DNA of 64,000 bases, taken from NCBI GenBank assembly GCA_016283355.1, contig JAEEMS010000021.1, forward strand, positions 1 through 64,000. Reading direction: 5' to 3'. A model generated the notes under the pieces. That model did no database searches and was not told the origin of the DNA. It saw nothing but the letters and a program-made list of their open reading frames with translations. Positions within the stretch are counted from its first letter, which is position 1. The number at the start of each line of letters is the position of its first letter. Both the position numbers and the translations under genes were made by a program. Below, one piece after another: positions 1 to 64,000 of this stretch. Origin of the DNA: Elusimicrobiaceae bacterium. Lineage in GTDB: Bacteria; Elusimicrobiota; Elusimicrobia; Elusimicrobiales; Elusimicrobiaceae.

Positions 1-3
1 ATA

Positions 4-78
4 CGGAGTCGACGAGATTCGAACTCGCGGTCTCTGCCTTGACAGGGCAGCGTGTTAACCAGGCTACACCACGACTCC
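4..78 (-). tRNA. tRNA-Asp (GTC)
   Basis: Read on the minus strand this folds as a complete cloverleaf. The 7-bp acceptor stem is GGAGTCG/CGACTCC, the anticodon stem CTGCC/GGCAG encloses the loop CTGTCAA with anticodon GTC, and the T loop is TTCGAAT. The discriminator base is G, as usual for tRNA-Asp. The 3' CCA is not encoded. It lies upstream of murB on the same strand. Confidence 0.95.
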
Positions 79-146
79 TTGACTATATATATTGTATCTT
101 AATTTTTGGGCTGCGTCAAACTTTTTCAAAATTTGTCGACGGGGAA

Positions 147-1055
147 TTAGTGTGCTTCTTCAAAGTTTCCCCACAGGATTTGTTCCAACTCTAATTCCAC
201 ACCAAATTTTGCTTTTACTTCTTCCCGCACGCGCTCAATGAGTTGTTTGATATCCAACGAGGAAGCGTGGTTAAAATTTACAATAAACCCGGCGTGTTTC
301 TCCGATACCTTCGCCCCGCCGATAGACAACCCACGCAATCCTGCTGCATCAATCAGGCGGGAAGCGTAGTCGTTGGCCGGGCGTTTAAACACGCTGCCTG
401 CGGAAGGAAATTCTAAAGGTTGTTTTTCAATGCGGTTATGTTGAACGGTATTGCGTGCTGCAATGAGTTGGGTGTACTCCCCTTTTTGTAATGCAAATCC
501 GGCGGACAAAATAATACAGTTTTCAATACCTTCTACGTGGCGGTACCCATATTTCAAATCTTTTTTCAAAAGGGTAGCCGGCCGTCCTTCCCAATCAATT
601 ACGTCAAAGTATTCCAAACAATCAAACGTTTCTTGCCCAAAAGCTCCGGCGTTCATAAAAACAGCCCCACCCACACTGCCGGGGATGCCGGACAATTTTT
701 CCATGCCGGCCAAACCCGCTTTACAAGCCATTTCACATACTTTGTCCAAGGCCGCCCCTGCTTGGGCTTTAATGGCATCTCCGTTGATGGAAATCTGATT
801 CATTTTTTTGGTGGAACATGTAATTCCTCCGATGCCGTTTTGACTAACTAAGATGTTTGACCCAAACCCAATAATGCGTAAAGGGATATTTTCGGTGCGG
901 GCTAACTTTAAGACAAAGCCCCATTCTTCTTTCGTTTGTGGATAAAGGTAAACCTCTGCCGGCCCTCCTGCTCGATACGTCGTGTGCGAGGACATTGGCT
1001 CCCCAAACAAACATTTTTCACCAAAAAATTCTTTAAGGGTTTCTTTGTAACTCAT
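147..1055 (-). CDS. murB: UDP-N-acetylenolpyruvoylglucosamine reductase MurB
   Basis: Cytoplasmic flavoenzyme that reduces UDP-GlcNAc-enolpyruvate to UDP-MurNAc with NADPH, the second committed step of peptidoglycan precursor synthesis. At 302 aa it matches the shorter bacterial MurB class. The FAD-binding region shows GFGSNILVS at about residues 62-70 and SGIPGSVGGAVFMNAGAFG at about 121-139. The catalytic-serine segment PSAGSVFKRP is near 217-226, and a C-terminal LELEQILWG supplies the expected glutamate region. The ATG lies 2 nt after the stop of the preceding same-strand gene, with no strong Shine-Dalgarno (SD) sequence, so translational coupling to that gene is likely (inference). Confidence 0.96.
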   Translation of the reverse strand: MSYKETLKEFFGEKCLFGEPMSSHTTYRAGGPAEVYLYPQTKEEWGFVLKLARTENIPLRIIGFGSNILVSQNGIGGITCSTKKMNQISINGDAIKAQAGAALDKVCEMACKAGLAGMEKLSGIPGSVGGAVFMNAGAFGQETFDCLEYFDVIDWEGRPATLLKKDLKYGYRHVEGIENCIILSAGFALQKGEYTQLIAARNTVQHNRIEKQPLEFPSAGSVFKRPANDYASRLIDAAGLRGLSIGGAKVSEKHAGFIVNFNHASSLDIKQLIERVREEVKAKFGVELELEQILWGNFEEAH

Positions 1056-1057
1056 GA

Positions 1058-1756
1058 TTAAAAGCTAAGGCCTAGCCCGCCGGTAAAACCGTGGCTGTTT
1101 TTGGTGACGGTGTACGCCACAAAGCCGGAAAATAATGGAAAAGGATGAATTTTAATTCCTACCATAGCGCGGCCTTGTCCGTTGGAAGTATCGCGGTCGT
1201 TGGCTCCAAATCCGCGCGTTTCCAATGTCCCGTAATCGTAACCTACCCCCGCGTAAGGGGTCAAAGCCAAGAAAGTCATCGAAGCAATGGCGGAAGCAGA
1301 ATAGTGCTCGGATGTATAGTAATCGGTGCGGCCATTGTCATAAAATGCGCCAAACGATAAGTTAACCATTTCCAACACATTCATTTGATAGGTAAGCCCG
1401 CCACCGATAGAACGGTATCCGTACATGCTTGTACCGCGTACCGCCACGCCGACATTGAGTACCGGAATTTTTGTTTCCGCTACCAAAAAAGGCAGAATTA
1501 TGTAGCTATCGGAAGAAATGTCATTGTCACTGGAAGGTTTAAAAACGCCTACCGTTCCACCGATACTGATGGATGGAAAATTGGTGGCACGTCCGGTATG
1601 GAAATCAACCACCCCAATCAGCGAGTTTAAGTCGCGGTTATAAGCCGCTAAATTGGAAGAGGGTGTATAGTGATCTCTAAAATCATCTGCCAAGTTAGTG
1701 GCATGGGCTACTGCAGCACAAACACACAAAACAACAATGCTTACCAGTTTTTTCAT
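1058..1756 (-). CDS. Exported beta-rich envelope protein of unknown function
   Basis: This 232-aa protein has a clear signal peptide (MKKLVSIVVLCVCAAVAHA, cleavage after AHA). The mature part alternates short hydrophobic and polar stretches rich in Gly, Tyr and Phe, and it ends in GGLGLSF with a terminal aromatic residue, typical of outer-membrane beta-barrels. I recognise no family. An SD-like GGAG lies 5 nt or so before the ATG, and murB follows after 2 nt. Outer-membrane location is inferred from composition and the C-terminal Phe; a soluble periplasmic beta protein remains possible. Confidence 0.75.
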   Translation of the reverse strand: MKKLVSIVVLCVCAAVAHATNLADDFRDHYTPSSNLAAYNRDLNSLIGVVDFHTGRATNFPSISIGGTVGVFKPSSDNDISSDSYIILPFLVAETKIPVLNVGVAVRGTSMYGYRSIGGGLTYQMNVLEMVNLSFGAFYDNGRTDYYTSEHYSASAIASMTFLALTPYAGVGYDYGTLETRGFGANDRDTSNGQGRAMVGIKIHPFPLFSGFVAYTVTKNSHGFTGGLGLSF

Positions 1757-1848
1757 ATGCGCTCCGATTGATAAAGTTTTAAATATATAATATCATAGAA
1801 AAAGATGAAGAAATTGGCAATCTTTTAACCGTTTTAGGAGGCGTTGTT

Positions 1849-3393
1849 ATGGTCAGCAAGTTAGCCGGAACACTTACCAAAGAAAAAATCGATATCAAAA
1901 AATTAGAACAAGAATTTTATCATCCCAGTTCAACTCCGGCTCCTGTTAAATTCGGAACCTCCGGTCATCGCGGTCAGTTGGGGGCCGGTTTTTGTGCATT
2001 GCATGCAAAAGCCATTGCTCAAGCCGTAGCGCGGATTCACTCGGAGAAAAAAATCGAAGGCAAAATTTTGGTGGGGGGAGATACGCGCCTGATGTCACGT
2101 GCGGTGGCCGATATGTGTGCCCAAGTGTTGACAGCCAACGGGTTAAAAGTAATCTTGCCCGATTGTCCAGTTCCGACACCCGTTTTTTCATTTGAAATTT
2201 TATCCGGTCGTGCGGTGGCCTGTCTGAACGGAACCGCCAGCCATAATCCGCCACAAGACATGGGACTCAAATATAACCCTTCCAACGGCGGCCCGGCAGA
2301 TGCAACATTGACATCTCTTATCGAAAAATACGCCAACGAATATATGGCTAATCCCTCCGCTATTAAAGAAATTTCTTTAGAGGAAGCCACCACCAAGGGC
2401 TTGGTGGAAAATAGTGATATTATTACTCCTTATATTACGGCACTTGCCAAGCTGATTGATTTTAAAGCCATTCGGGATTCGGGTTTAAAATTTGCCGTTC
2501 ATCCGCTGGGGGGTGCCAGCTTGTCGTTTTATAAAGCCATTAAAGCAAAATATCAATTAACCAATTTGGATATTGTAAGCACAGAGATTGACCCGACCTT
2601 CTATTTTATTCCCATTGATCACGATGGGAAGATACGCATGGATCCTTCTTCCAAATATCCCATGTCTCCGCTGATTGATTTTGTGGAAAGCGGAGAATAT
2701 AATTTTGCCGGTGCATCGGATCCGGATTCGGACCGATTCGGTTGTGCAACCCCCAAGGGAGGGCTTATTTCTCCCAACCACGCGCTTTGTGTGATGGCGG
2801 ATTATTTGGTGCGTCACCACAAAATAGAAGGAGCCAGCACCATTGGCCGCACGTTGGGGACAACCTCATTACTGGACAAAATCGCTACGGCACATCATTT
2901 GCAATTAGATGAAGTAAATGTAGGATTTAAGTATTTTGTGCCGGGGCTTGTGAAGCATACCTATGTATTGGCCGGAGAAGAAAGTGCCGGTATGAGCGTG
3001 AGTGGATGGACAACGGAAAAAGATGGTATTTTTGCGGTTTGTCTGTTAATGGAAATTTGCGCCAAGGAAGGAGATATTGCCGATCTTTATGATAAATTAG
3101 CAAAGCAAAACGGTGTGCCGTATTACACGCGGGTAGATGTTCCGACGGATGAAACAACAAAGAAAAAAGTTAAAGCAATGAAGGCAGCTGATTTTAAAGA
3201 GGTAAAAGAAGTTGCAGGAGAGAAGGTGCTCCGCGTGCGTGATACAGACGGTATCAAAGTTTATTTACCTTCATCATGGTTTTTAGTACGTCCTTCTGGT
3301 ACGGAAAATATTTTAAAAATTTACGCGGAAACGTACGAAAGTGAGAAACATTTACACGAGCTGATTGAAGAAGCTCAGAAGGTATTAAAATAG
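1849..3393 (+). CDS. pgm: Phosphoglucomutase, alpha-D-glucose-phosphate specific
   Basis: Interconverts glucose-1-phosphate and glucose-6-phosphate, linking glycolysis to glycogen and sugar-nucleotide synthesis. The 514-aa protein shows the four conserved elements of the phosphohexomutase superfamily: GTSGHRG near residue 37, the phosphoserine loop TASHNP near 128-133, the metal loop DPDSDRFG near 289-296, and the sugar/phosphate sites GEESAG near 376 and RPSGTE near 480. The overall arrangement matches the E. coli Pgm type rather than GlmM or ManB. The start has a strong SD (aggagg) about 7 nt upstream. The GH57 enzyme and ROK kinase elsewhere in the window fit a glycogen/glucose route. Confidence 0.95.
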   Translation: MVSKLAGTLTKEKIDIKKLEQEFYHPSSTPAPVKFGTSGHRGQLGAGFCALHAKAIAQAVARIHSEKKIEGKILVGGDTRLMSRAVADMCAQVLTANGLKVILPDCPVPTPVFSFEILSGRAVACLNGTASHNPPQDMGLKYNPSNGGPADATLTSLIEKYANEYMANPSAIKEISLEEATTKGLVENSDIITPYITALAKLIDFKAIRDSGLKFAVHPLGGASLSFYKAIKAKYQLTNLDIVSTEIDPTFYFIPIDHDGKIRMDPSSKYPMSPLIDFVESGEYNFAGASDPDSDRFGCATPKGGLISPNHALCVMADYLVRHHKIEGASTIGRTLGTTSLLDKIATAHHLQLDEVNVGFKYFVPGLVKHTYVLAGEESAGMSVSGWTTEKDGIFAVCLLMEICAKEGDIADLYDKLAKQNGVPYYTRVDVPTDETTKKKVKAMKAADFKEVKEVAGEKVLRVRDTDGIKVYLPSSWFLVRPSGTENILKIYAETYESEKHLHELIEEAQKVLK

Positions 3394-3408
3394 TGTTGCA
3401 TAAAAAAT

Positions 3409-3428
3409 CCGCTCTCTGATGAGAGCGG
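3409..3428 (-). terminator. Rho-independent terminator after tRNA-Met
   Basis: A perfect 8-bp stem (ccgctctc/gagagcgg) with a 4-nt loop tgat. On the minus strand it is followed by attttttat, a good U-tract, so it should end the tRNA-Met transcript. On the plus strand, downstream of pgm, the tail is only taattattt, so it would terminate pgm less well. Confidence 0.85.
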
Positions 3429-3443
3429 TAATTATTTGAAAAC

Positions 3444-3517
3444 TTGCGGGGACTGGATTTGAACCAGTGATCTCAAGGTTATGGGCCTTGCGAGATACCA
3501 GGCTTCTCTACCCCGCA
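3444..3517 (-). tRNA. tRNA-Met (CAT), initiator-like
   Basis: The cloverleaf has acceptor TGCGGGG/CCCCGCA with discriminator A, D stem GAGA/TCTC with an AGCCTGGTA loop, anticodon stem CAAGG/CCTTG around loop CCCATAA, and T stem ACTGG/CCAGT with loop TTCAAAT. Anticodon CAT at loop positions 34-36 gives Met. A11:U24, the TTCAAAT T loop and the CCCCGCAA 3' end all resemble bacterial initiator tRNAs. Three departures are visible: residue 33 is C where U is nearly universal, position 1 pairs with 72 (U1:A72), and the GGG/CCC anticodon-stem signature is reduced to AGG/CCU. CCA is not encoded. Confidence 0.9.
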
Positions 3518-3603
3518 TATTTATTATAGCAAACTATTTTAATAAACACAAATTGCCTGAAAATTATGTACAATTTATAAAACGAGATTTTTAAAAGAGG
3601 ATC

Positions 3604-4605
3604 ATGAAAATGAAAACAGTTATTTTTTTAGGTACTCCCGAAAGTGTTCGTTTGGGAGGTTATTTGGCACAACACTTGTCTACAAAAGGTGAGAAAGTTT
3701 TTTTGATGGGTAAAAAAAGCATCTTGCCCAGCTACTCTTCTTTTAAAACGATAGTTGTGTCCCCCGTTGCAACGGCGCATACGATGTCTATTGCGTTGGA
3801 AAAAGCGGGCGCTACAAAAGTAATTTCGTTTATGAACCTGCCGATTTGTGAAGCGGCCAATGCGTTGAACATTCCCTTCACTTATGCGGAACCGGAAAAT
3901 TACAAAGATCCCAAACCTTTCCGGAATAAAAAATCTCTTTTGAAAAAAGCGGAACGCATTGTTGTCATCGGCAACAGCGACAAAAAATTAAATCCGCGTA
4001 TGTATGCTTCCAACGCCGTTCGCGCAGCGAACCCGGCCGTGGGTGTAGAACATTACAGCAAAAATAAACCTTCTTGTTTCAAAAAAGAAAACAACATTGT
4101 AGCTGCCGGTAATTTTACAAAAGACGGCGGTTTTGATGTGTTGTTAGAAACCTGGGCCCGCTTGGCTCCGGCACACTCCACTTGGCACTTAACCATTGTG
4201 GGAAATGGAACACAAAAAGAAACGTTAAACAAATTCATTAAAAAATACAATCTGCAATCCAGCACAGAACTCGTGGATAATAATACCGATCTCTATCCGT
4301 TGTTGCGTACTGCCGATATTTATGTAAACCCGGCTCGCAAATCCGAAGGATTAGATACTGTGTTGGATGCTATGGCCAGCAAATTGCCCGTTTTAACCAC
4401 GGACATCAAAGGCGCCAACAAATTGATTTCCAACGGGGTAAACGGACTGGTAGTCAACCCCGGGGAAGAAGAACCGTTGACTAACGCTTTGGATGAGCTC
4501 ATGGTAAACTGGGGTAAACGTGTGGATATGGCTGTAGAAGCAGAACACCTCAAAGACCGCTATCCGGTTAAAGAGTTCGTGGCCCTATTCGAAGATAATG
4601 ATTGA
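3604..4605 (+). CDS. Glycosyltransferase, GT4-like (GT-B fold)
   Basis: This 333-aa cytoplasmic or membrane-associated protein has a two-lobed GT-B layout. The C-terminal lobe carries the hallmarks of GT4 retaining transferases: VGNGTQKETLNKFI (about 199-212), ADIYVNPARKSEGLDTV (about 238-254, with the donor-binding E-x-x-LD element) and a DAMASKLPVLTT segment. The acceptor and sugar are not readable. SD-like aagaggatc precedes the ATG. The next gene, a GT9-like transferase, overlaps by 8 nt, so the pair probably acts on one cell-surface glycan or LPS core (inference). Confidence 0.85.
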   Translation: MKMKTVIFLGTPESVRLGGYLAQHLSTKGEKVFLMGKKSILPSYSSFKTIVVSPVATAHTMSIALEKAGATKVISFMNLPICEAANALNIPFTYAEPENYKDPKPFRNKKSLLKKAERIVVIGNSDKKLNPRMYASNAVRAANPAVGVEHYSKNKPSCFKKENNIVAAGNFTKDGGFDVLLETWARLAPAHSTWHLTIVGNGTQKETLNKFIKKYNLQSSTELVDNNTDLYPLLRTADIYVNPARKSEGLDTVLDAMASKLPVLTTDIKGANKLISNGVNGLVVNPGEEEPLTNALDELMVNWGKRVDMAVEAEHLKDRYPVKEFVALFEDND

Positions 4606-5812
4606 TTGGACCAGTAACCAAACGCGTGTAGAGTTACTTGAACTGAAAGCCACGCTTGAGATGTACGGCAAAGATAGTCGCGTGGTGCGTTTGGCACGAA
4701 CCTATCGTAAATTACGCAATAAAATTTGGTGGGATTACCGGCGGAGATTGCTGTCTTATCTCCGCTGGGCACCGCCCAAAGATAATCGTCTCCATGTGTA
4801 TTTTCATTTGCGCGGAGGCGTGGGGGATTGTGCCGCCAATCGTATTGCAATCAATAAACTGCGAGAATTGTTACCGCAAGCTGTTTTCTATTTTTTTACA
4901 GATACACCTCATGCTGCTGATCCGCTTTTTGTGTCGGATGACAAACACGTTTTTTTAGACGGAAAAATTCCGCTTTGGTATCGTTACGATTTGGCATTTG
5001 AAATCTGTCTTTCTTTTAAAACGGTACATATCAACCGTAAACGCATCACACAACTGGCACCACAATTATTGCCTTTTTTGGAAAAAGGATTACAACGTCA
5101 AAAACAACTTGATTTTTTAGTAGAAGATAATTATTTAATGGATGAAGCACTGGGGCGTTTCTTGGCGGCCCACGACGAGATTCAATTAGCGGCGCAGAGC
5201 TATTTAAGCGGGTTGGATTATGATGTCAATACGACGGGTCTGCTTCCGGCAGAACTGTTGGATCCAACCGTTTTGGCTTCGTATCATTTAGCGCCTAAAA
5301 CATATATTACGATCCACAGCGGTATCAACACGCTCATTAGTCCGAAGGGATGTACGCCGCTCAAATGCTGGTCCGAAGAAAAGTGGCATGCATTTGTTAA
5401 ACTTTTCAAAACAAAGTTTCCGCATATAAAAGTGGTGCAAATCGGCGGCAAAAACAGCCCCAAATTTGATTTTGTGGATGTATGCCTCGTAGATAAAACC
5501 TCTTTGAAACAAATACCTTCCTTGATGGAGCATGCGCTCTTGCATGTGGACGGAGAGAGTGGACTGGTGCAACTGACGCGTTGGATACACACGCAGGCGG
5601 TTGTATTTTTTGGGCCTACATTATGCTCCAGTTTCGGTCTTTCTAAAAACTGTAATTTAACAACCAATTTATGCCGACCTTGTATGTGGCTTTCGCGTAA
5701 TTGGTATTTCGATTGTGCGTTGGGATACCCAGCTTGTAAAAATATGGAAGCTATTAGTGTTGCGCAAGTTCTTCAGGCGGTTGCCGAAAAATTATCCTCG
5801 CACGGATTGTAA
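4598..5812 (+). CDS. GT9-like glycosyltransferase (heptosyltransferase family)
   Basis: The 404-aa protein resembles the ADP-heptose:LPS heptosyltransferase family (GT9). In the C-terminal half it has a VVQIGGKNSPKF donor-site strand, then MEHALLHVDGESGLVQLTRW, corresponding to the family's nucleotide-sugar loop, then VVFFGPTLCSSFG and a Cys-rich LCRPCMWL region common near the C-terminus of GT9 enzymes. An N-terminal RGGVGDCAANRIAINKL segment matches the family's GDxL start region. It overlaps the GT4 gene by 8 nt, implying coupled translation. Its 3' end overlaps the convergent murJ-like gene by 21 nt with no terminator between them. Confidence 0.78.
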   Translation: MIDWTSNQTRVELLELKATLEMYGKDSRVVRLARTYRKLRNKIWWDYRRRLLSYLRWAPPKDNRLHVYFHLRGGVGDCAANRIAINKLRELLPQAVFYFFTDTPHAADPLFVSDDKHVFLDGKIPLWYRYDLAFEICLSFKTVHINRKRITQLAPQLLPFLEKGLQRQKQLDFLVEDNYLMDEALGRFLAAHDEIQLAAQSYLSGLDYDVNTTGLLPAELLDPTVLASYHLAPKTYITIHSGINTLISPKGCTPLKCWSEEKWHAFVKLFKTKFPHIKVVQIGGKNSPKFDFVDVCLVDKTSLKQIPSLMEHALLHVDGESGLVQLTRWIHTQAVVFFGPTLCSSFGLSKNCNLTTNLCRPCMWLSRNWYFDCALGYPACKNMEAISVAQVLQAVAEKLSSHGL

Positions 5813-7300
5813 AAATCTTTTCAGAAGGCCGGTTTGGCTTGTCAGCAGAAAAAGCCCTGTCATATAAAAAATTCCGCAAATTAAAATACTGAGCAATGTT
5901 CCCAAAGAAGGAAGAATTCCTTTTACAATAGTGGCACATAACAGGGCACCAAAGTTCAAAATTGTCAGTTTTGCCAAATCCAGATACATTTCCTTAAATG
6001 AAACGAAGGGAAGATGTTTGCGGAAAAATAAATAGTTTAAATATCCGCCCAAGACGAGTCCTCCAATGGATAAGTACGCATACATAAAGGCCCCGTAACG
6101 TGGTATTAAACAAAGAATAGCTATAAAAAATATAGTAGAAGCACAAAGTGCATACGGGAAATTTTCTTTTACTTTGCGTTGGGCTGCAATAGCGGCACTT
6201 TGCACCATACTGGGAGCTAACAATAATACGGTTACAATAAACGGACGTAGAAATTGTACGGTATGTTGGGCCGCCAGTGTTGTAAATTTGCCCCGCTTAA
6301 AAAACAAATCAACAATGTCTGGCGCAAAATATATAGTGAATACAGTTAAGGGTGTTAATAAGAAGATCAGGATGAAATTGGTTTGCAAAAAAGCACGATC
6401 AAACGCTTCCTTATGGTCCTGGGCGGCTTGCTCGGTTAATGCGATTTTAGAAACATTTATTAAACGATTGGTTAAAATTTCGGTTGGAGAATCCGTTAAT
6501 TGACGGCAATAATTAAGAGCACTTATGAAACCTGTGCCTATGGCACTGATTAAATATATAGGTAGCCAACTGTTTGCAATTTCCAATGCCGCCAATAGTT
6601 GCCCGGCCGCCGCATTTTGTTGCGCACGTTTTTCAAGGCGTATCCAAGCGGGGGTAAATGTCCAATGAAGTTGGGTTCTCAGTAGAACAAGCAATATAAT
6701 AATTTGCAGTAAATTACTGACAAGGAACCCATAAACCATGCTGATTAATCCTATTTTTCTTCCGAAACAAAGCAGAAAGATAAAAGGACACAAAGCATTT
6801 AAAATTCCCAACCACGCAGTTCCGAAAAATTTAAACATTTCAACAACAGCTTGTAAATAATAGGTTAAAAGGTAGAGAGAAAACAATACAAAACCGGCAC
6901 AAAGCAAATTTCGTTGGGCTGTTAAATAAGTAACATCAAAGCCGGAAAACAACAGCCATAATCTAACGGGGAATAAAAAGCCGATAGTGCACAGAATAAC
7001 CCCGATTCCCGCGTAAATGTAGAGCCACATGGTTAAAAATTGTTGAGATTGTTGGGGATTTTCCGCTTGCAAGAACATGGCCTCAGGGATAAGTACCGTA
7101 TTGTTCAAACGCTGCAGAAACGTGAACCCGAATCCCATCAACATAATAAGGTAAAAATAGATGTCTGTACGGAAAGTAGCCCCAAAGAAAGCGGCGATTA
7201 AAAGGGCATTGGCAAACGAAATAAGTTTCCAAGTCAACGTTGCGGCAATAGCCCATTGGGCTCCTCTATGATAGGAAGTCGGTTTAAAAAGTGCTTTCAT
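5792..7300 (-). CDS. MurJ/MviN-type lipid flippase
   Basis: This 502-aa polytopic membrane protein has about 12-14 hydrophobic segments and belongs to the MOP superfamily. MurJ flips lipid II across the inner membrane; related members flip other undecaprenyl-linked sugars. Family-like features include FGATFRTDIYFYL near the start, FLTPLTVFTIYFAPDIVDLFFKRGKF in the middle (the recurring L-F-x-R-G element) and a PSMVQSAAIAAQRK stretch. With murB in the window, MurJ is the natural reading. The adjacent glycosyltransferases leave open a dedicated polysaccharide flippase. A TATAAT box ends 7 nt before the ATG and no SD is present, so the mRNA may be leaderless. Confidence 0.82.
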   Translation of the reverse strand: MKALFKPTSYHRGAQWAIAATLTWKLISFANALLIAAFFGATFRTDIYFYLIMLMGFGFTFLQRLNNTVLIPEAMFLQAENPQQSQQFLTMWLYIYAGIGVILCTIGFLFPVRLWLLFSGFDVTYLTAQRNLLCAGFVLFSLYLLTYYLQAVVEMFKFFGTAWLGILNALCPFIFLLCFGRKIGLISMVYGFLVSNLLQIIILLVLLRTQLHWTFTPAWIRLEKRAQQNAAAGQLLAALEIANSWLPIYLISAIGTGFISALNYCRQLTDSPTEILTNRLINVSKIALTEQAAQDHKEAFDRAFLQTNFILIFLLTPLTVFTIYFAPDIVDLFFKRGKFTTLAAQHTVQFLRPFIVTVLLLAPSMVQSAAIAAQRKVKENFPYALCASTIFFIAILCLIPRYGAFMYAYLSIGGLVLGGYLNYLFFRKHLPFVSFKEMYLDLAKLTILNFGALLCATIVKGILPSLGTLLSILICGIFYMTGLFLLTSQTGLLKRFLQSVRG

Positions 7301-7307
7301 ATTTGAT

Positions 7308-7313
7308 ATTATA
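7308..7313 (-). promoter_or_regulatory. -10 box of the murJ-like gene, leaderless configuration
   Basis: Minus-strand TATAAT with only 7 nt (atcaaat) to the ATG. A start site 6-8 nt downstream of the box would coincide with the A of ATG. The sequence is near-palindromic, and a plus-strand TATAAT at 7310-7315 faces gatB. I see no convincing -35 on either strand. Confidence 0.55.
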
Positions 7314-7330
7314 ATAATTTAGGAGCTATT

Positions 7331-8776
7331 ATGACTGAATTTGAACCTGTTATCGGACTGGAGATACACGTCCAGCTTGCCAGTAAAACCAAATTGTTTT
7401 GTACCTGCCCCAACGGCGTAGGGGAGGAAACTCAACCCAACACATCGGTCTGCCCGGTATGTATGGGGCATCCCGGTGTATTACCGGTAATGACGGAAGG
7501 AGCCGTTCGTTTGGCGGTTCGTGCCGGGTTAGCGATGAATTGCACTCCCAACAAATTTTCATCCTTTTCCCGTAAACACTACTTTTATCCGGATCTGCCG
7601 AAAGGATATCAGATTACGCAATATGACGAGCCCATCAACGGAGCTGGATTTATTGAAATTACGTATGGCCCCAAAGATAATTTGCAGAAGAAAAAAATCG
7701 GCATCCATCATGCTCATTTAGAAGAAGATGCTGCCAAATCTTCGCACGAAAGCACATATTCTTTGGTAGATTATAACCGTTCGGGATCACCACTATTGGA
7801 AATCGTTTCTTTGCCGGATTTACGTTCCCCTGACGAAGCTTACGCCTATTTGACGGAAATCAAACGTTTGATGCGTTGGGTAGGGGCCTCTAATTGCGAT
7901 ATGGAAAAAGGGGAGCTGCGGGTGGATGTTAATATCTCACTACGGCCCAAAGGACAAGAGAAATTCGGTACTCGTGCGGAAATTAAAAATTTAAACTCTT
8001 TTAAAGGGGTGCGCGAGGCGCTTGTTTACGAAATAGACCGCCAAACCAAAATCTTAAACGAGGGCGGCACGGTAAAACAGGAAACGCGTTTATGGGATAA
8101 AGAGGCGCTAGTTACCCGTCCGATGCGCTCGAAGGAGGATGCGTTGGATTACCGTTATTTCCCGGAGCCGGATCTTCCTCCGTTGGTGTTGAAAGATGAT
8201 TGGTTAAATGAAGTAAAAGCGTCCATGCCGGAATTACCTGCCAGCAAAGAAGCGCGTTTTATGGCTGCGGGGCTTTCTGCCTACGATGCCGGGGTATTAA
8301 CCTCCTCACGTGAAATTTCCGATTATTTTGAAGAAGTAACCCGTTCCGGGAAAGTTTCTTTGAAGACGGCTTCCAACTGGATCCAAACGGACTTGTTGGG
8401 GTTATTGCATGCGGAAAAAAAGGAAATAGAAGATTCTCCAATCCCGGCAGCTCGCTTGGCTCAGTTGTTGGAAATGGTAGAAGGCGGAAAGATTACCCGC
8501 AAGCAAGGACGGGAAGTTTTTGAAGAAATTTGGAAAACGGGCGAAGCTCCGGCCGACGTAGTGTCAAAACGCGGTATGGTACAAGTAAGCGATGAAGGCC
8601 AACTGGAGGAATGGGCCAAAGCCGCGATTGATGCGAACCCCAAAGCGGTGGCTGATTACAAAAAAGGGAACAAGGCGGCTGTCGGTGCGTTGATCGGCGG
8701 TGTAATGAAACTGAGTAAAGGCAAAGCCAATCCCAAAGTGATGAGCCAAATTTTTGCCAAATTATTGGAACAATAA
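7331..8776 (+). CDS. gatB: Asp-tRNA(Asn)/Glu-tRNA(Gln) amidotransferase subunit B
   Basis: GatB phosphorylates the misacylated tRNA's side chain and, with GatA and GatC, amidates Glu-tRNA(Gln) or Asp-tRNA(Asn). The 481-aa length is normal. The N-terminus EPVIGLEIHVQLASKTKLFC and the KHYFYPDLPKGYQITQYD segment (about 85-102) are diagnostic. The cradle domain has HLEEDAAKS and the VDYNRSGSPLLEIVS motif, and the C-terminal YqeY-like tail domain ends the protein. SD aggag lies 5 nt before the ATG. gatA and gatC are not in the window, so the subunits are dispersed here. Confidence 0.97.
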   Translation: MTEFEPVIGLEIHVQLASKTKLFCTCPNGVGEETQPNTSVCPVCMGHPGVLPVMTEGAVRLAVRAGLAMNCTPNKFSSFSRKHYFYPDLPKGYQITQYDEPINGAGFIEITYGPKDNLQKKKIGIHHAHLEEDAAKSSHESTYSLVDYNRSGSPLLEIVSLPDLRSPDEAYAYLTEIKRLMRWVGASNCDMEKGELRVDVNISLRPKGQEKFGTRAEIKNLNSFKGVREALVYEIDRQTKILNEGGTVKQETRLWDKEALVTRPMRSKEDALDYRYFPEPDLPPLVLKDDWLNEVKASMPELPASKEARFMAAGLSAYDAGVLTSSREISDYFEEVTRSGKVSLKTASNWIQTDLLGLLHAEKKEIEDSPIPAARLAQLLEMVEGGKITRKQGREVFEEIWKTGEAPADVVSKRGMVQVSDEGQLEEWAKAAIDANPKAVADYKKGNKAAVGALIGGVMKLSKGKANPKVMSQIFAKLLEQ

Positions 8777-8824
8777 TAAGGCCCGCACCGTATAGACAAA
8801 GCGGAAAGTAATTCATAAAATTCG

Positions 8825-8854
8825 TTGACCCTTTGCTAGAAAAGTTGCTATGAT
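8825..8854 (+). promoter_or_regulatory. Sigma-70-type promoter of the pal-cpoB-tolB operon
   Basis: TTGACC at 8825-8830 and TATGAT at 8849-8854 are separated by 18 nt, 40 nt upstream of the pal ATG. This is the best two-box promoter seen in the window and gives an ordinary leader with SD ggagagag. Confidence 0.7.
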
Positions 8855-8893
8855 GTAAACATAGCCAAAAACTATAAAATTACGGAGAGAGAG

Positions 8894-9409
8894 ATGAAAA
8901 ACTTACTTAAAGCAGTACTCGTGCTCACGTTTGCTGCCGGCTTGACCGCCTGCCACAAAAACGTGAAAGATAGCGCCAATGGCGATTTGAACGGCGATAC
9001 CGAAATGGTATTGACGGAATCCGAAATTGAATCTGCCGTAGCTTCTATCCCGACGCAGGAAGTTACCTTGGGTGTGGTCAATTTTGCTTTGGATCAATAC
9101 ACCTTGTCCGACGATGCCCGCAAAATTGTGGAAACGAACGTAAAGGCCATCAAAGCGGCTGCCAACGCTGTTTCCAACTATCAAGTAACCATCGAAGGTA
9201 ACTGTGATGATCGCGGAACCACTTCTTACAACATCGCATTGGGTCAAAAACGTGCCGATGAAGTAAAAGCATATTATGTTCGCTTGGGTATCCCGGCCAA
9301 CAGAATTGCTACCGTCTCTTACGGGGAAGAAAAACCGGTTTGCTACGAATCTACCCAAGAATGCTGGGCAAAAAACCGCCGCGCTGACACATTAGTAAGC
9401 GCTAACTAA
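8894..9409 (+). CDS. pal: Peptidoglycan-associated lipoprotein Pal
   Basis: Outer-membrane lipoprotein that binds peptidoglycan and TolB and helps draw the outer membrane inward at division. The 171-aa precursor has a lipoprotein signal with Cys20 (AAGLTAC). The OmpA-like peptidoglycan-binding domain spans about residues 58-168, with VNFALDQYTLSDDA at its start and EGNCDDRGTTSYNIALGQKRA containing the D-R pair that contacts meso-diaminopimelate. Classic Pal has EGHCDERGT, so the His is Asn here. It is the first gene of pal-cpoB-tolB; tolQRA are not in the window. Confidence 0.95.
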   Translation: MKNLLKAVLVLTFAAGLTACHKNVKDSANGDLNGDTEMVLTESEIESAVASIPTQEVTLGVVNFALDQYTLSDDARKIVETNVKAIKAAANAVSNYQVTIEGNCDDRGTTSYNIALGQKRADEVKAYYVRLGIPANRIATVSYGEEKPVCYESTQECWAKNRRADTLVSAN

Positions 9410-9436
9410 TTTGTATAACAGGGGGCCCGAACCGCT

Positions 9437-10129
9437 ATGAAGAAATGTTTGTTACTAATCTCTGTGGTGAGTTCGGGCTTCTTGTTGTCCGGATGTTTAG
9501 CCAGTGAACGCGATATGGGGACGCTTAAACTGCAGTTACAAGAGTTGAACGCCACCATTACGCAAATGCAAGCAAATCAGGCCGAATTGGCCGGAAAAAT
9601 GGACGAATTGAACCGGAATTTATCGGTTTCTAACGAAAACTTTTCCCAATTGGATGATAAATTTTCTAATTTATCCGCTAAATTAGATGACATTTCTACC
9701 GTGGTTCGCCAAACAGCCGCTAGCCAAGAGCGAGAAACGGTCCACGCTCAAACGATTCTGCCGTCAGATTTATTTAACGAAGCTAGAAACTTGATGGACA
9801 AAGGGGTGTTTGATCAGGCGGCCAACGGTTTTAAAATCTACATCACAAAATATCCCGATACGGTGCAAGCCGAACAAGCACATATTTACTTGGGGGATTG
9901 TTACGTTGCACAAGGCCTTACCAAGCAGGCCGCTATTGCCTATGCTACGTTATTACAAAAATATCCGCAGAGCAGTTTGATACCGACGGCCCGCCTGAAA
10001 TATGCTCAGAGTATTGTGCCGCTTGGCAAACAGGATGAAGCAAAACGGTATTTGAATTCCATTGTCAAAGATTTTCCATCTTCGGCGGAAGCTTCTTTGG
10101 CCAAAACGGAACTTTCTAAATTGAAATAA
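9437..10129 (+). CDS. cpoB: Tol-Pal system protein CpoB/YbgF, lipoprotein form
   Basis: CpoB couples Tol-Pal activity to peptidoglycan synthesis during constriction in E. coli. This 230-aa version has an N-terminal coiled coil (about 25-95, many Q/N/L heptads) and a C-terminal TPR region (about 107-228) with GxFDQAANGFKIYITKYPD and YLGDCYVAQG repeats, as in the YbgF family. The signal sequence ends in FLLSGC (Cys20), so it should be lipidated, whereas E. coli CpoB is a soluble periplasmic protein. It sits 27 nt after pal. Confidence 0.9.
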   Translation: MKKCLLLISVVSSGFLLSGCLASERDMGTLKLQLQELNATITQMQANQAELAGKMDELNRNLSVSNENFSQLDDKFSNLSAKLDDISTVVRQTAASQERETVHAQTILPSDLFNEARNLMDKGVFDQAANGFKIYITKYPDTVQAEQAHIYLGDCYVAQGLTKQAAIAYATLLQKYPQSSLIPTARLKYAQSIVPLGKQDEAKRYLNSIVKDFPSSAEASLAKTELSKLK

Positions 10130-10154
10130 ATACGTGCCGAACGTGTTTTATTGT

Positions 10155-11441
10155 ATGAAAAAATCACTCTTATTTTTAGTTGTTTTTATAGCGGGGCCTT
10201 GGCTTTTTGGGGCTACGCAAACCGATGTTTATATCGGTATTACTTCACACGGGGACAAGCGGGTTCCTACTATCGGTATGCCGGCTTTCTCCGTTAGCGC
10301 CCCCGAACTGGAGGACCAAGCGCAGCAGGTGCATGATGTCATTCGCGGAGATTTATTATTTGCGCGCTATTTTGATGTATCGGAAGACGGCCCGGAGGTT
10401 ACAGCTAAAAATTTAACACAAGCACTTTCCCAGTGGGGCAAAGCCCGTGCCAGCTATGTACTGACGGGAGATATTTCATACACGGAACCGTACTACACCA
10501 TAAAAATTTATGTGTACGACATTTCCACCCGTACCTCCGTATTTGCCAAAGCTTTTAAAGGAACCCAACAAAGTTTGCGTCGTTTGGGGCATATCGCTTC
10601 GGACCAAATTGTTTTGGCTTTAACCGGTAAACGCGGTATTGCCGATACACGTATTGCTTTTGCCAATAACTCTACGCGTCACAAAGAAATCTATGTGGTG
10701 GATTACGACGGAGAAAACCTTAAAAAACTGACCAATGACAACAGCATTGCTCTGTTACCGCGTTGGTCAAAGGACGGACGTATTTTTTACACCACCTACC
10801 GCAATCGTAATCCAGACATTTTTGCCATTGATTTAAAAGCCGGAAAAATCGCTCCGATCATTCTCAAGGGGGGGTTGAGTTTAATCGGCGGGGTATCCCC
10901 TGACGGGAAAGCACTGGCTTTTACCAGTACCGGTGGTAATAACCCCAGTATTTTTATTTACAATTTGGAAACGCATCAAAAAACACAAATTTCCAATAAA
11001 AATTCAGCGGTGGAAGGTTCTCCTTCCTATTCACCGGACGGAAAATATATTACCTTTGTTTCAAACCGTGCCGGTAATCCGCAAATCTACGTGCTTGATT
11101 TGAGCACAGGGAAATCCCGTGCATTAACGACGAAGTTTAACTGGGCAGACAGCCCGCAATGGTCTCCCACCGGGGAATGGATTGTGTTTTCGGGGCGTGA
11201 ATCTCCGTATCACCCGATGGATATTTTTCTGGTGGACTTAACGGGCACGCAAATTCGTCGTTTGACCACCGATTCGGGCTCGAATGAAGACCCCACTTGG
11301 TCGCCGGATGGCCGTTTTATTGCTTTTACAACAAACCGTAATGGTAAACGTCAGCTCTACATGATGGATATGGACGGGAGTGCCCCGCATCTCTTAGCAG
11401 ATATCAAAGGCGATTCGTTTACCCCGCATTGGAGCATGTAA
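10155..11441 (+). CDS. tolB: Tol-Pal periplasmic beta-propeller protein TolB
   Basis: Periplasmic protein that shuttles between Pal and the TolQRA motor. The ATG at 10155 gives 428 aa starting with a signal peptide (MKKSLLFLVVFIAGPWLFGA). A GTG at 10134 would put seven extra residues before it and is less plausible. An N-terminal domain (about 25-165) is followed by WD40-like PD40 repeats (about 175-425) with recurring SPDGKYITFVSNRAG, SPTGEWIVFSG and SPDGRFIAFTTNRNG elements. It is 25 nt downstream of cpoB and is followed by a strong terminator, marking the end of the operon. Confidence 0.95.
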   Translation: MKKSLLFLVVFIAGPWLFGATQTDVYIGITSHGDKRVPTIGMPAFSVSAPELEDQAQQVHDVIRGDLLFARYFDVSEDGPEVTAKNLTQALSQWGKARASYVLTGDISYTEPYYTIKIYVYDISTRTSVFAKAFKGTQQSLRRLGHIASDQIVLALTGKRGIADTRIAFANNSTRHKEIYVVDYDGENLKKLTNDNSIALLPRWSKDGRIFYTTYRNRNPDIFAIDLKAGKIAPIILKGGLSLIGGVSPDGKALAFTSTGGNNPSIFIYNLETHQKTQISNKNSAVEGSPSYSPDGKYITFVSNRAGNPQIYVLDLSTGKSRALTTKFNWADSPQWSPTGEWIVFSGRESPYHPMDIFLVDLTGTQIRRLTTDSGSNEDPTWSPDGRFIAFTTNRNGKRQLYMMDMDGSAPHLLADIKGDSFTPHWSM

Positions 11442-11468
11442 GACGAATAGAAAGATTCTATAAAACAA

Positions 11469-11497
11469 ATACCCCGGACAGATACAGTCCGGGGTAT
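11469..11497 (+). terminator. Rho-independent terminator of pal-cpoB-tolB
   Basis: An 11-bp perfect stem (ataccccggac/gtccggggtat) with a 7-nt loop, followed by ttttag on the plus strand. It lies between convergent tolB and the RDD gene. The minus-strand tail is weaker, but the stem may also serve the long minus-strand operon that ends here. Confidence 0.85.
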
Positions 11498-11505
11498 TTT
11501 AGTAT

Positions 11506-12090
11506 CTATTGGGCAACGGGGATAGCGGACAGTAGTAATGCTCCCAAAATTATAAAAATGGTAAAAATAAAAGGTAGGACTATTGGAATCAGATACGTTA
11601 GCGCACTGAGTACGCAATAAAGCGTATGAAACGGATATTTCGGTAGCGTTTCACCCGGTTGGACGTTTTTGGAAACCACAAAAGTAGAGCAAATGATATC
11701 ATGTAATGCTTGGCGATACGCTGTGAATCCTGCCATAAAATACCCAAAATTAAAGGTAATTACCGAAAGTATTTTTGCAAAATTTCTTCCGGTAGCTCGC
11801 CAAAAGCTAATACGCGCCCCGTTTTTATCCACCACTTTAATACCCAGTGCCATTTTCCCAACGGTGGCTTGATGCTTACTACTTTCCATTCCGGCAAAAT
11901 AAAGCCATACGATAATATTATTTATAATTATAACCGGTAAGAAGGCATTAGGTCGAGGATCGGCCGCGGTCAGGCCTAAACCGGGCATAGCAAAACTGGC
12001 TATCCAAAGGGTTGGCACTAATAAGATTAATGCATCAATGAGATAGGAGGCAGTTCTTTTCCAAAATCCCGCGTAAGGTTGTATATTCAT
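11506..12090 (-). CDS. RDD family membrane protein
   Basis: 194-aa integral membrane protein. The RDD family is named for conserved Arg-Asp-Asp residues in its membrane segments; here WKRTASYLIDALILL (about 11-25) gives R and D in the first segment. GKMALGIKVVDKNGARISFWRATGRNFAKIL (two segments around 80-110) is the typical central RDD sequence, and ALHDIICSTFVV supplies the last D. Four to five TM helices are visible. Function is unknown; some members act as ion antiporters. It is the last gene of the 13-gene minus-strand run, 20 nt after tdk. Confidence 0.85.
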   Translation of the reverse strand: MNIQPYAGFWKRTASYLIDALILLVPTLWIASFAMPGLGLTAADPRPNAFLPVIIINNIIVWLYFAGMESSKHQATVGKMALGIKVVDKNGARISFWRATGRNFAKILSVITFNFGYFMAGFTAYRQALHDIICSTFVVSKNVQPGETLPKYPFHTLYCVLSALTYLIPIVLPFIFTIFIILGALLLSAIPVAQ

Positions 12091-12110
12091 TTTCTCTTTA
12101 TTTAGCTTTT

Positions 12111-12683
12111 TTATTTCACTTTTGGTTTTTTATAACAACGGCGGCAACGTGCCTGATAAGCATCGGTTGTGCCTACTACAATGCGCTTTGTATCTTTGCT
12201 GGTACGTTGGGTAAAACTGGCCGGATTACCGCATTTCGTGCAGACCGCTAAGTTTTTGGTCACGTATTCGGCTTTGGCCATTAAGGCCGCGGTTACTTCA
12301 AAGGGTTCGGCGCGGTAATCGGTATCCAAGCCGGCTACGATTACCCGTTTGCCCATGTTTGCCAGTTTTTCACATACCTCGATAATTCCTTTATCAAAAA
12401 AATTTACTTCATCAATAGCAATGACTTGGGTATCTTTATCAATATGTTCCAAAATTTCGGAAGATTTATGGACACAAGTAGCGGCTACTTTATTTTGGTT
12501 GTGGCTGGTAATACTGTCTATTCCGTAGCGGGTGTCAATTTTTGAATTAAACAATTGTACTTTTTGTTTGGCAATAAGAGCGGTACGTACACGGCGGATG
12601 AGCTCTTCTGTTTTACCGGAAAACATACACCCGCAAATTACTTCAATCCATCCTTGTTTGTGATAAATTAACGGACTAACCAT
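12111..12683 (-). CDS. tdk: Thymidine kinase
   Basis: Cytoplasmic type II thymidine kinase that salvages thymidine to dTMP. The 190-aa protein has the P-loop GCMFSGKTEELIRRV (about 18-32), the Walker B-like VIAIDEVNFF (about 88-97), and a C-terminal zinc site formed by CTKCG (about 148) and CRRCYK (about 180-185). The lasso-region substrate contacts YQARC are present. SD aggagag precedes the ATG by about 6 nt. deoC in the same run also serves deoxyribonucleoside metabolism. Confidence 0.95.
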   Translation of the reverse strand: MVSPLIYHKQGWIEVICGCMFSGKTEELIRRVRTALIAKQKVQLFNSKIDTRYGIDSITSHNQNKVAATCVHKSSEILEHIDKDTQVIAIDEVNFFDKGIIEVCEKLANMGKRVIVAGLDTDYRAEPFEVTAALMAKAEYVTKNLAVCTKCGNPASFTQRTSKDTKRIVVGTTDAYQARCRRCYKKPKVK

Positions 12684-12701
12684 ATTTCTCTCCTTTTTAA
12701 A

Positions 12702-14897
12702 TTAATCTCTTAAATCGTTGGGCTGACGCCAGGGGTACCAATATTGGTCCTGGGAAAGTTGCTGCTGATTGGCACGCTTGTCGCCGCCGCATAGAATATT
12801 GATACGGAACGCAAAAGATAAATTCTTATTACGGTCCCGCACGGTAAATTCGGTCCGTGCATCATGGAAATTATATGTTAAACGGGCTAATTTGTTAAAT
12901 CCGGACCACGACCCGCGGAAAAGTGAAAGATCAATTCCTAAATCCAAATTCCACTTAGCGGAAGGAGGACGAATTCCCCATAAGGTAGAAAAAGTATAAC
13001 GATCGGCTTGTGTTTGGTATAAGGAGCCCGGGTCTATGTGATTGGCAAAATTGTTTACTCCCAGTCCGATAGTTTGGTTTTTAATAACAAAATTGGACTG
13101 TGCAATAAAATGAATATTTTTATCGGAGATATCGTACATTTCCTGCATAAATAAATTGAGTTTCCCAGAAGGGGCATTGTATCCCCATTCCAATGTAAGC
13201 GGTTCAATGCGTGTTTTAAGGTGGTCCCAACCGAGTTTCTGCAGGTAGCCCGTTTTCAAATCGGTGGTGGTATCGGATAAATTGAACCCGGTTTCAAAGC
13301 GCACATATGTATTCATGGATGGACGGTAGTAATTTTTAAGATAAAGATGGCTTTTTTCGATACCCTGGTCCAAAGAGATCTGATCGGATGTCCAGGTTCC
13401 GGTAGATAGACGCTTGGTAAACTGGTAACCGATATCTGTATTACCTAAAAAAGAACGTGCTCTCAGGTTTACATCTGTTCCCACCCGGGCTACCCAAGCA
13501 TCTTTATCATTATTGTTTTTGTCTGCAAAGGTAATAGTTTGGTCGTAAAACGCTTGCGGCAACAATGTAAGATGTTTGTTAAGACGGAAGGATTTCTCCG
13601 TAAACCACTTGGCATGGGCTTGCCGTTGATAGGGCCCCTCTTCGTTGGGCATTCCATTGTTATATTCCAAAACGGACGTATTACTAAAATCAACTTCCAA
13701 TCGGTTGGAAGTGTGCAACCAGGGATCATTAAACGGCAGCAAGGAGTATTTAATCTCCGGTAAGGAGCGTTTTTCTGCCATAAACTCTTGCTTATCCCAG
13801 GCAAAAATATCTTTTTGTTGGTAACTTACTCGCAGCGTAGAACGACGTGTTTGGCGGGAAAGGGATACGTTTGTTTCTTGGTCCGGCATAAATACATAAG
13901 GGTTGTTGCGAAGGAAAGAATCATAAAAGTAGGGGTCCGATACCATGCGGAATTGAGTTTGAAGTTGGTACAAAGCTCCCGAGGGATTATTAAAATGGTC
14001 GGAAGAATCGTACATCTCCCACCAGTAGCCGCCTTGTACGCCCCAACGTTTTTTATGTGCCAGTACAATATCGTTGTAATCTGCTTGGTCGTTAATGTAA
14101 TAGAATTCTCCGCTTCCGTGTAAGGAGGGGGAATCGGTGGCGGTTAATTCGCCCCCTAATCCTAAACCGGATTTTGTGTAATAATCCACAATCAGTTTAG
14201 GACGCAACTGAAATATAGCCGGGAAGGCGGTTGTGGTGAGCACGCCCAATCCAGTGCGGTTGCTTTGGGTAAAATCCACATAGGTGGTCCAGGGTTTTTG
14301 GGAATCAAAAGAACGCCAAAATACCGGCAACCATAAAACGGGTATATTATTCAAACGCAAGAGGGCATTTGTTCCAAAAATTTTCTGGTGTTCGGATATA
14401 GATAAACGTCCTACGGATACGGTATAATGCGGTTTGGAGCTCCCGCAACAAGTAACAGTCGCTTTTTTAAGCAATTTTTTTCCGTTTTTAGAGGAAATCT
14501 TTTTAGCGGACAATACTCGCAGCGGGGGGTATTGGGTGGAAATACTTTCTGCCGTAAAATCTTTACTGGCATAGTTAAACAAAATATTTTCCCCTGTCAG
14601 ATTATTGCCGGCCGCATCCTTTAGGAAAATAGGTCCCACGGAAGAAACTTGCGTATTGAGCTGATCGATGAGCAGGTTTTCACCGGTGAGCGTACGAAAA
14701 GACCCATCCGGAGATTTTTGAATGAATAAAACATTCCCCAATAATTGAAGGGTTTTTGCGGAGGGAACGAACGTGGCTTTATCCGCGGTAAAATAGATAA
14801 AACCGTCATTATCAGGGGCAGGCAATACCCGGTCCGTTGCCTGTAACGGCAGCGCGCTCATCATACATCCGAGTATAATTCCCCAAAAACGTTTCAT
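12702..14897 (-). CDS. lptD: LPS-assembly outer-membrane protein LptD
   Basis: Predicted final component of the Lpt bridge, inserting LPS into the outer leaflet. The 731-aa precursor has a signal peptide (about 1-20), an OstA/LptA-like beta-jellyroll (about 33-165, with FTADKATFVPSAKTLQLLGN) and a large beta-barrel (about 180-731) containing NIPVLWLPVFWRS, a segment typical of LptD barrels. Cysteines are few: an adjacent CC pair near residue 149 and one Cys near 705, so the four-Cys disulfide arrangement of E. coli LptD is not intact. The ATG overlaps the ROK kinase stop by 4 nt. LptE was not seen. Confidence 0.87.
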   Translation of the reverse strand: MKRFWGIILGCMMSALPLQATDRVLPAPDNDGFIYFTADKATFVPSAKTLQLLGNVLFIQKSPDGSFRTLTGENLLIDQLNTQVSSVGPIFLKDAAGNNLTGENILFNYASKDFTAESISTQYPPLRVLSAKKISSKNGKKLLKKATVTCCGSSKPHYTVSVGRLSISEHQKIFGTNALLRLNNIPVLWLPVFWRSFDSQKPWTTYVDFTQSNRTGLGVLTTTAFPAIFQLRPKLIVDYYTKSGLGLGGELTATDSPSLHGSGEFYYINDQADYNDIVLAHKKRWGVQGGYWWEMYDSSDHFNNPSGALYQLQTQFRMVSDPYFYDSFLRNNPYVFMPDQETNVSLSRQTRRSTLRVSYQQKDIFAWDKQEFMAEKRSLPEIKYSLLPFNDPWLHTSNRLEVDFSNTSVLEYNNGMPNEEGPYQRQAHAKWFTEKSFRLNKHLTLLPQAFYDQTITFADKNNNDKDAWVARVGTDVNLRARSFLGNTDIGYQFTKRLSTGTWTSDQISLDQGIEKSHLYLKNYYRPSMNTYVRFETGFNLSDTTTDLKTGYLQKLGWDHLKTRIEPLTLEWGYNAPSGKLNLFMQEMYDISDKNIHFIAQSNFVIKNQTIGLGVNNFANHIDPGSLYQTQADRYTFSTLWGIRPPSAKWNLDLGIDLSLFRGSWSGFNKLARLTYNFHDARTEFTVRDRNKNLSFAFRINILCGGDKRANQQQLSQDQYWYPWRQPNDLRD

Positions 14898-15865
14898 TGT
14901 ATTTGTTTGCGTAAGGCCCGGTTAATTGCATACATAGCCGCGCCCACTCCTCCAATATCGGGATTTTTAGAAGTGATAACCGTTAAATGGTTAAAAGGCG
15001 TTTTAATTTGTTGATTGCTAAGCACTTGTTTAAGTGCGGGCATAAAATAACAAGCCGCTCCGGAAACTCCGCCTGTAAGGATGACGGTATCCATATCCAA
15101 AATCAAAGCAAAGTTTGCAATGCCGATTCCCAAATAGTGGCCGGTATCTTCCCAGATTTTCAGCGCTTCCGGGCATTTTTGTTCCGCAGCACGGAAAGCC
15201 ACTTCTATTTTAAAATTGGGCGTTTGTTGCACCAATTGGGCCAGAATAGAAGAAGGATTTTTCTCCACAGATGCCAAAATGCGCCGTTTGATTCCGATGG
15301 TTCCCACGAATGCTTCCAAACATCCGTGTGCACCGCATCCGCAAACGGGGCCGGAAGCGATATCGGCAATTTTTGTATGACCGATTTCTCCGGCTGTTCC
15401 GTGGGAACCTTGGTATAATTCTCCGTTTAAAATCATTCCTCCGCCCACACCGGTTCCCAACGTAACTACCAGTACATTTTTCCCTTGGCGTTTTAAATCG
15501 GTTTCGTACACACCCCAGGCAGCCAGGGTGGCATCGTTTGCAACTACAGGGCGGATATTGGTATATTTTTCCAATTGATCCGCCAACGGCCAGTCCGCTA
15601 CGTCTGTAAATTTTAAGTTGGGATTGTAGCGTAAAATTCCTTTTTCGTTGTCCACATCCCCCGGAGCTCCGACGGCTACTGCAATTTCCTGATCGGGGAA
15701 TTCCTGTTGAATATTTTTAATAAAATCGCCTACGGTGGAAACAAAACCGACTGAACCGCTGGTATAATCTGTTTCAATTTTCTCTTTGCGGACAACTTCT
15801 CCGCGTTCATTCATCACAAAAAATTTAACAAAGGTACCACCTACGTCTACGCCGATACCAATCAT
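14894..15865 (-). CDS. ROK family sugar kinase, probable glucokinase
   Basis: 323-aa cytoplasmic kinase that likely phosphorylates glucose with ATP. The ROK signature is complete: phosphate loop GVDVGGTFVKFF (about 5-16), catalytic VANDATLAAWGVYE (Asp near 110), GTGVGGGMILNGELYQGSHGTAGEIGH across about 136-163, and the zinc site CGCGAHGCLEAFVG (about 174-187). ROK members can instead use other hexoses or N-acetylhexosamines, so glucose is inferred. The gene overlaps both its neighbours (xer and lptD) by 4 nt, so it is tightly coupled within the long operon. Confidence 0.9.
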   Translation of the reverse strand: MIGIGVDVGGTFVKFFVMNERGEVVRKEKIETDYTSGSVGFVSTVGDFIKNIQQEFPDQEIAVAVGAPGDVDNEKGILRYNPNLKFTDVADWPLADQLEKYTNIRPVVANDATLAAWGVYETDLKRQGKNVLVVTLGTGVGGGMILNGELYQGSHGTAGEIGHTKIADIASGPVCGCGAHGCLEAFVGTIGIKRRILASVEKNPSSILAQLVQQTPNFKIEVAFRAAEQKCPEALKIWEDTGHYLGIGIANFALILDMDTVILTGGVSGAACYFMPALKQVLSNQQIKTPFNHLTVITSKNPDIGGVGAAMYAINRALRKQIQ

Positions 15866-16749
15866 TTGGATTCCTCGCTTTTGGGGTGTGCCTGATTGTA
15901 GACACTTTTTAATTTTTCAAGCGACACATGGGTATAAACCTGTGTCGCGGCCAGACTTTTATGGCCTAGCATTTCTTGCAAACTGCGCAAATCGCAACCG
16001 TTGTTGAGTAAGTGGGTTGCAAACGAATGGCGCAAACTGTGAGGAGTTACTTTGCGCGCCAGGTGTGAGGCAATGGCCGTATTTTTAAAAATATAGGCCA
16101 GCCCGTCTCCGGAAAGACGGGTATTGTTTTTATTTAGAAATAAAGGATCTTGGGGCCGCGGATTTTTACGGCAGGCCAAATAAGTTTTAATGGCATGTAG
16201 TGCGGCATCCGTTACGGGTACCAGGCGTTCCTTGGCTCCCTTTCCAAACACTTTCACAATCCCGTTGAAAAAATCAATATCGGCTATATTGAGGCGGGTA
16301 ACCTCGCTGCGTCGCAAGCCGCTGGAGTAAATGAGCTCAAAGAGGGCTTTATCGCGTGCGGCAAAATGCGGGCTGTTTTGGGTGGTCGCTAACAGACGGT
16401 TCGTTTCGTCAACGGAGAGAAATTTTGGCAAAATGCGTTCTTTTTTAGGAGAAGGGAGCAATTTGAAAGGGTTTTGTTCAATTTCTCCTTGTCGTAACAA
16501 ATAAGAAGCAAAACTGCGCAAGGAGGCAATTTTGCGTAAAATAGTATTACGAGCGGGACGATCTTTGGTTTGCAAGGTTGCCAAAAAAGAACGGATAGTA
16601 GACGGTACAAAATAGGATAATTTGTTCTGGTGTCGTGCTTTGCAAAAAGAAAGAAACTGATCCAAATCTTCCCGATAACTTTTTACGGTTAGCGGGGAGA
16701 AATTTTTATTTTCCAGATGCAGTAAAAACGCTTTTACCAGTTCATCCAT
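15862..16749 (-). CDS. Tyrosine recombinase XerC/XerD
   Basis: Site-specific recombinase of the Xer type, which resolves chromosome dimers at dif with FtsK. The 295-aa protein has an N-terminal SAM-like core-binding domain (about 1-90) and a catalytic domain with the full set of residues: Arg in SSGLRRSEV, Lys in the FGKGAKERLVP beta-hairpin, HSLRHSFATHLL (His, Arg), LGHKSLAATQVYTHV (His and nucleophile Tyr). Length and lack of extra domains argue for a housekeeping Xer rather than a phage or integron integrase. Which of XerC or XerD it is cannot be told from sequence alone. It follows topA by 6 nt. Confidence 0.93.
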   Translation of the reverse strand: MDELVKAFLLHLENKNFSPLTVKSYREDLDQFLSFCKARHQNKLSYFVPSTIRSFLATLQTKDRPARNTILRKIASLRSFASYLLRQGEIEQNPFKLLPSPKKERILPKFLSVDETNRLLATTQNSPHFAARDKALFELIYSSGLRRSEVTRLNIADIDFFNGIVKVFGKGAKERLVPVTDAALHAIKTYLACRKNPRPQDPLFLNKNNTRLSGDGLAYIFKNTAIASHLARKVTPHSLRHSFATHLLNNGCDLRSLQEMLGHKSLAATQVYTHVSLEKLKSVYNQAHPKSEESK

Positions 16750-16755
16750 ACGGGC

Positions 16756-19044
16756 CTATTTTGCTTGCTTTTTAGCATGTTCCTCTTTAATTTGTGTAAT
16801 TTCTTCGGGAGTTACCGTTACAATCGTTTTGCATTTGGGGTAACCGGAACAACCCAAGAATTCGCCACGCTTAGAGGTGCGTAGCACCATAGGTTTACCA
16901 CATTTTTCACACAGACGGTCCGTTATAATTGGACCGGAAGAGGCAACTTTATTTCCCTCGGCATCGATGGAATAGGTGTTTTTGCATTTTGGGTAAGCGG
17001 AACAGGCCAAAAACTTCCCCCGTTTTCCCATGCGAATTACCATCGGAGCGCCGCATTTGTCGCATTTTTCGTTGGTTTGTTGGGGGGCCACTTTCTCAAT
17101 TTTTTCGCCGGAGCTGGAAAGATTAATTTTTCCTTTGCAGGTAGTGTCGCTGCAAACGAGGTATTCCCCAAAGCGGCTTCTTTTCTTGAGCATCATTTTT
17201 CCGCAAATTGGGCATTTTTCATCTGTTTCTTTTGCGGCGGGGCGTTTCATTCCTTGTTCGGCTTCGGTCAATTCCTTCTTAAAGTTTTTATAGAATTCAT
17301 TGAGTAAATCTACCCATTTTTCACCGCCTTCAGCTACTTTATCGAGTTGCTCTTCTACCCCGGCGGTGTAGGAAAGATCCATAATTTCTTTGAAGAAATC
17401 TTTCAAACTGTCCGTTACGGTAATTCCCAAGTCGGTTGCCACCAGTTTATTGGATTTGGATTGTCGGGCAATATATTTGCGATCCAAAATATTTTTTATA
17501 GTTGGTGCATATGTGGACGGACGCCCAATACCGTGTTTTTCCAACGTTTTAATCAAACTAGCTTCATTGTAGTAGGGGGGCGGTGTAGTTTTGTGAGATT
17601 TGGTTTTGATATCCACCAGTTTCAATTCATCCCCTTCCGTCAGAATCGGCAACAAGGCCGAAGATTCGTTTTCTTCGTTGTGCTCCTCCTCTTCCGAATC
17701 TTTGTACACCGATAAGTACCCGGGGAACTTAATAGTTCTCCCCGTGGCGCGCAATAGACATTCTTTTTCATCTTTGGCGGCAATATCGATAGAAACCGTG
17801 TTAAATACGGCATCTGCCATTTGGGAAGCGACAAACCGCAACCAAATAAGTTCATACAGTTTGTATTGATCATCCGTTAAGAACGGTTTCATGTTTTGGG
17901 GAGTACGGCGCACATCCGTAGGGTGGATGGCCTCGTGTGCTTCTTGGGCTCCCATCACTTTGCTTTTATAGATGGGTTGTTTGGCAGGGACAAATTGCGC
18001 CCCGTATTTTTCCCCGATAAATTTTTTGGTTTGTTCTTGTAAGAGTTTAGACACGTTAAACGAGTCCGTACGCATATAAGTAATCAACCCGAACGTCTGC
18101 CCTTCCACGGAGATACCTTCGTAAAGGTGTTGGGCCGTTTGCATGGTTTTTTGAGAAGAAAACCCGAGTTTATTGTAGGCATCTTGTTGTAGCGTGCTTG
18201 TAATAAAAGGAGGTTTCGGTTTCTGTTTTACTTCCTTCTTTTCTACTTTGATTACTTTGTTGGGGCCTTTGCGCAACAGGTCGGAAAGCGGCGCCAGTTT
18301 TTCCGGTTTATCGAATACTGTATTTTTTACTTTATAATCTTCCGCAAAAAGTTTGTACGTTTTTGTCTGCTCGACGTTTTTCCCTTTGTATTTGGTAACA
18401 CGTGCCCAAAATTGGGGGGCCGTTTTCGGTTTTTCAAATTGAGCACCGATAGACCAGTATTCCTGTTCTTTAAAATCAGCAATTTCTTTGGCGCGTTCGG
18501 CCAGTAGGCGTACCGCTACGGATTGCACACGGCCGGCGGAAAGACCGGAAGTAATTTTCTTCCACAAAAGGGGAGAAAGTTTATATCCCACAATGCGGTC
18601 AAGGATACGGCGGGCCTGTTGTGCGTTGACCAAATTGTCATCAATTTTGCGCGCATGTTCAAACGATTCTTTGATGGCAGTTGGGGTAATTTCGTGGAAA
18701 AAAATGCGTTGATAACGGTCTTTGGGGAGTTTTAAAAGTTCCACCAAATGCCATGCGATGGCCTCTCCTTCGCGGTCAGGGTCTGTAGCCAAGTAGATTT
18801 GACTTGCAGATTTTGCAATAGTCGTTAACTCGGAGATAATACGCTTGGCTCGTTCTACCGGAACGTAGGTGGGCGTAAAAGCATTATCAATATCTACACC
18901 GATATCTTTTGTAGGCAAATCACGTACATGCCCGAACGAGCTGCGGACGATGAACTCGTTTCCTAAAATTTTGCTGATGGTTTTTTGTTTGGTGGGAGAT
19001 TCCACGATGACCAATTTTTTTCCTTTTACATTTGTTGCTGCCAT
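16756..19044 (-). CDS. topA: DNA topoisomerase I
   Basis: Type IA topoisomerase that relaxes negative supercoils. The 762-aa protein begins with the Toprim domain (KKLVIVESPTKQKTISKIL at about 9-27; DPDREGEAIAWHL at about 87-99). The active-site tyrosine is in FGLITYMRTDSF near residue 325. The C-terminus carries three four-Cys zinc ribbons, starting near 618 (CPICGK), 664 (CDKCGA) and 711 (CEKCGK), as in the E. coli type. SD aaggaag precedes the ATG. The topA-dprA-comM neighbourhood is common in bacteria, which supports all three calls. Confidence 0.98.
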   Translation of the reverse strand: MAATNVKGKKLVIVESPTKQKTISKILGNEFIVRSSFGHVRDLPTKDIGVDIDNAFTPTYVPVERAKRIISELTTIAKSASQIYLATDPDREGEAIAWHLVELLKLPKDRYQRIFFHEITPTAIKESFEHARKIDDNLVNAQQARRILDRIVGYKLSPLLWKKITSGLSAGRVQSVAVRLLAERAKEIADFKEQEYWSIGAQFEKPKTAPQFWARVTKYKGKNVEQTKTYKLFAEDYKVKNTVFDKPEKLAPLSDLLRKGPNKVIKVEKKEVKQKPKPPFITSTLQQDAYNKLGFSSQKTMQTAQHLYEGISVEGQTFGLITYMRTDSFNVSKLLQEQTKKFIGEKYGAQFVPAKQPIYKSKVMGAQEAHEAIHPTDVRRTPQNMKPFLTDDQYKLYELIWLRFVASQMADAVFNTVSIDIAAKDEKECLLRATGRTIKFPGYLSVYKDSEEEEHNEENESSALLPILTEGDELKLVDIKTKSHKTTPPPYYNEASLIKTLEKHGIGRPSTYAPTIKNILDRKYIARQSKSNKLVATDLGITVTDSLKDFFKEIMDLSYTAGVEEQLDKVAEGGEKWVDLLNEFYKNFKKELTEAEQGMKRPAAKETDEKCPICGKMMLKKRSRFGEYLVCSDTTCKGKINLSSSGEKIEKVAPQQTNEKCDKCGAPMVIRMGKRGKFLACSAYPKCKNTYSIDAEGNKVASSGPIITDRLCEKCGKPMVLRTSKRGEFLGCSGYPKCKTIVTVTPEEITQIKEEHAKKQAK

Positions 19045-19063
19045 AACTCACTTCCTTCTAAAT

Positions 19064-20200
19064 TTAAAATTTACTTTTGCTGTATAACCCGTTTTCACAG
19101 GATAAAAATCCTTTTACTTCCAATTCAAAAAGTAACTGTGCGGTTTCCGGCACATCTGCTTGTAACCCTTCGGCAATTTGGTCCAAACTTAATTGTTCAG
19201 AGGCCACCAGCTGCATCACTTGTTGTTCGCGCGGCGGCAACTGCTCTTCCGGTTTAGCGGGAATATCGGCCGGATGTGCGAAAAAACGAGGGTCAAGCCC
19301 AAAACGATACTGCTGTGGTATATAGTCTAGTATATCTGCGACGGAAGTTACAACCCCCGCCCCATCTTTTATAAGAGAGTTTGGACCTCCGGATGTGGGG
19401 CTGTCTATCGGGCCGGGAACAGCTAAAACATCTTTTCCCATCTCTAAGGCCAGCTTGGCTGTAATCAAAGCGCCGGACTTAACTTCTCCTTCTACGATTA
19501 CAACCGGTTGGGCCAAAGCCGCAATGATGCGGTTTCGCCGCGGAAAATGGAAAGCATTGGGTGGCCTGTTAAACGGTAATTCCGATAGTACGGCCCCGCC
19601 GTGTTCTAAAATAGCTTTTTCAAGTGAACGATTTTCGGCCGGATAACAACGCCCGATCCCGGTACCGATGACAGCTATAGTCGGTTTTTTGAGTTCTACC
19701 GCTGCTGTGTGACATACACTGTCTATTCCACGTGCCAAACCGCTTATTACCGTTACGCCACATTGGGTAAGTTGGGCGGCTAATTGGTGTGCGGCTCGCC
19801 GTCCGTAGGGGGTAATTTTCCGTGTACCCACCATAGCCACGCAAGCTGTATTTTCGGCGGGTAATTTCCCTAACACATACAACGCTATAGGGGCTTCTTT
19901 ACAATTGCGTAAAGATTGGGGGTATTCTTCATCTTCCGGAATATAAATGTGTCCGCCTAATTTTTCGGTTTTATCCCACTCTTCCTGCGGATGAATGGAA
20001 AAAGCTTCTTCTAACAGATGGGCCGCCGTTTGTGGGTTTAGATTTGCCTCCTTTGCTAGGGTGGCGGCATCTTGTTTTAAAATATTTTGTGCTGAACCAA
20101 AAATTTCAATCAAACGCTGTAGCCAATCGGCGCGGAAATACAAAAATGCATTGAGCCGGATGCGTGCCAAGCGTTCTTCGTTGGAAATAGCGGTATTCAT
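19064..20200 (-). CDS. dprA: DNA processing protein DprA
   Basis: Protects incoming single-stranded DNA and loads RecA during natural transformation. The 378-aa protein has an N-terminal helical/HhH-like region (about 1-75) and the Rossmann-like DprA core (about 80-295) with VGTRKITPYGRRAAHQLA, VISGLARGIDSVCHTAA and FPRRNRIIAAL. A C-terminal winged-helix (DprA_WH, about 310-375) is also present. It starts within the comM stop (4-nt overlap). With comM next to it, this supports at least vestigial natural competence, though no other com genes are in the window. Confidence 0.95.
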   Translation of the reverse strand: MNTAISNEERLARIRLNAFLYFRADWLQRLIEIFGSAQNILKQDAATLAKEANLNPQTAAHLLEEAFSIHPQEEWDKTEKLGGHIYIPEDEEYPQSLRNCKEAPIALYVLGKLPAENTACVAMVGTRKITPYGRRAAHQLAAQLTQCGVTVISGLARGIDSVCHTAAVELKKPTIAVIGTGIGRCYPAENRSLEKAILEHGGAVLSELPFNRPPNAFHFPRRNRIIAALAQPVVIVEGEVKSGALITAKLALEMGKDVLAVPGPIDSPTSGGPNSLIKDGAGVVTSVADILDYIPQQYRFGLDPRFFAHPADIPAKPEEQLPPREQQVMQLVASEQLSLDQIAEGLQADVPETAQLLFELEVKGFLSCENGLYSKSKF

Positions 20201-21735
20201 AAATCGGCTACTCCTTTACGGTCTAACGGACGATATTGCATTACCTCGATTAAATGTTTTGTTTCAATATTTTCTTTTCCTTCCAAATCTGCGATGGTTC
20301 GAGCTGTTTTCAAAATTTTATCCAAGCTGCGGGCACTTAAGCCAAACTTACGCATGGCCGCTTCTAATACGGTATCCGCTCCTGCGGGAAGGATACAAAA
20401 TTGTTTAATTTCTTTGGGCGTCATAAAAGCATTAGCCGTAGTGGTAGAGCCACTGAAACGCCTTTTTTGTATATCCCGTGCCTTGAGCACTCGTTCCCGG
20501 ATTTGGGCGGAAGTTTCGCCTTCGCTTTGTTTGTTCCAATCAGTGTATTTGACGGGATTTAGCGTGACTGTCAAGTCAATGCGGTCCAATAGTGGCCCCG
20601 AAATACGAGATTTATAACGGTTAATTTGCATGGGAGTACATGTACACGGTTTAAGCGGATTGCCTAGGTTGCCGCAAGGACAAGGGTTCATGGCAGCTAC
20701 CAACGTAAACCGGGCCGGATAAGCGACCGTCTCTTTGGCGCGGGAAATAGTTACCTGTCCGTTTTCCAACGGTTCGCGCAAAACTTCCAAAGAGGAGCGG
20801 GAAAATTCTGCAAATTCATCTAAAAACAATACCCCGTTATGAGCCAAAGAAACTTCTCCGGGTTTAGGGGTAGATCCTCCCCCGATTAATGCCACATCGG
20901 ATATGGTATGATGCGGATCCCGAAACGGACGTTTGGTAAGCAGTTTGCTTTTGCCCATTAAATTACAAATGGAATAGATTTTAGTAATTTCCAAAGATTC
21001 TTCTTGGGTTAAAGGAGGTAAAATCCCCGCGAACCGCTTTGCTAACATACTTTTCCCTGTGCCGGGCAGTCCGATCATCAGTACATTGTGTCCGCCGGCT
21101 GCCGCTATTTCCAGTGCACGTTTAGCAAGAGCTTGCCCCTTGACATCGGAAAAATCAAGATCGCTGGTTGTCTCTTCTTCCGCTTCCGGCAAATAAGAAA
21201 TTTGAACATTTCCCAACGGAATTTTTTCTTCCAAATATTCGGTTAATTCTTTAAGTGTGTGTGGGGTAATAAAAGAGGTTGCAGATACTTTTCCTTCCAG
21301 TGCGTTGGCGGGGGGAATAACGGCCGTTTTTTCCAATTTCTTGCAAGAAATCAGCATGGGGAGTACCCCTGCACACGAACGTAAGGATCCGTCCAAAGCT
21401 ACTTCTCCCAGTACCAGTAAATCCTTTATTTTAGCAACCGCTTTTGGAGAGAGTTGTTCGCTGGCTGCCAAGATGCCCAACGCAATAGGCAAATCAAAGT
21501 GTGTTCCGCTTTTGCGCAATTCGGCAGGGCTCAGGTTTACGGTAATCCGTTTCAGCGGGAAGTCAAAGCCGCTATTGCGAATAGCCGCTACGACGCGATC
21601 TTTGCTTTCACGCACTTCCGCGTCCGGCAATCCTACCACGGCAAGCGTAGGCATCCCGGGAGCGATGTCGACTTCCACCGACACCGTAAATCCTTCAATT
21701 CCCCTGATGGCTCCCGTACAAACGTTGGCTAGCAT
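20197..21735 (-). CDS. comM: Mg-chelatase-like AAA+ helicase ComM
   Basis: YifB/ComM family hexameric AAA+ motor that promotes branch migration in natural transformation. At 512 aa it has the standard layout: an N-terminal Lon-like/ChlI region (about 1-170), Walker A GLPGTGKSMLAKRFAGILP (about 222-240), Walker B NGVLFLDEFAEF (about 296-307), the arginine-finger region LLDRIDLTV, and a C-terminal helical lid. The zinc-like CPCGNLGNPLKPCTCTP cluster (about 349-365) is typical of the family. The comM stop overlaps the dprA start. Confidence 0.95.
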   Translation of the reverse strand: MLANVCTGAIRGIEGFTVSVEVDIAPGMPTLAVVGLPDAEVRESKDRVVAAIRNSGFDFPLKRITVNLSPAELRKSGTHFDLPIALGILAASEQLSPKAVAKIKDLLVLGEVALDGSLRSCAGVLPMLISCKKLEKTAVIPPANALEGKVSATSFITPHTLKELTEYLEEKIPLGNVQISYLPEAEEETTSDLDFSDVKGQALAKRALEIAAAGGHNVLMIGLPGTGKSMLAKRFAGILPPLTQEESLEITKIYSICNLMGKSKLLTKRPFRDPHHTISDVALIGGGSTPKPGEVSLAHNGVLFLDEFAEFSRSSLEVLREPLENGQVTISRAKETVAYPARFTLVAAMNPCPCGNLGNPLKPCTCTPMQINRYKSRISGPLLDRIDLTVTLNPVKYTDWNKQSEGETSAQIRERVLKARDIQKRRFSGSTTTANAFMTPKEIKQFCILPAGADTVLEAAMRKFGLSARSLDKILKTARTIADLEGKENIETKHLIEVMQYRPLDRKGVADL

Positions 21736-21736
21736 A

Positions 21737-22846
21737 TTAGTTAAAGTTCAACACAATCGAAGAAGGGGTAATGGACATTACCGTAAAATAAATATTGTAT
21801 TTGCGGATAATTTTTGCTGTTAACTCTTCCGGTGTGGAAATATTAGCGGACACATCAAATTGCGCGGCAGAGTTAGCGTAGCGCACGAGGTTAAAATCTT
21901 CGATTTCCCGTAAATTACGCAGAACCTCTTGCAATTGTTTGAGCCGTTCAATGGTGTTGACATTTTTTATCGTAACGGAAAAAATCTTCGCAGAATTAAT
22001 GGTGTCGTTAATAGGTTCTACAAGTTGTTTGGCGGCACTTTCACAAGCGGCGGAAATAGATTTTTGAGCGGCAATTTCACTCAACGGATCGAGTCCGCTT
22101 TGTTGGGCGGCCCCTTCCGCTACAATTGCATAATTGTTAGTGGAATATGTACGTACATTTGCACGTGCACGATACGAGGTGAAAGGAGAGGGTATCCCAC
22201 CCGGGAGTGCCGTCAATGGATTGGCATCCACGTCTGCCATGATGATAAAACGGGCCCCTTCGGCGCGGGCTTTATCAATGGTGGAGTTGGGATTTTCCAA
22301 ATTGTTTTTACTTAAATTATCCCCATTTACCAAAGCATACGGTTGGTTTTTCAATACGCGGTAAATAGCTTGCTTGCAATCTTGCGAAAGGGATAGATTT
22401 TCTCCTACTTGTTCACGAGAAGCCACCACGATAGTTGTTTTTTTGGCAAAAGCATCTTCATCGGTTTGTTTGATAATTTCGCCAATATCTTTCACGAGTA
22501 CCATGGCTTTAATTTTGGTATAGAAATCATCCCCTTTGCGGTAACTTTTCATTACATGTGATTTGCGGATGAAACCGGCTGTTTTGGAGGTAATTTTATC
22601 TTCTACCAATTGCGCCTGATCCACCGTAGTTGCGGAAGAAATAAATACACCGGCCACTTTTTCTACTGCATTTTTTTGAGCGGCCAAAATGCCGTCTTTG
22701 CGCATTTGGCGTATGTTATTTTCGTCGTAAGGAACCAAAGATTCGGCTTCCACATATTCCCCTTCCCCTTTGGGGCCGATACGTAAACTGCTACACGCAC
22801 TAAGGAGAATACTGGCTGTCAAAAAAGTAAGCAAAAGTTTTTTCAT
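21737..22846 (-). CDS. Lipoprotein with FlgT-like N-terminal features, unknown function
   Basis: 369-aa lipoprotein; the signal ends ILLSAC (Cys18). The region after it, with DGILAAQKNAVEKVAGVFISSATTV and a following GFIRKSHVMKSY stretch (about 50-110), resembles the N-terminal domain of flagellar assembly protein T and related envelope proteins. No flagellar genes are in the window, so a flagellar role is not supported. The C-terminal two thirds is mixed alpha/beta with a VSITI-like strand region around 295-330. It overlaps the preceding lipoprotein gene by 4 nt and ends 1 nt before comM begins. It is the third member of a unit with the DnaA-like AAA+ protein. Confidence 0.65.
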   Translation of the reverse strand: MKKLLLTFLTASILLSACSSLRIGPKGEGEYVEAESLVPYDENNIRQMRKDGILAAQKNAVEKVAGVFISSATTVDQAQLVEDKITSKTAGFIRKSHVMKSYRKGDDFYTKIKAMVLVKDIGEIIKQTDEDAFAKKTTIVVASREQVGENLSLSQDCKQAIYRVLKNQPYALVNGDNLSKNNLENPNSTIDKARAEGARFIIMADVDANPLTALPGGIPSPFTSYRARANVRTYSTNNYAIVAEGAAQQSGLDPLSEIAAQKSISAACESAAKQLVEPINDTINSAKIFSVTIKNVNTIERLKQLQEVLRNLREIEDFNLVRYANSAAQFDVSANISTPEELTAKIIRKYNIYFTVMSITPSSIVLNFN

Positions 22847-23292
22847 TTGTGGGCCTCCGGGTCAATTCCTGCTTGTTTCAGATAAGCGCGGTCCAAGCGC
22901 ATGATAACTGTGCAACCGCCGTCATTTAGGTATTCGGTAGATACCAGCTCCATTCGTTGGATGATTCCTTGCGATGTGGAATCCAACGTGCTGGCGGAAG
23001 AAACGGCATCCACTACTTGAACATGGCTTTGAACATTTGCACCAAAAAGCACCTCACTTGCGCGTTGGTAAGCGTGTGCAATGGCTGCCTCACGGCTCAT
23101 AATACGGCGTTGGGAATCCGAGGAGTGGGCTGGATTTGCAGCCCCCATTCCGCGTACCCACAAATAATCTCCGGTTAGCAATGTATCATTGAAAGCGGGA
23201 GCAATTTTCCCGTCTTTTACGGCACTCTTTAAAGAATGGGTGCATGCGCCCAGCAGTAATACAACACTACACAATGCAAGAATTTTTTTCAT
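22843..23292 (-). CDS. Small LPP20-like lipoprotein, unknown function
   Basis: 149-aa lipoprotein with signal MKKILALCSVVLLLGAC (Cys17). The body contains SREAAIAHAYQRASEVLFG (about 68-86), the helix of the type seen in LPP20/FlgP-like lipoproteins, followed by a beta-rich end (VEYLNDGGCTVIMRLDRAYL-like region, about 120-142). The family match is by pattern only. The ATG is 2 nt from the stop of the DnaA-like gene, and its own stop overlaps the next lipoprotein by 4 nt, so the three are almost certainly co-translated from one mRNA. Confidence 0.65.
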   Translation of the reverse strand: MKKILALCSVVLLLGACTHSLKSAVKDGKIAPAFNDTLLTGDYLWVRGMGAANPAHSSDSQRRIMSREAAIAHAYQRASEVLFGANVQSHVQVVDAVSSASTLDSTSQGIIQRMELVSTEYLNDGGCTVIMRLDRAYLKQAGIDPEAHK

Positions 23293-23294
23293 AG

Positions 23295-25961
23295 TTATCT
23301 CATCAGTTCTGCCAACACTTTTACATACATACTGGGCTGACGGACACTTTCAAAATTGATAATGCCGCAGCGGATTAACATCACTTCCAACATGTGCGTT
23401 AGAATGTCGTAAAAATTCTCCCGTACAGAGGGATCGCAATCCCCGGGACGAGGTCCTAAGATGATAGCTCCTTTTAATTTCTTGTTATCGCACAAGTTGG
23501 CAATCTTGAAAGCGGAAGAAATGATATTTTCCGTTGCATAAGAAGAACGCACTACAATTTCCGGTCCGCCTTCAATACCTAATTCCCGTGCTCGCTGTTG
23601 AAGTGAAAATACCATCCAGTTCATTTTATCGGCGCAATTAGCCGGGTAGAAGAACCCAATTCTGCCCCACTCGCCGTTTCCCATCGTAACGATAGAAGTG
23701 ATTTTATCCGGTGAGGTGGTGATGATGCGGCTGGTTTGGTCTTCTCCCTTTGAGGCCAGCAATTTTTCCAAAAGAGCAGCGGCGGAACGTTGCTGTGCAT
23801 CCACGTTGTGGGGGAGTAAACTCTCCAGCACTTTCAGACGGCGGATACTGCGTTGAACCGTCCCCAGCGTCATATGGTCTGCCCGGAAGAAACTGGTAAT
23901 TTGAGAATCCGTTAAATCAATGTGATTATCCATCAACATCTTTTTGGTAATTTTGAACTGCACGTTGCCCGTAGGGGCTTTCAGTTCGCTGATATACCCG
24001 GAATCCAAACGGAACTTGATTAATTCTTCCAATTTTTCCAAACTTTCGGGCGGATATTTGGAGGTAATGACAATTTGTTTTTGTTCTTTCAAAAACGTGT
24101 TGAGCAATTTGGAAATATAAGCCCTGTTTTGCTCGTTGATAGCCAGCAAATGTATGTCATCGATGAGTAGTACTTTAACTGTGGAAATGAATTGATCAAA
24201 TTTATCAATGTTTCCTTCCATGATGTAGCGCTGAATACCGCGGGATAAACGTACCCCGTTGGTCATAAACACATTGGCTTGACCGAAATTTTGACTAAAT
24301 GCGTAAGCCATCGCATTTAAGAAATGGCTTTTACCGGTACCGGTTGCTCCGTGCAATACAAGAGGATTATACATCTTCCCGGGAGATGCAATGACGGACA
24401 TGGCGGTAGCATGGGCAAAACGGTTGACGGACATAATCATGTTGCTCAACGTATAGGTGGGTACCCAGGGGATCTCTAAGGGCCAATTGTGTTTTTTAAG
24501 TTCAGACAAGGACACTTGTATGGAATGATCAATCGTGCGGGTGCGTTCCAACGGAGTTTTAGTCGGTTGGGGTGTTTCCTGTTGTTGAGTTTCCGCAATC
24601 CGTGGCCGCGGGGGTATCGCATTAAACGGTTTGGGTGCCTGCGGTTTTCCGGGCACCGGCGGCATCGGCGCGGAAGGCCCTTTCGGCTTTAGTTTAAAAA
24701 ATGTCTGTTTCTGTTTATCATCCATAGATTTTGTCCTCAATATGGTTTTGTTACCCTTGTTTGCGGAATCCACTTTAGGGGTGGATTCTCGTTTAACCCT
24801 TTGCAAATTGGCGGATCGCGGTGTAGCTACCTTGTTTTTGTTTTGTTCGGGAGTTGTGGACGCTACGGTACGAGCACTCCGTTTATTAACGGGCGCAGCT
24901 TTTTGTTGGTTTTCAGCTGGCTCCGGCGTATCCAAATCAATGGTAAAAGGAGCTTGCCGTAACGTAATTTCCGGTAATGCATCATTGATAGGTTGGGCCG
25001 CACGTACAGTGTGTAAAGAAGGATCCTGTCGGAAAGTGGACTCTCCCGATTCTTTGGCAGCAGAAAGCTGTTCCCTTGTAAATGGTTTGGATAAGGCCGA
25101 TGTTTTTAGGTCAATGACATTGGTTTGTTCTTTGATGTCTTGGGCAAAAACATCCCCATTCTCTTCCTGTTGCGGGGCAGGTGTTGTGGCCCGGTTGAGC
25201 TTATCTTCACGTTGAGATTGGGCATGCTGCATTTTTTCTTTGTTTTCTACATCCACAAACATATCGTATTTGGTTTCGGCCGCAAAAATATCTTCTAACG
25301 GCATCCGGTCCAATACTGTTCCTTCCATATCTTTAATGAGCATATCTTTCTCGTCCAACGGGAAATCCAGGGCAGGATTTTCGGTTGGTTCGGCGGACTC
25401 CGATTGTCCGGCAGGCATTAAATCGCTCTTTGCCCAAGCCGCCAGTTCATCTCCCACTTGAGTGGCGGGAATAAAAGAAGTAAAAGTCGGTTCTCCTTCC
25501 TCGTGGGCAGGCAAAATTAATTCGGGCGGTTGGGGCTTGTAAGTAGTAGTTAAATCAGCCGGAACTTCGCTGGAGGCCACATGCTGCGTTTTAAGAGCCA
25601 ACGAATCTCCTTCATCCAAATCGATGGCAAAAGGTTCATTTTCCTCTTGGGAAGGAGTGTTATTGTTGAAAAGGGGATCTCCCAACACGCCGCCAGGCAC
25701 AAATTGATTGATTTTGTTGGCTTGTTCCACCCCTTCACGTGTAGCGGTGCGGATTTTGTCTTGAGTGGTTTCATCCAAATCTTGGGGTAATTCAAAGGCA
25801 TAAACAAAAGGAGGATCGGCGGGGATTGATTTTTTAACAAACCCTGCCAATTTTTTTGCAATCAGTCGTGCCTCTTGTTCCGTCCCGTCAATCATTAGAG
25901 AAAAAGAGTGACGCCCCGTCTCGGGGTCTACGCGAGAAACTAAATCCCAGTTATTAATCAT
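23295..25961 (-). CDS. Large DnaA-like AAA+ ATPase with novel N- and C-terminal regions
   Basis: 888-aa protein of unknown role. Four regions are visible. Residues about 1-90 form a small ordered domain. About 90-480 is low-complexity, rich in E/D, then P/T/K/Q, and probably disordered. About 500-715 is a DnaA-type ATPase: VNRFAHATAMSVIASPGK matches DnaA's NRFAHA...PGK signature, Walker A is GATGTGKSH near 536, Walker B is VLLIDDIHLL near 598, and FRLDSGYISEL corresponds to DnaA's sensor/arginine-finger segment. About 752-888 is an alpha/beta domain I do not recognise. DnaA's DNA-binding helix-turn-helix (DHTTV signature) is absent, so this is not the replication initiator itself. It lies 6 nt after deoC and 2 nt before a lipoprotein gene. 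Confidence 0.85.
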   Translation of the reverse strand: MINNWDLVSRVDPETGRHSFSLMIDGTEQEARLIAKKLAGFVKKSIPADPPFVYAFELPQDLDETTQDKIRTATREGVEQANKINQFVPGGVLGDPLFNNNTPSQEENEPFAIDLDEGDSLALKTQHVASSEVPADLTTTYKPQPPELILPAHEEGEPTFTSFIPATQVGDELAAWAKSDLMPAGQSESAEPTENPALDFPLDEKDMLIKDMEGTVLDRMPLEDIFAAETKYDMFVDVENKEKMQHAQSQREDKLNRATTPAPQQEENGDVFAQDIKEQTNVIDLKTSALSKPFTREQLSAAKESGESTFRQDPSLHTVRAAQPINDALPEITLRQAPFTIDLDTPEPAENQQKAAPVNKRSARTVASTTPEQNKNKVATPRSANLQRVKRESTPKVDSANKGNKTILRTKSMDDKQKQTFFKLKPKGPSAPMPPVPGKPQAPKPFNAIPPRPRIAETQQQETPQPTKTPLERTRTIDHSIQVSLSELKKHNWPLEIPWVPTYTLSNMIMSVNRFAHATAMSVIASPGKMYNPLVLHGATGTGKSHFLNAMAYAFSQNFGQANVFMTNGVRLSRGIQRYIMEGNIDKFDQFISTVKVLLIDDIHLLAINEQNRAYISKLLNTFLKEQKQIVITSKYPPESLEKLEELIKFRLDSGYISELKAPTGNVQFKITKKMLMDNHIDLTDSQITSFFRADHMTLGTVQRSIRRLKVLESLLPHNVDAQQRSAAALLEKLLASKGEDQTSRIITTSPDKITSIVTMGNGEWGRIGFFYPANCADKMNWMVFSLQQRARELGIEGGPEIVVRSSYATENIISSAFKIANLCDNKKLKGAIILGPRPGDCDPSVRENFYDILTHMLEVMLIRCGIINFESVRQPSMYVKVLAELMR

Positions 25962-25967
25962 TACAAA

Positions 25968-26609
25968 TTACCCTTCTACAATTTTTACCCCGCTGCTAGC
26001 CCCCACACGCGTTGCTCCCGCAGCTACCATTTTATCGAAATCTTCTCGAGATCGTACTCCCCCGGAAGCTTTTACTTCCATGTGGACCGGAATAGATTTG
26101 CGCATCAGTTCTACATCCTCTGTTGTTGCTCCACCGCCGATAAACCCTGTTGAAGTTTTCACGAAATCGGCATCCGCTTTGGCGCAGAGCTCACACGCTT
26201 TGACTTTTTCTTCATTCGTTAACTGAGAAGTTTCGATAATTACTTTTAGTACGTGTCCCAAACAAGCTTGGCGTACCGCGCGGATATCTTCCAATACGGT
26301 ATCGTAGTCCTTGGCTTTTAAGGCACCGTTGTTAATTACCATATCAATTTCATCCGCACCGTCTTTGATGGCTTGTGTTGTTTCAAATGCTTTTACCGTA
26401 GTGGTGTTTGCGCCGAGCGGAAACCCAATAACCGTACAAACTTTTACCTCCGATCCTTTGAGTTGTTCTTTGGCAAAAGACACCCAAAACGGATTTACGC
26501 ACACGCTGCAAAAATGGTATTGCCGTGCTTCTTCACACAAGCGGGCTATATCGTTTTTAGTGGCGATAGGTTTTAAAAGTGTATGGTCAATGAGTTTCGC
26601 TCTTTGCAT
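25968..26609 (-). CDS. deoC: Deoxyribose-phosphate aldolase
   Basis: Cleaves 2-deoxyribose-5-phosphate to glyceraldehyde-3-phosphate and acetaldehyde in deoxynucleoside breakdown. The 213-aa TIM barrel has the class I Schiff-base chemistry of the short DeoC group: [15 protein letters not shown] at the start, [20 protein letters not shown] (about 57-76), [12 protein letters not shown] (about 87-98), and the catalytic Lys in [10 protein letters not shown] (about 145-154) with a second Lys in [11 protein letters not shown]. Its product feeds triose-phosphate isomerase, encoded 8 nt upstream. Confidence 0.97.
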
Positions 26610-26617
26610 AAAAACTC

Positions 26618-27376
26618 CTATTTGTTGAAATTAATGATACGGGCGAATTTTTCAGCGATAAGGGATTGCCCTCCGACAAGTGCCCCGTCGACATCTTCTT
26701 TCGCCATAATTTCGTCCACGTTCGTGTCTTTTACGCTCCCGCCGTAAAGAATGCGGGTGGCATTTGCAAAATCAGCCCCATAGGTTTTAGCCAAATAAGC
26801 GCGAATGGCGGCGTGGACTTCTTGTGCTTGTTCCGGGGTAGCCGTTTTACCGGTGCCGATGGCCCATACAGGTTCGTAAGCAATGATAATTCCGTTTAAT
26901 TGTTCGGCGGAAAATCCGGCCAAACCGTTTTTGAGTTGTCCTTCGATAACAGCCAATGTTTTGTTGGCTTCGCGTTCTTGTAATGTTTCACCCACGCAGA
27001 AAATTACTTTTAATCCGTGACGTAAGGCGGCGGCTACTTTTTTATTCAAAATTTCATCGCTGTCCCCGAATACGCTTCTGCGTTCGCTGTGACCGATAAT
27101 GGTAAGTGTTGCGCCGGCATCTTTGGCTTGTAGCGGAGAAATAGCACTGGTGAAGGCCCCTTTGTCTTCCCAGTGAATATCTTGGGCGGCAACTTGAATA
27201 GCAGTATCTTTGGCTAAGCGAGTGGCAATATTCAACGACGTGTAAGACGGAGCAATAATGATTTCCGCATTATTTTTGTTTCCGGCTTTTGCCAACGCGG
27301 TTACGAGAGCAGCTGCCTCGGCAATTGTGTTATGCATTTTCCAGTTTCCGGCAATAATAGGTGTTCGGTGGGTCAT
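26618..27376 (-). CDS. tpiA: Triosephosphate isomerase
   Basis: Glycolytic enzyme interconverting DHAP and glyceraldehyde-3-phosphate. The 252-aa TIM barrel shows AGNWKMHNT (catalytic Lys near 13), [13 protein letters not shown] (catalytic His near 96), the active-site [21 protein letters not shown] loop (Glu near 168) and LYGGSVK near 213. It is the first gene of the 13-gene minus-strand run. An agagg SD lies about 8 nt before the ATG. Confidence 0.98.
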
Positions 27377-27518
27377 AGTAAAATCCTCTTTATTATATAA
27401 AGTGATAGTATTTCGCCAATCGGCGAAAAACTCCCTACTACAATGTTACCATAAAGAGAGAAAAATGAAAAGCACTTTTTCAGGTGAAAATTTAACGTAA
27501 AAAGGAGGTTATAAAATT
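27377..27518. other. Intergenic region between lpxI and tpiA with a short hairpin
   Basis: 142 nt separating the lpx run from the tpiA run. It holds a 7-bp hairpin (tttcgcc/ggcgaaa, 27413-27430 approximately) without a U-tract on either strand, so it does not look like an intrinsic terminator. A minus-strand TATAAT about 20 nt before the tpiA ATG could be its promoter. No good -35 was seen. Confidence 0.4.
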
Positions 27519-28340
27519 CTATATTGCCATCAGGCACATCTTATATTTATCGGCTAAGGCAATGACTTCTTCCAGTTCCATGACAAGGGTTTTTTCCGCT
27601 TCAAAAGCCAATACGCTAAACCCGGCTTTGCGCATGTTACGCAGCGTTCCCGTGCCGATGACGGGAAGATCAAACCGGTTATCTTGATCGGGCCGTGCCA
27701 CTTTTACGACGGCAGCCGGAGCATTTTTATCTTCGTTATGTTGATACAATTCTCCCGCCCGCAAAATACAGCGATCGGTTCCTTCCATGCCTTCAACGGC
27801 AATAACAGCTTTCCGGCTGACAACGCAGGTTAATCCAATATCCAAACGAGCTATTTCTTTTGCGATTTGGTAACCGTATTGGATGGTTTGTTGTTCCGGT
27901 TCGGTGGGCTGACGTTGGGTTAACACACCTTTTTTTGGAAAAAAATCCTCTAAAAATAAAGCAGAATTTTCACAAATGAATCCTTCTTTCTGTATTTCTT
28001 CAATCAAACGCGAAAGGATGTGTTTGGTTTGCATGCTTTTTAAGGATGCCAAAAATTTGGCCCCGCGGAGGTCCGGCATCATGTTGGTAAATACGGAAAC
28101 GTGTTGCACGCGTCCGGCCATGACAAATCGTTGTACTCCGTTGGATTTGAAAAATTCGATTCCGGCTCCCAGTTGCCCTATTCGGATCCATTTAAATTGG
28201 GCAACATCTTTATAATCCTCTTCGCGGGCATTTGATTTGAGTCCCAGTACGTAAACGGAATAACCCTTCTCCATCGCTTTTTTTGCGATGGTAACCGGCA
28301 TTTTCCCTTCGCCTGCAATTATCCCCAGTTTATTCGTCAT
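27519..28340 (-). CDS. lpxI: UDP-2,3-diacylglucosamine pyrophosphatase LpxI
   Basis: Hydrolyses UDP-2,3-diacylglucosamine to lipid X and UMP, the fourth step of lipid A synthesis, in organisms that lack LpxH. The protein (273 aa from the ATG at 28340) has the LpxI start KLGIIAGEGKMPVTIAKKA and the C-terminal catalytic domain (about 135-273) with TCVVSRKAVIAVEGMEGTD and a VKVARPDQDNRFDLPVIG segment. A GTG at 28349 would add three residues; I prefer the ATG because family members begin just before KLGIIAG. It overlaps the end of lpxA and completes the lpxD-lpxC-fabZ-lpxA-lpxI block. Confidence 0.95.
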   Translation of the reverse strand: MTNKLGIIAGEGKMPVTIAKKAMEKGYSVYVLGLKSNAREEDYKDVAQFKWIRIGQLGAGIEFFKSNGVQRFVMAGRVQHVSVFTNMMPDLRGAKFLASLKSMQTKHILSRLIEEIQKEGFICENSALFLEDFFPKKGVLTQRQPTEPEQQTIQYGYQIAKEIARLDIGLTCVVSRKAVIAVEGMEGTDRCILRAGELYQHNEDKNAPAAVVKVARPDQDNRFDLPVIGTGTLRNMRKAGFSVLAFEAEKTLVMELEEVIALADKYKMCLMAI

Positions 28341-29130
28341 CCGATTCACTCATTTTGCGTTTGGCAGGGGTTAGTCCCCGGGTAGAAGCACGGCAAAAAT
28401 CAATAAAGTGCTGTACTTCTTTGCAGGGTTTACCTGCTAGCAATTCTTGGGCGGCTTCTTCAATACGTTTGTTACTGCGGAAAATTAATTTGTAAGCGCG
28501 GCGCACTTCGCTGATTACACTTCTGTCCAGACCGGCGCGGCGCATCCCGATAATGTTTATCCCAACGGTTTTTGCCCGGTCCCCTTGAGCAATACAATAA
28601 GGGGGAATATCCAACGGTACCATACTTCCGCCGGACACCATGGCCATTGTGCCGATGCGGGCGAATTGATGCACGCCTACTAAACCGGAGATCACTACCC
28701 GATCTTCTACAATCACATGGCCGGCAATTCCGGTGCTGTTGGCTACAATGACATTATTGCCCATTTGCACATCGTGCGCTAAGTGGGAGTTCGCCATCAA
28801 CAAACAGTTATTTCCAACAGTAGTGGGCTTGTCTACAAAAGTGGAACGGTGGATCGTAACACATTCGCGTATTTTATTTCCGTTCCCCATGACTACCCGG
28901 GTGTGTTCGTCTTTATAAGATAAATCTTGTGGTTTTACGCCGATAAAACAACTGGCAATCAACTCGTTATTATCTCCCATGGTGGTATTTTCAATGACAC
29001 AATGCGGGCCGATATGGTTGTTTTTGCCGATTTGTACGTCGGCGCCGATAACGGTAAACGGGCCGACAACGGTAGACGGGTCAATTTTAGCCGACGGATC
29101 AATCACTGCAGTAGGGTGGATGTTAGACAT
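28330..29130 (-). CDS. lpxA: UDP-N-acetylglucosamine acyltransferase LpxA
   Basis: First enzyme of lipid A synthesis; transfers a 3-hydroxyacyl chain from ACP to UDP-GlcNAc. The 266-aa protein has a left-handed beta-helix of hexapeptide repeats (about 5-185: IHPTAVIDPSAKIDPSTVVGP onward) and a C-terminal helical bundle. The catalytic His lies in LLMANSHLAHDVQMG near 125, and the substrate-binding INIIGMRRAGLDRSVISE is present. The gene overlaps fabZ by 8 nt and lpxI by about 11 nt. Confidence 0.97.
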   Translation of the reverse strand: MSNIHPTAVIDPSAKIDPSTVVGPFTVIGADVQIGKNNHIGPHCVIENTTMGDNNELIASCFIGVKPQDLSYKDEHTRVVMGNGNKIRECVTIHRSTFVDKPTTVGNNCLLMANSHLAHDVQMGNNVIVANSTGIAGHVIVEDRVVISGLVGVHQFARIGTMAMVSGGSMVPLDIPPYCIAQGDRAKTVGINIIGMRRAGLDRSVISEVRRAYKLIFRSNKRIEEAAQELLAGKPCKEVQHFIDFCRASTRGLTPAKRKMSESDDE

Positions 29131-29608
29131 GGGAAGTTTCTCCTAGAATAAAATTGAGCGTAGCTTGTGCGCACAGTTTGCCGTTTACATAGGCCTCGGC
29201 ATAGATTTTAGAAATTTTGCCCAAACGAATAATCTCAAGCGGCATGAGAAGTAGATCGTTAGGGTGGACTATACCGCGGAATTTTGCTTCTTCGATACTT
29301 AAAAACAAAGGGATCCCCTTGCCTTTGCTGACGCCGGCCATAGCCGCTCCTCCAAAAGCTTGGGACATACTTTCAATTACGAGTACCCCCGGCATAACCG
29401 GACTGCCCGGGAAATGCCCTTTAAAATAGTATTCATCGGCACGTACCTGGTGAACGCCGATGTATTTTTTGTTTTCTTCCAATACCCGGATTTCATCCAC
29501 CATTAAAAAAGGGTCGCGGTGGGGAATGCTTTTTTTAATTTTTTCCGTACCGTACGTAGTTATAACAGGTAAAGTTAAAAAATTTTTTAAATTGTGTTTC
29601 TCTTTCAT
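29123..29608 (-). CDS. fabZ: 3-hydroxyacyl-ACP dehydratase FabZ
   Basis: Hot-dog-fold dehydratase of fatty acid elongation, drawing on the same 3-hydroxyacyl-ACP pool as LpxA and LpxD. The 161-aa protein has the catalytic loop KGHFPGSPVMPGVLVIESMSQ-like region (about 64-84, His then Glu) and IPHRDPFLMVDEI near 28-40. In several phyla fabZ is fused to lpxC; here they are separate genes with a 4-nt overlap (ATGA). It has about ten residues more than usual at the N-terminus (MKEKHNLKNFLTLPVITTYG). Confidence 0.96.
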   Translation of the reverse strand: MKEKHNLKNFLTLPVITTYGTEKIKKSIPHRDPFLMVDEIRVLEENKKYIGVHQVRADEYYFKGHFPGSPVMPGVLVIESMSQAFGGAAMAGVSKGKGIPLFLSIEEAKFRGIVHPNDLLLMPLEIIRLGKISKIYAEAYVNGKLCAQATLNFILGETSHV

Positions 29609-30429
29609 TTTGTCTCCGTATTGGCCAAAAGCAGGGTGGCAAACAAGATGTTGTGCTTGTGTCCGCCGCCCTCACAAACGATTTTTAAAGGGGGCAACTT
29701 TTTGCCGGTCAAACTGATGTCTCCGATTAAATCCAATAGTTTATGGCGAACCGGTTCCTCCGGAAAGCGCAATTCATTAATAAATTTGTCTTTCCCGATA
29801 ATAACGGCATTTTCCAAATTTCCACCTTTGGCGAGTCCGTGTGCTTTTAAAAATTCCAATTCTTCTTCGAACCCGAAGGTGCGGGCCCGGGCAATTTGTT
29901 GTCGGTAATTTTCCAAATTAAATTCCAATGTATACTCTTGGTAGGCAACCACGGGATTTTTGTGGCGATAGATAAAAGTAAATGTCAAACGGTCCGCCGG
30001 CTGAGCACTGTAAGAAATATTTCCGCAAGAGTAGGTGATTTTTTGTTTGATATTCAAAACAGGTTGCGGTTGTGATAATTCTTTTAACCCGGCTGCCAAA
30101 AAAGCTTCCAAATACACATCACTTGCCCCATCCGTAACGGGAGGTTCCGGGCCGTCCATTTCAATTGCTACGTCGGTCAATCCGGCCGCATGCAAAGCAG
30201 ACAACACGTGCTCTACGGTCCATACTTCCGCAGTTTCGTTTTTTAAATTAGTGCCACGCAGGGTGGACCCTACACTGGAAACATGTGCCGTGATGGGTTT
30301 GGACTGTGGGAGGTCTTTGCGCAAAAAAGTAATTCCGTTCTCGGCCGGTTTAAATGTCATAACGGAAGGAATCCCGGTATGGAGTCCGATTCCTTTTACA
30401 GTGGTAGTGGTGGCAAGTGTTTTTCTCAT
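29605..30429 (-). CDS. lpxC: UDP-3-O-acyl-N-acetylglucosamine deacetylase LpxC
   Basis: Zinc deacetylase and committed step of lipid A synthesis. The 274-aa protein shows the zinc ligands in TVEHVLSALHAAGL (His near 75) and in RHKLLDLIGD (His and Asp near 232-240), the general-base region DGPEPPVTDGASDVY, and the KGGNLENAVIIG loop. A C-terminal GGGHKHN supplies the catalytic His. Length is slightly below the 300 aa common in Proteobacteria. It follows lpxD by 1 nt. Confidence 0.97.
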   Translation of the reverse strand: MRKTLATTTTVKGIGLHTGIPSVMTFKPAENGITFLRKDLPQSKPITAHVSSVGSTLRGTNLKNETAEVWTVEHVLSALHAAGLTDVAIEMDGPEPPVTDGASDVYLEAFLAAGLKELSQPQPVLNIKQKITYSCGNISYSAQPADRLTFTFIYRHKNPVVAYQEYTLEFNLENYRQQIARARTFGFEEELEFLKAHGLAKGGNLENAVIIGKDKFINELRFPEEPVRHKLLDLIGDISLTGKKLPPLKIVCEGGGHKHNILFATLLLANTETK

Positions 30430-30430
30430 A

Positions 30431-31507
30431 TTAAAATCCTAGCAATTTTTTAAGTCGTTGGAAAAAAGACATTTCTTTCATGACCTGTGCTTGCTTTTGA
30501 AAAGCGCGAAATTCCTTATACATTTCAGGCATTTTTCGCAAAATAGCTTGTTGTTTAAATGCTTCCCGTTGTGGCATAGCCGGGTATCCAAAATAAGCGG
30601 CTCCGGCCGGAACGGAAGAAATGACACCGGATTGGGCGCCGATTTGGGCTCGGTCTCCAATCGTCATGTGCCCGGCCAGTCCTACCTGCCCGGCCAAAAT
30701 TACACCGTTGCCAACATCGGTTGTTCCCGCAATACCGACTTGAGCGCAGAAAATATCGCTCATACCTGTGCGAACGTTGTGCCCTACTTGAACAAGATTG
30801 TCGATTTTGGTGTTATCCCCGATAATGGTGCTGGCAATTTTCGCACGGTCGATACAAGAATTGGATTGTATTTCTACATCGTTACCTAAAATTACATTTC
30901 CTATTTGGGGGATTTTCTGATGACGTCCTTCATGGAAAGTAAAACCAAATCCGTCAGACCCAATTTTGGCTCCGGCCTGTAAAATAACATAATCTTTTAA
31001 GATACAATATTCCCGGATAACTACTTGCGGGTAAATGTAACAATTTTTACCAATGGTAACATTTTTACCGATATAGCATTGCGGAAAAATAACGGTATTA
31101 TCTCCGATGGTTACGTTGTCCTCAATAACGGTATAGGCCCCTACGGAAACGTTGTTCCCCAGTTTTGCACTTTGGCTGATAACGGCGGTAGGATGAATAC
31201 CCGGGGTATGTTTTTGTTGCAAACCGTCTACGTATTTTAAAAGTAAGATGAATGCCCATTCCGGATTTTTGGCATAGAGAAGGGCTCCGTTAAAAGGGAG
31301 AACTTTTCCTTTGGCCTGTTCCGGTACGATAACAGCGGACGCTTGTAATTTTTCCAAAACATCCATTTTTTCTAAAGAGGTAATGTAACAAATTCCTCCT
31401 TCGTGGGCATTTTCCAATGAGCACAAGCCGGTAATAACGGCAGAGGAATCATTTTGTAGTTCCGTTCCTGTAATACGGGCGGTTTCGGTTAAAGTTAAGT
31501 GAAGCAT
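30431..31507 (-). CDS. lpxD: UDP-3-O-(3-hydroxyacyl)glucosamine N-acyltransferase LpxD
   Basis: Third acyl-transfer enzyme of lipid A synthesis. The 358-aa protein has an N-terminal uridine-binding domain (about 1-100), then a hexapeptide-repeat beta-helix (about 105-320) with HPTAVISQSAKLGNNVSVGAYTVI and the catalytic His in LVQVGHNVRTG near 246. A C-terminal helix (about 330-358) is the ACP-binding element. It lies directly after skp and before lpxC, the classical order. Confidence 0.96.
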   Translation of the reverse strand: MLHLTLTETARITGTELQNDSSAVITGLCSLENAHEGGICYITSLEKMDVLEKLQASAVIVPEQAKGKVLPFNGALLYAKNPEWAFILLLKYVDGLQQKHTPGIHPTAVISQSAKLGNNVSVGAYTVIEDNVTIGDNTVIFPQCYIGKNVTIGKNCYIYPQVVIREYCILKDYVILQAGAKIGSDGFGFTFHEGRHQKIPQIGNVILGNDVEIQSNSCIDRAKIASTIIGDNTKIDNLVQVGHNVRTGMSDIFCAQVGIAGTTDVGNGVILAGQVGLAGHMTIGDRAQIGAQSGVISSVPAGAAYFGYPAMPQREAFKQQAILRKMPEMYKEFRAFQKQAQVMKEMSFFQRLKKLLGF

Positions 31508-31515
31508 ATTCTCCT

Positions 31516-32421
31516 CTAATTACCGCGTTTGCGGTATTTCTTTGATTTTTTGAGCCGGTTGATAAAGTCCAATGTTACATTGACCGGTTTTTCGCCATAG
31601 AGCACTTCATCTTTTCGTACGATAGCACCGATGTTACGCTTCTTGGCGAAGGTTTTGATTTCGCTGTAAATATCCTGCAGAATTTCTGTTACCTCTTTTT
31701 TCTCTAATTTTAAAATTTCTTCACGCGTTTGGTAACGGTAATTATCAATAAAAAATTCCCGTTCGGCGATAATTTTTTTATTGGCGGCAATTTTGGAAGT
31801 TAAATCCTCGGTTTGAGCGTTTGTGTTAAGCGGACTGGTAGCAACGGGGTCTGCCCCGGCAAAAGTCAACCGGTTAAGCAAATTATCAAAAGATAAAGTA
31901 TCTTGTTGTTCGGCGGGACGCGGTTGTAGTTCCTGTGCTTCCACGACCACTCGTTCATAAAAAGGAGTCAATTCCTGCAATTGTCTTGATAAGTTTCTGT
32001 TTTCTGCTTGTAATACTTGGATGAGTTGTTTGGCCGCTTGCACTTCTTCCTCTTTTGCCAAGATTTTTAAACGAATTTGTTCTTTTACGTCTACGGTGCG
32101 TGGGTGTGCATTAAATGCCTCATCAATATCTACAAACGCTACGGTTAAACAAGAAGAGGGGGAAGATGTTTCCTCCTCTTTATTCGTAGCAATTTCTTCT
32201 TTATTTTTTTCTTGTGATTGTGCGAGCAAATCAGCTTTTTTCCCTACTTGTGGCTGCGGAACTTCTTCCCGTTTTGTTTGTGTTTCTTCCTCACGGACGT
32301 TGGCCAAAATGGCAGCCACGGCGGCTTCTTCTTCCTTGGAAAGAGTGGAGGGATCCATCTCTTGTGCGGAAGCTGCCAGTGTTCCTACCAATATGCAACT
32401 CAACAGCCACGTTTTTTTCAT
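31516..32421 (-). CDS. OmpH/Skp-like periplasmic chaperone, enlarged form
   Basis: The gene sits in the classic skp position between bamA and lpxD. The 301-aa precursor has a signal peptide (MKKTWLLSCILVGTLAASAQ). The Skp core starts late, with CLTVAFVDIDEAFNAHPRTV near residue 91, corresponding to the family's VGVVDVQRVF start, followed by a coiled-coil arm and ending in VTLDFINRLKK. Extra parts are an acidic, Glu/Lys-rich N-terminal extension (about 20-88) and a Pro/Thr/Asn-rich insert (about 170-200) in the arms. Ordinary Skp is about 160 aa. It should guard unfolded outer-membrane proteins on the way to BamA. Confidence 0.8.
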   Translation of the reverse strand: MKKTWLLSCILVGTLAASAQEMDPSTLSKEEEAAVAAILANVREEETQTKREEVPQPQVGKKADLLAQSQEKNKEEIATNKEEETSSPSSCLTVAFVDIDEAFNAHPRTVDVKEQIRLKILAKEEEVQAAKQLIQVLQAENRNLSRQLQELTPFYERVVVEAQELQPRPAEQQDTLSFDNLLNRLTFAGADPVATSPLNTNAQTEDLTSKIAANKKIIAEREFFIDNYRYQTREEILKLEKKEVTEILQDIYSEIKTFAKKRNIGAIVRKDEVLYGEKPVNVTLDFINRLKKSKKYRKRGN

Positions 32422-32428
32422 ATTTGTT

Positions 32429-34801
32429 CTACATCATATTTGAAATATTGAAGTAGAAGTGAGACCGATCTTGTCCTGCAGCATGGTTGAGACCATACCC
32501 CCAATCAATGCGGATGGGCAAGGACGGTGTAGTAAAGCGTAATCCTACCCCAACCCCGGCTTTGAATTGATTCTCATTTGGGCCAAGGGAGAAATCCAAA
32601 TCATCAAAATGGTTCCAGGAGTTCCCCATGTCAAAGAAGAACGCAAATTGCGCCATATTGCGGCGGCCTTCACGGGCCAACGGGAAGCGTAATTCCGCGT
32701 TCATCACGTAATACATGTCTCCGCCGTATTTCGGGCCGATTTCCCCGGCGCGTTCATAACCGCGGATGGTGTCGGCACCACCCAAATAAAATTTTTCAAA
32801 GGCCGGGACAAAGTTCGTGCGTCCGTAAGCGCGCACAGATCCAATTTTGTTAGAAAGGACAAATACAATCGGATAATTTCCGCCTACGTTAAGCACGGTG
32901 TAATTGAAAATAGAGCGGGCATTTAAGTACCACAAATCTAAATCACCGCCAATCGGTCCGCCGGCCAACGCTAGCCCAATAGAGTTTCTCCAACCGGAAG
33001 TGGGGTCCCACATATTGTCGCGCGTGTCAATTGCGAAATCAGCGCTGACGGTGGACAAATTGGTACGGCCTTCGGCGATACATTCCGCACTGTCGGTACC
33101 GGGCGGGCATTTATAAGCGTCATCAATGTCATAAAGGCGGATATTTTCAAACGAATAACCAAAAGATAGCTGGTAAATATCATCATTGAACCGCGGTCCC
33201 ACCTTCACGCGTCCCCCGATGCGTTTTTCGGTATAGGCCTGATTGTCCGTATAGAAAGAACGATAACGGCGTGTGTTAAATAAATCTACCCCCAGGGATG
33301 TAGGATGATCATAAATCCAGGGAGTGGACCAACTGACGGTATAATCCAAAATCTCTTTCCCGAACAACGTACGTGCCGATAAGCGCTGTGCGCGGCCGAA
33401 AAGATTTAGGTGGTTTACGGAAAGTTCCCCATATAATCCGTCCATGGAGCTCATTGCCAACCCGGCAGTAAACATACCGGGCCGTCCTTCCACGACGTTA
33501 AAATCTAAATCCACTTTGGTAGGATCGGCGGTGGGTTGTAAGCCGATTTGCACATCGTTAATGAATCCCAAATTCATGATTTTGGTTTGGCTGCGTTTAA
33601 TTTTGCTGTTGTCGTACAAATCCCCGGGATGAACGGACAGTTCGCGGGTAAACACGTGCTTTTTGGTATCTTTGTAGCCGGTTACGTCTACGTGATCAAT
33701 GTAGAAAATGTGCCCTTCCGAAATATCAAACGTTAAATTCAATTTACCGTCTTCAATCTTTTTAATGGGATCAATGCGGGCTTGCAAATATCCTTTGTCG
33801 GCATATTGCTCTTGAATCGCCATGATAGAATCGTCAAAATCTTTTTGGTTATAAAGTCTCCCTTCGCGGAAGAAAATTTGTTTGTCTAATTCTTCCTTGG
33901 TGAACACATTGTTTCCCTCGAAAGAGACCGTTCCGAAATCTACCTGCGGCCCTTCCGTTAAATCGTAAGAAATGTCGGCCAATGTTTTATCTTCGTTGAA
34001 AGAAACCTTCGGAACGGACAAATTGAATTCACTGTATCCTTTGTTACGTCCGTAAAGCATCATTTTGGTCCAATCTTTTTGCAAATTTTGCGGTTTATAA
34101 ACCCGCCCGGTACGGTTGGAAGCTTTTTTGATGATTTTCTCTTTCGGCAGTTCCGTTTCTTCTTGACTGTTTAATGTTACATTGAGTACGCGGACCCGTT
34201 CTCCTTCGTCGATAATCAATTTTACGTATACAACACCCTGTTCTTCGTTCTTTTCCAGCTCATAAGAAACCTTCGCGTTTACGTAACCTTTTTCGGCATA
34301 TTTGGCTTGAATACGGGGAAGATCGGCTTGCAATTTTGTTTCATTAAACGGGTCTTTGATTTTAAGCGTCATGGCTTGGGTAATTGCGCCTTTGCCCAAG
34401 TGTTTTCTCCCTTCGTATGTCAGGCGGTCAAAAATCGGTTTTTCTTCCACAAGGTAAGTAAGGCGGGTACAAGGGTGGAGCTCATCCGTCTCTTTGTCTT
34501 TGCGAGCCCCTTCCATGGGGGAAATATCTACCTCTACTCCGTTAAATGCCCCTAAAGCGGATATGGCTTCCGCATCGTCGGCGACGAAAGTTCGTTCGTA
34601 AAGTGTTCCCTTTTTGGCATGAGCAACTTTTGTTACCGAACGTTTCCGTATGTTTTTTAAGCCGCTGACGTCAATATCACAAATCATCCAAGGGCCGTCA
34701 TTATCAGGTTCTGTTAGTACGGTGGCCTCCTCCGCGCGCGCGTACGAAAAAACAAAAACTAAAAGTGTTAAAACGGTGCTCCAGTAACGCAATTTATTCA
34801 C
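32429..34801 (-). CDS. bamA: Outer-membrane protein assembly factor BamA
   Basis: Core of the Bam complex that folds and inserts outer-membrane beta-barrels. I place the start at GTG 34801 (790 aa): aaaggag lies 6 nt before it and a signal peptide follows directly. An upstream ATG at 34843 would run through the rpmB terminator hairpin. Five POTRA domains (about 35-430) precede a 16-strand barrel (about 435-790). The late barrel has the conserved FYLGGADTIRGYE (VRGF/IRGY lid-lock motif in loop 6) and ends in HFYFNISNMM. Confidence 0.96.
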   Translation of the reverse strand: MNKLRYWSTVLTLLVFVFSYARAEEATVLTEPDNDGPWMICDIDVSGLKNIRKRSVTKVAHAKKGTLYERTFVADDAEAISALGAFNGVEVDISPMEGARKDKETDELHPCTRLTYLVEEKPIFDRLTYEGRKHLGKGAITQAMTLKIKDPFNETKLQADLPRIQAKYAEKGYVNAKVSYELEKNEEQGVVYVKLIIDEGERVRVLNVTLNSQEETELPKEKIIKKASNRTGRVYKPQNLQKDWTKMMLYGRNKGYSEFNLSVPKVSFNEDKTLADISYDLTEGPQVDFGTVSFEGNNVFTKEELDKQIFFREGRLYNQKDFDDSIMAIQEQYADKGYLQARIDPIKKIEDGKLNLTFDISEGHIFYIDHVDVTGYKDTKKHVFTRELSVHPGDLYDNSKIKRSQTKIMNLGFINDVQIGLQPTADPTKVDLDFNVVEGRPGMFTAGLAMSSMDGLYGELSVNHLNLFGRAQRLSARTLFGKEILDYTVSWSTPWIYDHPTSLGVDLFNTRRYRSFYTDNQAYTEKRIGGRVKVGPRFNDDIYQLSFGYSFENIRLYDIDDAYKCPPGTDSAECIAEGRTNLSTVSADFAIDTRDNMWDPTSGWRNSIGLALAGGPIGGDLDLWYLNARSIFNYTVLNVGGNYPIVFVLSNKIGSVRAYGRTNFVPAFEKFYLGGADTIRGYERAGEIGPKYGGDMYYVMNAELRFPLAREGRRNMAQFAFFFDMGNSWNHFDDLDFSLGPNENQFKAGVGVGLRFTTPSLPIRIDWGYGLNHAAGQDRSHFYFNISNMM

Positions 34802-34821
34802 AACATTCTCCTTTAATAAAA

Positions 34822-34849
34822 AAGCCCGCACTAAAGGTAGCACGGGCTT
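34822..34849 (-). terminator. Rho-independent terminator of rpmB
   Basis: Minus-strand hairpin aagcccgtgct/agtgcgggctt (11 pairs, two G-U) followed by tttttatt. It separates rpmB from bamA and rules out the longer bamA start. Confidence 0.85.
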
Positions 34850-34867
34850 AATTTGTCCAAATTAAAC

Positions 34868-35062
34868 TTATTTGGCCGGTCTTTTTGCTAAACCGCTTTT
34901 AATACAACCCGTGCACACATAGGCGGTCTGGGTTTTGCCTTTCAAAACGATTTTTTGTTTTTGAAGGTTCGGTTTAAACGATCTTTTGGTTCTCAGGTTG
35001 GAGTGGCTGTAAGACCCGCCGGAGACGGAAGCTTTGCCACACACTGCACATTTATACGCCAT
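34868..35062 (-). CDS. rpmB: 50S ribosomal protein L28
   Basis: Small basic ribosomal protein of 64 aa. MAYKCAVCGKASVSGGSYSHS and a later NLRTKRSFKPNLQK region match L28, and the second Cys pair is in CTGCIKSG. Two CxxC pairs make this the zinc-binding (C+) form. SD aaggaagg lies before the ATG. It has its own terminator and so is likely monocistronic. Confidence 0.96.
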   Translation of the reverse strand: MAYKCAVCGKASVSGGSYSHSNLRTKRSFKPNLQKQKIVLKGKTQTAYVCTGCIKSGLAKRPAK

Positions 35063-35135
35063 AATTTCCTTCCTTATAATGAAATAAATTTGGTTATCCT
35101 TATTCTAATAAATTTTGTGGAGGTTGTCTAGCATT

Positions 35136-36071
35136 TTATGCTTTTCTGGGAGGGAAAATTTTGCCAATCCCAATCGAAACGGCCAATATTCCCACGATAA
35201 TCCCCAATGACAACCCAATCGGTATTCTGACCGTGTGGGACAAAAGCATTTTAATCCCCACAAAGAACAGGATAACGGATATTCCGTATTTTAAATAAGG
35301 GAATTTCCCGGCCATGCCCGATAACAAGAAATACAAAGAGCGCAGGCCGATAATCGCAAAAATATTGGAAGAATAAACTAAAAAGGTATCTTGGGTGATG
35401 GACAAAACGGCCGGGATAGAATCTACCGCAAAAATAAGGTCGCTCATTTCAATGACCAACACCGCCGCAAAGAGGGGAGTGGCAAACCAACGAGCATTTT
35501 CTTGGATAAAAAAGTTTTCTCCGTGATAATCCGTTTTAAGCGGTATAAATTTTTTAAGTACTTTTAAAATAAAAGAATTGCCGGGGTCGAAATTATCATC
35601 TTCTTTTTGGAAAAACATCTTGGCAGCGGTAAAAAGCAATAGGATACCGAATACATAAATAGTCCAAGAGAACAGAGAAATGAGTTGTACCCCTGCAAAA
35701 ATAAATATAAACCGCAGTATTACCGCTCCTAAAATTCCCCACAAAAGTGCTTTGGGTTGCAGTTCGTGCGCAATGGCAAAATAGCTGAAAATCATAATGA
35801 ATACGAACATGTTATCAACGGAGAGAGAATACTCCAACACGTAGCCCGTGTAGAATTCCAGTGCGTGGCGCGGTCCTTCAAATAACCAAATCGCCCCGCC
35901 GAATAAAAGCGCTAACGAAATCCATGCTCCCACCATCAGTCCGGCTTCTTTCATCGATACTTTGCCATGATGTTTATTTAAAACAGCCAAATCGATAAAA
36001 AGGGCAAGTGCTACAATGATCCAAAAAGAAATCCACATTGCGATTGAAACAGTTGTTGTAACCGGTTCCAT
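35136..36071 (-). CDS. TerC/Alx family membrane protein
   Basis: 311-aa inner-membrane protein with about nine TM helices. The TerC signature is clear: EYSLSVDNMFVFIMIFSYF (about 80-98) and EMSDLIFAVDSIPAVLSIT (about 205-223), each with the conserved acidic residues in the membrane. Relatives export manganese (Alx, MntP-like roles) or take part in metal loading of exported proteins; tellurite resistance is the historical name only. An extended -10 (TGGTATAAT) with an ordinary leader and SD aggag precedes it. No other ter genes are nearby. Confidence 0.9.
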   Translation of the reverse strand: MEPVTTTVSIAMWISFWIIVALALFIDLAVLNKHHGKVSMKEAGLMVGAWISLALLFGGAIWLFEGPRHALEFYTGYVLEYSLSVDNMFVFIMIFSYFAIAHELQPKALLWGILGAVILRFIFIFAGVQLISLFSWTIYVFGILLLFTAAKMFFQKEDDNFDPGNSFILKVLKKFIPLKTDYHGENFFIQENARWFATPLFAAVLVIEMSDLIFAVDSIPAVLSITQDTFLVYSSNIFAIIGLRSLYFLLSGMAGKFPYLKYGISVILFFVGIKMLLSHTVRIPIGLSLGIIVGILAVSIGIGKIFPPRKA

Positions 36072-36205
36072 TTTTTTCTCCTATTATATTTCATTATACC
36101 AATTTTGCAGGTCTAAATAGGCGGAGGATATTCCAATAGTTGATTGTTTTAGAGGGTAAAATTTGGGATACAAAAGGCAATAAAAGTTTCCAACTAAAAT
36201 AAAAT

Positions 36206-36220
36206 CCACCCGTTGGGTGG
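36206..36220 (-). terminator. Hairpin terminator after tRNA-Thr
   Basis: Six-bp GC-rich stem ccaccc/gggtgg with a 3-nt loop, followed on the minus strand by attttatttta and on the plus strand by cttttta. Its position 12 nt downstream of tRNA-Thr suggests it ends that transcript. Confidence 0.65.
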
Positions 36221-36231
36221 CTTTTTATTCC

Positions 36232-36304
36232 AGCCGAGGATGGGAGTCGAACCCACAACCTACGGTTTACAAAACCGTTGCTCTGCCAGTTGAGCTACCT
36301 CGGC
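36232..36304 (-). tRNA. tRNA-Thr (TGT)
   Basis: Minus-strand cloverleaf with acceptor GCCGAGG/CCTCGGC, D arm AGCTCAACTGGCAGAGC, anticodon stem ACGGT/ACCGT around loop TTTGTAA (anticodon TGT), and T loop TTCGACT. The discriminator is U and CCA is not encoded. Confidence 0.95.
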
Positions 36305-36366
36305 AAATAACTCAAAGTATATATTTATTCTATCATTTTTTGTCGTGTAAATCCATTTTATTATTT

Positions 36367-36375
36367 TGGTATAAT
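36367..36375 (+). promoter_or_regulatory. Extended -10 (TGGTATAAT) of the TldD-like gene, leaderless configuration
   Basis: TATAAT at 36370-36375 preceded by TGG. Only 7 nt (caaaagt) separate it from the ATG at 36383, with no SD. A start site at the usual distance falls on the start codon. Confidence 0.65.
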
Positions 36376-36382
36376 CAAAAGT

Positions 36383-38071
36383 ATGAAAAAATTTCTTTTC
36401 TTTTTTTTACTTTTGTTTCCCTTCACAGTTCAAGCCCAACAGAACTGTTCCGTTGAAAAGCAGAAACCAATTCAATTACTAACGGCCGAGTTAAAACGTG
36501 GATTTAAAGTGCTTAAAAAGCAAAATCCACCCATTTATTACTTGTCCTACACATTGCAGGACGAAATTTCGCAAGGGGTGTGGGTAACGCAAGGCGGCAT
36601 CGAAAAAATATGGGACCAAGCCCATTTTGCATTGACAGTTTTTCCGCGGGTGGGGAATTCCCAACTGGATAATACGCGCACGCTTAAAAAAGGGCAAACT
36701 TTTTACGGACTAATAAAGAAAGATGTTCCGGGTGTAGAGGGAGACGGTAAAGCGTTTACCAACGCGGTATGGTTGCTTACTCAACAAGCGGTGGAATGGG
36801 CGCAGGAAGATTACAGCGCGGTACAAGCGGATGCGCATATCTCTTCCGAACGGTTAGATGACTCCCCGGATTTTATGTTCCCTCCGAAGGAAACTTTTTG
36901 CCGGGAACAAAATTTTTCACAGTTTGATTTGGAAAGAATCACGCAGCTTTTATTGAAAGCATCCAAACGCGTAAACGGAAAATCATTTGTATTGTCCAGT
37001 TCTTTTAAATTTTCCAATGATTATGGCTACCGTTATTTTGTGGACAGTGTAGGCACACGTTTGAAAACGCCTTCTCAACTTGTGCGCTTGACCTATAGCA
37101 TTGAAGGGCAAACGGAAGACGGAACGGAGTTGTCGCGTGGAAAATCGTACGATGTGCTGACGGAAGAAGAATTGCCTTCGGAAGAGGACTTTTTGGCAGC
37201 GGTGGACCGTTCCATTTTAGAGCTTGAGCAGCAAATTAAAGCCCCGGATGCCGACCCTATCACGGTACCGGCTATTTTGCAAAATAAAGCAATGGGCGTT
37301 TTTGTACACGAAGTGTTAGGGCATCGTGCGGAAGGTCATCGCCAAAAAGAAGATTCGTTCGGCCGCACCTTTACGGATAAAGTTGGGCAACCGATTGTTT
37401 CCTCCTTATTAACCATTGTAGATGATCCGACATTACCCTATTTTAACGGAGAGCCGTTGCGCGGATTTTACGAATATGATAGCGAAGGGGTCAAAGCGGC
37501 TCCGGCCCTGTTGGTGGAAAACGGTGTCTTAAAAAATTTCTTAATGAGCAGCAGCCCGATTCATCGGTTCGCTAAATCAAATGGACATGGCCGTGCAGAA
37601 CCCGGCCGGCGGCCTGTTTCTCGTATGGGGAATACGCGCGTGATTGCTTCAAAGACAGTTTCTTACGAAGACCTTGAAAAGCAACTTCTGGAACAAATAA
37701 AGGAGCAAGGGAAACCCTACGGTATTATTATAGAAGACCTTTCCGGCGGATTTACAATTACCGAAACGTTTGCTCCTCAATCATTTAAGTTGGAACCTAC
37801 GTTCATGTACCGGCTCTATCCGGATGGTCGTAAAGAAGTAGTGCGTGGGGCAGACATTGTAGGTACACCGCTTGTCAGTTTTAAAGAAGTGTTGGCCGCA
37901 GCGGATGACTACGCTGTTTTTAATGGATCTTGTGGGGCAGAATCGGGTTGGGTGCCTGTATCGGCAATCGCGCCCAGTGTTTTGTTGCGGGCATTAGAGT
38001 TGGAGAAAACACAAAAAACGGCTCAGAAACTTCCTATTTTACCGCCACCTTCATCGGAGGTAAACCCATGA
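36383..38071 (+). CDS. Exported TldD-family metalloprotease with intact HExxxH
   Basis: TldD/PmbA-family zinc peptidase. In E. coli, TldD carries HExxxH and TldE lacks it; together they trim unfolded peptides such as microcin B17 precursor, in the cytoplasm. This 562-aa protein has the catalytic FVHEVLGHRAEGH near residue 307, the GFYEYDSEGVKA and GNTRVI elements, and a C-terminal NGSCGAESGWVPVSAIAPSV. Unusually it starts with a signal peptide (MKKFLFFFLLLFPFTVQAQ, cleavage after AQA), so the active form should be periplasmic. It lacks an SD and appears leaderless. The partner gene overlaps its stop by 4 nt (ATGA). Confidence 0.88.
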   Translation: MKKFLFFFLLLFPFTVQAQQNCSVEKQKPIQLLTAELKRGFKVLKKQNPPIYYLSYTLQDEISQGVWVTQGGIEKIWDQAHFALTVFPRVGNSQLDNTRTLKKGQTFYGLIKKDVPGVEGDGKAFTNAVWLLTQQAVEWAQEDYSAVQADAHISSERLDDSPDFMFPPKETFCREQNFSQFDLERITQLLLKASKRVNGKSFVLSSSFKFSNDYGYRYFVDSVGTRLKTPSQLVRLTYSIEGQTEDGTELSRGKSYDVLTEEELPSEEDFLAAVDRSILELEQQIKAPDADPITVPAILQNKAMGVFVHEVLGHRAEGHRQKEDSFGRTFTDKVGQPIVSSLLTIVDDPTLPYFNGEPLRGFYEYDSEGVKAAPALLVENGVLKNFLMSSSPIHRFAKSNGHGRAEPGRRPVSRMGNTRVIASKTVSYEDLEKQLLEQIKEQGKPYGIIIEDLSGGFTITETFAPQSFKLEPTFMYRLYPDGRKEVVRGADIVGTPLVSFKEVLAAADDYAVFNGSCGAESGWVPVSAIAPSVLLRALELEKTQKTAQKLPILPPPSSEVNP

Positions 38072-39672
38072 AAAAATTTCTTTGGTTTGTATTTATTTTA
38101 GTTTTTGTCCCTTTGGGGAGGGCCTCTGCGGGGGATGAATTTTTACGTGCCATGAAAGACGAAATGGCGCGTTCCAAAAAAGAATTGCGTTTGGCGGGCA
38201 ACCCCGATCCGTATTATATCGTATATAGAATTAAAATAATACACACTCCTTTTGTAGTGAAAGCCAATATGGGATCTTTGTACCGGACAGAAACCAATTC
38301 TCGCCCGGTTGTAAATTCGGGGGTATTATTATCTTCCGGCAATGAGAAACAGGATAGTTTTGGCGTAGAGGGGAATCATTGGTTTACAAAACGCGACGTC
38401 GGGCAAAGTTACGCGGCCTTGCGCCATAGCTTGTGGGAACTAACCAACGAGGCCTATTTGACAGCCAGCGACCTATATGCCCGTAAAGAGGCCTATCGTC
38501 GTCGAAAAGCAGCGGGAAAAACCAATGTCGATTTTATTCCGGGGGAGCAATCGGTATATACGGAAGAACCGCCCCAATTACCTGCGTTAGATAAGGAGCA
38601 ATTGCAGGATTTTGCTAAGGCCTTATCTGCCAAGGGAAAAAATTTGCGTGACGTATATGATTTTTATGTGGAACTTTCCCCGGAACAAGCCGAACGGTAT
38701 TTTCTGAATAATTTGGGAGGGCAAGTGCGATACGGTTGGGCCGCAGTTACCGCAACTTGGAAGGCCCTTTTCCGTACGCAGACCGGTTATAATTTACAAT
38801 TAGAGCGGCAAGTGATTTTCGATGCATCAAGTGATTGGCAGCCTCGTTTAGAAAAAGCCATTGATGAATTTATAGTACACTTGCAAAAGATGCAATCCGC
38901 CCAAACGGCAGAAGCGTATATAGGGCCTGTTTTGTTGATGCCGGCCGCCGCCGCACAAATGTGGGAACGTACTTTTGTGAAAAATATGATAGAGTTTAGC
39001 CCTCTTGTTGCTTCGGACGGGACGGAAACGTCGGGAGGAAGTTTTAAAGATAAAATCGGTTTGCGGGTTGTATCTGCGGAAGTGGATGTATATGATAAAC
39101 CCTTTCTGCGCGAATACAACGGGTGGAGATTGAAAGGATTTACAATTAGAGATGATGAAGGGGTCACTCCCAAAGAACTGACGCTTATCAAAGACGGTTA
39201 CTTGCGGGAAATTCCTACTTCTTCCCGCCCGTTTAAAAAGGGAATTCAAAGCAACGGTCATGGCCGTTCTTTGCAAGAATTTCCGCGGGAAACGCTTACC
39301 AATATGGTGGTAGTACCTCATCATCCTTTGTCACAAGAAGCATTGGAATCTCGTTTGTTGGAGATGTGCCGTGCGCAAGAATTAGCATACTGTTACATCA
39401 TTCATGATTTGAGTGAGGATATATTGGAACGTGATATGATGGAACGGATTTATACTTCCGACGGACATAAAGAACCGGTAATGGGATTGGAGATAGAAAC
39501 TACGTTTTCTCCCCGATTGTTGCGGGATATCCGGGCAGCGGGGGATGAATCTTCTGTGTTAAACACAAAACAAAATATTTCAATTGTTACCCCTGCGTTA
39601 TTGTTGGAAGAAATGGAGCTGGTTCCAACGGATAAAAAACCGGAACGTCCTCCTTTGGTCCCAAAACCGTAA
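38068..39672 (+). CDS. Exported TldE/PmbA-like partner lacking the zinc motif
   Basis: The ATG at 38068 gives 534 aa; it overlaps the TldD-like stop by 4 nt and has SD ggagg 7 nt upstream, so an earlier GTG/ATG in the shared region can be dismissed. It begins with a signal peptide (MKKFLWFVFILVFVPLGRASA, cleavage after ASA). The fold matches the preceding protein, for example LRGFTIRD-like and SNGHGRSLQEFPRE regions. Where HEVLGH should stand there is MWERTFVKNMIEF, so no zinc site. This mirrors the TldE half of the E. coli heterodimer and suggests an exported TldD/E-like pair (inference). Confidence 0.85.
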   Translation: MKKFLWFVFILVFVPLGRASAGDEFLRAMKDEMARSKKELRLAGNPDPYYIVYRIKIIHTPFVVKANMGSLYRTETNSRPVVNSGVLLSSGNEKQDSFGVEGNHWFTKRDVGQSYAALRHSLWELTNEAYLTASDLYARKEAYRRRKAAGKTNVDFIPGEQSVYTEEPPQLPALDKEQLQDFAKALSAKGKNLRDVYDFYVELSPEQAERYFLNNLGGQVRYGWAAVTATWKALFRTQTGYNLQLERQVIFDASSDWQPRLEKAIDEFIVHLQKMQSAQTAEAYIGPVLLMPAAAAQMWERTFVKNMIEFSPLVASDGTETSGGSFKDKIGLRVVSAEVDVYDKPFLREYNGWRLKGFTIRDDEGVTPKELTLIKDGYLREIPTSSRPFKKGIQSNGHGRSLQEFPRETLTNMVVVPHHPLSQEALESRLLEMCRAQELAYCYIIHDLSEDILERDMMERIYTSDGHKEPVMGLEIETTFSPRLLRDIRAAGDESSVLNTKQNISIVTPALLLEEMELVPTDKKPERPPLVPKP

Positions 39673-39688
39673 CGGGATTTGTATTTGG

Positions 39689-39710
39689 ACCCTCGGGATT
39701 TACCGAGGGT
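39689..39710 (+). terminator. Rho-independent terminator of the TldD/E-like operon
   Basis: Eight-bp stem accctcgg/ccgagggt, 6-nt loop, followed by ttttttat on the plus strand. It lies between convergent operons. Confidence 0.88.
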
Positions 39711-39719
39711 TTTTTATAT

Positions 39720-40697
39720 TTAATTAAGTTGTTCCAGCACGCCCTGAGCTACTTTTCCTACAAAGGTATCCGGGTCCAACTGGACGATTTTTTGAAGTTC
39801 TTTGCGTGCCGTATTTACGCGTTTTTGTCGATAGCGGCACAACGCTATTACCAACCGGGCTAATTGATTAGTAGGTTCTTGGTTTAAAACTTGTTGGGCG
39901 GTTTGGAGCGCTTTTTCAAAATTCTTTTCTTGATAAAGCCAAAGTGCTTTCGTGGATAATAATTCCTTTGCGCCGGGAGACAAGTTTAACGCTGTTTCCA
40001 AACTTTCCAAAGATTCTTGAGGAATGTTTAAGCCATGTGCTGCCCGGGCATGCAGGAGCCAAAAGTCGCTGTTATCGGGCTGTTGCATCAAAGCCATTGT
40101 GCTATGGATAAAAGCTTGTTCGTATTGATGTTGGTGTAAAAAAGTTTGAGCATAGCGCGCGCGGTAGAGCGGATCTGCCGTCGGCTTGAGTTCAAAAAAA
40201 CGGTTGTAGATTTCTTGCGCTTTTGAATCAAATCCTACTAAATAATAATTATGTGCAAGCCCGGAGAGGGCCTGTAAGTTTTCAGGTTCCAATTTCAGGG
40301 CCCGTTTAAATAGTTGCTGTGATTGATCCCATAGCCCGGTATGTTGGTAGAGTTCCGCCGCGGCAATTAACAACGGCACATTATTGGGGTGGAATTCCAA
40401 GGCCTCAGAATATATTTCCAATGCTTCATTGAGTTGGTCTATCTCTTCGTAACTTTTGCCCAACAAACGATAAGCCCTCGCTTCCCGGCGGCGTACATTT
40501 TTTGTTTTATAAATATAAGTAGACAATTCTTCAATGGCTTCTTGATAATTCCCGGCGGAATAAGCATCACGGGCACGGACATATGCTTTTTTATCGCCTA
40601 CGGGAGCCAATCCCAAAAAACCATTTTGGAAAGAGGCACATCCCCCAATACATAACAAAAGCGGAAGACAGAAAATAAATTTATTTTTCCAAGACAT
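39720..40697 (-). CDS. TPR-repeat lipoprotein
   Basis: 325-aa lipoprotein; signal LLLCIGGC gives Cys at about 20. About seven tetratricopeptide repeats fill residues 40-310, with clear units such as AYRLLGKSYEEIDQLNEALEIY and FHPNNVPLLIAAAELYQHTG. TPR proteins of this kind scaffold envelope complexes; the partner is not known. The ATG overlaps the end of the patatin gene by 17 nt. It is the last gene of the envelope cluster that starts with the S1C protease. Confidence 0.82.
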   Translation of the reverse strand: MSWKNKFIFCLPLLLCIGGCASFQNGFLGLAPVGDKKAYVRARDAYSAGNYQEAIEELSTYIYKTKNVRRREARAYRLLGKSYEEIDQLNEALEIYSEALEFHPNNVPLLIAAAELYQHTGLWDQSQQLFKRALKLEPENLQALSGLAHNYYLVGFDSKAQEIYNRFFELKPTADPLYRARYAQTFLHQHQYEQAFIHSTMALMQQPDNSDFWLLHARAAHGLNIPQESLESLETALNLSPGAKELLSTKALWLYQEKNFEKALQTAQQVLNQEPTNQLARLVIALCRYRQKRVNTARKELQKIVQLDPDTFVGKVAQGVLEQLN

Positions 40698-41640
40698 AAG
40701 GTAACGAAAATAACAAGAGATCTTCTTGCATTCCTTTTAAATGTTGATGGGCTTCTTTTACCCCTACTTCTCCGGCTTCGTACAAACGGTCCAATTCTAA
40801 AGTTCCGGTATCAAGGACACGATTGGTTATCACAAAATTTGCTTTATGTGCGGATTCTTCAATCATGGCGGCTCCGCGTACATCTGCAACACGCAACAAA
40901 TACGCCGCGACGGTTTGCGGCGTTTGGGAATAAAAATCGGGAGGTGTAACGGAAGCAATAATATAATCGGCTCCCATTTGTTTTACGGTTTCTACGGGCA
41001 GATAATCCACTACTGCTCCGTCTACCAGCGCGCGGTGGCGGTATTGCACCGGTTCAAAGACCCCCGGCAGGTTCATGCTGGCCCGTACGGCGATAGCCAA
41101 CGGCCCGGAGTTAAAAAGAACGCGCTCTCCCGTTTTAATATCCATGGCGGCGCAAGAAAAAGGAATAGGCAATTGTTCAAATTGGATATCGCCCAGTTGT
41201 TCGTGGAAGAAATTGACCAAATTTTCGGAGGAGGGCAATCGTTTTGCAAACAAGAAACGGAATAATCCCATCACATTTAAATCGGAAGTGATATTCTTGA
41301 GGGTAATATGTTCTCCGATTTTCCACAATTTTTTTGTAGGAAGTCCGGCTGCATACAAACCGCCTACTACCGAACCCATGGATGTGCCGGAAATCATGTC
41401 AATGGGCAGCTGGGCATTATTCAGAACTTCCAATACCCCCACGTGTGCAAACCCACGTACCCCGCCGGCAGAAAGAGCTAGTCCGATTTGCGGACGTTGC
41501 TCCTTTGGTAAACGGATAAAGCGATTCCACAAAAAATCGCGCAATAAGTCGTCATCGGTCTGTGGCGTTAAAGCGGTAGCAGGCAGTACGTTGATAGTTA
41601 AAAACAGTAAGAATAATGTGAGTAACCGCAAACGTTTCAT
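40681..41640 (-). CDS. Exported patatin-like phospholipase
   Basis: The start at ATG 41640 overlaps the TolC-like stop (ATGA), giving 319 aa with a signal peptide (MKRLRLLTLFLLFLTINVLPATA). A start eight residues earlier would sit inside tolC. The patatin/RssA elements are intact: the oxyanion loop GLALSAGGVRGFAHVGVLEV (about 51-70), nucleophile GTSMGS (Ser near 84) and catalytic VDGAVVDYLPV (Asp near 203). Such enzymes are Ser-Asp dyad lipid acyl hydrolases. Periplasmic or outer-membrane action on phospholipids is inferred from the signal peptide and from TolC and TPR neighbours. Confidence 0.9.
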   Translation of the reverse strand: MKRLRLLTLFLLFLTINVLPATALTPQTDDDLLRDFLWNRFIRLPKEQRPQIGLALSAGGVRGFAHVGVLEVLNNAQLPIDMISGTSMGSVVGGLYAAGLPTKKLWKIGEHITLKNITSDLNVMGLFRFLFAKRLPSSENLVNFFHEQLGDIQFEQLPIPFSCAAMDIKTGERVLFNSGPLAIAVRASMNLPGVFEPVQYRHRALVDGAVVDYLPVETVKQMGADYIIASVTPPDFYSQTPQTVAAYLLRVADVRGAAMIEESAHKANFVITNRVLDTGTLELDRLYEAGEVGVKEAHQHLKGMQEDLLLFSLPYVLEK

Positions 41641-42935
41641 TCTATGTCCTTGCCGATCGCCCATTCCAATTCGGCCTTCGCGATATGGTTTTCTTTTACG
41701 GCAAGCAGATAGTTTTGTGCGGTGTGCAGATAAGCGTAAGCCGCTTCTAAAGGAGCCGAGCCCGATTTGCTCCCGTTTTTAGCAGCTTTTTCAAACAGCG
41801 TTGTCAATTCCTGAAAAGTCAGCTGACGGGTAAGTGCCTCTTTCTGCCAAAACAATACATTTGAAAAACTGCGGGCTATTTGGGTGCGAATTTGGTCTTC
41901 AATTAAGGCCCGTTTCAATTCGCTTTTGCGTTGTTCGGCACGTTTTTGAGTAATTTGGGAAGAAAAATTATACGGAATCGGCAAACGTATCGCCAGTGAA
42001 ACTTGTTTGTTTACATCATCCAAATTTTGCGTACCTAATTTTTCGTAAGAGGCGTTTAAGATAACATCCGGGTAACGTTTGGAAAGGGCTAAATCAATAG
42101 AAATATTATCCAATTCGAGTTCATAAATGGCGGATTTGAGTTCCGGTCGGAATTCCGTTCCCCATAGGTTAAAAAGAGCCAAATCTCCGGCTACTTGTAA
42201 CGGTTCAAACGTCCCCGTTACCGATAGGGGCGAATTCAATTCCTTGTTCAAACTTACTAACATAGCCATACGTGCTTGCGTTAAAGTATTTTCCGCGGCA
42301 GCGCGTTCATTTTGCAGTTGTGCCAAAAGAGATTTTATTTTAATTTGTGTCCAGCTATCCCCTGTGTTTTTATACCATCCCTGTACTTGCTTGCAAAGAT
42401 TTTCGGTCAAACGTAAATTTTCTTGTGCAAAAAGTAATTGGGTAAAAGATTTTTTGATATCCAATACTACTTGGTTTTTAACGGTTTCATAGCGTGTTTG
42501 TACTTGTTTTAAATTGGCACGTGCGGCCTTGAGTGTGCTGTGAATTCGCCCTCCGGAATACAAGTATTGGGTAGCGGTAATTCCTACTCCGTAGAAACGG
42601 TTGTCATCGTTTAATATTTTGCCCGGAAGAAACCGGTTGGCTACCGCATCCGGCAGTACCATAGGATAATCCAAATCAAACCAAGTAGCGGTCCCTTGGA
42701 GGGAAAGTTGCGGTAAATAACGGAATTTTGCCTCATTTACCTTTTGTTCCGCAATTACGATTTCTTGCTGGGCGGTTAGAAAATTAGAATTGTTTTCCAA
42801 CCCCAGCCGAATGGCGTTTTCCAACGTTAAATTATCACTAATCAAACTGGAAAATTTAAGCCCGTACTCTTTCTGTGCCGTTGCAGGAGCGGCGGCAACC
42901 ACCAGCAAAAAAAGAAAGAAAAAGATTTTTTTCAT
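41637..42935 (-). CDS. TolC-family outer-membrane factor
   Basis: 432-aa precursor with signal MKKIFFFLFLLVVAAAPATA. It shows the repeated TolC architecture: two outer-membrane-efflux domains of long coiled helices with LTLENAIRLGLENNSNFLTAQQEI near residue 37 and later AEQRKSELKRALIEDQIRTQIARSF. It should form the outer-membrane channel of a type I secretion or efflux system. No membrane-fusion protein or inner-membrane pump is next to it, which is unusual. It overlaps the HAMP gene and the patatin gene by 4 nt each. Confidence 0.87.
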   Translation of the reverse strand: MKKIFFFLFLLVVAAAPATAQKEYGLKFSSLISDNLTLENAIRLGLENNSNFLTAQQEIVIAEQKVNEAKFRYLPQLSLQGTATWFDLDYPMVLPDAVANRFLPGKILNDDNRFYGVGITATQYLYSGGRIHSTLKAARANLKQVQTRYETVKNQVVLDIKKSFTQLLFAQENLRLTENLCKQVQGWYKNTGDSWTQIKIKSLLAQLQNERAAAENTLTQARMAMLVSLNKELNSPLSVTGTFEPLQVAGDLALFNLWGTEFRPELKSAIYELELDNISIDLALSKRYPDVILNASYEKLGTQNLDDVNKQVSLAIRLPIPYNFSSQITQKRAEQRKSELKRALIEDQIRTQIARSFSNVLFWQKEALTRQLTFQELTTLFEKAAKNGSKSGSAPLEAAYAYLHTAQNYLLAVKENHIAKAELEWAIGKDIE

Positions 42936-43390
42936 TGTTCCGGTCCGTTTTTCTTTTGATTTACTTCTTGTTCTATTCGGTCCATCATTTTGTTGAATTC
43001 ATCTTGTAATTCGATGAACTGGTCCCCTTTGCGTAAATGTACCCGTTGTGAAAAATCCCCTTTGGCAATGGCTTTACAAGTTTGTTCGAAACGATAAATA
43101 GGGCCGGCCATTTTATGAGAGAGAACCGCAGAAATCAGCACCACAAATAATACATAAATAGCCAATTTGTAGAAGAAAGAAGATAAAATGGGCAGAAATG
43201 CGTCGTACAACGGTTGCATAAGGACGGGATAACTATCAAACAACTCATTAAACGTGAGTGTAAGTTCCAACGTCATAATGGTAAGTCCGCACAAGACACT
43301 CAAGCAGATGAGCAGCATATAGCGTACTTGTAAATTCTTCTTGATAAAAATCGTTCTGCGTTGATGCGTTTGGCGAGGTGTTTTGTCCAT
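42932..43390 (-). CDS. HAMP-domain membrane protein without an output domain
   Basis: 152 aa with two TM helices (about 22-44 and 67-90) flanking a short periplasmic loop. A HAMP linker follows (about 91-143) with KMAGPIYRFEQTCKAIAKGDFSQRVHLRKGD, very typical of HAMP P-type sequences, then QFIELQDEFNKMMDRIEQE. No kinase, cyclase or chemoreceptor domain follows; the protein ends in a charged tail. It may sense envelope state and act through a separate partner, or be a membrane anchor. It sits inside the TolC-patatin cluster. Confidence 0.85.
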   Translation of the reverse strand: MDKTPRQTHQRRTIFIKKNLQVRYMLLICLSVLCGLTIMTLELTLTFNELFDSYPVLMQPLYDAFLPILSSFFYKLAIYVLFVVLISAVLSHKMAGPIYRFEQTCKAIAKGDFSQRVHLRKGDQFIELQDEFNKMMDRIEQEVNQKKNGPEQ

Positions 43391-43397
43391 AATTCCT

Positions 43398-44132
43398 CTA
43401 GAAATTAGTCACATAATGAATTTGTAAAATTCGTTCACTTTCACTGCCACGACCGATGCGGCGTACGGCCGCATCCAGTGCCAAAGAAGGATGTAAGTAA
43501 AAACGCATGCCGGCATTAAAACGAGAATCACGTACGTTACGGATATTATCCCACTCGGTTAAGACGGCGGCATAATCGGCAATTTTGTAATATAGTCCGG
43601 TAAAAAGGTAGAATTCATCCCATTCGAAATCAGAGAAATTTACCCCGCCGGACATATTTAGCCCCGGAATAATTACTTCACGCGATAAGGCCACATAACC
43701 TCCGCGGCGGTTGTCGAGATATTTTTTTGTTTTTGTGTAATGGCGGTTTCTGTCATAGCCATAACCATACCGGCGTCCGTCGTAACCGATGGAAATAGCG
43801 GGCAGATAAAGATTCCCATCATATACTTTCCATTTGGCCTGAAAGTCCGGGGCCAGAACTCGTACAGAGGAGGACGAACCTAACAGTTCGTGTGCAGCTA
43901 CGCTTACCCCCAGGTTGATGCGCGGATAAATTCCGAAATCAATCGTTTCCATGACTGTTCCGTGATCATAAGCGCGTGTGAGGAAAGAAGCTTGGTAACG
44001 GTCCAGTGTTTCCGAGGTGGGGATATCCAGTACCAACGTCTCGGAGTTGATAGGGTCCGCCCCTTGCGCATTCAAAGCCAACGGGGCAAACACGGTAAAT
44101 AATAAAAGCATCCAAATTGTTTTTGCGTTCAT
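43398..44132 (-). CDS. Exported, probable outer-membrane beta protein of unknown function
   Basis: 244 aa with signal peptide MNAKTIWMLLLFTVFAPLALNA. The mature part is rich in Tyr, Arg and Gly with amphipathic strands (INLGVSVAAHELLG, GGYVALSREVIIPGLNMSGG, AGMRFYLHPSLALDAAVRRIG) and ends in an aromatic residue (YVTNF), as outer-membrane barrels do. It vaguely recalls small YjbH-like barrel proteins, but I do not claim the family. It lies 7 nt before the HAMP gene and 10 nt after the lipoprotein gene. Confidence 0.68.
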   Translation of the reverse strand: MNAKTIWMLLLFTVFAPLALNAQGADPINSETLVLDIPTSETLDRYQASFLTRAYDHGTVMETIDFGIYPRINLGVSVAAHELLGSSSSVRVLAPDFQAKWKVYDGNLYLPAISIGYDGRRYGYGYDRNRHYTKTKKYLDNRRGGYVALSREVIIPGLNMSGGVNFSDFEWDEFYLFTGLYYKIADYAAVLTEWDNIRNVRDSRFNAGMRFYLHPSLALDAAVRRIGRGSESERILQIHYVTNF

Positions 44133-44142
44133 ACGAGTTCCT

Positions 44143-44694
44143 TTATAAAAATGTGCGTACGTCCTTCACGGTAGGTTCTAAGATATAACGTACGTTGTGT
44201 GTATAAATTCGTTCCCGGGCGGCATTAAAATCGTTACTATCCCGCGGGAAAGAGAGCGTAACAATGCCCTTCTCTATACTGCTGACGTTGGAAACGACCC
44301 CTTTGTGCCAACGGGCGGTACGGGATTTATCATCCGGCTCTATGGGGTTGTCGTAGTTGCGCAACACTACCGCACCCATTTGTAAAAATCCGCTTTCTAC
44401 GGGTTCCGTTTTTAAAATTACATCTTTCGTCCAATAGGTTTTTCCTTTACAAGGGCCGTCAATAAACGTAACTTTATAATAGGGATGATTTTCGGTAGGC
44501 CGTTTTTTGAGGTTGGCCAGCGAATAGGTGGCATAGGGTTTACCGACATCGGTACAGGCCGCAAAAATGTGGGAATTGATATAGCGTTCGTAAGATTGAT
44601 GCGGATCTTCCCGGTCATAAGCGGACTGTTGGCTGCGGCAGCCGGCGGTCAAAAGAAGGACTCCGACGATAACAAAAATTCCGAAATTTTTCAT
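44143..44694 (-). CDS. Lipoprotein of unknown function
   Basis: 183-aa lipoprotein; signal ends VLLLTAGC (Cys near 19). The mature part has beta-rich segments, including GPCKGKTYWTKDVILKT (about 79-95) and MGAVVLRNYDNPIEP (about 105-119), which suggest a small SH3-like or beta-barrel module, but no family is recognised. SD aggagc lies before the ATG, and a long hairpin plus a TATAAT box lie just upstream, so it may have its own promoter. Confidence 0.6.
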   Translation of the reverse strand: MKNFGIFVIVGVLLLTAGCRSQQSAYDREDPHQSYERYINSHIFAACTDVGKPYATYSLANLKKRPTENHPYYKVTFIDGPCKGKTYWTKDVILKTEPVESGFLQMGAVVLRNYDNPIEPDDKSRTARWHKGVVSNVSSIEKGIVTLSFPRDSNDFNAARERIYTHNVRYILEPTVKDVRTFL

Positions 44695-44707
44695 AACAGC
44701 TCCTGAA

Positions 44708-44749
44708 AATGGTAAATGAGGATGTAGAAATCCCCATTTACCATTATAC
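44708..44749 (-). promoter_or_regulatory. -10 box followed by a 5'-leader hairpin
   Basis: On the minus strand a TATAAT (44744-44749) is followed immediately by an 11-bp inverted repeat aatggtaaatg/catttaccatt (arms 44708-44718 and 44735-44745) that runs up to the SD of the lipoprotein gene. There is no U-tract, so it is not a terminator. A hairpin at the very 5' end of an mRNA can protect it from decay (inference). Confidence 0.5.
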
Positions 44750-44771
44750 CCATTTTCCGGATGAAATAAAA

Positions 44772-46766
44772 CTATTTTTTATCAGGAGGGGGAACAGAAA
44801 ACGCTTGCTCAAATGCTTGTAGTGCATTTCCCCCGCTTTCAGCAACGGAACGGTTGAAAAATTCTTTTGTATTCCCCAGGTTGTTTTTGACTGCCTCTTG
44901 GTTAAGTTCTTGTGCAATCTGGGCGACATAGTCCCTCGTCTCTTTAATTAAAACAGCGGAACTTTCCACTACACTATTGCTAAGTTTCCCTGCAGGTACC
45001 CCGTCTTCTTCCAGTATTGCGCTTTGACTGTCATAGAGAAAAGCGGTACTGTTTGTCATTTCCTGTAAGGTACGGGCTTGCGAGCCGTTGAGCATCAGCA
45101 AAAGGGGGACTTCTTCGTCGGAATTGGGATTTCTCATCACGCGGGCCACTTTTTGTTGATATTCGGCCCCGACATCGGATGTGTAGATTACATGAGGCGG
45201 AGCAAATTTTTCATAATCTTCGGCGGCTTTAGCGGCTGTTTTTGCACGCAATTCTTCAGAGGCGTTCTTCGGAAGCTGACTGTCACGGTAACTAATAAAA
45301 GCCGATTTGTCTTTGGGGTAGATGTTGGCCGGGTCCCCAACGAAAGATCCGTTAGTCATGCGAATGGAATCCCCCAAAGCCGGATCTTTTTGGATTTTGT
45401 TTGCCACATAAAAACAGGAATTTTCCTTTTTGTCACAACCGTGGTGCTTAAACTGCCATTCATAAATTTCATTGGTAATGACTAATCCTTGTTCATTTTG
45501 GGGAGGAGCGGTAAAAGTATTGTCTTCATCTTTTAAATTAAGCGGCCCATTGGCAATACCCAGTACGGGCGTAAGGGGTATGTTCGGTAAGGGAATGCGA
45601 GTAATTTTGCTGAAAATTTGTTGATTTTGTATTTGGGTTTCTCGTATCGCTTGTTCCGAGGCACCGGGAATAACTTCTCCGGCGGGGCATCCGCTTGTAA
45701 CCGGCAACGATTCATTTTGACAGGCACCTCTGAAATTTTCCAAAGCAGATTGATCGGTAAAATACCTTTCCATGCGTGCGCGTTGCCACTCTTTTAATTG
45801 TTCTACGAGACGATGTGTAGTTTCTTCGGAAAATTGTTGTTTTTGTACACGTTGTTTCTCATCAAGTGGTTCCGGAAATTTTGAATTAGCCAGCGTTTCT
45901 ACCGCATGTTGAAGTAAGGACTCCGGATTGAGCATGCGGTACAAATCGCGCGTTCGCTGTCCTCTCTTTGCGGAAGCGGAAATCCCTTCAGGGATATCAA
46001 AAGAAAAGTCAGGAGAGGTCGCTTTGGCGGTGGAGGAGGTTATTTCGGTTGGGTTCCAGTTGGTTTTATTGACTGCTTGGGTTGATACAGCTGTTGTCTC
46101 TTGGGAACCGCCGGCCATTTGCTGGAATTGGCCGGGAGTTATGGCTTGTGCCTCGTCAAATCCAAAAAAATGTTTTATCGGGCTGACTAATTTGTGCCAG
46201 TAACTTTCTTTTTGTGTGGAAGGAACTCCTATTTCCGGCTGTCCCAACGCCGGGTTATACGTAGCGGCCTTCTGTTGGCGTATGTAAGTGTCGTACGGAT
46301 TATCTTTGATATTAATTTCATGCATTCCCTGAGGGCTACTTTCCGGATATACCTGTCGGGCAAGAACCCAGTTTCCTTCCTCATTTAAAACAAGCGCATC
46401 GGACATATCAACCCGGGTAGGTTGTTCCCACGAGGTTCCTTCTTGGGAGGGTTGCCTGGTATCTTGCGCAACGGAAGGAACGGTTGCGGCCGCTGTTCGT
46501 GCAAGGGGAACCTGCGTTCCGAACATTTGATCCACTTGTTGGGCCGTCAAAACGGTAGTGGGTTTTTCTTTGGTAGGACGACCGAAAAGAGAGGCCAGCC
46601 GGTTCATCAAAGCGGTGAGTGGGTTGGACGTAAAAATTTGCGGTTCGGCCTTCACGTTAAGAGAAGCCGTATTGGATTTGGAATTGTCCAAAAAGGGCAA
46701 AAGAAGAAAAACAGTTAGGGCTACACATAATATAAATAAGGTAATTTTTAGCGTGTTTTTTTTCAT
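44772..46766 (-). CDS. Large envelope protein of unknown family
   Basis: 664 aa with an N-terminal hydrophobic helix (about 7-26: LKITLFILCVALTVFLLLPF), likely an uncleaved anchor with the rest periplasmic. The middle (about 50-300) is low-complexity and rich in T, Q, S and P. About 270-350 has helical, Gln/Glu-rich sequence. Cysteines occur in two groups (ACQNESLPVTSGC near 345-358; HGCDKKENSC near 435-445), suggesting disulfides outside the cytoplasm. About 490-660 is alpha-helical and ends in PPPDKK. No enzyme motif is seen. It follows the S1C protease gene by 39 nt and may be its substrate or partner (speculative). Confidence 0.6.
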   Translation of the reverse strand: MKKNTLKITLFILCVALTVFLLLPFLDNSKSNTASLNVKAEPQIFTSNPLTALMNRLASLFGRPTKEKPTTVLTAQQVDQMFGTQVPLARTAAATVPSVAQDTRQPSQEGTSWEQPTRVDMSDALVLNEEGNWVLARQVYPESSPQGMHEINIKDNPYDTYIRQQKAATYNPALGQPEIGVPSTQKESYWHKLVSPIKHFFGFDEAQAITPGQFQQMAGGSQETTAVSTQAVNKTNWNPTEITSSTAKATSPDFSFDIPEGISASAKRGQRTRDLYRMLNPESLLQHAVETLANSKFPEPLDEKQRVQKQQFSEETTHRLVEQLKEWQRARMERYFTDQSALENFRGACQNESLPVTSGCPAGEVIPGASEQAIRETQIQNQQIFSKITRIPLPNIPLTPVLGIANGPLNLKDEDNTFTAPPQNEQGLVITNEIYEWQFKHHGCDKKENSCFYVANKIQKDPALGDSIRMTNGSFVGDPANIYPKDKSAFISYRDSQLPKNASEELRAKTAAKAAEDYEKFAPPHVIYTSDVGAEYQQKVARVMRNPNSDEEVPLLLMLNGSQARTLQEMTNSTAFLYDSQSAILEEDGVPAGKLSNSVVESSAVLIKETRDYVAQIAQELNQEAVKNNLGNTKEFFNRSVAESGGNALQAFEQAFSVPPPDKK

Positions 46767-46805
46767 AAGTTCTCCAAAATGCGGAACGAATAGGAAAATT
46801 TCGAT

Positions 46806-47564
46806 TTATTTTTCGTTAGAATTCCGTTTTATAAGTCGCATTAAAATGGTCCAAGCTTTTTTAATATGGGCTAAAATCGGGTTTTCTTTAATAGAAACTG
46901 GATCGCTTACTGTTGTTTGCGGTAGCGAAAATCCCGCTTCTGTTATTAATTGGCGGAGATAATTTACGGGAACTGCAAAATTTAAGTTTTGGTCCCCTTC
47001 TCCGCTGTAACTGGCAAAAGCCACACATACCACTTCTCCTTTCGCATTAAAGACGGGGCTGCCGCTTGAGCTCGGCGAAATCGGCGCACTGATTTGATGC
47101 CAAAGGGTTCCGTCCTCTTTTTGACGTACCTGGCTGATTAAACCAGAGGAAACGGTATTTTGCAGTCGGCGTGGATTTCCGATGACGGTAATGGTTTGCC
47201 CGGGTAAAACCGTATCGGAATCCCCCAAAACAACATAGGGCAGATTGCGGGCTTCTATTTTTAACAAGGTTAAATCTACTTTATCTGCGGAGGCCATTTT
47301 AATGGCTTCCCCAGATGTTACTCCTGTATTGAATGTAATATTTGTAAATATTGCATCCTGTACCACATGTTTGTTAGTAGCAATAAGCCCGTCGGGGGTT
47401 ACAACAAATCCGGTTCCTGTGAAGGTGCTCCCGTCCTTTTTGGCCACATTTACCGCCACCACTGCCGGAGAATTTTCCCGAGCGATGCGGACATGGTCAT
47501 TTTGCCCCCATGCGGGGAATACACATCCAACGGTAAGGCACAGCAAAAGGCATTGTCTTTTCAC
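46806..47564 (-). CDS. Exported trypsin-like (S1C) serine protease without PDZ
   Basis: 252 aa beginning at GTG 47564, with a signal peptide (MKRQCLLLCLTVGCVFPAWG). The chymotrypsin fold is visible: AVVAVNVAKKDGSTFTGTGFVV, catalytic His in IATNKHVV near 67, Asp in VDLTLLKIEA near 100, and the nucleophile in SPSSSGSPVFN near 168. DegP-type proteases have GNSGGP there, so this site is divergent (SSSGSP). There is no PDZ domain; the end is a short basic helix. A TGCTATAAT box ends 6 nt before the GTG and no SD is visible, implying a leaderless GTG start. Confidence 0.85.
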   Translation of the reverse strand: MKRQCLLLCLTVGCVFPAWGQNDHVRIARENSPAVVAVNVAKKDGSTFTGTGFVVTPDGLIATNKHVVQDAIFTNITFNTGVTSGEAIKMASADKVDLTLLKIEARNLPYVVLGDSDTVLPGQTITVIGNPRRLQNTVSSGLISQVRQKEDGTLWHQISAPISPSSSGSPVFNAKGEVVCVAFASYSGEGDQNLNFAVPVNYLRQLITEAGFSLPQTTVSDPVSIKENPILAHIKKAWTILMRLIKRNSNEK

Positions 47565-47570
47565 CCTTGT

Positions 47571-47579
47571 ATTATAGCA
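47571..47579 (-). promoter_or_regulatory. Extended -10 (TGCTATAAT) of the S1C protease gene, leaderless configuration
   Basis: TATAAT on the minus strand at 47571-47576 with an upstream TGC and 6 nt (acaagg) before the GTG start. Confidence 0.6.
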
Positions 47580-47652
47580 ATAAAAGAGACATCGGTCATT
47601 GAAATCTATGCGTTAAAATTGTACACTTAAAAGAGCTGTAGAGGAGTGAAAT

Positions 47653-48126
47653 ATGTCAGAAGTATACTATGTAAGCCGTAAAAAATATGAAGCGCTTGTG
47701 AACGAGCTGAAAAATTTAAAGGATTTAAAGGCCTCTTTATCCAACGAAATAGGGGAGGCCGCCGCGCAGGGGGATTTGAAAGAAAACGCGGAATATCATG
47801 CGGCCAAAGAAAAACAAGCGGAAACATTGATTCGTATTCAAGAATTGGAAACCAAATTACGTAACGCTGAAATTACCGACGATTTAGCAGTGGATAAAAG
47901 TGAAGCTCGCATAGGGGCCACCGTGACGATTAAAGATTTGGATGCGGATATTGAATTTACATATACTTTAGTAGGATCTATGGAATCTAATCCGGATAAG
48001 GGCCTTTTGTCGGTTAAATCGCCATTAGCCAACGGAGTTTTAGGGAAAAAAGAAGGGGAGACCTTTGAAGCTGTGTTACCCCGTGGACCCAAGAAATACA
48101 AGCTGGTAAAATTGGAATATAAATAG
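47653..48126 (+). CDS. greA: Transcription elongation factor GreA
   Basis: Rescues backtracked RNA polymerase by stimulating transcript cleavage. The 157-aa length is typical. The N-terminal coiled coil (about 1-75) has the catalytic tip GEAAAQGDLKENAEYHAAKE, containing the conserved D-x-x-E acidic pair near 40-43. The C-terminal FKBP-like domain (about 80-157) ends with VLPRGPKKYKLVKLEYK. SD gaggag lies about 7 nt before the ATG. Confidence 0.97.
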   Translation: MSEVYYVSRKKYEALVNELKNLKDLKASLSNEIGEAAAQGDLKENAEYHAAKEKQAETLIRIQELETKLRNAEITDDLAVDKSEARIGATVTIKDLDADIEFTYTLVGSMESNPDKGLLSVKSPLANGVLGKKEGETFEAVLPRGPKKYKLVKLEYK

Positions 48127-48140
48127 ATGTATTTGATTTT

Positions 48141-48165
48141 AAAACCCCGGCTCAACCGGGGTTTT
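48141..48165. terminator. Bidirectional terminator between greA and the convergent gene
   Basis: Ten-bp stem aaaaccccgg/ccggggtttt, 5-nt loop ctcaa, followed by tt on the plus strand to complete a six-T tract. The A-rich left arm gives a U-tract on the minus strand as well. Confidence 0.85.
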
Positions 48166-48873
48166 TTATTTTATAGATTTGGCAATTTCTTCAATTTGTT
48201 TAATGTATTTTTGCAAGGGTTCAAACTGATGATAACGGTTTACAAAACAAAATAATTGATATTCTTGGCTTAAGAGAGATTCCGCACTATCCACATTGGT
48301 ATCCCTCAGCATTGGGAGACGATGGTGCGTTTCCACAAATTGTTTAAAACGTTTGGCAAAGTCGCTGTAGATGTTTTGCAATTCCCGTAGATAAGGACTG
48401 TTTGACAAATCATTCTCTGGCAACAAAGAAACATCATTCTCCGTATCAAAACCAAAATAATCCTGAAAATAGGTTGCCATATCTCCCCGCGCTTCGGGGC
48501 TCAAACGGTGGGTAATAATTCCTTTCCAAAGTTGGCGAGTCTGTTCATCCACCAATACAAGTTGATCAATTTGCTGTTTCAACAGGTTTCGTTGGGGGGA
48601 ACTAAAGGTTGTTAAAGAGGGGTCTGTCAGTTGTCTGTATATCTTTTGCGCTTTTTGAAATTGCGATAAATATACGGATGGTTCAGCGTGGTTGCGCGCG
48701 ATATCTTTTAAGAAAGAGTGTTGCGTGAGAAGACGGCCACGTGCTTCCAACATCTGTCGGGTAATTACTCGCACAGAGACGGCGGGTGTGGGGTTCGGTG
48801 GTAATGCCTGCGCCGCAGTAACCAGACATAGCCCAAGGGTAATTCTAAATGAATGAAATAAAATACGAGACAT
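48166..48873 (-). CDS. Exported helical protein of unknown function
   Basis: 235 aa with a probable signal peptide (MSRILFHSFRITLGLCLVTAAQA). The mature protein is almost wholly alpha-helical and rich in Leu, Gln and Arg, with no motif I recognise. Sequences such as LLTQHSFLKDIARNHAEPSVYLSQF and FAKRFKQFVETHHRLP suggest a helical bundle. It is flanked by terminators on both sides, so it is probably a single-gene unit. Confidence 0.6.
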   Translation of the reverse strand: MSRILFHSFRITLGLCLVTAAQALPPNPTPAVSVRVITRQMLEARGRLLTQHSFLKDIARNHAEPSVYLSQFQKAQKIYRQLTDPSLTTFSSPQRNLLKQQIDQLVLVDEQTRQLWKGIITHRLSPEARGDMATYFQDYFGFDTENDVSLLPENDLSNSPYLRELQNIYSDFAKRFKQFVETHHRLPMLRDTNVDSAESLLSQEYQLFCFVNRYHQFEPLQKYIKQIEEIAKSIK

Positions 48874-49050
48874 AATGTTTTAATCCTTTTAGATGCAGAA
48901 GTATCTTTCGTTTCCTTTTGACAATTCGTTATATATCTACATTTTGAAATTTTCTATTACCAAACGCAACGGCCTTTAGACCTAGTTCAAAGATAGGTCT
49001 TTTGGGTAAAAAATATCCCCGCTCTTTAGGAGCGGGAATAAAAGACACTT
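48874..49050. other. Intergenic region with two hairpins
   Basis: 177 nt. It contains an imperfectly placed inverted repeat agaccta/taggtct (48978-49000, 9-nt loop, no U-tract on the minus strand) and the GH57 terminator at 49018-49036. A promoter for the minus-strand helical protein should lie near 48890-48960, but no clear boxes were found. Confidence 0.4.
49018..49036 (-). terminator. Rho-independent terminator of the DUF4912-GH57 pair
   Basis: Seven-bp stem cccgctc/gagcggg with a 5-nt loop, followed on the minus strand by gatatttttt. Confidence 0.75.
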
Positions 49051-50673
49051 TCAATATTTTGCCAAGACGGCTTCTTTCGATGCGCTGGAATAAACACTGT
49101 AGTCCATCTGTTGAAAGATGGAATCTTTTAATTCCAATTCATATACATAGGCCTCGTTAATGCGGTTACCTTGTATTTGTTCATACAACTCGTTGAACCG
49201 CTTTACGTGATCTTTTGTACGTTTGGTGGAATATTCTTTTGCTGTCCCGGTCGTCATCAGGAAAGCCCAATCCGAGGCCTGCATCAGCACCAGTTCGCGC
49301 GCTAACTGATTGAGAGCACGGCGCAATAAACCGGTAGCGTTGGGGAATTTATTGGCCAAGTCCATCATCCGTTCGGAAGATTTAATGAGGTGGCGGTAAA
49401 TCCAATCATTACCGCTATTGAGCCATACTTCGTGATATCCCTTATCTCCCCAGGAAGACATGGAAGGTTGCACAATTTGATTTTCCGGATACATCTCCAA
49501 ATATTCCATGGGAGTAACCAATTTAATTTGGTCCTGATCGTAATAAATTTTCTTGAACAAATATTCCAAGAAATCAATCCCTTCATACCACCAGTGCCCG
49601 TATAATTCGGCATCATACATGGACACAACCAACGGTTTGCGGTCGATAACGGTGCTCAAATATTCAATTTGTTTCTGGCGGTTGAACATAAAATTTCCGG
49701 CATGTTGTGCGGCCACTTCACGCGCTTCCGCAGGGTTATAGGCCTGTTTTTGGTTGAGCGATACTTTGCCGGTAATTTTGTGATATTTCATGCCGATATT
49801 GCGGCGGACACCGTCGGAGTGGAGGTATGGTTTGATGTAATCATAATCCAAATCGTATCCCAAATCACGATAGAATTCGCGATAGCGGGCATCACCCGGG
49901 TAACCGGATTCGGCACTCCAAACCTGTTGTGCCGATTCCATATCGCGTGCAAAAGCGGCTACGCCGGTTTGCGGACAGTACACCGGGGCGTAAATCCCGT
50001 ATTTAGGTCGCGGAGTTCCGTGTAAAATTCCGTGTGATTCCGTAAAGAAAAAGCGGATTCCTTCGTCACGCAGAAATTTATCATCTCCGGGATTATACGC
50101 ACATTCGGCCAGCCAAATACCGCGTGGATTTTTCCCGAAACGGCTGCGATAATCCTGGGCGGCAATTTTAATTTGGGCATTGACGCTTTCCTTATGTACC
50201 ATGAGCGGCAAATACCCATGTGTGGCGCAGCAGGTAATAATTTCTAATTTTCCCATGTCTTGGAATTTTTTAAATCCTTCCAATACATGGCGGTGATAGC
50301 GATTTTCAAACAATTCTTTGTAACGGCGGAATTTGTTGAAATACATCCGGGCCACCCCTTCAAATTCGGTGCCGGAAGTGCGGGTCAATTCTTTTTCGGA
50401 CAATTCTACCCGTTGGTTTAAATAGTGGGAGAAACGATCAATAAGGAGCGGGTCCGACATCATATTACACAACGGAGGCGTGAGTGACATGGTCAGCCGG
50501 AAATCAATTCCCTCTTCCGTTAAATTTTCAAACACGTTAAGCAGGGGAATATACGTTTCCACCATGGCTTCGTAGAACCAATCTTCTTCTAAGAAGTCCG
50601 GGTATTCCGGGTGTTTGATAAACGGCAAATGTGCATGAAGCACGAGTGCTAAATAACCCTTTTCGTTTCCCAT
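49051..50673 (-). CDS. GH57 family 1,4-alpha-glucan branching enzyme (or related alpha-glucanase)
   Basis: 540-aa retaining glycoside hydrolase. The N-terminal barrel start LALVLHAHLPFIKHPEYPDFLEE-type sequence and the FRLTMSLTPPL segment are typical of the GH57 branching-enzyme group (DUF1957-containing). The nucleophile is in GIWLAECAYNPG (Glu near 192), and the acid/base region is VSMYDAELYGHWWYEG (Asp near 354). The C-terminal helical domain (about 430-525) is the DUF1957 part. No signal peptide, so cytoplasmic glycogen synthesis or remodelling is likely. It is 1 nt after the DUF4912 gene, a pairing often seen with such enzymes. Confidence 0.9.
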   Translation of the reverse strand: MGNEKGYLALVLHAHLPFIKHPEYPDFLEEDWFYEAMVETYIPLLNVFENLTEEGIDFRLTMSLTPPLCNMMSDPLLIDRFSHYLNQRVELSEKELTRTSGTEFEGVARMYFNKFRRYKELFENRYHRHVLEGFKKFQDMGKLEIITCCATHGYLPLMVHKESVNAQIKIAAQDYRSRFGKNPRGIWLAECAYNPGDDKFLRDEGIRFFFTESHGILHGTPRPKYGIYAPVYCPQTGVAAFARDMESAQQVWSAESGYPGDARYREFYRDLGYDLDYDYIKPYLHSDGVRRNIGMKYHKITGKVSLNQKQAYNPAEAREVAAQHAGNFMFNRQKQIEYLSTVIDRKPLVVSMYDAELYGHWWYEGIDFLEYLFKKIYYDQDQIKLVTPMEYLEMYPENQIVQPSMSSWGDKGYHEVWLNSGNDWIYRHLIKSSERMMDLANKFPNATGLLRRALNQLARELVLMQASDWAFLMTTGTAKEYSTKRTKDHVKRFNELYEQIQGNRINEAYVYELELKDSIFQQMDYSVYSSASKEAVLAKY

Positions 50674-50674
50674 A

Positions 50675-51547
50675 TTATTTCCCTTGCTCGCGCAGAGCTT
50701 TGATCATGAGTTGGCGCGTTTTGTCTCCCTTTGCGTTACGCGCACGAATCGGCAAATCTACCACGCTGCCGGCAGGTAGATGTTGACGGATAGAGAACTT
50801 GCCATCTTTCAGTTCAATATCTTTCCCGTTAATGGACACGATGGCATTTTTAGAAGCAGATCCGTAGATAATAATTTCGCAGTCCGCTTCCAACCAGATG
50901 TCTTCGTCTTCTTTTTCCACTTTTTCCAAGTGTAAGGCAAAAGAAGACCAGGAGCTGGGCGATCCCGAAGGTGTTAGTTCGGTCAATTTCCAGCGTTGGC
51001 CGACTACTTGCATCAATTCGCTGGCACCCAAACCGATGTAATCGGCGCCGGATAGTTTCAACAGTTTTTGGAAATCACCCTCTACAATCATCCACTTATC
51101 GTCGATAACGTCCGATACGCGGCCCGGAGGTACGCTGGAAGAATTGCTGCGGGATACTAAGATAAACCGGCCATCCGTTGTAAGATATCCCAAATCGGCA
51201 ACGTACATACGGCCGGTTTTGGGTACATTGATATACCAACTGCGTGCTTCAAAAATAACCGGCATATCATAAAATTCTAAGGAATTTGTCCCGTTAAAGG
51301 ATTCCACGCCGGTTACATCATGTAACCGGATAATCGTGCGGGAGTTTTTGAGTGTTTCGTCCCCATATTGACTTTTCAAGTAATCAAAAGTACTTTGTGT
51401 AATTTCCCAGAAAAGAAACATCCAAGCGGGATCTTTCGGCAAGAGATAACTCTCCGTCCGGCCATAGCCGAAAGGAACGTCTAGCTCGGCAAACGGATCT
51501 TTGACAATGGGTTTAACCAATGTCGCAGATGACAAACTTTTTTCCAT
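50675..51547 (-). CDS. DUF4912 domain protein
   Basis: 290-aa protein with the DUF4912 core: YLLPKDPAWMFLFWEIT near 34-50, then IIRLHDVTG and YINVPKTGRMYVADLGY. The fold is thought to be immunoglobulin/beta-sandwich and carbohydrate-binding-like, but the function is not established. A C-terminal region (about 220-285) has another beta-rich repeat (INGKDIELKDGKFSIRQHLP). No signal peptide. It is immediately upstream of the GH57 gene; a role in glucan binding or regulation of that enzyme is inferred from this pairing. Confidence 0.85.
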   Translation of the reverse strand: MEKSLSSATLVKPIVKDPFAELDVPFGYGRTESYLLPKDPAWMFLFWEITQSTFDYLKSQYGDETLKNSRTIIRLHDVTGVESFNGTNSLEFYDMPVIFEARSWYINVPKTGRMYVADLGYLTTDGRFILVSRSNSSSVPPGRVSDVIDDKWMIVEGDFQKLLKLSGADYIGLGASELMQVVGQRWKLTELTPSGSPSSWSSFALHLEKVEKEDEDIWLEADCEIIIYGSASKNAIVSINGKDIELKDGKFSIRQHLPAGSVVDLPIRARNAKGDKTRQLMIKALREQGK

Positions 51548-51701
51548 ATAAAAACCTCACCCTGTTTACATTATTATTGATTCAATCACTTTTATACCCT
51601 TACATTCTATCATTTTTTTAAAACAAACGGGGTAAATACAACTAAATTTTATATAAAATGCCTAAAAAATCCCAAAAAACAGAGAGTAGAAAAAGCGTAA
51701 T

Positions 51702-52595
51702 TTATGCATCTACTCTTTTTTGGATAAGCCACAAACTGATGAAAATGATGCCCATTCCTATAATTTCATAATGATTGGGCATGCGGCCGCGGGCAATCAT
51801 ATCACTGCCCATGGCAATAATGGGAGAAAAATAGGTAACAGAGGCCATGCGTGTGGCCCCCCAACGTTTGATAAGTTCGACCATCAATAAAAATGCAACG
51901 GCGGAAGAGAGTATTCCGGCGCTTAAGATGGAAAGTATCAACTTCGTGTTGAATACTTCCCAAGAGGGCACGGGTTCTATACACAGCGAAAGTAGCAACA
52001 GAACAACGGCTGAAAATAAATACTGGTGAAATGTATTGGCTTCTAAGCCGACGGCGTTACTATCTACCATGATCTTTTTGGTAAATACATTGCCTAAACC
52101 ATAGGACCAGGCCATAACTAATAATGCCAAGCACCCGTAAACGGCCATTTTCCCACCTTCCAAGGTGGTACCGGAGAGGACCGGGTACATAATAACGAGC
52201 AACCCCAGCATCCCGATGGTTACTCCGACGGCACGACGCCAAGTAAAACGGTCTATTCCTTTGAGTAAAACAGCTCCGAAGATAAAGCTCCATATTGGCA
52301 CGGTGCCGTTAAAAATCCCGCCAATTGTGGGAGCTACAAAGCGTTGCCCCCAAGAAAGAGCGGCAAACGGTAATAAGATAAGCAAAAATCCAATCGTATA
52401 AGGCCGCCATAATTCTTTGGGAGCACATTTTAAGTTGGCACGTCGGGCACCAAAGAAAATCGCCAAGAATAAAAATCCGGCCAGTACGCGGAAAAATGTT
52501 CCCCAATAAGGCGGTAGTACATCTACAATATTTTTAGAGGCCAAAAAAGCCGTTCCCCAACATAAAGCCAAACAAAAAGCCAAAAAATAAGCCAT
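51702..52595 (-). CDS. EamA/DMT-family inner-membrane transporter
   Basis: 297 aa with ten TM helices in two EamA repeats (about 1-135 and 150-290). FLALCLALCWGTAFLASK near the start and the PLEGGK-like loop between repeats are typical of drug/metabolite transporters. The substrate cannot be read; members export amino acids, nucleosides or drugs. SD aggagag lies before the ATG. It is divergent from the metal ABC operon with only 76 nt between starts. Confidence 0.88.
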   Translation of the reverse strand: MAYFLAFCLALCWGTAFLASKNIVDVLPPYWGTFFRVLAGFLFLAIFFGARRANLKCAPKELWRPYTIGFLLILLPFAALSWGQRFVAPTIGGIFNGTVPIWSFIFGAVLLKGIDRFTWRRAVGVTIGMLGLLVIMYPVLSGTTLEGGKMAVYGCLALLVMAWSYGLGNVFTKKIMVDSNAVGLEANTFHQYLFSAVVLLLLSLCIEPVPSWEVFNTKLILSILSAGILSSAVAFLLMVELIKRWGATRMASVTYFSPIIAMGSDMIARGRMPNHYEIIGMGIIFISLWLIQKRVDA

Positions 52596-52642
52596 ATTTT
52601 CTCTCCTTCTTATGTATTATAGTAAATTTTGTACATTTCACG

Positions 52643-52664
52643 ATACGTACGAAAATCGTATAAT
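52643..52664 (+). promoter_or_regulatory. Promoter and candidate operator of the metal ABC operon
   Basis: A TATAAT box (52659-52664) ends 7 nt before the ATG at 52672, with no SD. Two overlapping inverted repeats cover it: ATACG-N9-CGTAT (52643-52661) and TACGA-AAA-TCGTA (52648-52660). Their position over the -10 suits a repressor such as a Zur or MntR-type regulator (inference). Confidence 0.55.
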
Positions 52665-52671
52665 ATACAAT

Positions 52672-53586
52672 ATGAAACAGATTGTTAAGTGGGGTCTCAT
52701 TATTTTTTGGGGATTGATAGGAATATTCCTGTGTGCGGTTTTGCTGAATTCCTATCGTTTCCGACGGCCTAGTTATCTTTCTGCACAAGAAAAACTGGTA
52801 GTTTCGGGTTATGTACCCCATATTATTGTGCGTGAATTACTTGGAGCATCGGTGCCGATTTTGCAATTACTTCCACCGGGCACAGAGCCGCATTCATTCG
52901 AGCCGACCCCCGGGGCTTTGGTGCAGTTAAAAAATGCGACCGCATTTGTTTACGTATCGGATGAACTGGAACCGTGGGCGGCAGATCTTGCTAAGGCAGC
53001 CGGTTCCCGTACGCGGGTACTCCAATTAGCTGCACTGGTTTCTTCTTCTTCTTCTCAAGATCCGCATATTTGGATGGATTTGGGGAAAATGCAAACACTT
53101 TTTGCGCAAACAGCAGAATTTTTATGCGAAATTTATCCTAAAGATTGTGAAAAAATTCGTCATAATCGTGATAAATCTATCAAGCAAATTGAGCAGTTGA
53201 AACGAGAATTCGCGGATACTCTTACTACTTGTAAATATAACAAAGTGATACACATTGGGCATTTGGCTTTTAAAAATTTACTCACACCTTACGGCATTGA
53301 TTTAATTTCTCTTTCGGGCACTTCTCACGAAGGAGAACATTCGGTTAAAAAGATGGTACAAATCATTGGCTTGGTGCAAACGTATCACATTCCGGCTATT
53401 TTTACGGAAGAAACACTTTCCGCGCGTTTGGCGCAATCTGTGGTGGATGAAACGGGTGTAGAAATAGTAAAACTATATCCCATTGAGTATGTTTCAAAAC
53501 AGGATTTCGACCATCAGGTATCGTATATTGATTTGATGCACCGTAACTTAGAAAGTTTAAAACGGGGGTTACAATGTCCGGCATAA
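52672..53586 (+). CDS. Metal ABC transporter substrate-binding protein (ZnuA/TroA type)
   Basis: 304-aa extracytoplasmic protein of the cluster A-I binding-protein family. The four metal-ligand regions are recognisable: TEPHSFEP (His near 82), DPHIWMD (His near 128), IHIGHLAF (His near 200) and the acidic TEETLSARL segment (about 264). A hydrophobic N-terminal helix (about 5-27) has no lipobox, so it is probably a signal anchor. The usual ZnuA His-rich loop is missing, so Zn versus Mn cannot be decided. The start at 52672 is preferred because an upstream in-frame ATG would place the -10 box inside the gene. Confidence 0.9.
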   Translation: MKQIVKWGLIIFWGLIGIFLCAVLLNSYRFRRPSYLSAQEKLVVSGYVPHIIVRELLGASVPILQLLPPGTEPHSFEPTPGALVQLKNATAFVYVSDELEPWAADLAKAAGSRTRVLQLAALVSSSSSQDPHIWMDLGKMQTLFAQTAEFLCEIYPKDCEKIRHNRDKSIKQIEQLKREFADTLTTCKYNKVIHIGHLAFKNLLTPYGIDLISLSGTSHEGEHSVKKMVQIIGLVQTYHIPAIFTEETLSARLAQSVVDETGVEIVKLYPIEYVSKQDFDHQVSYIDLMHRNLESLKRGLQCPA

Positions 53587-54371
53587 TAAAAGCGCAAAAT
53601 GTCAATTTTGCTTATACCCGCACTCCGGTATTGGAAAATATTTCGTTTGAGATACAACCGGGGGATTACGTTGGCATCATCGGGCCCAATGGCGGTGGAA
53701 AAACTACTTTGCTGAAGGTAATGTTGGGATTGGAGAAAGGGAAGGGGAGCATCGAGTTGTTTGGAACCCCTCTGCCCCAATTCCAAGAATGGCATAAGAT
53801 CGGTTATTTGGCGCAAAAAAGCCCCGTTTCCCAATCTCGTTTTCCCATTTCGGCGCAGGAAGTGGTGTTAATGGGATTGCTGGGTCGACGCGGAAGTCGT
53901 ATTTCGGTAGGTGAACTCAAACAAGTGTATGAAGCCATGCAGCAAACCAATACACGGGAATATGCCGATCGCATTTTCAACGATTTATCCATCGGTCAGC
54001 AACAACGTGTACTCCTGGCCCGCGCGTTGGTCAGTCATCCGCAGCTGTTAATTTTGGATGAACCTTCTACCGCATTGGATGCTTCATCGCGGGAATTATT
54101 CTTTAATTTATTAGGAAATTTGAATAAAAAGCAAGGTGTTACCATTTTACTGATTACCCATGACACCGGGGAAGTCGGGAAATATATTTCCAAATTTATG
54201 TATATCGATAAAACGCTCGTATTTTTTGGTACGAAACCGGAATTTTGTCACTCAAAAGCGGTAGCTGAAAAATTGGGAGCGTTTGCCCAACATACCATTG
54301 ATCATTTGCACAATCATCATGGTCATTGTCCGCTGGGGGCCGATTGCGAGGAGTGCGCCCATGATCACTGA
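53574..54371 (+). CDS. Metal ABC transporter ATPase (ZnuC-like) with His/Cys-rich tail
   Basis: 265-aa nucleotide-binding subunit. Walker A GPNGGGKTTLL near residue 39, Q-loop YLAQKSPVSQ, signature LSIGQQQRVLLARAL near 142, Walker B LLILDEPSTALD near 159 and the H-loop LLITHDTGEV are all present. The C-terminal 26 residues contain eight His and three Cys, a likely metal-binding tail not found in most ZnuC proteins. It overlaps the end of the binding-protein gene by 13 nt and the start of the permease by 11 nt. Confidence 0.94.
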   Translation: MSGIIKAQNVNFAYTRTPVLENISFEIQPGDYVGIIGPNGGGKTTLLKVMLGLEKGKGSIELFGTPLPQFQEWHKIGYLAQKSPVSQSRFPISAQEVVLMGLLGRRGSRISVGELKQVYEAMQQTNTREYADRIFNDLSIGQQQRVLLARALVSHPQLLILDEPSTALDASSRELFFNLLGNLNKKQGVTILLITHDTGEVGKYISKFMYIDKTLVFFGTKPEFCHSKAVAEKLGAFAQHTIDHLHNHHGHCPLGADCEECAHDH

Positions 54372-55170
54372 GTTTTTGAGTTACGGTTTTGTGCAAAAAG
54401 GATTAATTGCCGGTAGTTTGGTGGCCGCAGCATGTGCGCTGTTGGGTGTGTTTTTAGTGCTTAAACGATTGTCTTTAATTGGGGACGGCATGAGCCACGT
54501 TTGTTTAACGGGGGTAGCACTGGCCCTTTTTACCGCTACAAGCCCGGTTTATATGTCAATTCCCGTTGTTCTACTTTCTTCTTTAGGGATTATGAAACTT
54601 ACACAAAAGTTTCGTATTTATGGAGATGCGGCTATCGGAATTGTAAGTGCGGCGGGTCTATCTGTTGGGTTGCTTATTACTTCGTTGGCCGGCGGTTTTA
54701 ACACGGATTTGTTAAGCTATTTGTTTGGCAGTATTTTGACGGTGACAACGGACGAAACTGTATTATGTGGCCTGCTGTTTATAATTATTTTAACGGGCAT
54801 TTGCCTTTTTTATCGGGAGGTTACTTCAGCCTGTTTTGATGAACCGTTTGCGAAAACACGCGGAATAAAAGTGGGAACGGTCAATGCCGTCTTGGTGATG
54901 ATTACTTCCGTAGCGGTGGTTTTGGCATTCAAGGTGGTGGGTATTTTCCTGATTTCGGCTTTGCTCATTATTCCCCCGGTAGCATCTTTGTTGGTAGCCC
55001 GTACTTTTAAGCAAGTTTTATGTTTGGCTGTTGTGTTTGGTGTGCTCAGTGTGTGGGGAGGAATTTACATTTCATTCGTATGGGATATTCCTTCGGGCGC
55101 TTGTGTGATTTTGATGAATTTACTGTTCTTGTTGGGTAGCTATACGTACAATAAAATAATGGGCAAATAA
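54361..55170 (+). CDS. Metal ABC transporter permease (ZnuB/TroC type)
   Basis: 269 aa from the ATG at 54361, which has SD gaggag 7 nt upstream and overlaps the ATPase stop; a longer reading from 54283 would lie wholly within the His/Cys tail. Eight to nine TM helices. Family sequences include GVFLVLKRLSLIGDGMSHVCLTGVAL near 29-54 and FKVVGIFLISALLIIPPVASLLVA near 204-227. The stop codon shares its last A with the nth ATG. Confidence 0.93.
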   Translation: MITEFLSYGFVQKGLIAGSLVAAACALLGVFLVLKRLSLIGDGMSHVCLTGVALALFTATSPVYMSIPVVLLSSLGIMKLTQKFRIYGDAAIGIVSAAGLSVGLLITSLAGGFNTDLLSYLFGSILTVTTDETVLCGLLFIIILTGICLFYREVTSACFDEPFAKTRGIKVGTVNAVLVMITSVAVVLAFKVVGIFLISALLIIPPVASLLVARTFKQVLCLAVVFGVLSVWGGIYISFVWDIPSGACVILMNLLFLLGSYTYNKIMGK

Positions 55171-55802
55171 TGCAAAAAACAAACATTCTTTCTCTTTTAA
55201 AAGAATTGAAGCGGTTGTATCCCAAACACGTAATTCCCCTGCACCATAAAAATGCATGGGAACTTTTATGTGCGGTGATTCTATCGGCCCAATGCACAGA
55301 TGCCCGCGTCAACACAATTACTCCGCATCTTTTTAAAAAGTATCCCACCGTGCAGGATTTAGCTAAAGCCAATCTCAAGGATGTAGAGACAATTATTCAC
55401 TCCGCAGGGTTCTATCACAGCAAAGCTATTTCTTTGATACAGATGTCTAAGCGAATTTGCGAAGTATACGGAGGAAAAGTCCCCCAAACTATGGAGGAAT
55501 TGCTTACCTTGCGCGGGGTGGCCCGTAAAACGGCCAATGTGATGTTGGGAGATTATTTCAAAAAACCCGCCGGAATAGTGGTAGATACCCATGTAAAGCG
55601 TTTATCTTTTCGCCTGGGACTTACGAAAGAAACCGACCCCGTAAAGATTGAAAAAGATCTTACAAAAATTATTCCCTACAAATATTGGGGTTGGGTGGCC
55701 ATTGCGCTTATCTTACATGGCCGCCAAGTGTGTAACGCTCGCAAACCGGGATGTGCTCGTTGTACGTTGGCGGGTTTGTGCCTTCGAAAAGGTGTAAAGT
55801 AA
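55170..55802 (+). CDS. nth: Endonuclease III
   Basis: Bifunctional DNA glycosylase/AP lyase for oxidised pyrimidines in base excision repair. The 210-aa protein has the helix-hairpin-helix LLTLRGVARKTANVMLG near 110-126 with the catalytic Lys, the catalytic Asp in VVDTHVKRLS near 137, and the [4Fe-4S] site C-x6-C-x2-C-x5-C (about 190-206). Its ATG overlaps the permease stop by 1 nt, so an Fe-S repair enzyme is co-expressed with metal uptake. Confidence 0.96.
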   Translation: MQKTNILSLLKELKRLYPKHVIPLHHKNAWELLCAVILSAQCTDARVNTITPHLFKKYPTVQDLAKANLKDVETIIHSAGFYHSKAISLIQMSKRICEVYGGKVPQTMEELLTLRGVARKTANVMLGDYFKKPAGIVVDTHVKRLSFRLGLTKETDPVKIEKDLTKIIPYKYWGWVAIALILHGRQVCNARKPGCARCTLAGLCLRKGVK

Positions 55803-55825
55803 AAGTGAAAAACGATTCAAACAAT

Positions 55826-55859
55826 AAAAAAGGACGAAACTATTGTTTCGTCCTTTTTT
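55826..55859. terminator. Bidirectional terminator between nth and oadB
   Basis: Fifteen-bp perfect stem with arms 55826-55840 (aaaaaaggacgaaac) and 55845-55859, loop tatt. The U-tract exists on both strands, so it closes the metal ABC-nth operon and the convergent birA-oad operon. Confidence 0.93.
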
Positions 55860-55872
55860 GTGTTTATTAAAT

Positions 55873-57039
55873 TTATTTTCCAAGAATGGCTAAAAGCACA
55901 CCGGCTGCTACGGCACTGCCGATTACCCCTGCCACATTGGGTCCCATCGCGTGCATGAGTAGGTAATTTTGTTTATCGTACTCAAGCCCCACTTTATTAG
56001 ACACACGTGCGGCCATCGGCACGGCAGAAACTCCGGCGGAACCGATGAGCGGGTTGATTTTTTCTTTGCCAAACAGGTTCATCAATTTTGCCAGTAGCAC
56101 TCCCGAAGCGGTTGCCACGGAGAAGGCAATAATACCCAGTACCAAAATACCCAACGTTTCCGTTACTAGAAAATGGTCATATTGCAATTTGGAACCAACC
56201 GATAAACCAAGCAAAATCGTTACAATATTGCAGAATTCGTTTTGCAAGGTTTTGGATAACCGTTCCGCTACGCCCGATTCTTTTACTAAATTTCCGAATG
56301 TCAAAGCACCGATTAGCGGTGCGGCGGAAGGCAACAACAAAGCACACAAAAGTAAAATGACAATCGGGAACAAGATTTTTTCCCGCTTGGAAACGGTGCG
56401 AAGTTGTGTCATGCGAATTTTACGTTCTGCATCCGTTGTCAAAAGCTTCATAATAGGTGGTTGGATAACCGGAACGAGTGCCATATAAGAGTACGCCGCC
56501 ACGGCAATCGAGCCCAACAGTTGCGGTGCAAGACGTGTTGTCAAATAAATAGAAGTTGGCCCGTCTGCCCCGCCGATAATGCCAATGGAAGCGGCCTCTT
56601 TAAGCCCAAAGGCAAAGAGTTGTTTATCCCCGATGTAAATATAGGATAAACCGATGGCACCAATCAATGTAGCAAAAATACCGAATTGTGCCGCTCCACC
56701 CAACAAAGCCATTTTAGGATTGGCAATTAGGGGTCCAAAATCCGTCATGGCACCTACGGCCATAAAGATAAACAACGGGAACAAACCGGAATTAATCCCA
56801 AAATTAAACACAATTCCCAAAAAACCGTTGGGCCCTGCGATAGCTTCCCCGGCCGGCATAGGGATGTTAGCTAAAAGACCGCCAAAGGCAATCGGAATTA
56901 AAAGCAACGGTTCAAATTGTTTCTTAATTCCCAACCATAGCAGAAAACAGCATACGGCTATCATTACACCTTGCTGCCACACCATGGAATAAATCCCGGT
57001 GGTTTGCCAAATTTGGATAAATGCTTGTGTAAAGTCCAT
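55873..57039 (-). CDS. oadB: Na+-translocating decarboxylase beta subunit
   Basis: Membrane subunit that decarboxylates carboxybiotin and pumps Na+ outward. The 388-aa protein has about nine TM helices. [20 protein letters not shown] (about 153-172) contains the Asp essential for Na+ transport in this family, and [20 protein letters not shown] and [17 protein letters not shown] are highly conserved. The family serves oxaloacetate, methylmalonyl-CoA, malonate and glutaconyl-CoA decarboxylases. It is last in the birA-oadG-oadA-oadB unit. Confidence 0.95.
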
Positions 57040-57048
57040 AATCGGCTC

Positions 57049-58842
57049 CTATTTAATTTCTGCCACGGGGTGACCGGTTTGTACCTGATCCCCTTGTTGG
57101 ACGGTAAAGTGAATAACACCGGCGGCCGGCGCGGCAACCGGAGTTTCCATTTTCATCGCTTCAAGCACCAAGATTTCTTGGCCTTCATTCACGCGGTCTC
57201 CGTCCTTGACGCTAAAGCGCAGCACCATGCCCGGTACGGGGGCTTTTACGGTTGCCCCATTGCCGGAAGCAGCAGCCTGGGCCGGAGATTTGGCATCGGA
57301 AGCGGCGGTAGAAATGTTGTAGCGTTTGCCGTTAACGGTGGCGGCATTATCTCCGTCAAAGATAACTTCATAAGGTTTTCCGTTGACGGTTACTTTAACT
57401 GCACCCGTGGTGGTAGTTGTTTTCTTTTGGTCAGCGGCCCAGCGGATACCGTTTACTTTGGCTTTTCCTTGCAAGAATAAAATGCCTTTATCTGCGCAGG
57501 TGGCTACGATAAATTTGTTTTCATCCGTTACAGGGAGACCTGCTTCTTTAAGTTTGGCTTCGGCTACTTTCAACCCTTTCTTGGGGTCAGCGTCGTTGAT
57601 TTCAAGCGGAGTTTTGGTAGTAGGCGGTAAACCCAGTTGCGCACTGGCTTCTTTTACTACCGTCGGATCCGGTTCAACCGGTGTGCGACCGAAATAGCCG
57701 AGCACCATTTTGCCGTAACCGGGGGTAATTTTCTTCCACGCGCCGTTCATGACGTTGGAATAGGCCTGTTGGAAATAAAATTGTGAAACCGGTGTTACGG
57801 ACGTACCGAACCCGCCGAGCTTCACACATTCGCCCATGGCTTTAACAACTTCCGGGAATTTGTCAAACGTGCCGTTATCGCGCATCATTTGGGTGTTGGC
57901 GGTCAATGCGCCGCCGGGCAAAGGTGAGAATGGAATAATCGGGTTGACGGAGGTAGCTTCGGGCGGTAAGAAATATTTGGCCATACAATCTTTAAACACA
58001 TTTTCCGCTTCTTGAATTTTCTTGGGGTCAATGTCCAACGTATAGTCGCTACCGCGCAACGCATGCCACATGGTTAAAATATCGGGTTGGCAAGTACCGC
58101 CGGAAACGGGTTGCATGGAGAGATCTAAACTGTCAGCTCCGGCTTTAATAGCTTCCAAACAGCAAGCAATAGAGTTGCCGGCCGTTTCGTGCGTATGGAA
58201 AACAATTTTAGTTCCTTCCGGCAAGAGTTTGCGTGCCATGGCAATCGTGCGGCCCACGGTGGTGGGGGTAGAGGTGCCGGAAGCATCTTTAAAGCACAAA
58301 GAATCAAACGGCACGCCGGATTTTAAAATTTCGCGCAGAATCCGTTCGTAAAAAATTTCATTGTGAATTTTACCGGTGGTATCCCAACCCGGAGCCAAGG
58401 ACATCATGGTAATACAAATTTCGTGTTTTAAACCGGCGTCTTTGATGCATTGACCGGAATAGATTAAGTTGTTTACGTCATTTAATGCATCAAAGTTACG
58501 GATGGTGGTGGTACCGTGTTTTTTGAATAGTTGTGCGTGTGCTTTGATGACATCCGAAGATTGGCTATCTAACCCTACTACGTTTACCCCGCGGGCCAAT
58601 GTTTGCAAATTAGCATCCGGCCCGGCCGTTTTGCGGAAGGTGTCCATCATGTCAAATGCATCTTCATTGCAATAAAAATAAAGCGCTTGGAATCGTGCGC
58701 CGCCGCCAAATTCCATGTGGTTGATACCCGCGTGACGGGCGGCCTCTACAGCAGGCATAAAATCTTTGGTTAAGACACGCGCCCCGTAAACAGATTGAAA
58801 CCCATCGCGAAACGCGGTAAGCATAAAATTAACTTTCTTCAT
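57049..58842 (-). CDS. oadA: Biotin-dependent carboxyltransferase (OadA-like) with fused biotin carrier domain
   Basis: 597-aa cytoplasmic subunit that moves CO2 from the substrate to its own biotin. A carboxyltransferase TIM barrel (about 1-280) has metal ligands in FRDGFQS (Asp near 12) and HTHETAGNS (HxH near 203) plus the catalytic Lys region LCFKDASGT near 180. A conserved helical domain follows (about 290-470). The C-terminus is a biotinyl carrier domain with EAMKMETPVA (Lys near 564). The N-terminus reads TAFRDGFQSVYGAR where classical OadA has TTLRDAHQS, so it belongs to a divergent branch and the acid it decarboxylates is uncertain. Confidence 0.9.
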   Translation of the reverse strand: MKKVNFMLTAFRDGFQSVYGARVLTKDFMPAVEAARHAGINHMEFGGGARFQALYFYCNEDAFDMMDTFRKTAGPDANLQTLARGVNVVGLDSQSSDVIKAHAQLFKKHGTTTIRNFDALNDVNNLIYSGQCIKDAGLKHEICITMMSLAPGWDTTGKIHNEIFYERILREILKSGVPFDSLCFKDASGTSTPTTVGRTIAMARKLLPEGTKIVFHTHETAGNSIACCLEAIKAGADSLDLSMQPVSGGTCQPDILTMWHALRGSDYTLDIDPKKIQEAENVFKDCMAKYFLPPEATSVNPIIPFSPLPGGALTANTQMMRDNGTFDKFPEVVKAMGECVKLGGFGTSVTPVSQFYFQQAYSNVMNGAWKKITPGYGKMVLGYFGRTPVEPDPTVVKEASAQLGLPPTTKTPLEINDADPKKGLKVAEAKLKEAGLPVTDENKFIVATCADKGILFLQGKAKVNGIRWAADQKKTTTTTGAVKVTVNGKPYEVIFDGDNAATVNGKRYNISTAASDAKSPAQAAASGNGATVKAPVPGMVLRFSVKDGDRVNEGQEILVLEAMKMETPVAAPAAGVIHFTVQQGDQVQTGHPVAEIK

Positions 58843-58860
58843 AATTTATTGACTCCCTTA

Positions 58861-59079
58861 TTATTTTCCTTGAAATCTTTTGGCAGCTGCAATGGCAACC
58901 GCAATGAGTGAACTGTCATCGGTCCCGGGGACCGTTTGCGGGAAATATATTTCCAGCATTTGTACGGTTTTGGCCAAAACCTTCATGGCTCCTACCAATA
59001 AACACAGAAACAACAATACTACCGACATACCGATTACGGTAATACTGACAGATTGCAAAAATAAGTTATCTGCACTCAT
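58861..59079 (-). CDS. oadG: Decarboxylase gamma-type small membrane subunit
   Basis: 72-aa protein with a single TM helix (about 10-34: VSITVIGMSVVLLFLCLLVGAMKVL) and a short cytoplasmic tail ending in AAAKRFQGK. OadG subunits anchor the alpha subunit to the beta subunit; the GMSVVLLFL pattern is typical. The ATG overlaps the birA stop by 4 nt and oadA follows after 18 nt. Confidence 0.85.
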   Translation of the reverse strand: MSADNLFLQSVSITVIGMSVVLLFLCLLVGAMKVLAKTVQMLEIYFPQTVPGTDDSSLIAVAIAAAKRFQGK

Positions 59080-59780
59080 ACAATTAAATCTCCTATCAAA
59101 ATTTCTTTGGGGCCGTTCCCGGCGTTTAGCAAAAGAGCTCCCGCAGGGGAGATATCAGTTACCGTGCCGGTGGCATCCGCTACTCCGTTCTTGACGGAGA
59201 TGGTTTTTCCTAAATAGGGAAATCGTTTTTTGTATTCTTCACGTAGCGAAGCAAAACCGTTTTGTAAAACATCCTCATACCCTTGCCAAAAATAATTTAA
59301 TACGGAAGGGAGCAACATGTTTTTATCAATAAAAATACCGGCCTCGCGCAAAGAAATAGCCGGTTGCCCTACATGGGATAAATCGGACTGTGCTACGTTG
59401 ATGCCGGTCCCCACGATGACGCAAGAAACGCCTTGTTGGGTAGCAACGGCTTCACTCAAAATGCCGCATAATTTTTTTCCTTTGAGTTGTACATCATTGG
59501 GCCACTTAATGGTGGGTTTTCCTCCCAATTCTTCAACGGCGCGGCAAACGGAAAGTGCCATTAATTGAGTTAAATTAGCAATAAAATCCGTTTTAGTGGG
59601 GCGAAGCAAAATAGAGAAATATAAGCCGCCTTTTTGGCTGATCCACTGGCGGGAGAAACGGCCTCTTCCGGCAGTTTGAATATCCGCAGTAACAACAGTT
59701 TTGTCTGCAAGGGTTGAAAAATTTTCTTTCAGATAAGTGTTTGTGGAGTTTATTTCCTTAAAATGTATTTGGCTTTCCAT
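59076..59780 (-). CDS. birA: Biotin-protein ligase BirA (no DNA-binding domain)
   Basis: Activates biotin as biotinyl-AMP and attaches it to carrier lysines, here presumably the OadA carrier domain. From the ATG at 59780 the protein is 234 aa. The catalytic core has AGRGRFSRQWISQKGGLYFSI (about 36-56, GRGRxxRxW loop), KWPNDVQLKGKKLCGIL (about 92-108) and GTGINV near 124. The N-terminal winged helix of E. coli BirA is absent, so it should not repress transcription. The box TGGTACAAT ends 8 nt before the ATG with no SD. It overlaps oadG by 4 nt. Confidence 0.94.
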   Translation of the reverse strand: MESQIHFKEINSTNTYLKENFSTLADKTVVTADIQTAGRGRFSRQWISQKGGLYFSILLRPTKTDFIANLTQLMALSVCRAVEELGGKPTIKWPNDVQLKGKKLCGILSEAVATQQGVSCVIVGTGINVAQSDLSHVGQPAISLREAGIFIDKNMLLPSVLNYFWQGYEDVLQNGFASLREEYKKRFPYLGKTISVKNGVADATGTVTDISPAGALLLNAGNGPKEILIGDLIV

Positions 59781-59788
59781 ATATACAT

Positions 59789-59797
59789 ATTGTACCA
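59789..59797 (-). promoter_or_regulatory. Extended -10 (TGGTACAAT) of the birA-oad operon, leaderless configuration
   Basis: Minus-strand TACAAT with upstream TGG, 8 nt from the birA ATG. Confidence 0.55.
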
Positions 59798-59822
59798 AAT
59801 CTAGAGAAACTACGGCGGAAAA

Positions 59823-60722
59823 TTAATAAGAAACAGCAGATAAGATGGCGGCTACCATGCCGCAAGCATCCGCTTTGTTTTTCCTGGCAATGTCAAAAGC
59901 TGTTCCGTGGGCGGGAGAAGTGCGGACGAAAGGTAAGCCGGCCGTTAAGTGAACAATCGGTTTTGTAGCAGCTAGTTTGATCCCCAAAAGAGCTTGGTCG
60001 TGGTACATGCACAAAAGCCCGTCATATTTCCCTTGCCGGTGTTGCAGCCAAGCCGTATCGGAAGGGAGGGGGCCTGTGAATTTGCCGTGTCTTTTCAAAA
60101 TTTGCAAGGACGGAAGAATTAAGTTGTTTTCTTCAGAGCCGAATTGTCCGTTATCGCTGGCATGAGGATTGACCGCACAGATTCCAACAAAAGGATTTAA
60201 AATTCCGCTATTTTTTAAAGCATTTTTGAAATAAAGCGCGGCGTTTACAATACGTTCTTTTGATAAAGGAAGATGAGAAAGCGGGAAATGTTCCGTTACT
60301 AACGCGCAACGCAGAGAACCGCTTGTAAACATCATAAGCCCGTCTTTTTGAGTTCGTTTGCGTAGTAGTTCCGTATGCCCGGTAAAAGGAATTTTGGCCA
60401 ATGCCCAGCTCTGTTTGGAAATAGGAGCGGTCACTAGCGGGGAACCGGTTTTTAATGCAAGTTTTATTCCTATTTCCACCGCCTGATAGGAAACGAGCCC
60501 TCCCTCTTTAGAAGGTTGAGGGCGGAAAGATAAATGAGGAGCACTTAATGGCAATAATTGGCCTAGTTGCTCGTTCCACCCGGCCTTTCTAAGGGATACT
60601 TCTTCTCCGATTACAATTGCGCGGCAAGCACGTTGCACTTGCGGGTGGCACAATGCTTTTACGGTAATTTCCGGGCCGATACCGGCAGGATCTCCGGCGG
60701 TGATAAGGAGAGTTTTTTTCAT
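59823..60722 (-). CDS. pdxA: 4-hydroxythreonine-4-phosphate dehydrogenase PdxA
   Basis: Pyridoxal-phosphate synthesis enzyme (DXP-dependent route). From ATG 60722 the protein is 299 aa. It shows LLITAGDPAGIGPEITVKAL at the start, the metal-binding His in FTGHTELL, and a CMYHDQALLGIKL segment (His/Asp ligands) near 235-247. GLPFVRTSPAHGTAFDIA is the family's C-terminal signature. An ATG eight codons earlier lies inside the terminator hairpin of the upstream gene. The chosen ATG follows directly after the T-tract, and its only SD candidate (aagggg) is inside the hairpin's 3' arm. Confidence 0.95.
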   Translation of the reverse strand: MKKTLLITAGDPAGIGPEITVKALCHPQVQRACRAIVIGEEVSLRKAGWNEQLGQLLPLSAPHLSFRPQPSKEGGLVSYQAVEIGIKLALKTGSPLVTAPISKQSWALAKIPFTGHTELLRKRTQKDGLMMFTSGSLRCALVTEHFPLSHLPLSKERIVNAALYFKNALKNSGILNPFVGICAVNPHASDNGQFGSEENNLILPSLQILKRHGKFTGPLPSDTAWLQHRQGKYDGLLCMYHDQALLGIKLAATKPIVHLTAGLPFVRTSPAHGTAFDIARKNKADACGMVAAILSAVSY

Positions 60723-60727
60723 ATAAA

Positions 60728-60754
60728 AACGCCCCTTGTTTTCCAAGGGGCGTT
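60728..60754 (-). terminator. Terminator/attenuator between the parvulin gene and pdxA
   Basis: Eleven-bp stem aacgccccttg/caaggggcgtt with loop ttttc (plus-strand reading), followed on the minus strand by a T-run (with the arm's own two Ts, five in a row) and then the pdxA ATG. It is a good intrinsic terminator placed right at the next gene's start codon. Confidence 0.85.
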
Positions 60755-60766
60755 AGAACGGAAATT

Positions 60767-61975
60767 TTATTTTTTAGTACCAGTTTTTGTGTCTGCTTTT
60801 TTATCAGCTTTCACATCCGTTTTTTTGTCGTCTTTGGCTGCTGCTTCTGCTTGTGCTTTAGCGGCCGCTTTGTCGATTTCAAATTCTTTTGTTACTTTGA
60901 TATCGGCTTTATCATACAAATCGCCCAAGTAATCGGCAATGGCACCTTGCACACGGGTTTGAGCAATATATTGCCCCAAATCGCGTTTGATGTCATCGTA
61001 TCCTACTTGTTTTTCGGCATGTTTTTCTTTAATTTTAATAATGTGGTACCCCATATTTGTTTTGATAGGATCACTTACTTTTCCAACGGATAAAGTAAAT
61101 GCTTTTGCATCAATTTCTTTGGGGGCTACCCCTTTGATTAAAATCATATCTCCGCCGGTAGTTACGGCCTGAGGATCTTCACTGTATGTTTTTACGGCAG
61201 CGGAAAAATCCATTCCGCCGTCAATTTCTTTTTTAATTTTTTTGGCCAATTCTTCTTTCTTCTTTACATCAGCGGCGGGCATGTCCTTGGTGGTGTTTAA
61301 ATAGATGTGCCCGATAAGGACCTGTTCAGCCGTCAATTGTTTCAATTTGGCAGCAATGGCTTGGGCTTCGGCAGCTTTAGCCGGGTCTTTCGCCACTTCT
61401 TTTATTTTCTTAGTATTGTTGCGCAAGTACGCATTGACGTTTTCATACAGGGCTTTCACGTCTGCTTCTTCTACCGGTTTCACCATTTCTTGCACTTTTA
61501 ATTCCATCAATTTGCGTGCTTGAATATCTTTTGTGATTTTTTTCTTATAGGTAGCAAGTGACAAACCTTGTTTTTTCAAAGCGGCATTGAAACGTTTTTC
61601 TGCCCCTTTGGGATCTTCTTTCCCTGTTTTTTCATCAATGATAAAACTATTTTTGATGTTGTTAATGGTTTCGTCCAATTCAGAATCTTTCACCGTGATT
61701 TTGGCTTCTTCGGCGGCTTGATAGACGAGTTCGTTGGAAATAAGTCCTTTTAACACTTCTTTACCCAAAATATCTTGGGCGTAAGGTTGTTCCAATGCTT
61801 GAGGTGCATTGGCCTTGTATTGGTCGATGACGCCTTGCAAATAATTGTTATATTCGGAGGCGAGAATCGGCTTTCCGTTCACGGTAGCCACGGAAGATTC
61901 CAGTACTTTACCGTTTACATTTACCCCTAAAGCCGCAATGAGTATTACGGCCGCTAATTTATTCATTTTTGTCAT
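60767..61975 (-). CDS. Periplasmic peptidyl-prolyl isomerase, parvulin/SurA-like
   Basis: 402-aa exported protein with signal peptide MTKMNKLAAVILIAALGVNVNG. A SurA-type N-terminal chaperone domain (about 25-190) begins VLESSVATVNGKPILASEYNNYL. A parvulin domain (about 215-325) has VLIGHIYLNT, FSAAVKTYSEDPQAVTTGGDM and MGYHIIKIKEKH. The C-terminal 45 residues are a repetitive Lys/Asp/Ala tail (KADKKADTKTGTKK-type). It probably escorts outer-membrane proteins to BamA. Its ATG overlaps the upstream parvulin gene by 17 nt; pdxA follows, as after surA in E. coli. Confidence 0.88.
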   Translation of the reverse strand: MTKMNKLAAVILIAALGVNVNGKVLESSVATVNGKPILASEYNNYLQGVIDQYKANAPQALEQPYAQDILGKEVLKGLISNELVYQAAEEAKITVKDSELDETINNIKNSFIIDEKTGKEDPKGAEKRFNAALKKQGLSLATYKKKITKDIQARKLMELKVQEMVKPVEEADVKALYENVNAYLRNNTKKIKEVAKDPAKAAEAQAIAAKLKQLTAEQVLIGHIYLNTTKDMPAADVKKKEELAKKIKKEIDGGMDFSAAVKTYSEDPQAVTTGGDMILIKGVAPKEIDAKAFTLSVGKVSDPIKTNMGYHIIKIKEKHAEKQVGYDDIKRDLGQYIAQTRVQGAIADYLGDLYDKADIKVTKEFEIDKAAAKAQAEAAAKDDKKTDVKADKKADTKTGTKK

Positions 61976-62789
61976 AAATGATAACCTCGTATTGTGTTTT
62001 TAACGAGTCCAACAACTCGTCTAATTTTTGGTTTTCCAGTACTTGCTGAATGCGCGGTTGTGCTTCAGCCCAGGAAAGCCGTTTTTCATTTGTTTTCATT
62101 ATTATATGAAATCCTTGTGGAGTTTTAAAGAACCCTTCTACTTTTCCAACAGGAGAGTTAGCTGCCACTACTTCTAAATTAGGCAAATATTCCCCCGGCA
62201 TAAAAGAAAAAGATTTAAGAGAATCCGGCGCAATGTTATACTGGCGTGAAAGTGAATTCCAGGAAGAAGGATTTCCTTTCAGTGAACGCAATAACTGGTC
62301 GGCGGTTTGCGCGTTGCTGACGATAATTTGCTTCAGCGTCATTTCGTAAGGATATTTAGCATAGTAATCTTTTATTTCTTTTTCAGTTACGTTGATAGGG
62401 CCATCCGTTTGTTGTTTGGCATACCAAAACTGAGTGAGAAGTTGCTGGGCAAAATCATCGTATGTTTTTTCCAACTGTTCCCGTTTTTCTTCCAATAATT
62501 TTTTATACTCGGGATCTTGGTCTAATTGATTATGGCGGGCATCTGCTTCAATGAGTTTTTCCCGCGTGATGATTTGTATCAGGTTTTGTCGTCCGATATC
62601 AGTTTGTGCAAAAGCTCGGTCTTTTTCGGAAAGTAACGGTAAGCGTTGGGCAATATCTTCCTGTGTGATCAGTGTATCTCCGATACGAACGGCCACCTCG
62701 TCGGTTCTTTTCCCGGCAGGAAGTTCTTCCTTTTTGTGGCAGCCCGCTAATAAAAGGAGAGCTGCTATTCCTATTATCCAGTAACGCAT
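61959..62789 (-). CDS. Parvulin-type peptidyl-prolyl isomerase lipoprotein
   Basis: 276-aa lipoprotein with signal MRYWIIGIAALLLLAGC (Cys17). An N-terminal SurA/PrsA-like helical part (about 30-140) is followed by a parvulin domain (about 145-245) with LKQIIVSNAQTADQLLRSLKG, FSFMPGEYLPNLEVV and PQGFHIIMKTNEKR. It is likely an envelope folding factor working with the next protein. TGATATAGT ends 6 nt before the ATG, and its TGA is the stop codon of mfd. No SD is seen. Confidence 0.87.
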   Translation of the reverse strand: MRYWIIGIAALLLLAGCHKKEELPAGKRTDEVAVRIGDTLITQEDIAQRLPLLSEKDRAFAQTDIGRQNLIQIITREKLIEADARHNQLDQDPEYKKLLEEKREQLEKTYDDFAQQLLTQFWYAKQQTDGPINVTEKEIKDYYAKYPYEMTLKQIIVSNAQTADQLLRSLKGNPSSWNSLSRQYNIAPDSLKSFSFMPGEYLPNLEVVAANSPVGKVEGFFKTPQGFHIIMKTNEKRLSWAEAQPRIQQVLENQKLDELLDSLKTQYEVIIYDKNE

Positions 62790-62795
62790 ACGTAT

Positions 62796-62804
62796 ACTAT
62801 ATCA
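62796..62804 (-). promoter_or_regulatory. Extended -10 (TGATATAGT) of the parvulin lipoprotein gene, overlapping the mfd stop
   Basis: Minus-strand TATAGT (62796-62801) preceded by TGA (62802-62804), which is also the mfd stop codon. Six nt separate the box from the ATG. Confidence 0.55.
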
Positions 62805-64000
62805 TTTTTCCGCACGAAACAGTTGTTCTAAAAAAGTCAGAACTTGTTTCGTAAATGCCAACGGAGAAATAGTCCCTTGCGGACGGATACGCATTCCGTC
62901 GCCATTTTTGGATTTTATAAATTCCAACCGTTCCAATCCGAATCGATTGATGAGTTCGTTTAGTCCGTTTTCCGGTAATTTAAAACGGCTTGTAAATAAA
63001 ATTTCCAATTGTTCTTGCATCCAATCTACGTGATAAATTTCCAGAGCTCCGGCACGTTTAGAAAGAGAAAAAATTTCCAACAAGTTGAGCAATTCTTGCG
63101 GGGCCGGCCCACACCAATCCTGCACGCGGGCTAAAAGGCGATGCGCTTGCTCTTGATCCGCGCTTAATAGTTCTTTATAGAGTTTTAAGCGTTGTGCATC
63201 ATCGGGCAAATAATCGGGAGGAACGAAAGCCGGCAACGGTAAGCTGATTTTGGCCTGCAGAGAACGGGGGGAGCTTTGCCCTTTCATTTTTTTGACTTCA
63301 GCTGCCACCAGATCACAATACAAGCTCAGTCCTACTTCGTTTACATAGCCGTGTTGTTTCACACCTAATAGTTCACCGGCTCCACGTATTTCCATATCGC
63401 GTAGTGCCAAGCGGAACCCGCTTCCCAAGTCACTAAACTCCATAAGGGCAGATAACCGTTCCCGTGCTTCTTGTGTAGGGTCTTTTTCTACGGTTGGTTT
63501 GAGATAGACAGCTGCTAAATCGGCATAATTGTTATCATCTTGTTCGGGTTTTTTGAACAACCAATCCGGGTGGAATAAATAGCAGTAGGCCTTGGTACTG
63601 CCCCGTCCGATTCGTCCGCGTAGTTGATAAAGTTGGGCCAATCCGAAATTTTGGGCGTTTTCTACAATCAGTGTATTGGCATTTGTAATATCAATGCCGG
63701 ATTCGATAATAGTTGAAGCCAGTAGAATGTCATATTTCCCGCTGTTAAAATCCCAAAGGGTTTGCTCCAGTTCCTTTTCGTCCATCTGCCCATGTGCCAT
63801 GCAAATTTTTGCTTGAGGTACCAGTTTCTTGAGTAAGAGCAAACGGGATTGCATACTTTGCACGCTGTTGTACACGTAGTACACTTGTCCTCCGCGGCCT
63901 AACTCTTGGTTGATAGCGGCAGCGGCTAAATCATTATTCCAAGCGGTTACTACCGTCTTAATAGGGGTACGTCCGTGCGGGGGGGTGTCAATGAGAGAGA
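62802..64000 (-). CDS. mfd: Transcription-repair coupling factor Mfd, C-terminal part (cut by window edge)
   Basis: The reading frame is open to the window edge (first full codon at 63998), giving the last 399 residues. It starts in the second helicase lobe with SLIDTPPHGRTPIKT and ELGRGGQVYYVYN. Next come GQMDEKELEQTLWDF (motif IV/V), GIDITNANTLIV and QLYQLRGRIGRGSTKAYCYLF (motif VI). The C-terminal TRCF domain (about the last 150 residues) has PLPAFVPPDYLPDDAQRLKLYKELL. Mfd displaces stalled RNA polymerase and recruits UvrA. The N-terminal UvrB-like and RNAP-binding domains lie outside the window. Confidence 0.96.
   Translation of the reverse strand, partial: SLIDTPPHGRTPIKTVVTAWNNDLAAAAINQELGRGGQVYYVYNSVQSMQSRLLLLKKLVPQAKICMAHGQMDEKELEQTLWDFNSGKYDILLASTIIESGIDITNANTLIVENAQNFGLAQLYQLRGRIGRGSTKAYCYLFHPDWLFKKPEQDDNNYADLAAVYLKPTVEKDPTQEARERLSALMEFSDLGSGFRLALRDMEIRGAGELLGVKQHGYVNEVGLSLYCDLVAAEVKKMKGQSSPRSLQAKISLPLPAFVPPDYLPDDAQRLKLYKELLSADQEQAHRLLARVQDWCGPAPQELLNLLEIFSLSKRAGALEIYHVDWMQEQLEILFTSRFKLPENGLNELINRFGLERLEFIKSKNGDGMRIRPQGTISPLAFTKQVLTFLEQLFRAEK

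What the first reader, a model, noticed from the sequence alone, without database searches (positions are those of the whole stretch)
23295..25961. Giant DnaA-like AAA+ protein with no DnaA DNA-binding domain and an unrecognised C-terminal domain
The ATPase part carries DnaA's own signature (VNRFAHA...SPGK, Walker A GATGTGKSH, Walker B LLIDDIH). However, it is embedded after about 480 mostly disordered residues and followed by about 135 residues of unknown fold instead of the DnaA helix-turn-helix. Hda-type DnaA relatives are short and also lack the DNA-binding domain, but they have no such extensions. It could be a replication regulator, a nucleoprotein scaffold or an envelope-linked ATPase.
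Basis: partly seen in the sequence, partly recalled or inferred. Interest (0 to 1): 0.85.

Follow-up and report, generated by a model that had tools for sequence, protein, structure and literature searches.

The report
DnaA offshoot rebuilt beside pilus motor
A whole bacterial phylum (Elusimicrobiota) carries a second, reshaped copy of the DNA-replication starter DnaA that has lost its DNA-reading part and gained two unknown domains; in many lineages it sits with a pilus-retraction motor and a sensor kinase, so it probably does a job other than starting replication.

Summary
The first ~86 residues are not disordered: they form a conserved NTD. The last ~130 form a confidently modelled four-unit beta-alpha domain, the CTD (pLDDT 90). 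Neither matches Pfam or a PDB sequence. A normal dnaA, with dciA beside it, lies elsewhere in the genome.

The architecture is ancient: CTD in 114 of 199 sampled Elusimicrobiota genomes, all 69 of the window's order, absent from one large family and a few others. In deep lineages the core keeps every DnaA switch residue; in the window's class the Arg finger and sensor II have decayed.

Its neighbourhood points away from replication: PilT-like ATPase, partner protein with the same CTD but no ATPase, DnaA-like, GAF histidine kinase. A dedicated PilT clade occurs in 36 genomes; 35 carry the DnaA-like, 30 within 4 kb. The window's lineage has lost PilT, partner and kinase.

Best reading: a DnaA-derived ATP switch or scaffold moved from replication to pilus control. 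Architecture is shown; mechanism is inferred.

The parts
23295..25961 (-). DnaA-like AAA+ paralogue, 888 aa, whole gene including the stop codon
   Evidence: one of two PF00308 genes in the genome
25704..25961 (-). NTD, residues 1-86: small conserved domain (starts MIxxWD...), predicted beta-beta-alpha-beta-beta-alpha
   Evidence: alignment A5 of 32 sequences; AlphaFold2 pLDDT 79, pTM 0.63; no Pfam family or PDB sequence relative
24522..25703 (-). variable linker, residues 87-480, rich in Pro/Ala/Glu/Thr/Gln, probably disordered; total protein length in the phylum varies from about 450 to 1600 aa, largely through this linker
   Evidence: composition and TOP-IDP score; open-frame lengths
23757..24464 (-). 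DnaA domain III-type AAA+ core, about residues 500-735
   Evidence: PF00308 502-657, E=2.3e-30; best PDB sequence matches are DnaA 8bv3/8btg, E about 5e-26
24327..24350 (-). Walker A GATGTGKS, residues 538-545
24156..24170 (-). Walker B LLIDD, residues 598-602
24009..24011 (-). Arg-finger position, R651 here, but H/K/R in the rest of the family and Q/E in the sister family
   Evidence: E. coli DnaA numbering R285
23298..23684 (-). CTD, residues 760-888: four beta-alpha units, Rossmann-like; takes the place of DnaA domain IV
   Evidence: AlphaFold2 pLDDT 90, pTM 0.83; Foldseek best hits Argonaute MID domains, E=5.7e-5, TM 0.56-0.60, 11-18% identity; profile link to the deep-lineage CTD E=1.7e-11
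22843..23292 (-). 149-aa lipoprotein (lipobox LLGAC), gap of 2 bases to the DnaA-like gene; weak FlgT_N resemblance
   Evidence: E=0.0022, below cut-off; conserved next gene in the family
21737..22846 (-). 369-aa lipoprotein (lipobox LLSAC), conserved neighbour in the window's order and in one other family of its class
25968..26609 (-). deoC, directly upstream (gap of 6 bases); the ancestral PilT and partner genes lie at this place in other lineages
   Evidence: TIGR00126, 296 bits

Best explanation
The gene is a phylum-specific paralogue of dnaA in which domains I and IV were replaced by two new domains (NTD and CTD), so that an ATP-driven DnaA core now acts on protein partners instead of DnaA boxes. 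SHOWN: architecture, age, separation from dnaA, loss of domain IV, a partner protein that carries the same CTD (and in some lineages the same NTD) without the ATPase, and linkage to a dedicated PilT-family ATPase and a GAF histidine kinase. INFERRED: in the ancestral module the DnaA-like protein assembles in its ATP form through its Arg finger and sensor II, as DnaA does; the NTD and CTD link it to the partner; and the assembly couples kinase input to the PilT-type motor, that is, to type IV pilus retraction (twitching, surface sensing or DNA uptake). INFERRED, weaker: in the window's lineage, where PilT, partner and kinase are gone from the locus and the Arg finger and sensor II have decayed, the protein still binds ATP through intact Walker A and B but works more as a nucleotide-dependent scaffold, possibly with the lipoproteins encoded directly downstream.
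For: DnaA core without domain IV; separate dnaA with all DnaA domains. All DnaA-like sequences fall on one side of a branch against DnaA including E. coli (97/70 support, 98% of bootstrap trees). Deep members keep sensor I Asp, Arg finger (SRFEW) and sensor II Arg (NIREL); window-class members keep only Walker A/B. Gene order tpiA..deoC - PilT - partner - DnaA-like - GAF kinase recurs in families from different classes; PilT is over the TIGR01420 cut-off (447 vs 319 bits) and the kinase has GAF, HisKA and HATPase domains. The dedicated PilT clade (at least 56% identical to L048's) is in 36 of 199 genomes, 35 of which hold the CTD; in 30 of these the two lie 1.4-3.7 kb apart on one contig (Fisher p=9e-9, not corrected for shared ancestry). 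Partner CTD is homologous to the DnaA-like CTD (hhalign E=3.6e-12); partners L047, L051, L056, L079, L081 and L082 also carry the NTD.
Against: No experiment links any member to pili. 79 genomes, the window's own among them, have the DnaA-like without the dedicated PilT. In the window's genome the partner is undetected and the kinase orthologue is absent, so the deep-lineage inference may not carry over. Linkage may partly be inherited synteny, since tpiA and deoC travel with it. The CTD's resemblance to Argonaute MID domains is only at the level of fold.
Confidence: 0.45

Rival explanations
1. Replication regulator: it joins DnaA through AAA+ to AAA+ contacts (as Hda or SirA/Soj-type regulators act on DnaA) and slows or titrates initiation.
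For: The core is DnaA's own fold and deep members keep a complete Arg finger and sensor II, so mixed oligomers with DnaA are conceivable. The window gene shares a run of genes with topA and dprA.
Against: No clamp-binding pentapeptide in seven family members; Hda model score 44.5 against a cut-off of 194.8; Arg-finger residue not conserved even within the genus. Whole families that have dnaA lack the protein. The conserved deep neighbours are PilT, partner and kinase, not dnaN, gyrB or parAB.
Confidence: 0.2
2. DNA-uptake (competence) factor: pilus-retracted DNA is handled inside the cell by the DnaA-like core (DnaA domain III can bind single strands) and a CTD that recognises nucleic-acid ends, with ComM and DprA as partners.
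For: PilT linkage; comM(yifB) and dprA directly downstream in the window and in much of the class; CTD best fold match is the Argonaute MID domain, which binds the 5' end of a guide strand.
Against: comM-dprA-topA neighbours are not seen in the deep lineages and belong to widespread housekeeping clusters. No MID-family sequence match. The partner shares the CTD but has no ATPase, which suits protein pairing at least as well.
Confidence: 0.2
3. Envelope scaffold of the window's lineage: an ATP-binding cytoplasmic protein that works with the two downstream lipoproteins, unrelated to pili by now.
For: Lipoprotein genes follow at a gap of 2 bases and an overlap of 4 and are conserved neighbours in the order and in family f8; PilT, partner and kinase are gone from the locus.
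Against: The protein has no signal peptide or membrane segment evident in its sequence and would be in another compartment than the lipoproteins; co-transcription does not show joint function; the same operon holds tpiA, deoC, comM, dprA and topA.
Confidence: 0.12

Closest known systems
DnaA, chromosomal replication initiator (TIGR00362 / PF00308+PF08299+PF11638)
   Same: AAA+ domain III with Walker A and B, box VII and VIII regions aligned throughout; deep members keep sensor I, Arg finger and sensor II
   Different: No domain I, no domain IV helix-turn-helix, long variable linkers, new NTD and CTD; a normal dnaA is present as well; TIGR00362 score 138.8 against cut-off 343.9
Hda / HdaA (TIGR03420, NF006571)
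   Same: DnaA-family AAA+ core without domain IV
   Different: Hda is about 230-250 aa with an N-terminal clamp-binding motif and an essential Arg finger; here 450-1600 aa, no clamp motif found, Arg finger lost in the window's class
DnaC / DnaI / IstB helicase loaders and helpers
   Same: Related P-loop core; weak profile matches
   Different: Bac_DnaA scores far higher; DciA, the alternative helicase operator, is present beside dnaA, as reported for Elusimicrobia in PMC5109545
PilT/PilU-family ATPases and their regulators
   Same: The ancestral gene neighbour is a PilT-family ATPase over the family cut-off
   Different: No described regulator of PilT is a DnaA-family protein, as far as the held literature shows and I recall

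Membership tests
DnaA initiator | AAA+ domain III of the Bac_DnaA type | tested here: met
   PF00308 E=2.3e-30, over cut-off
DnaA initiator | domain IV helix-turn-helix that reads DnaA boxes (Bac_DnaA_C) | tested here: not met
   no match at E<=1; predicted CTD fold is Rossmann-like, not helical; own DnaA matches at 1.1e-25
DnaA initiator | domain I (DnaA_N) | tested here: not met
   no match
DnaA initiator | conserved Arg finger and sensor II arginine (ATP switch) | tested here: not met
   window family R/H/K at the finger, sensor II lost; met in the deep lineages of the same family
DnaA initiator | equivalog score | tested here: not met
   TIGR00362 138.8 against 343.9 bits; own DnaA 450.8
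Hda | short protein with N-terminal clamp-binding motif | tested here: not met
   888 aa; no motif match in seven members
Hda | stimulates DnaA-ATP hydrolysis with DnaN | not testable with these tools
   needs biochemistry
Hda | equivalog score | tested here: not met
   TIGR03420 44.5 against 194.8 bits
Argonaute MID domain (CTD) | fold of four beta-alpha units | tested here: inconclusive
   Foldseek E=5.7e-5, TM 0.56-0.60; lumazine synthases and designed proteins score nearly as well
Argonaute MID domain (CTD) | sequence relation or 5'-phosphate pocket | tested here: inconclusive
   no Pfam or PDB sequence match to MID families; the pocket residues were not compared position by position
Type IV pilus control module | conserved gene linkage to a PilT-family ATPase | tested here: met
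   met in 30 of 35 genomes that hold both, not in the window's own genome
Type IV pilus control module | effect on retraction, twitching or DNA uptake | not testable with these tools
   needs genetics

The most novel reading that the evidence does not exclude
The DnaA ATP switch was duplicated at or near the base of Elusimicrobiota and moved out of replication altogether: an oligomer of a DnaA-derived ATPase, tied by its new end domains to a matching partner protein, tells a pilus-retraction motor when to work, under a GAF histidine kinase. In the gut-associated lineage of the window the same protein has since lost the switch residues and most of its module and taken on a further role.
Probability: 0.3. 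Interest if true: 0.9.

Novelty: new variant of a known kind. Interest (0 to 1): 0.72.

Why it matters
DnaA's AAA+ core is among the most conserved machines in bacteria and is known for work on DNA: initiation, Hda-type control of initiation, transcription. A phylum-wide branch that threw away both DNA-facing ends and settled beside a pilus motor and a sensor kinase would show that the DnaA ATP switch can be re-used as a general timing or assembly device. It offers a natural experiment as well: deep members keep the full switch, the window's class has lost it, and several families have lost the gene. It also adds two protein domains that no family library describes, one with a confident fold.

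Tried and rejected
Domain IV hidden in the C-terminus: rejected. The gene as the only initiator: rejected, dnaA is on another contig. Stand-in helicase loader: unlikely, dciA is beside dnaA in the window's genome and in 30 of 31 relatives. Hda-like clamp binding: no motif. Strict coupling to type IV pili by presence and absence: not found; several genera of family f10 keep a PilT-family ATPase but lack the DnaA-like, so only the dedicated PilT clade is informative. NTD fold: no convincing structural relative (best E=0.007). CTD as a named family: isolated weak Pfam hits (GKRP_SIS_N E=0.0025, TRF, LPG_synthase_C, GIT1_C) are one to three members each and below cut-off, so treated as chance. First labels of two tree rows (L093, L107) as DnaA were my error: they are DnaA-like rows, corrected. 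A conserved short motif in the linker of the genus looked possible by eye but is hardly invariant in a six-way alignment, so it is not claimed. Members outside the phylum: the pattern scan of 84,980 species returned Elusimicrobiota only, but it rests on two short motifs of the deep CTD and would miss divergent relatives; plasmid hits to the AAA+ core are ordinary DnaA where annotated. Literature: no paper found on such a paralogue; only open-licence full texts were searched.

Full report
OBSERVATION. The reading frame at window 25961..23295 (minus strand) is intact, 888 aa, and starts with an ATG that matches the start of all relatives. Residues 502-657 match Bac_DnaA (E=2.3e-30) and nothing in the protein matches DnaA domain I or domain IV even at E<=1. 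The closest solved relatives by sequence are DnaA proteins. The genome (1.40 Mb, 96% complete) holds exactly two Bac_DnaA genes; the other is an ordinary 451-aa dnaA with domains I, III and IV, with a DciA gene about 2 kb downstream.

ANATOMY. Alignment of members from the order shows three conserved blocks and a variable linker. NTD: residues 1-86, predicted beta-beta-alpha-beta-beta-alpha at moderate confidence (pLDDT 79), without a convincing fold match. Linker: about residues 87-480 in the window, rich in Pro, Ala, Glu, Thr, Gln; it accounts for most of the length range of about 450 to 1600 aa in the phylum. AAA+ core: about 500-735. CTD: 760-888, predicted with high confidence as beta-alpha-beta-alpha-beta-alpha-beta-alpha (pLDDT 90, pTM 0.83). 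Foldseek puts Argonaute MID domains first (E=5.7e-5, TM 0.56-0.60, 11-18% identity), with lumazine synthases and designed proteins close behind, so I claim only a Rossmann-like, MID-like topology. Neither NTD nor CTD has a Pfam family or a PDB sequence relative.

DISTRIBUTION AND AGE. Record titles identify the phylum as Elusimicrobiota. In 199 genomes drawn across the phylum the CTD is found in 114: all 69 genomes sampled from the window's order, most other families, but in no listed member of family f10 nor in f4, f5 or part of f7. f10 is probably Endomicrobiaceae (my inference from genome sizes and number of species). In families outside the window's class the same NTD, AAA+ and CTD occur, with a second linker between core and CTD; the deep CTD and the order's CTD are one family (hhalign E=1.7e-11). 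On a maximum-likelihood tree of the AAA+ core all DnaA-like rows are one side of a branch against all DnaA rows, E. coli included (97/70; 98% of bootstrap trees). Branches in the window's class are long, so this support is moderate; the tree is unrooted, and a single duplication at or near the base of the phylum is the simplest reading. A pattern scan of 84,980 species found the deep CTD in this phylum only, with limited sensitivity.

SWITCH RESIDUES. Mapped on E. coli DnaA (locus L144), deep members keep Walker A and B, sensor I Asp269, the Arg finger at 285 (SRFEW) and sensor II Arg334 (NIREL). In the window's class Walker A and B stay, sensor I is changed, the finger position is R, H, K, Q or E, and sensor II is lost. 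The window protein has Arg there by position, but close relatives do not. So the ancestral protein could assemble and switch as DnaA does, while the window's protein has probably kept ATP binding but not that mechanism. This is inference from residues.

NEIGHBOURHOOD. In the window the gene sits in a tight run tpiA-deoC-[DnaA-like]-lipoprotein-lipoprotein-comM(yifB)-dprA-topA on one strand, with gaps of 6 and 2 bases on either side of it. Elsewhere deoC is followed by a PilT-family ATPase, a partner protein, the DnaA-like gene and a GAF histidine kinase. In the sister family f2 all 13 loci with upstream sequence have the partner and 12 of 13 with downstream sequence have the kinase. Family f8 of the window's class (L043) shows the whole set together with the two lipoproteins, which joins the deep and the window's arrangements. 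The partner has no known domain, but its C-terminus is homologous to the DnaA-like CTD (hhalign E=3.6e-12) and in L047, L051, L056, L079, L081 and L082 its N-terminus matches the NTD as well: the same two ends without the ATPase.

PILT LINK. The neighbouring PilT is a distinct clade (56-77% identical to that of L048; other PilT paralogues at most about 50%). It occurs in 36 of 199 genomes; 35 have the CTD (the exception, G188, is 79% complete), against 79 of 163 genomes without it (Fisher p=9e-9, not corrected for relatedness). In 30 of the 35 the two genes lie 1.4-3.7 kb apart. The dedicated PilT was thus practically never seen without the DnaA-like; the reverse is common, including in the window's order. 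The window genome keeps other PilT-family genes at 41-43% identity, has no detectable partner, a single CTD and no orthologue of the kinase.

INTERPRETATION. Shown: a phylum-specific dnaA paralogue with both DNA-facing ends replaced, an ATPase-less partner with matching ends, and conserved linkage to a PilT-family motor and a sensor kinase. Inferred: a DnaA-type ATP switch that now assembles on proteins and couples a kinase signal to pilus retraction, reduced in the window's lineage to an ATP-binding scaffold. I give the mechanism 0.45; replication control, DNA uptake and an envelope role remain possible at 0.2, 0.2 and 0.12. The literature searched holds no such protein; the paper that treats helicase operators records DciA in Elusimicrobia (PMC5109545), which fits.

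VERDICT. The finding is real and understated. I call it a new variant of a known kind (DnaA-family AAA+), because the core is unmistakably DnaA; the module it belongs to has no counterpart that I know.

Noticed in passing
L047:3955-5499(+), L051:4210-5781(+), L056:5520-6959(-), L079, L081, L082: Partner proteins built of the same NTD and CTD as the DnaA-like protein but with no ATPase between them; L079 and L082 have two such genes in tandem.
   Followed up: partly
window:21737-23292(-): Two lipoprotein genes (149 and 369 aa, lipoboxes LLGAC and LLSAC), the first with weak resemblance to FlgT_N; conserved neighbours in the order and in family f8, function unknown.
   Followed up: partly
L048:3428-4501(+) and 35 further genomes: A separate PilT clade found almost only in genomes that also carry the DnaA-like gene.
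   Followed up: yes
G069:C28 (L093), G064:C1 (L055): Short DnaA-like proteins of about 450 aa in which the NTD and linker seem to be missing and no dedicated PilT is present: possibly truncated or reduced forms.
   Followed up: no
L104 (G049), L001/L105/L106 (window genus): The bona fide DnaA proteins of the window's order are themselves unusually divergent (for example Walker A SAPGLGKTH or APSGMGKTH, box VII RLLS in place of RFEW; long branch of L104).
   Followed up: no
families f4 and f5, part of f7, family f10: Lineages with dnaA but without the DnaA-like gene and without the dedicated PilT; several separate losses are likely.
   Followed up: partly

What the first reader, a model, noticed from the sequence alone, without database searches (positions are those of the whole stretch)
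36383..39672. An exported TldD/TldE-like protease pair
TldD/TldE of E. coli act in the cytoplasm. Here both members, one with HEVLGH and one without, start with clear Sec signal peptides ending in AQA and ASA, and they overlap by ATGA. A periplasmic heterodimer that degrades peptides through an enclosed chamber would be a distinct functional setting, perhaps for envelope peptides or secreted ribosomally made peptides.
Basis: partly seen in the sequence, partly recalled or inferred. Interest (0 to 1): 0.7.

Follow-up and report, generated by a model that had tools for sequence, protein, structure and literature searches.

The report
Exported TldD/TldE-like protein-trimming enzyme pair
Two overlapping genes encode a secreted relative of the TldD/TldE peptide-trimming enzyme, part of a wide bacterial branch that probably works outside the cytoplasm and seems to have gained its inactive partner subunit independently of the familiar E. 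coli enzyme.

Summary
D has HEVLGH plus the distant Cys517, the full TldD metal site; E has neither. Predicted folds match TldD (Z 35) and PmbA/TldE (Z 26). The genome, an Elusimicrobiaceae member by its relatives, has no cytoplasmic TldD/E: PF01523 occurs in 0 of 90 family genomes, the D relative in 87 of 90. Relatives occur in many phyla, often beside a separate cytoplasmic pair. A matched rule finds signals in 108 of 129 exported D and 75 of 84 exported E, against 3 of 36 and 1 of 29 cytoplasmic ones. Exported D and E form one side of a 100/100 branch; a tree joining D with D and E with E is rejected, so the dead partner probably arose independently of TldE. In two Eisenbacteria-related genomes D and E are fused in one frame with a single N-terminal signal. 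Best reading: a periplasmic heterodimeric threading peptidase, substrate unknown. Novelty: an uncharacterised exported branch of a known peptidase superfamily.

The parts
36370..36375 (+). TATAAT -10-like element with upstream TGG (extended -10), seven bases before the D start codon; the D message may be leaderless
   Evidence: read directly; printed with 32 other loci; a consensus match only
36383..38071 (+). exported TldD-like metallopeptidase subunit (D), 562 aa
   Evidence: PF19289 7.3e-29; closest solved chain E. coli TldD 5nj5_A 6.8e-17; fold Z 35.1 to TldD
36383..36436 (+). predicted Sec signal peptide of D, cut after VQA (residue 18)
   Evidence: rule-based, not SignalP
37307..37324 (+). 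HEVLGH (residues 309-314), two metal ligands and the catalytic Glu
   Evidence: H309, E310, H314 in 124 of 124 exported D in the alignment
37931..37933 (+). Cys517, third metal ligand, equivalent of E. coli Cys454
   Evidence: C in 124 of 124 exported D and 15 of 15 cytoplasmic D; role in E. coli from PMC5810440
38056..38060 (+). GGAGG ribosome-binding-like site for E
   Evidence: read directly
38068..38071 (+). ATGA overlap of D stop and E start
   Evidence: exactly -4 in 48 of 105 pairs measured
38068..39672 (+). exported TldE-like subunit without catalytic residues (E), 534 aa
   Evidence: PF19289 3.3e-15; fold Z 26.6 to PmbA, 26.1 to E. coli TldE
38068..38130 (+). predicted Sec signal peptide of E, cut after ASA (residue 21)
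   Evidence: rule-based, not SignalP
39690..39715 (+). hairpin CCCTCGG-GATTTA-CCGAGGG followed by TTTTTT, likely terminator
   Evidence: read directly

Best explanation
D and E are made from one message, each is sent across the inner membrane by its own Sec signal, and they assemble in the periplasm into a hollow 1:1 heterodimer. D carries the only metal site (H309, H314, C517, with E310 as the catalytic Glu); E is a dead shell subunit. As proposed for E. coli TldD/E, unfolded polypeptide N-termini would be threaded into the chamber and cut into short peptides with little sequence preference. The likely job is general: clearing or recycling unfolded periplasmic polypeptides and peptide fragments, and possibly trimming peptides from outside. 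Shown here: genes, overlap, signal-like starts, metal-site residues, folds, conservation, pairing, fusions, separate phylogeny. Inferred: actual secretion, heterodimer, threading, activity. Guessed: the physiological substrate.
For: Signals on both members across the family, matched controls low. H309, E310, H314, E317 and C517 in 124 of 124 exported D, the set lost in the 88 aligned E. D fold: TldD Z 35.1, 451 aligned, next TldE-type rows 29.6 or less; E fold: PmbA/TldE Z 26.6. 115 of 126 distinct exported D have an adjacent E; 5 had no room to tell and 6 showed none, one of these six being the fusion itself. In one family, two of the three genomes with a match carry D-E fusions with the second signal gone and a hydrophilic linker, while the third keeps two genes with two signals. 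The window also holds BamA, OmpH-like, LpxD, LpxC, FabA-like, LpxA-like and LpxI genes, so an outer membrane is expected. Signal peptidase I and one oligopeptide-type binding protein are in the genome. No exported type seen on plasmids or phages and no neighbour conserved across phyla: it looks like a stand-alone chromosomal function.
Against: No SignalP, no fractionation, no complex model and no activity. The charged partners of the E. coli clamp are changed: Lys456 is Ala in 123 of 124 exported D and Asp272 is His in 111 of 124, so the cleft may work differently. The strict signal rule misses 21 of 129 D and 9 of 84 E, and 3 of 36 cytoplasmic D and 1 of 29 cytoplasmic E also pass it. Five exported D besides the fusion lack a detected adjacent E.
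Confidence: 0.78

Rival explanations
1. It is an exported amide hydrolase of the same fold that acts on a small or modified substrate rather than on unfolded chains; some TldD/TldE-type proteins are called N-deacetylases.
For: The superfamily is said to include N-deacetylases (title of a 2022 review in the reference list of PMC10885120; review itself not read); the clamp residues differ from E. coli TldD.
Against: The full HExxxH...C site and the dead partner are kept as in the peptidase; no biosynthetic neighbours shared across phyla.
Confidence: 0.1
2. It is a dedicated maturation protease for a secreted ribosomally made peptide.
Against: No peptide-modification domain among the neighbouring genes scanned; breadth over many phyla without a common neighbour. 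No search for precursor peptides was made.
Confidence: 0.06
3. The hydrophobic starts are membrane anchors or are not translated, and the pair works in the cytoplasm.
For: Rule-based calls only; D has no ribosome-binding-like site in the window.
Against: Hydrophobic start with cleavage-like site is kept while its letters vary; the E start has GGAGG; fused proteins keep the first signal and drop the second.
Confidence: 0.04

Closest known systems
E. coli TldD/TldE (PmbA), MEROPS M103, PDB 5nj5
   Same: Whole-length fold of both members; HExxxH and distant Cys in the active member, none in the other; paired subunits (PMC5810440).
   Different: Signals on both; no PF01523 match; Lys456 to Ala and Asp272 to His; genes adjacent and overlapping here but about 1 Mb apart in E. 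coli; separate clade.
Archaeal zinc metalloprotease TldD (NCBIfam NF040952)
   Same: Best NCBIfam match of D, 7.3e-25.
   Different: 87.6 bits against a curated cut-off of 635, so far outside the named family.
TldE/PmbA-type structures (3qtd, 1vl4, 1vpb, 6j6a)
   Same: Fold of E, Z 24.8 to 26.6.
   Different: Exported E is closer in sequence to exported D than to TldE and starts with a signal.

Membership tests
TldD/TldE (PmbA) metallopeptidase superfamily, M103 | C-terminal PmbA/TldD domain PF19289 above cut-off in both members | tested here: met
   100.9 and 56.3 bits against 22
TldD/TldE (PmbA) metallopeptidase superfamily, M103 | HExxxH plus distant Cys metal site in the active subunit only | tested here: met
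   124 of 124 exported D; set absent in E
TldD/TldE (PmbA) metallopeptidase superfamily, M103 | Overall fold of TldD and TldE | tested here: met
   Z 35.1 and 26.6
TldD/TldE (PmbA) metallopeptidase superfamily, M103 | Active only as heterodimer with enclosed chamber | not testable with these tools
   no complex prediction available; pairing and fusion are indirect
E. coli-type TldD and TldE | N-terminal domain PF01523 | tested here: not met
   no match in either protein at E 0.1 nor in the own genome at E 0.001; the fold of that part is nevertheless spanned by the structural match
E. coli-type TldD and TldE | Score above NCBIfam equivalog cut-offs NF008006 and NF008268 | tested here: not met
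   57.9 of 513 and 24.3 of 438 bits for D; E does not match them
E. coli-type TldD and TldE | D groups with TldD and E with TldE | tested here: not met
   constraint rejected, log-likelihood 185.4 lower, p-AU 2.8e-61

The most novel reading that the evidence does not exclude
A second, extracytoplasmic lineage of the threading peptidase gained its own inactive partner independently of TldE, is spread over many phyla as a stand-alone periplasmic protein-clearing machine, and has fully replaced the cytoplasmic enzyme in Elusimicrobiaceae.
Probability: 0.5. Interest if true: 0.7.

Novelty: new variant of a known kind. Interest (0 to 1): 0.58.

Why it matters
The TldD/TldE enzymes in the passages I read act on precursors before export, inside the cell. 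A widespread exported branch would add a chambered, sequence-tolerant peptidase to the cell envelope. The two branches also look like a repeated experiment: an active subunit twice acquiring a dead partner. The natural fusions offer a ready single-chain construct for structure work. In Elusimicrobiaceae it is the only enzyme of the superfamily found, so its role there cannot be a back-up of the cytoplasmic one.

Tried and rejected
Third origin of a dead partner: a smaller second exported group in other Elusimicrobia families has partners without HExxxH (L176, L177, L178) that score closer to D than to E. The tree put them beside their own D, but holding them with exported E was not rejected (p-AU 0.173), so no third origin is claimed.

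Gene neighbourhood: 590 neighbouring frames from the 80 named loci were clustered. The largest cluster (11 loci) has as its printed example a long frame on the opposite strand, at 5904-7788 in L069, where D itself lies; I read it as a shadow frame. Most of the next clusters are the local synteny of the window's own genus. Nothing shared across phyla pointed to a pathway.

Cysteine pair: C22 and C173 of D occur together in 30 of 30 distinct sequences of the first genus loci and in 4 further loci. In the other 84 sequences counted, 75 have neither, 6 only the first and 3 only the second. One clade only, so a disulfide is suggested, not shown.

First control for signals used the first 60 residues of cytoplasmic frames, which may miss their true starts; it gave 1 of 39 strict and 3 of 39 loose, with 6 truncated left out. 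I repeated it with matched regions and quote that. Rows dropped: 12 D duplicates and 12 truncated, 14 E duplicates and 2 truncated, and 2 and 2 of the 'E?' class; two frames filed there as D (L185, L189) were cytoplasmic TldD.

Fold lists: rows under Z 6 (capping protein, MHC-like) were ignored. Mobile elements: D found only partial matches in plasmids and phages, none covering 80% of the query; E found none in plasmids and was not searched in phages. SignalP, a heterodimer model and a precursor-peptide search were not run.

Literature: the paper searches listed no paper whose title or shown abstract start is about exported TldD/TldE. I saw listings for these; for PMC5810440 passages, outline and abstract and the Discussion; for PMC10885120 passages; for PMC11495043 a term search without hits. 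A 2022 review of the whole superfamily (Vobruba and others, Microbiol. Res.) is cited in PMC10885120 and was not read; it may mention exported members.

Full report
The observation. D is 36383-38071 and E is 38068-39672 on the + strand, with an ATGA overlap. D has no such site but a TATAAT seven bases before its ATG, so its message may be leaderless; 16 of the 33 signal-bearing D printed have a ribosome-binding-like site.

Where it lies. The genome (1.4 Mb, 96.3% complete) groups with genomes whose near relatives in the named collection are titled Elusimicrobiaceae and Elusimicrobiales; this identity is inferred from relatives. The pair stands alone: TerC and a tRNA-Thr upstream, then a TPR protein with a lipoprotein-like start, a patatin-like phospholipase and a TolC-type outer membrane protein downstream on the other strand. 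At 27519-34843 lies an envelope cluster: LpxI, LpxA-like, FabA-like, LpxC, LpxD, OmpH-like and BamA. The cell is therefore expected to have an outer membrane, and a Sec signal would lead to the periplasm or beyond. Signal peptidase I is present.

What the proteins are. Both match the PmbA/TldD C-terminal domain but not the N-terminal domain PF01523, and D lies far below NCBIfam's cut-offs for TldD and PmbA; D relatives from three records titled Planctomycetota, Myxococcaceae and Bacteroidota behave alike. Predicted structures are good (D pLDDT 85.7, pTM 0.85; E 84.0, 0.83). Aligned to solved structures, D fits E. coli TldD best (Z 35.1, rmsd 3.8, 451 residues), ahead of TldE-type chains (29.6 and below). 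E fits PmbA/TldE (Z 26.6, rmsd 2.9, 416 residues), with TldD close behind at 24.7. Unrelated rows begin at about 5. The metal site of E. coli TldD is His262, His267 and Cys454 with Glu263 (PMC5810440). The equivalents H309, H314, C517 and E310 are present in 124 of 124 exported D in a common alignment; E lacks the set. Two clamp residues differ as a mark of the group: Lys456 is Ala in 123 of 124 and Asp272 is His in 111 of 124, while 15 of 15 cytoplasmic D keep Lys and Asp.

Signals. SignalP was not available, so I used a rule (basic start, uncharged hydrophobic stretch, small-residue cleavage site). In a matched test the strict form is met by 108 of 129 exported D and 75 of 84 exported E, against 3 of 36 cytoplasmic D and 1 of 29 cytoplasmic E; a looser form by 127 of 129, 84 of 84, 5 of 36 and 4 of 29. 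Many strict misses show a visible hydrophobic start without a positive charge, or a long linker before the domain. One Myxococcales D looks like a lipoprotein (L122). In the window's genus the letters of the signals vary freely while their character stays.

Distribution. A relative of D is found in 238 of 340 genomes of the phylum at E 0.001; this count includes cytoplasmic TldD hits at about 1e-20. In the window's own family 87 of 90 genomes hold the D relative (best E 1.5e-69 or lower) and 0 of 90 have PF01523, whereas in the next family of the order 57 of 59 have PF01523 and 55 of 59 hold a D relative at 1e-100 or lower (tallied by eye from the rows). In the own genome the C-terminal domain is found only in this pair. 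So the window's family seems to have kept only the exported pair. Of 18 such genomes, chosen because they hold it, 13 also have PF01523 proteins. In the family of one Myxococcaceae genome 48 of 58 have a match at 1e-60.

Pairing and fusion. Of 126 distinct exported D, 115 have an adjacent E downstream, 5 had no room to tell and 6 showed none (19 duplicates dropped). The overlap is exactly ATGA in 48 of 105 pairs measured. One of the six is a fusion: in a genome titled Eisenbacteria a single 1124-residue frame holds D (HEIFGH, CGAE) and then E, joined by a hydrophilic stretch with no second signal. In its family 3 of 5 genomes had matches at 1e-50: a second genome has a like fusion in a 1207-residue frame, and the third has two separate genes, each with its own signal-like start. 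This is what one expects if D and E bind one to one on the far side of the membrane: once joined, one signal is enough.

Phylogeny. In a tree of 62 proteins exported D and E fall on one side of a 100/100 branch and cytoplasmic D and E on the other; exported E and cytoplasmic E are each one group with 100/100, while the two D sets are not each one side of a branch. A tree holding all D together against all E is 185.4 log units worse, p-AU 2.8e-61. With a root on the long branch between the halves this means two independent losses of the active site in a partner; the root was not inferred, and gene conversion between D and E in one branch is not excluded. The paper on the E. coli enzyme assumes that TldE is a TldD that lost its centre, which fits.

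Mechanism. E. coli TldD/E is described as a hollow heterodimer that takes only unfolded chains, binds them through main-chain contacts and trims them from the N-terminus (PMC5810440). The exported pair has the parts for the same mechanism, with altered clamp residues. I infer a periplasmic peptidase that clears unfolded chains and fragments and perhaps feeds peptide uptake; one oligopeptide-type binding protein is in the genome. Nothing found ties it to one substrate.

Verdict. What is added is the scale (a wide, unnamed exported branch), the probable separate origin of the inactive partner, the absence of the cytoplasmic enzyme in this family, and the natural fusions. It remains a member of the known peptidase superfamily, hence a new variant of a known kind.

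Noticed in passing
L123:5887-9258 and L275:204-3824: Natural in-frame D-E fusions with one N-terminal signal in two related genomes; a third member of that family keeps two genes with two signals.
   Followed up: yes
L168, L174, L176, L177, L178: A second, smaller exported group in other Elusimicrobia families, with its own partner lacking HExxxH; its origin was not resolved.
   Followed up: partly
window 36383-38071 and 38068-39672: E changes faster than D: highest identity to the window protein in the small alignments is 45% for E and 67% for D.
   Followed up: no
window 36446-36448 and 36899-36901: D cysteines C22 and C173 occur together in the genus, a possible disulfide in the mature protein.
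   Followed up: partly
window 36370-36382: TATAAT seven bases before the D start codon, and similar A+T-rich elements close to the start in other genus members, suggesting leaderless messages in some.
   Followed up: partly
window 23295-25961 (-): An 888-residue protein with a DnaA-type ATPase match only at residues 502-657; the rest is unassigned here.
   Followed up: no
window 46806-47564 (-): A trypsin-like peptidase, perhaps a source of fragments for the pair.
   Followed up: no
window 43398-46766 (-): Three neighbouring frames (244, 183 and 664 aa) without any Pfam match at E 0.001.
   Followed up: no
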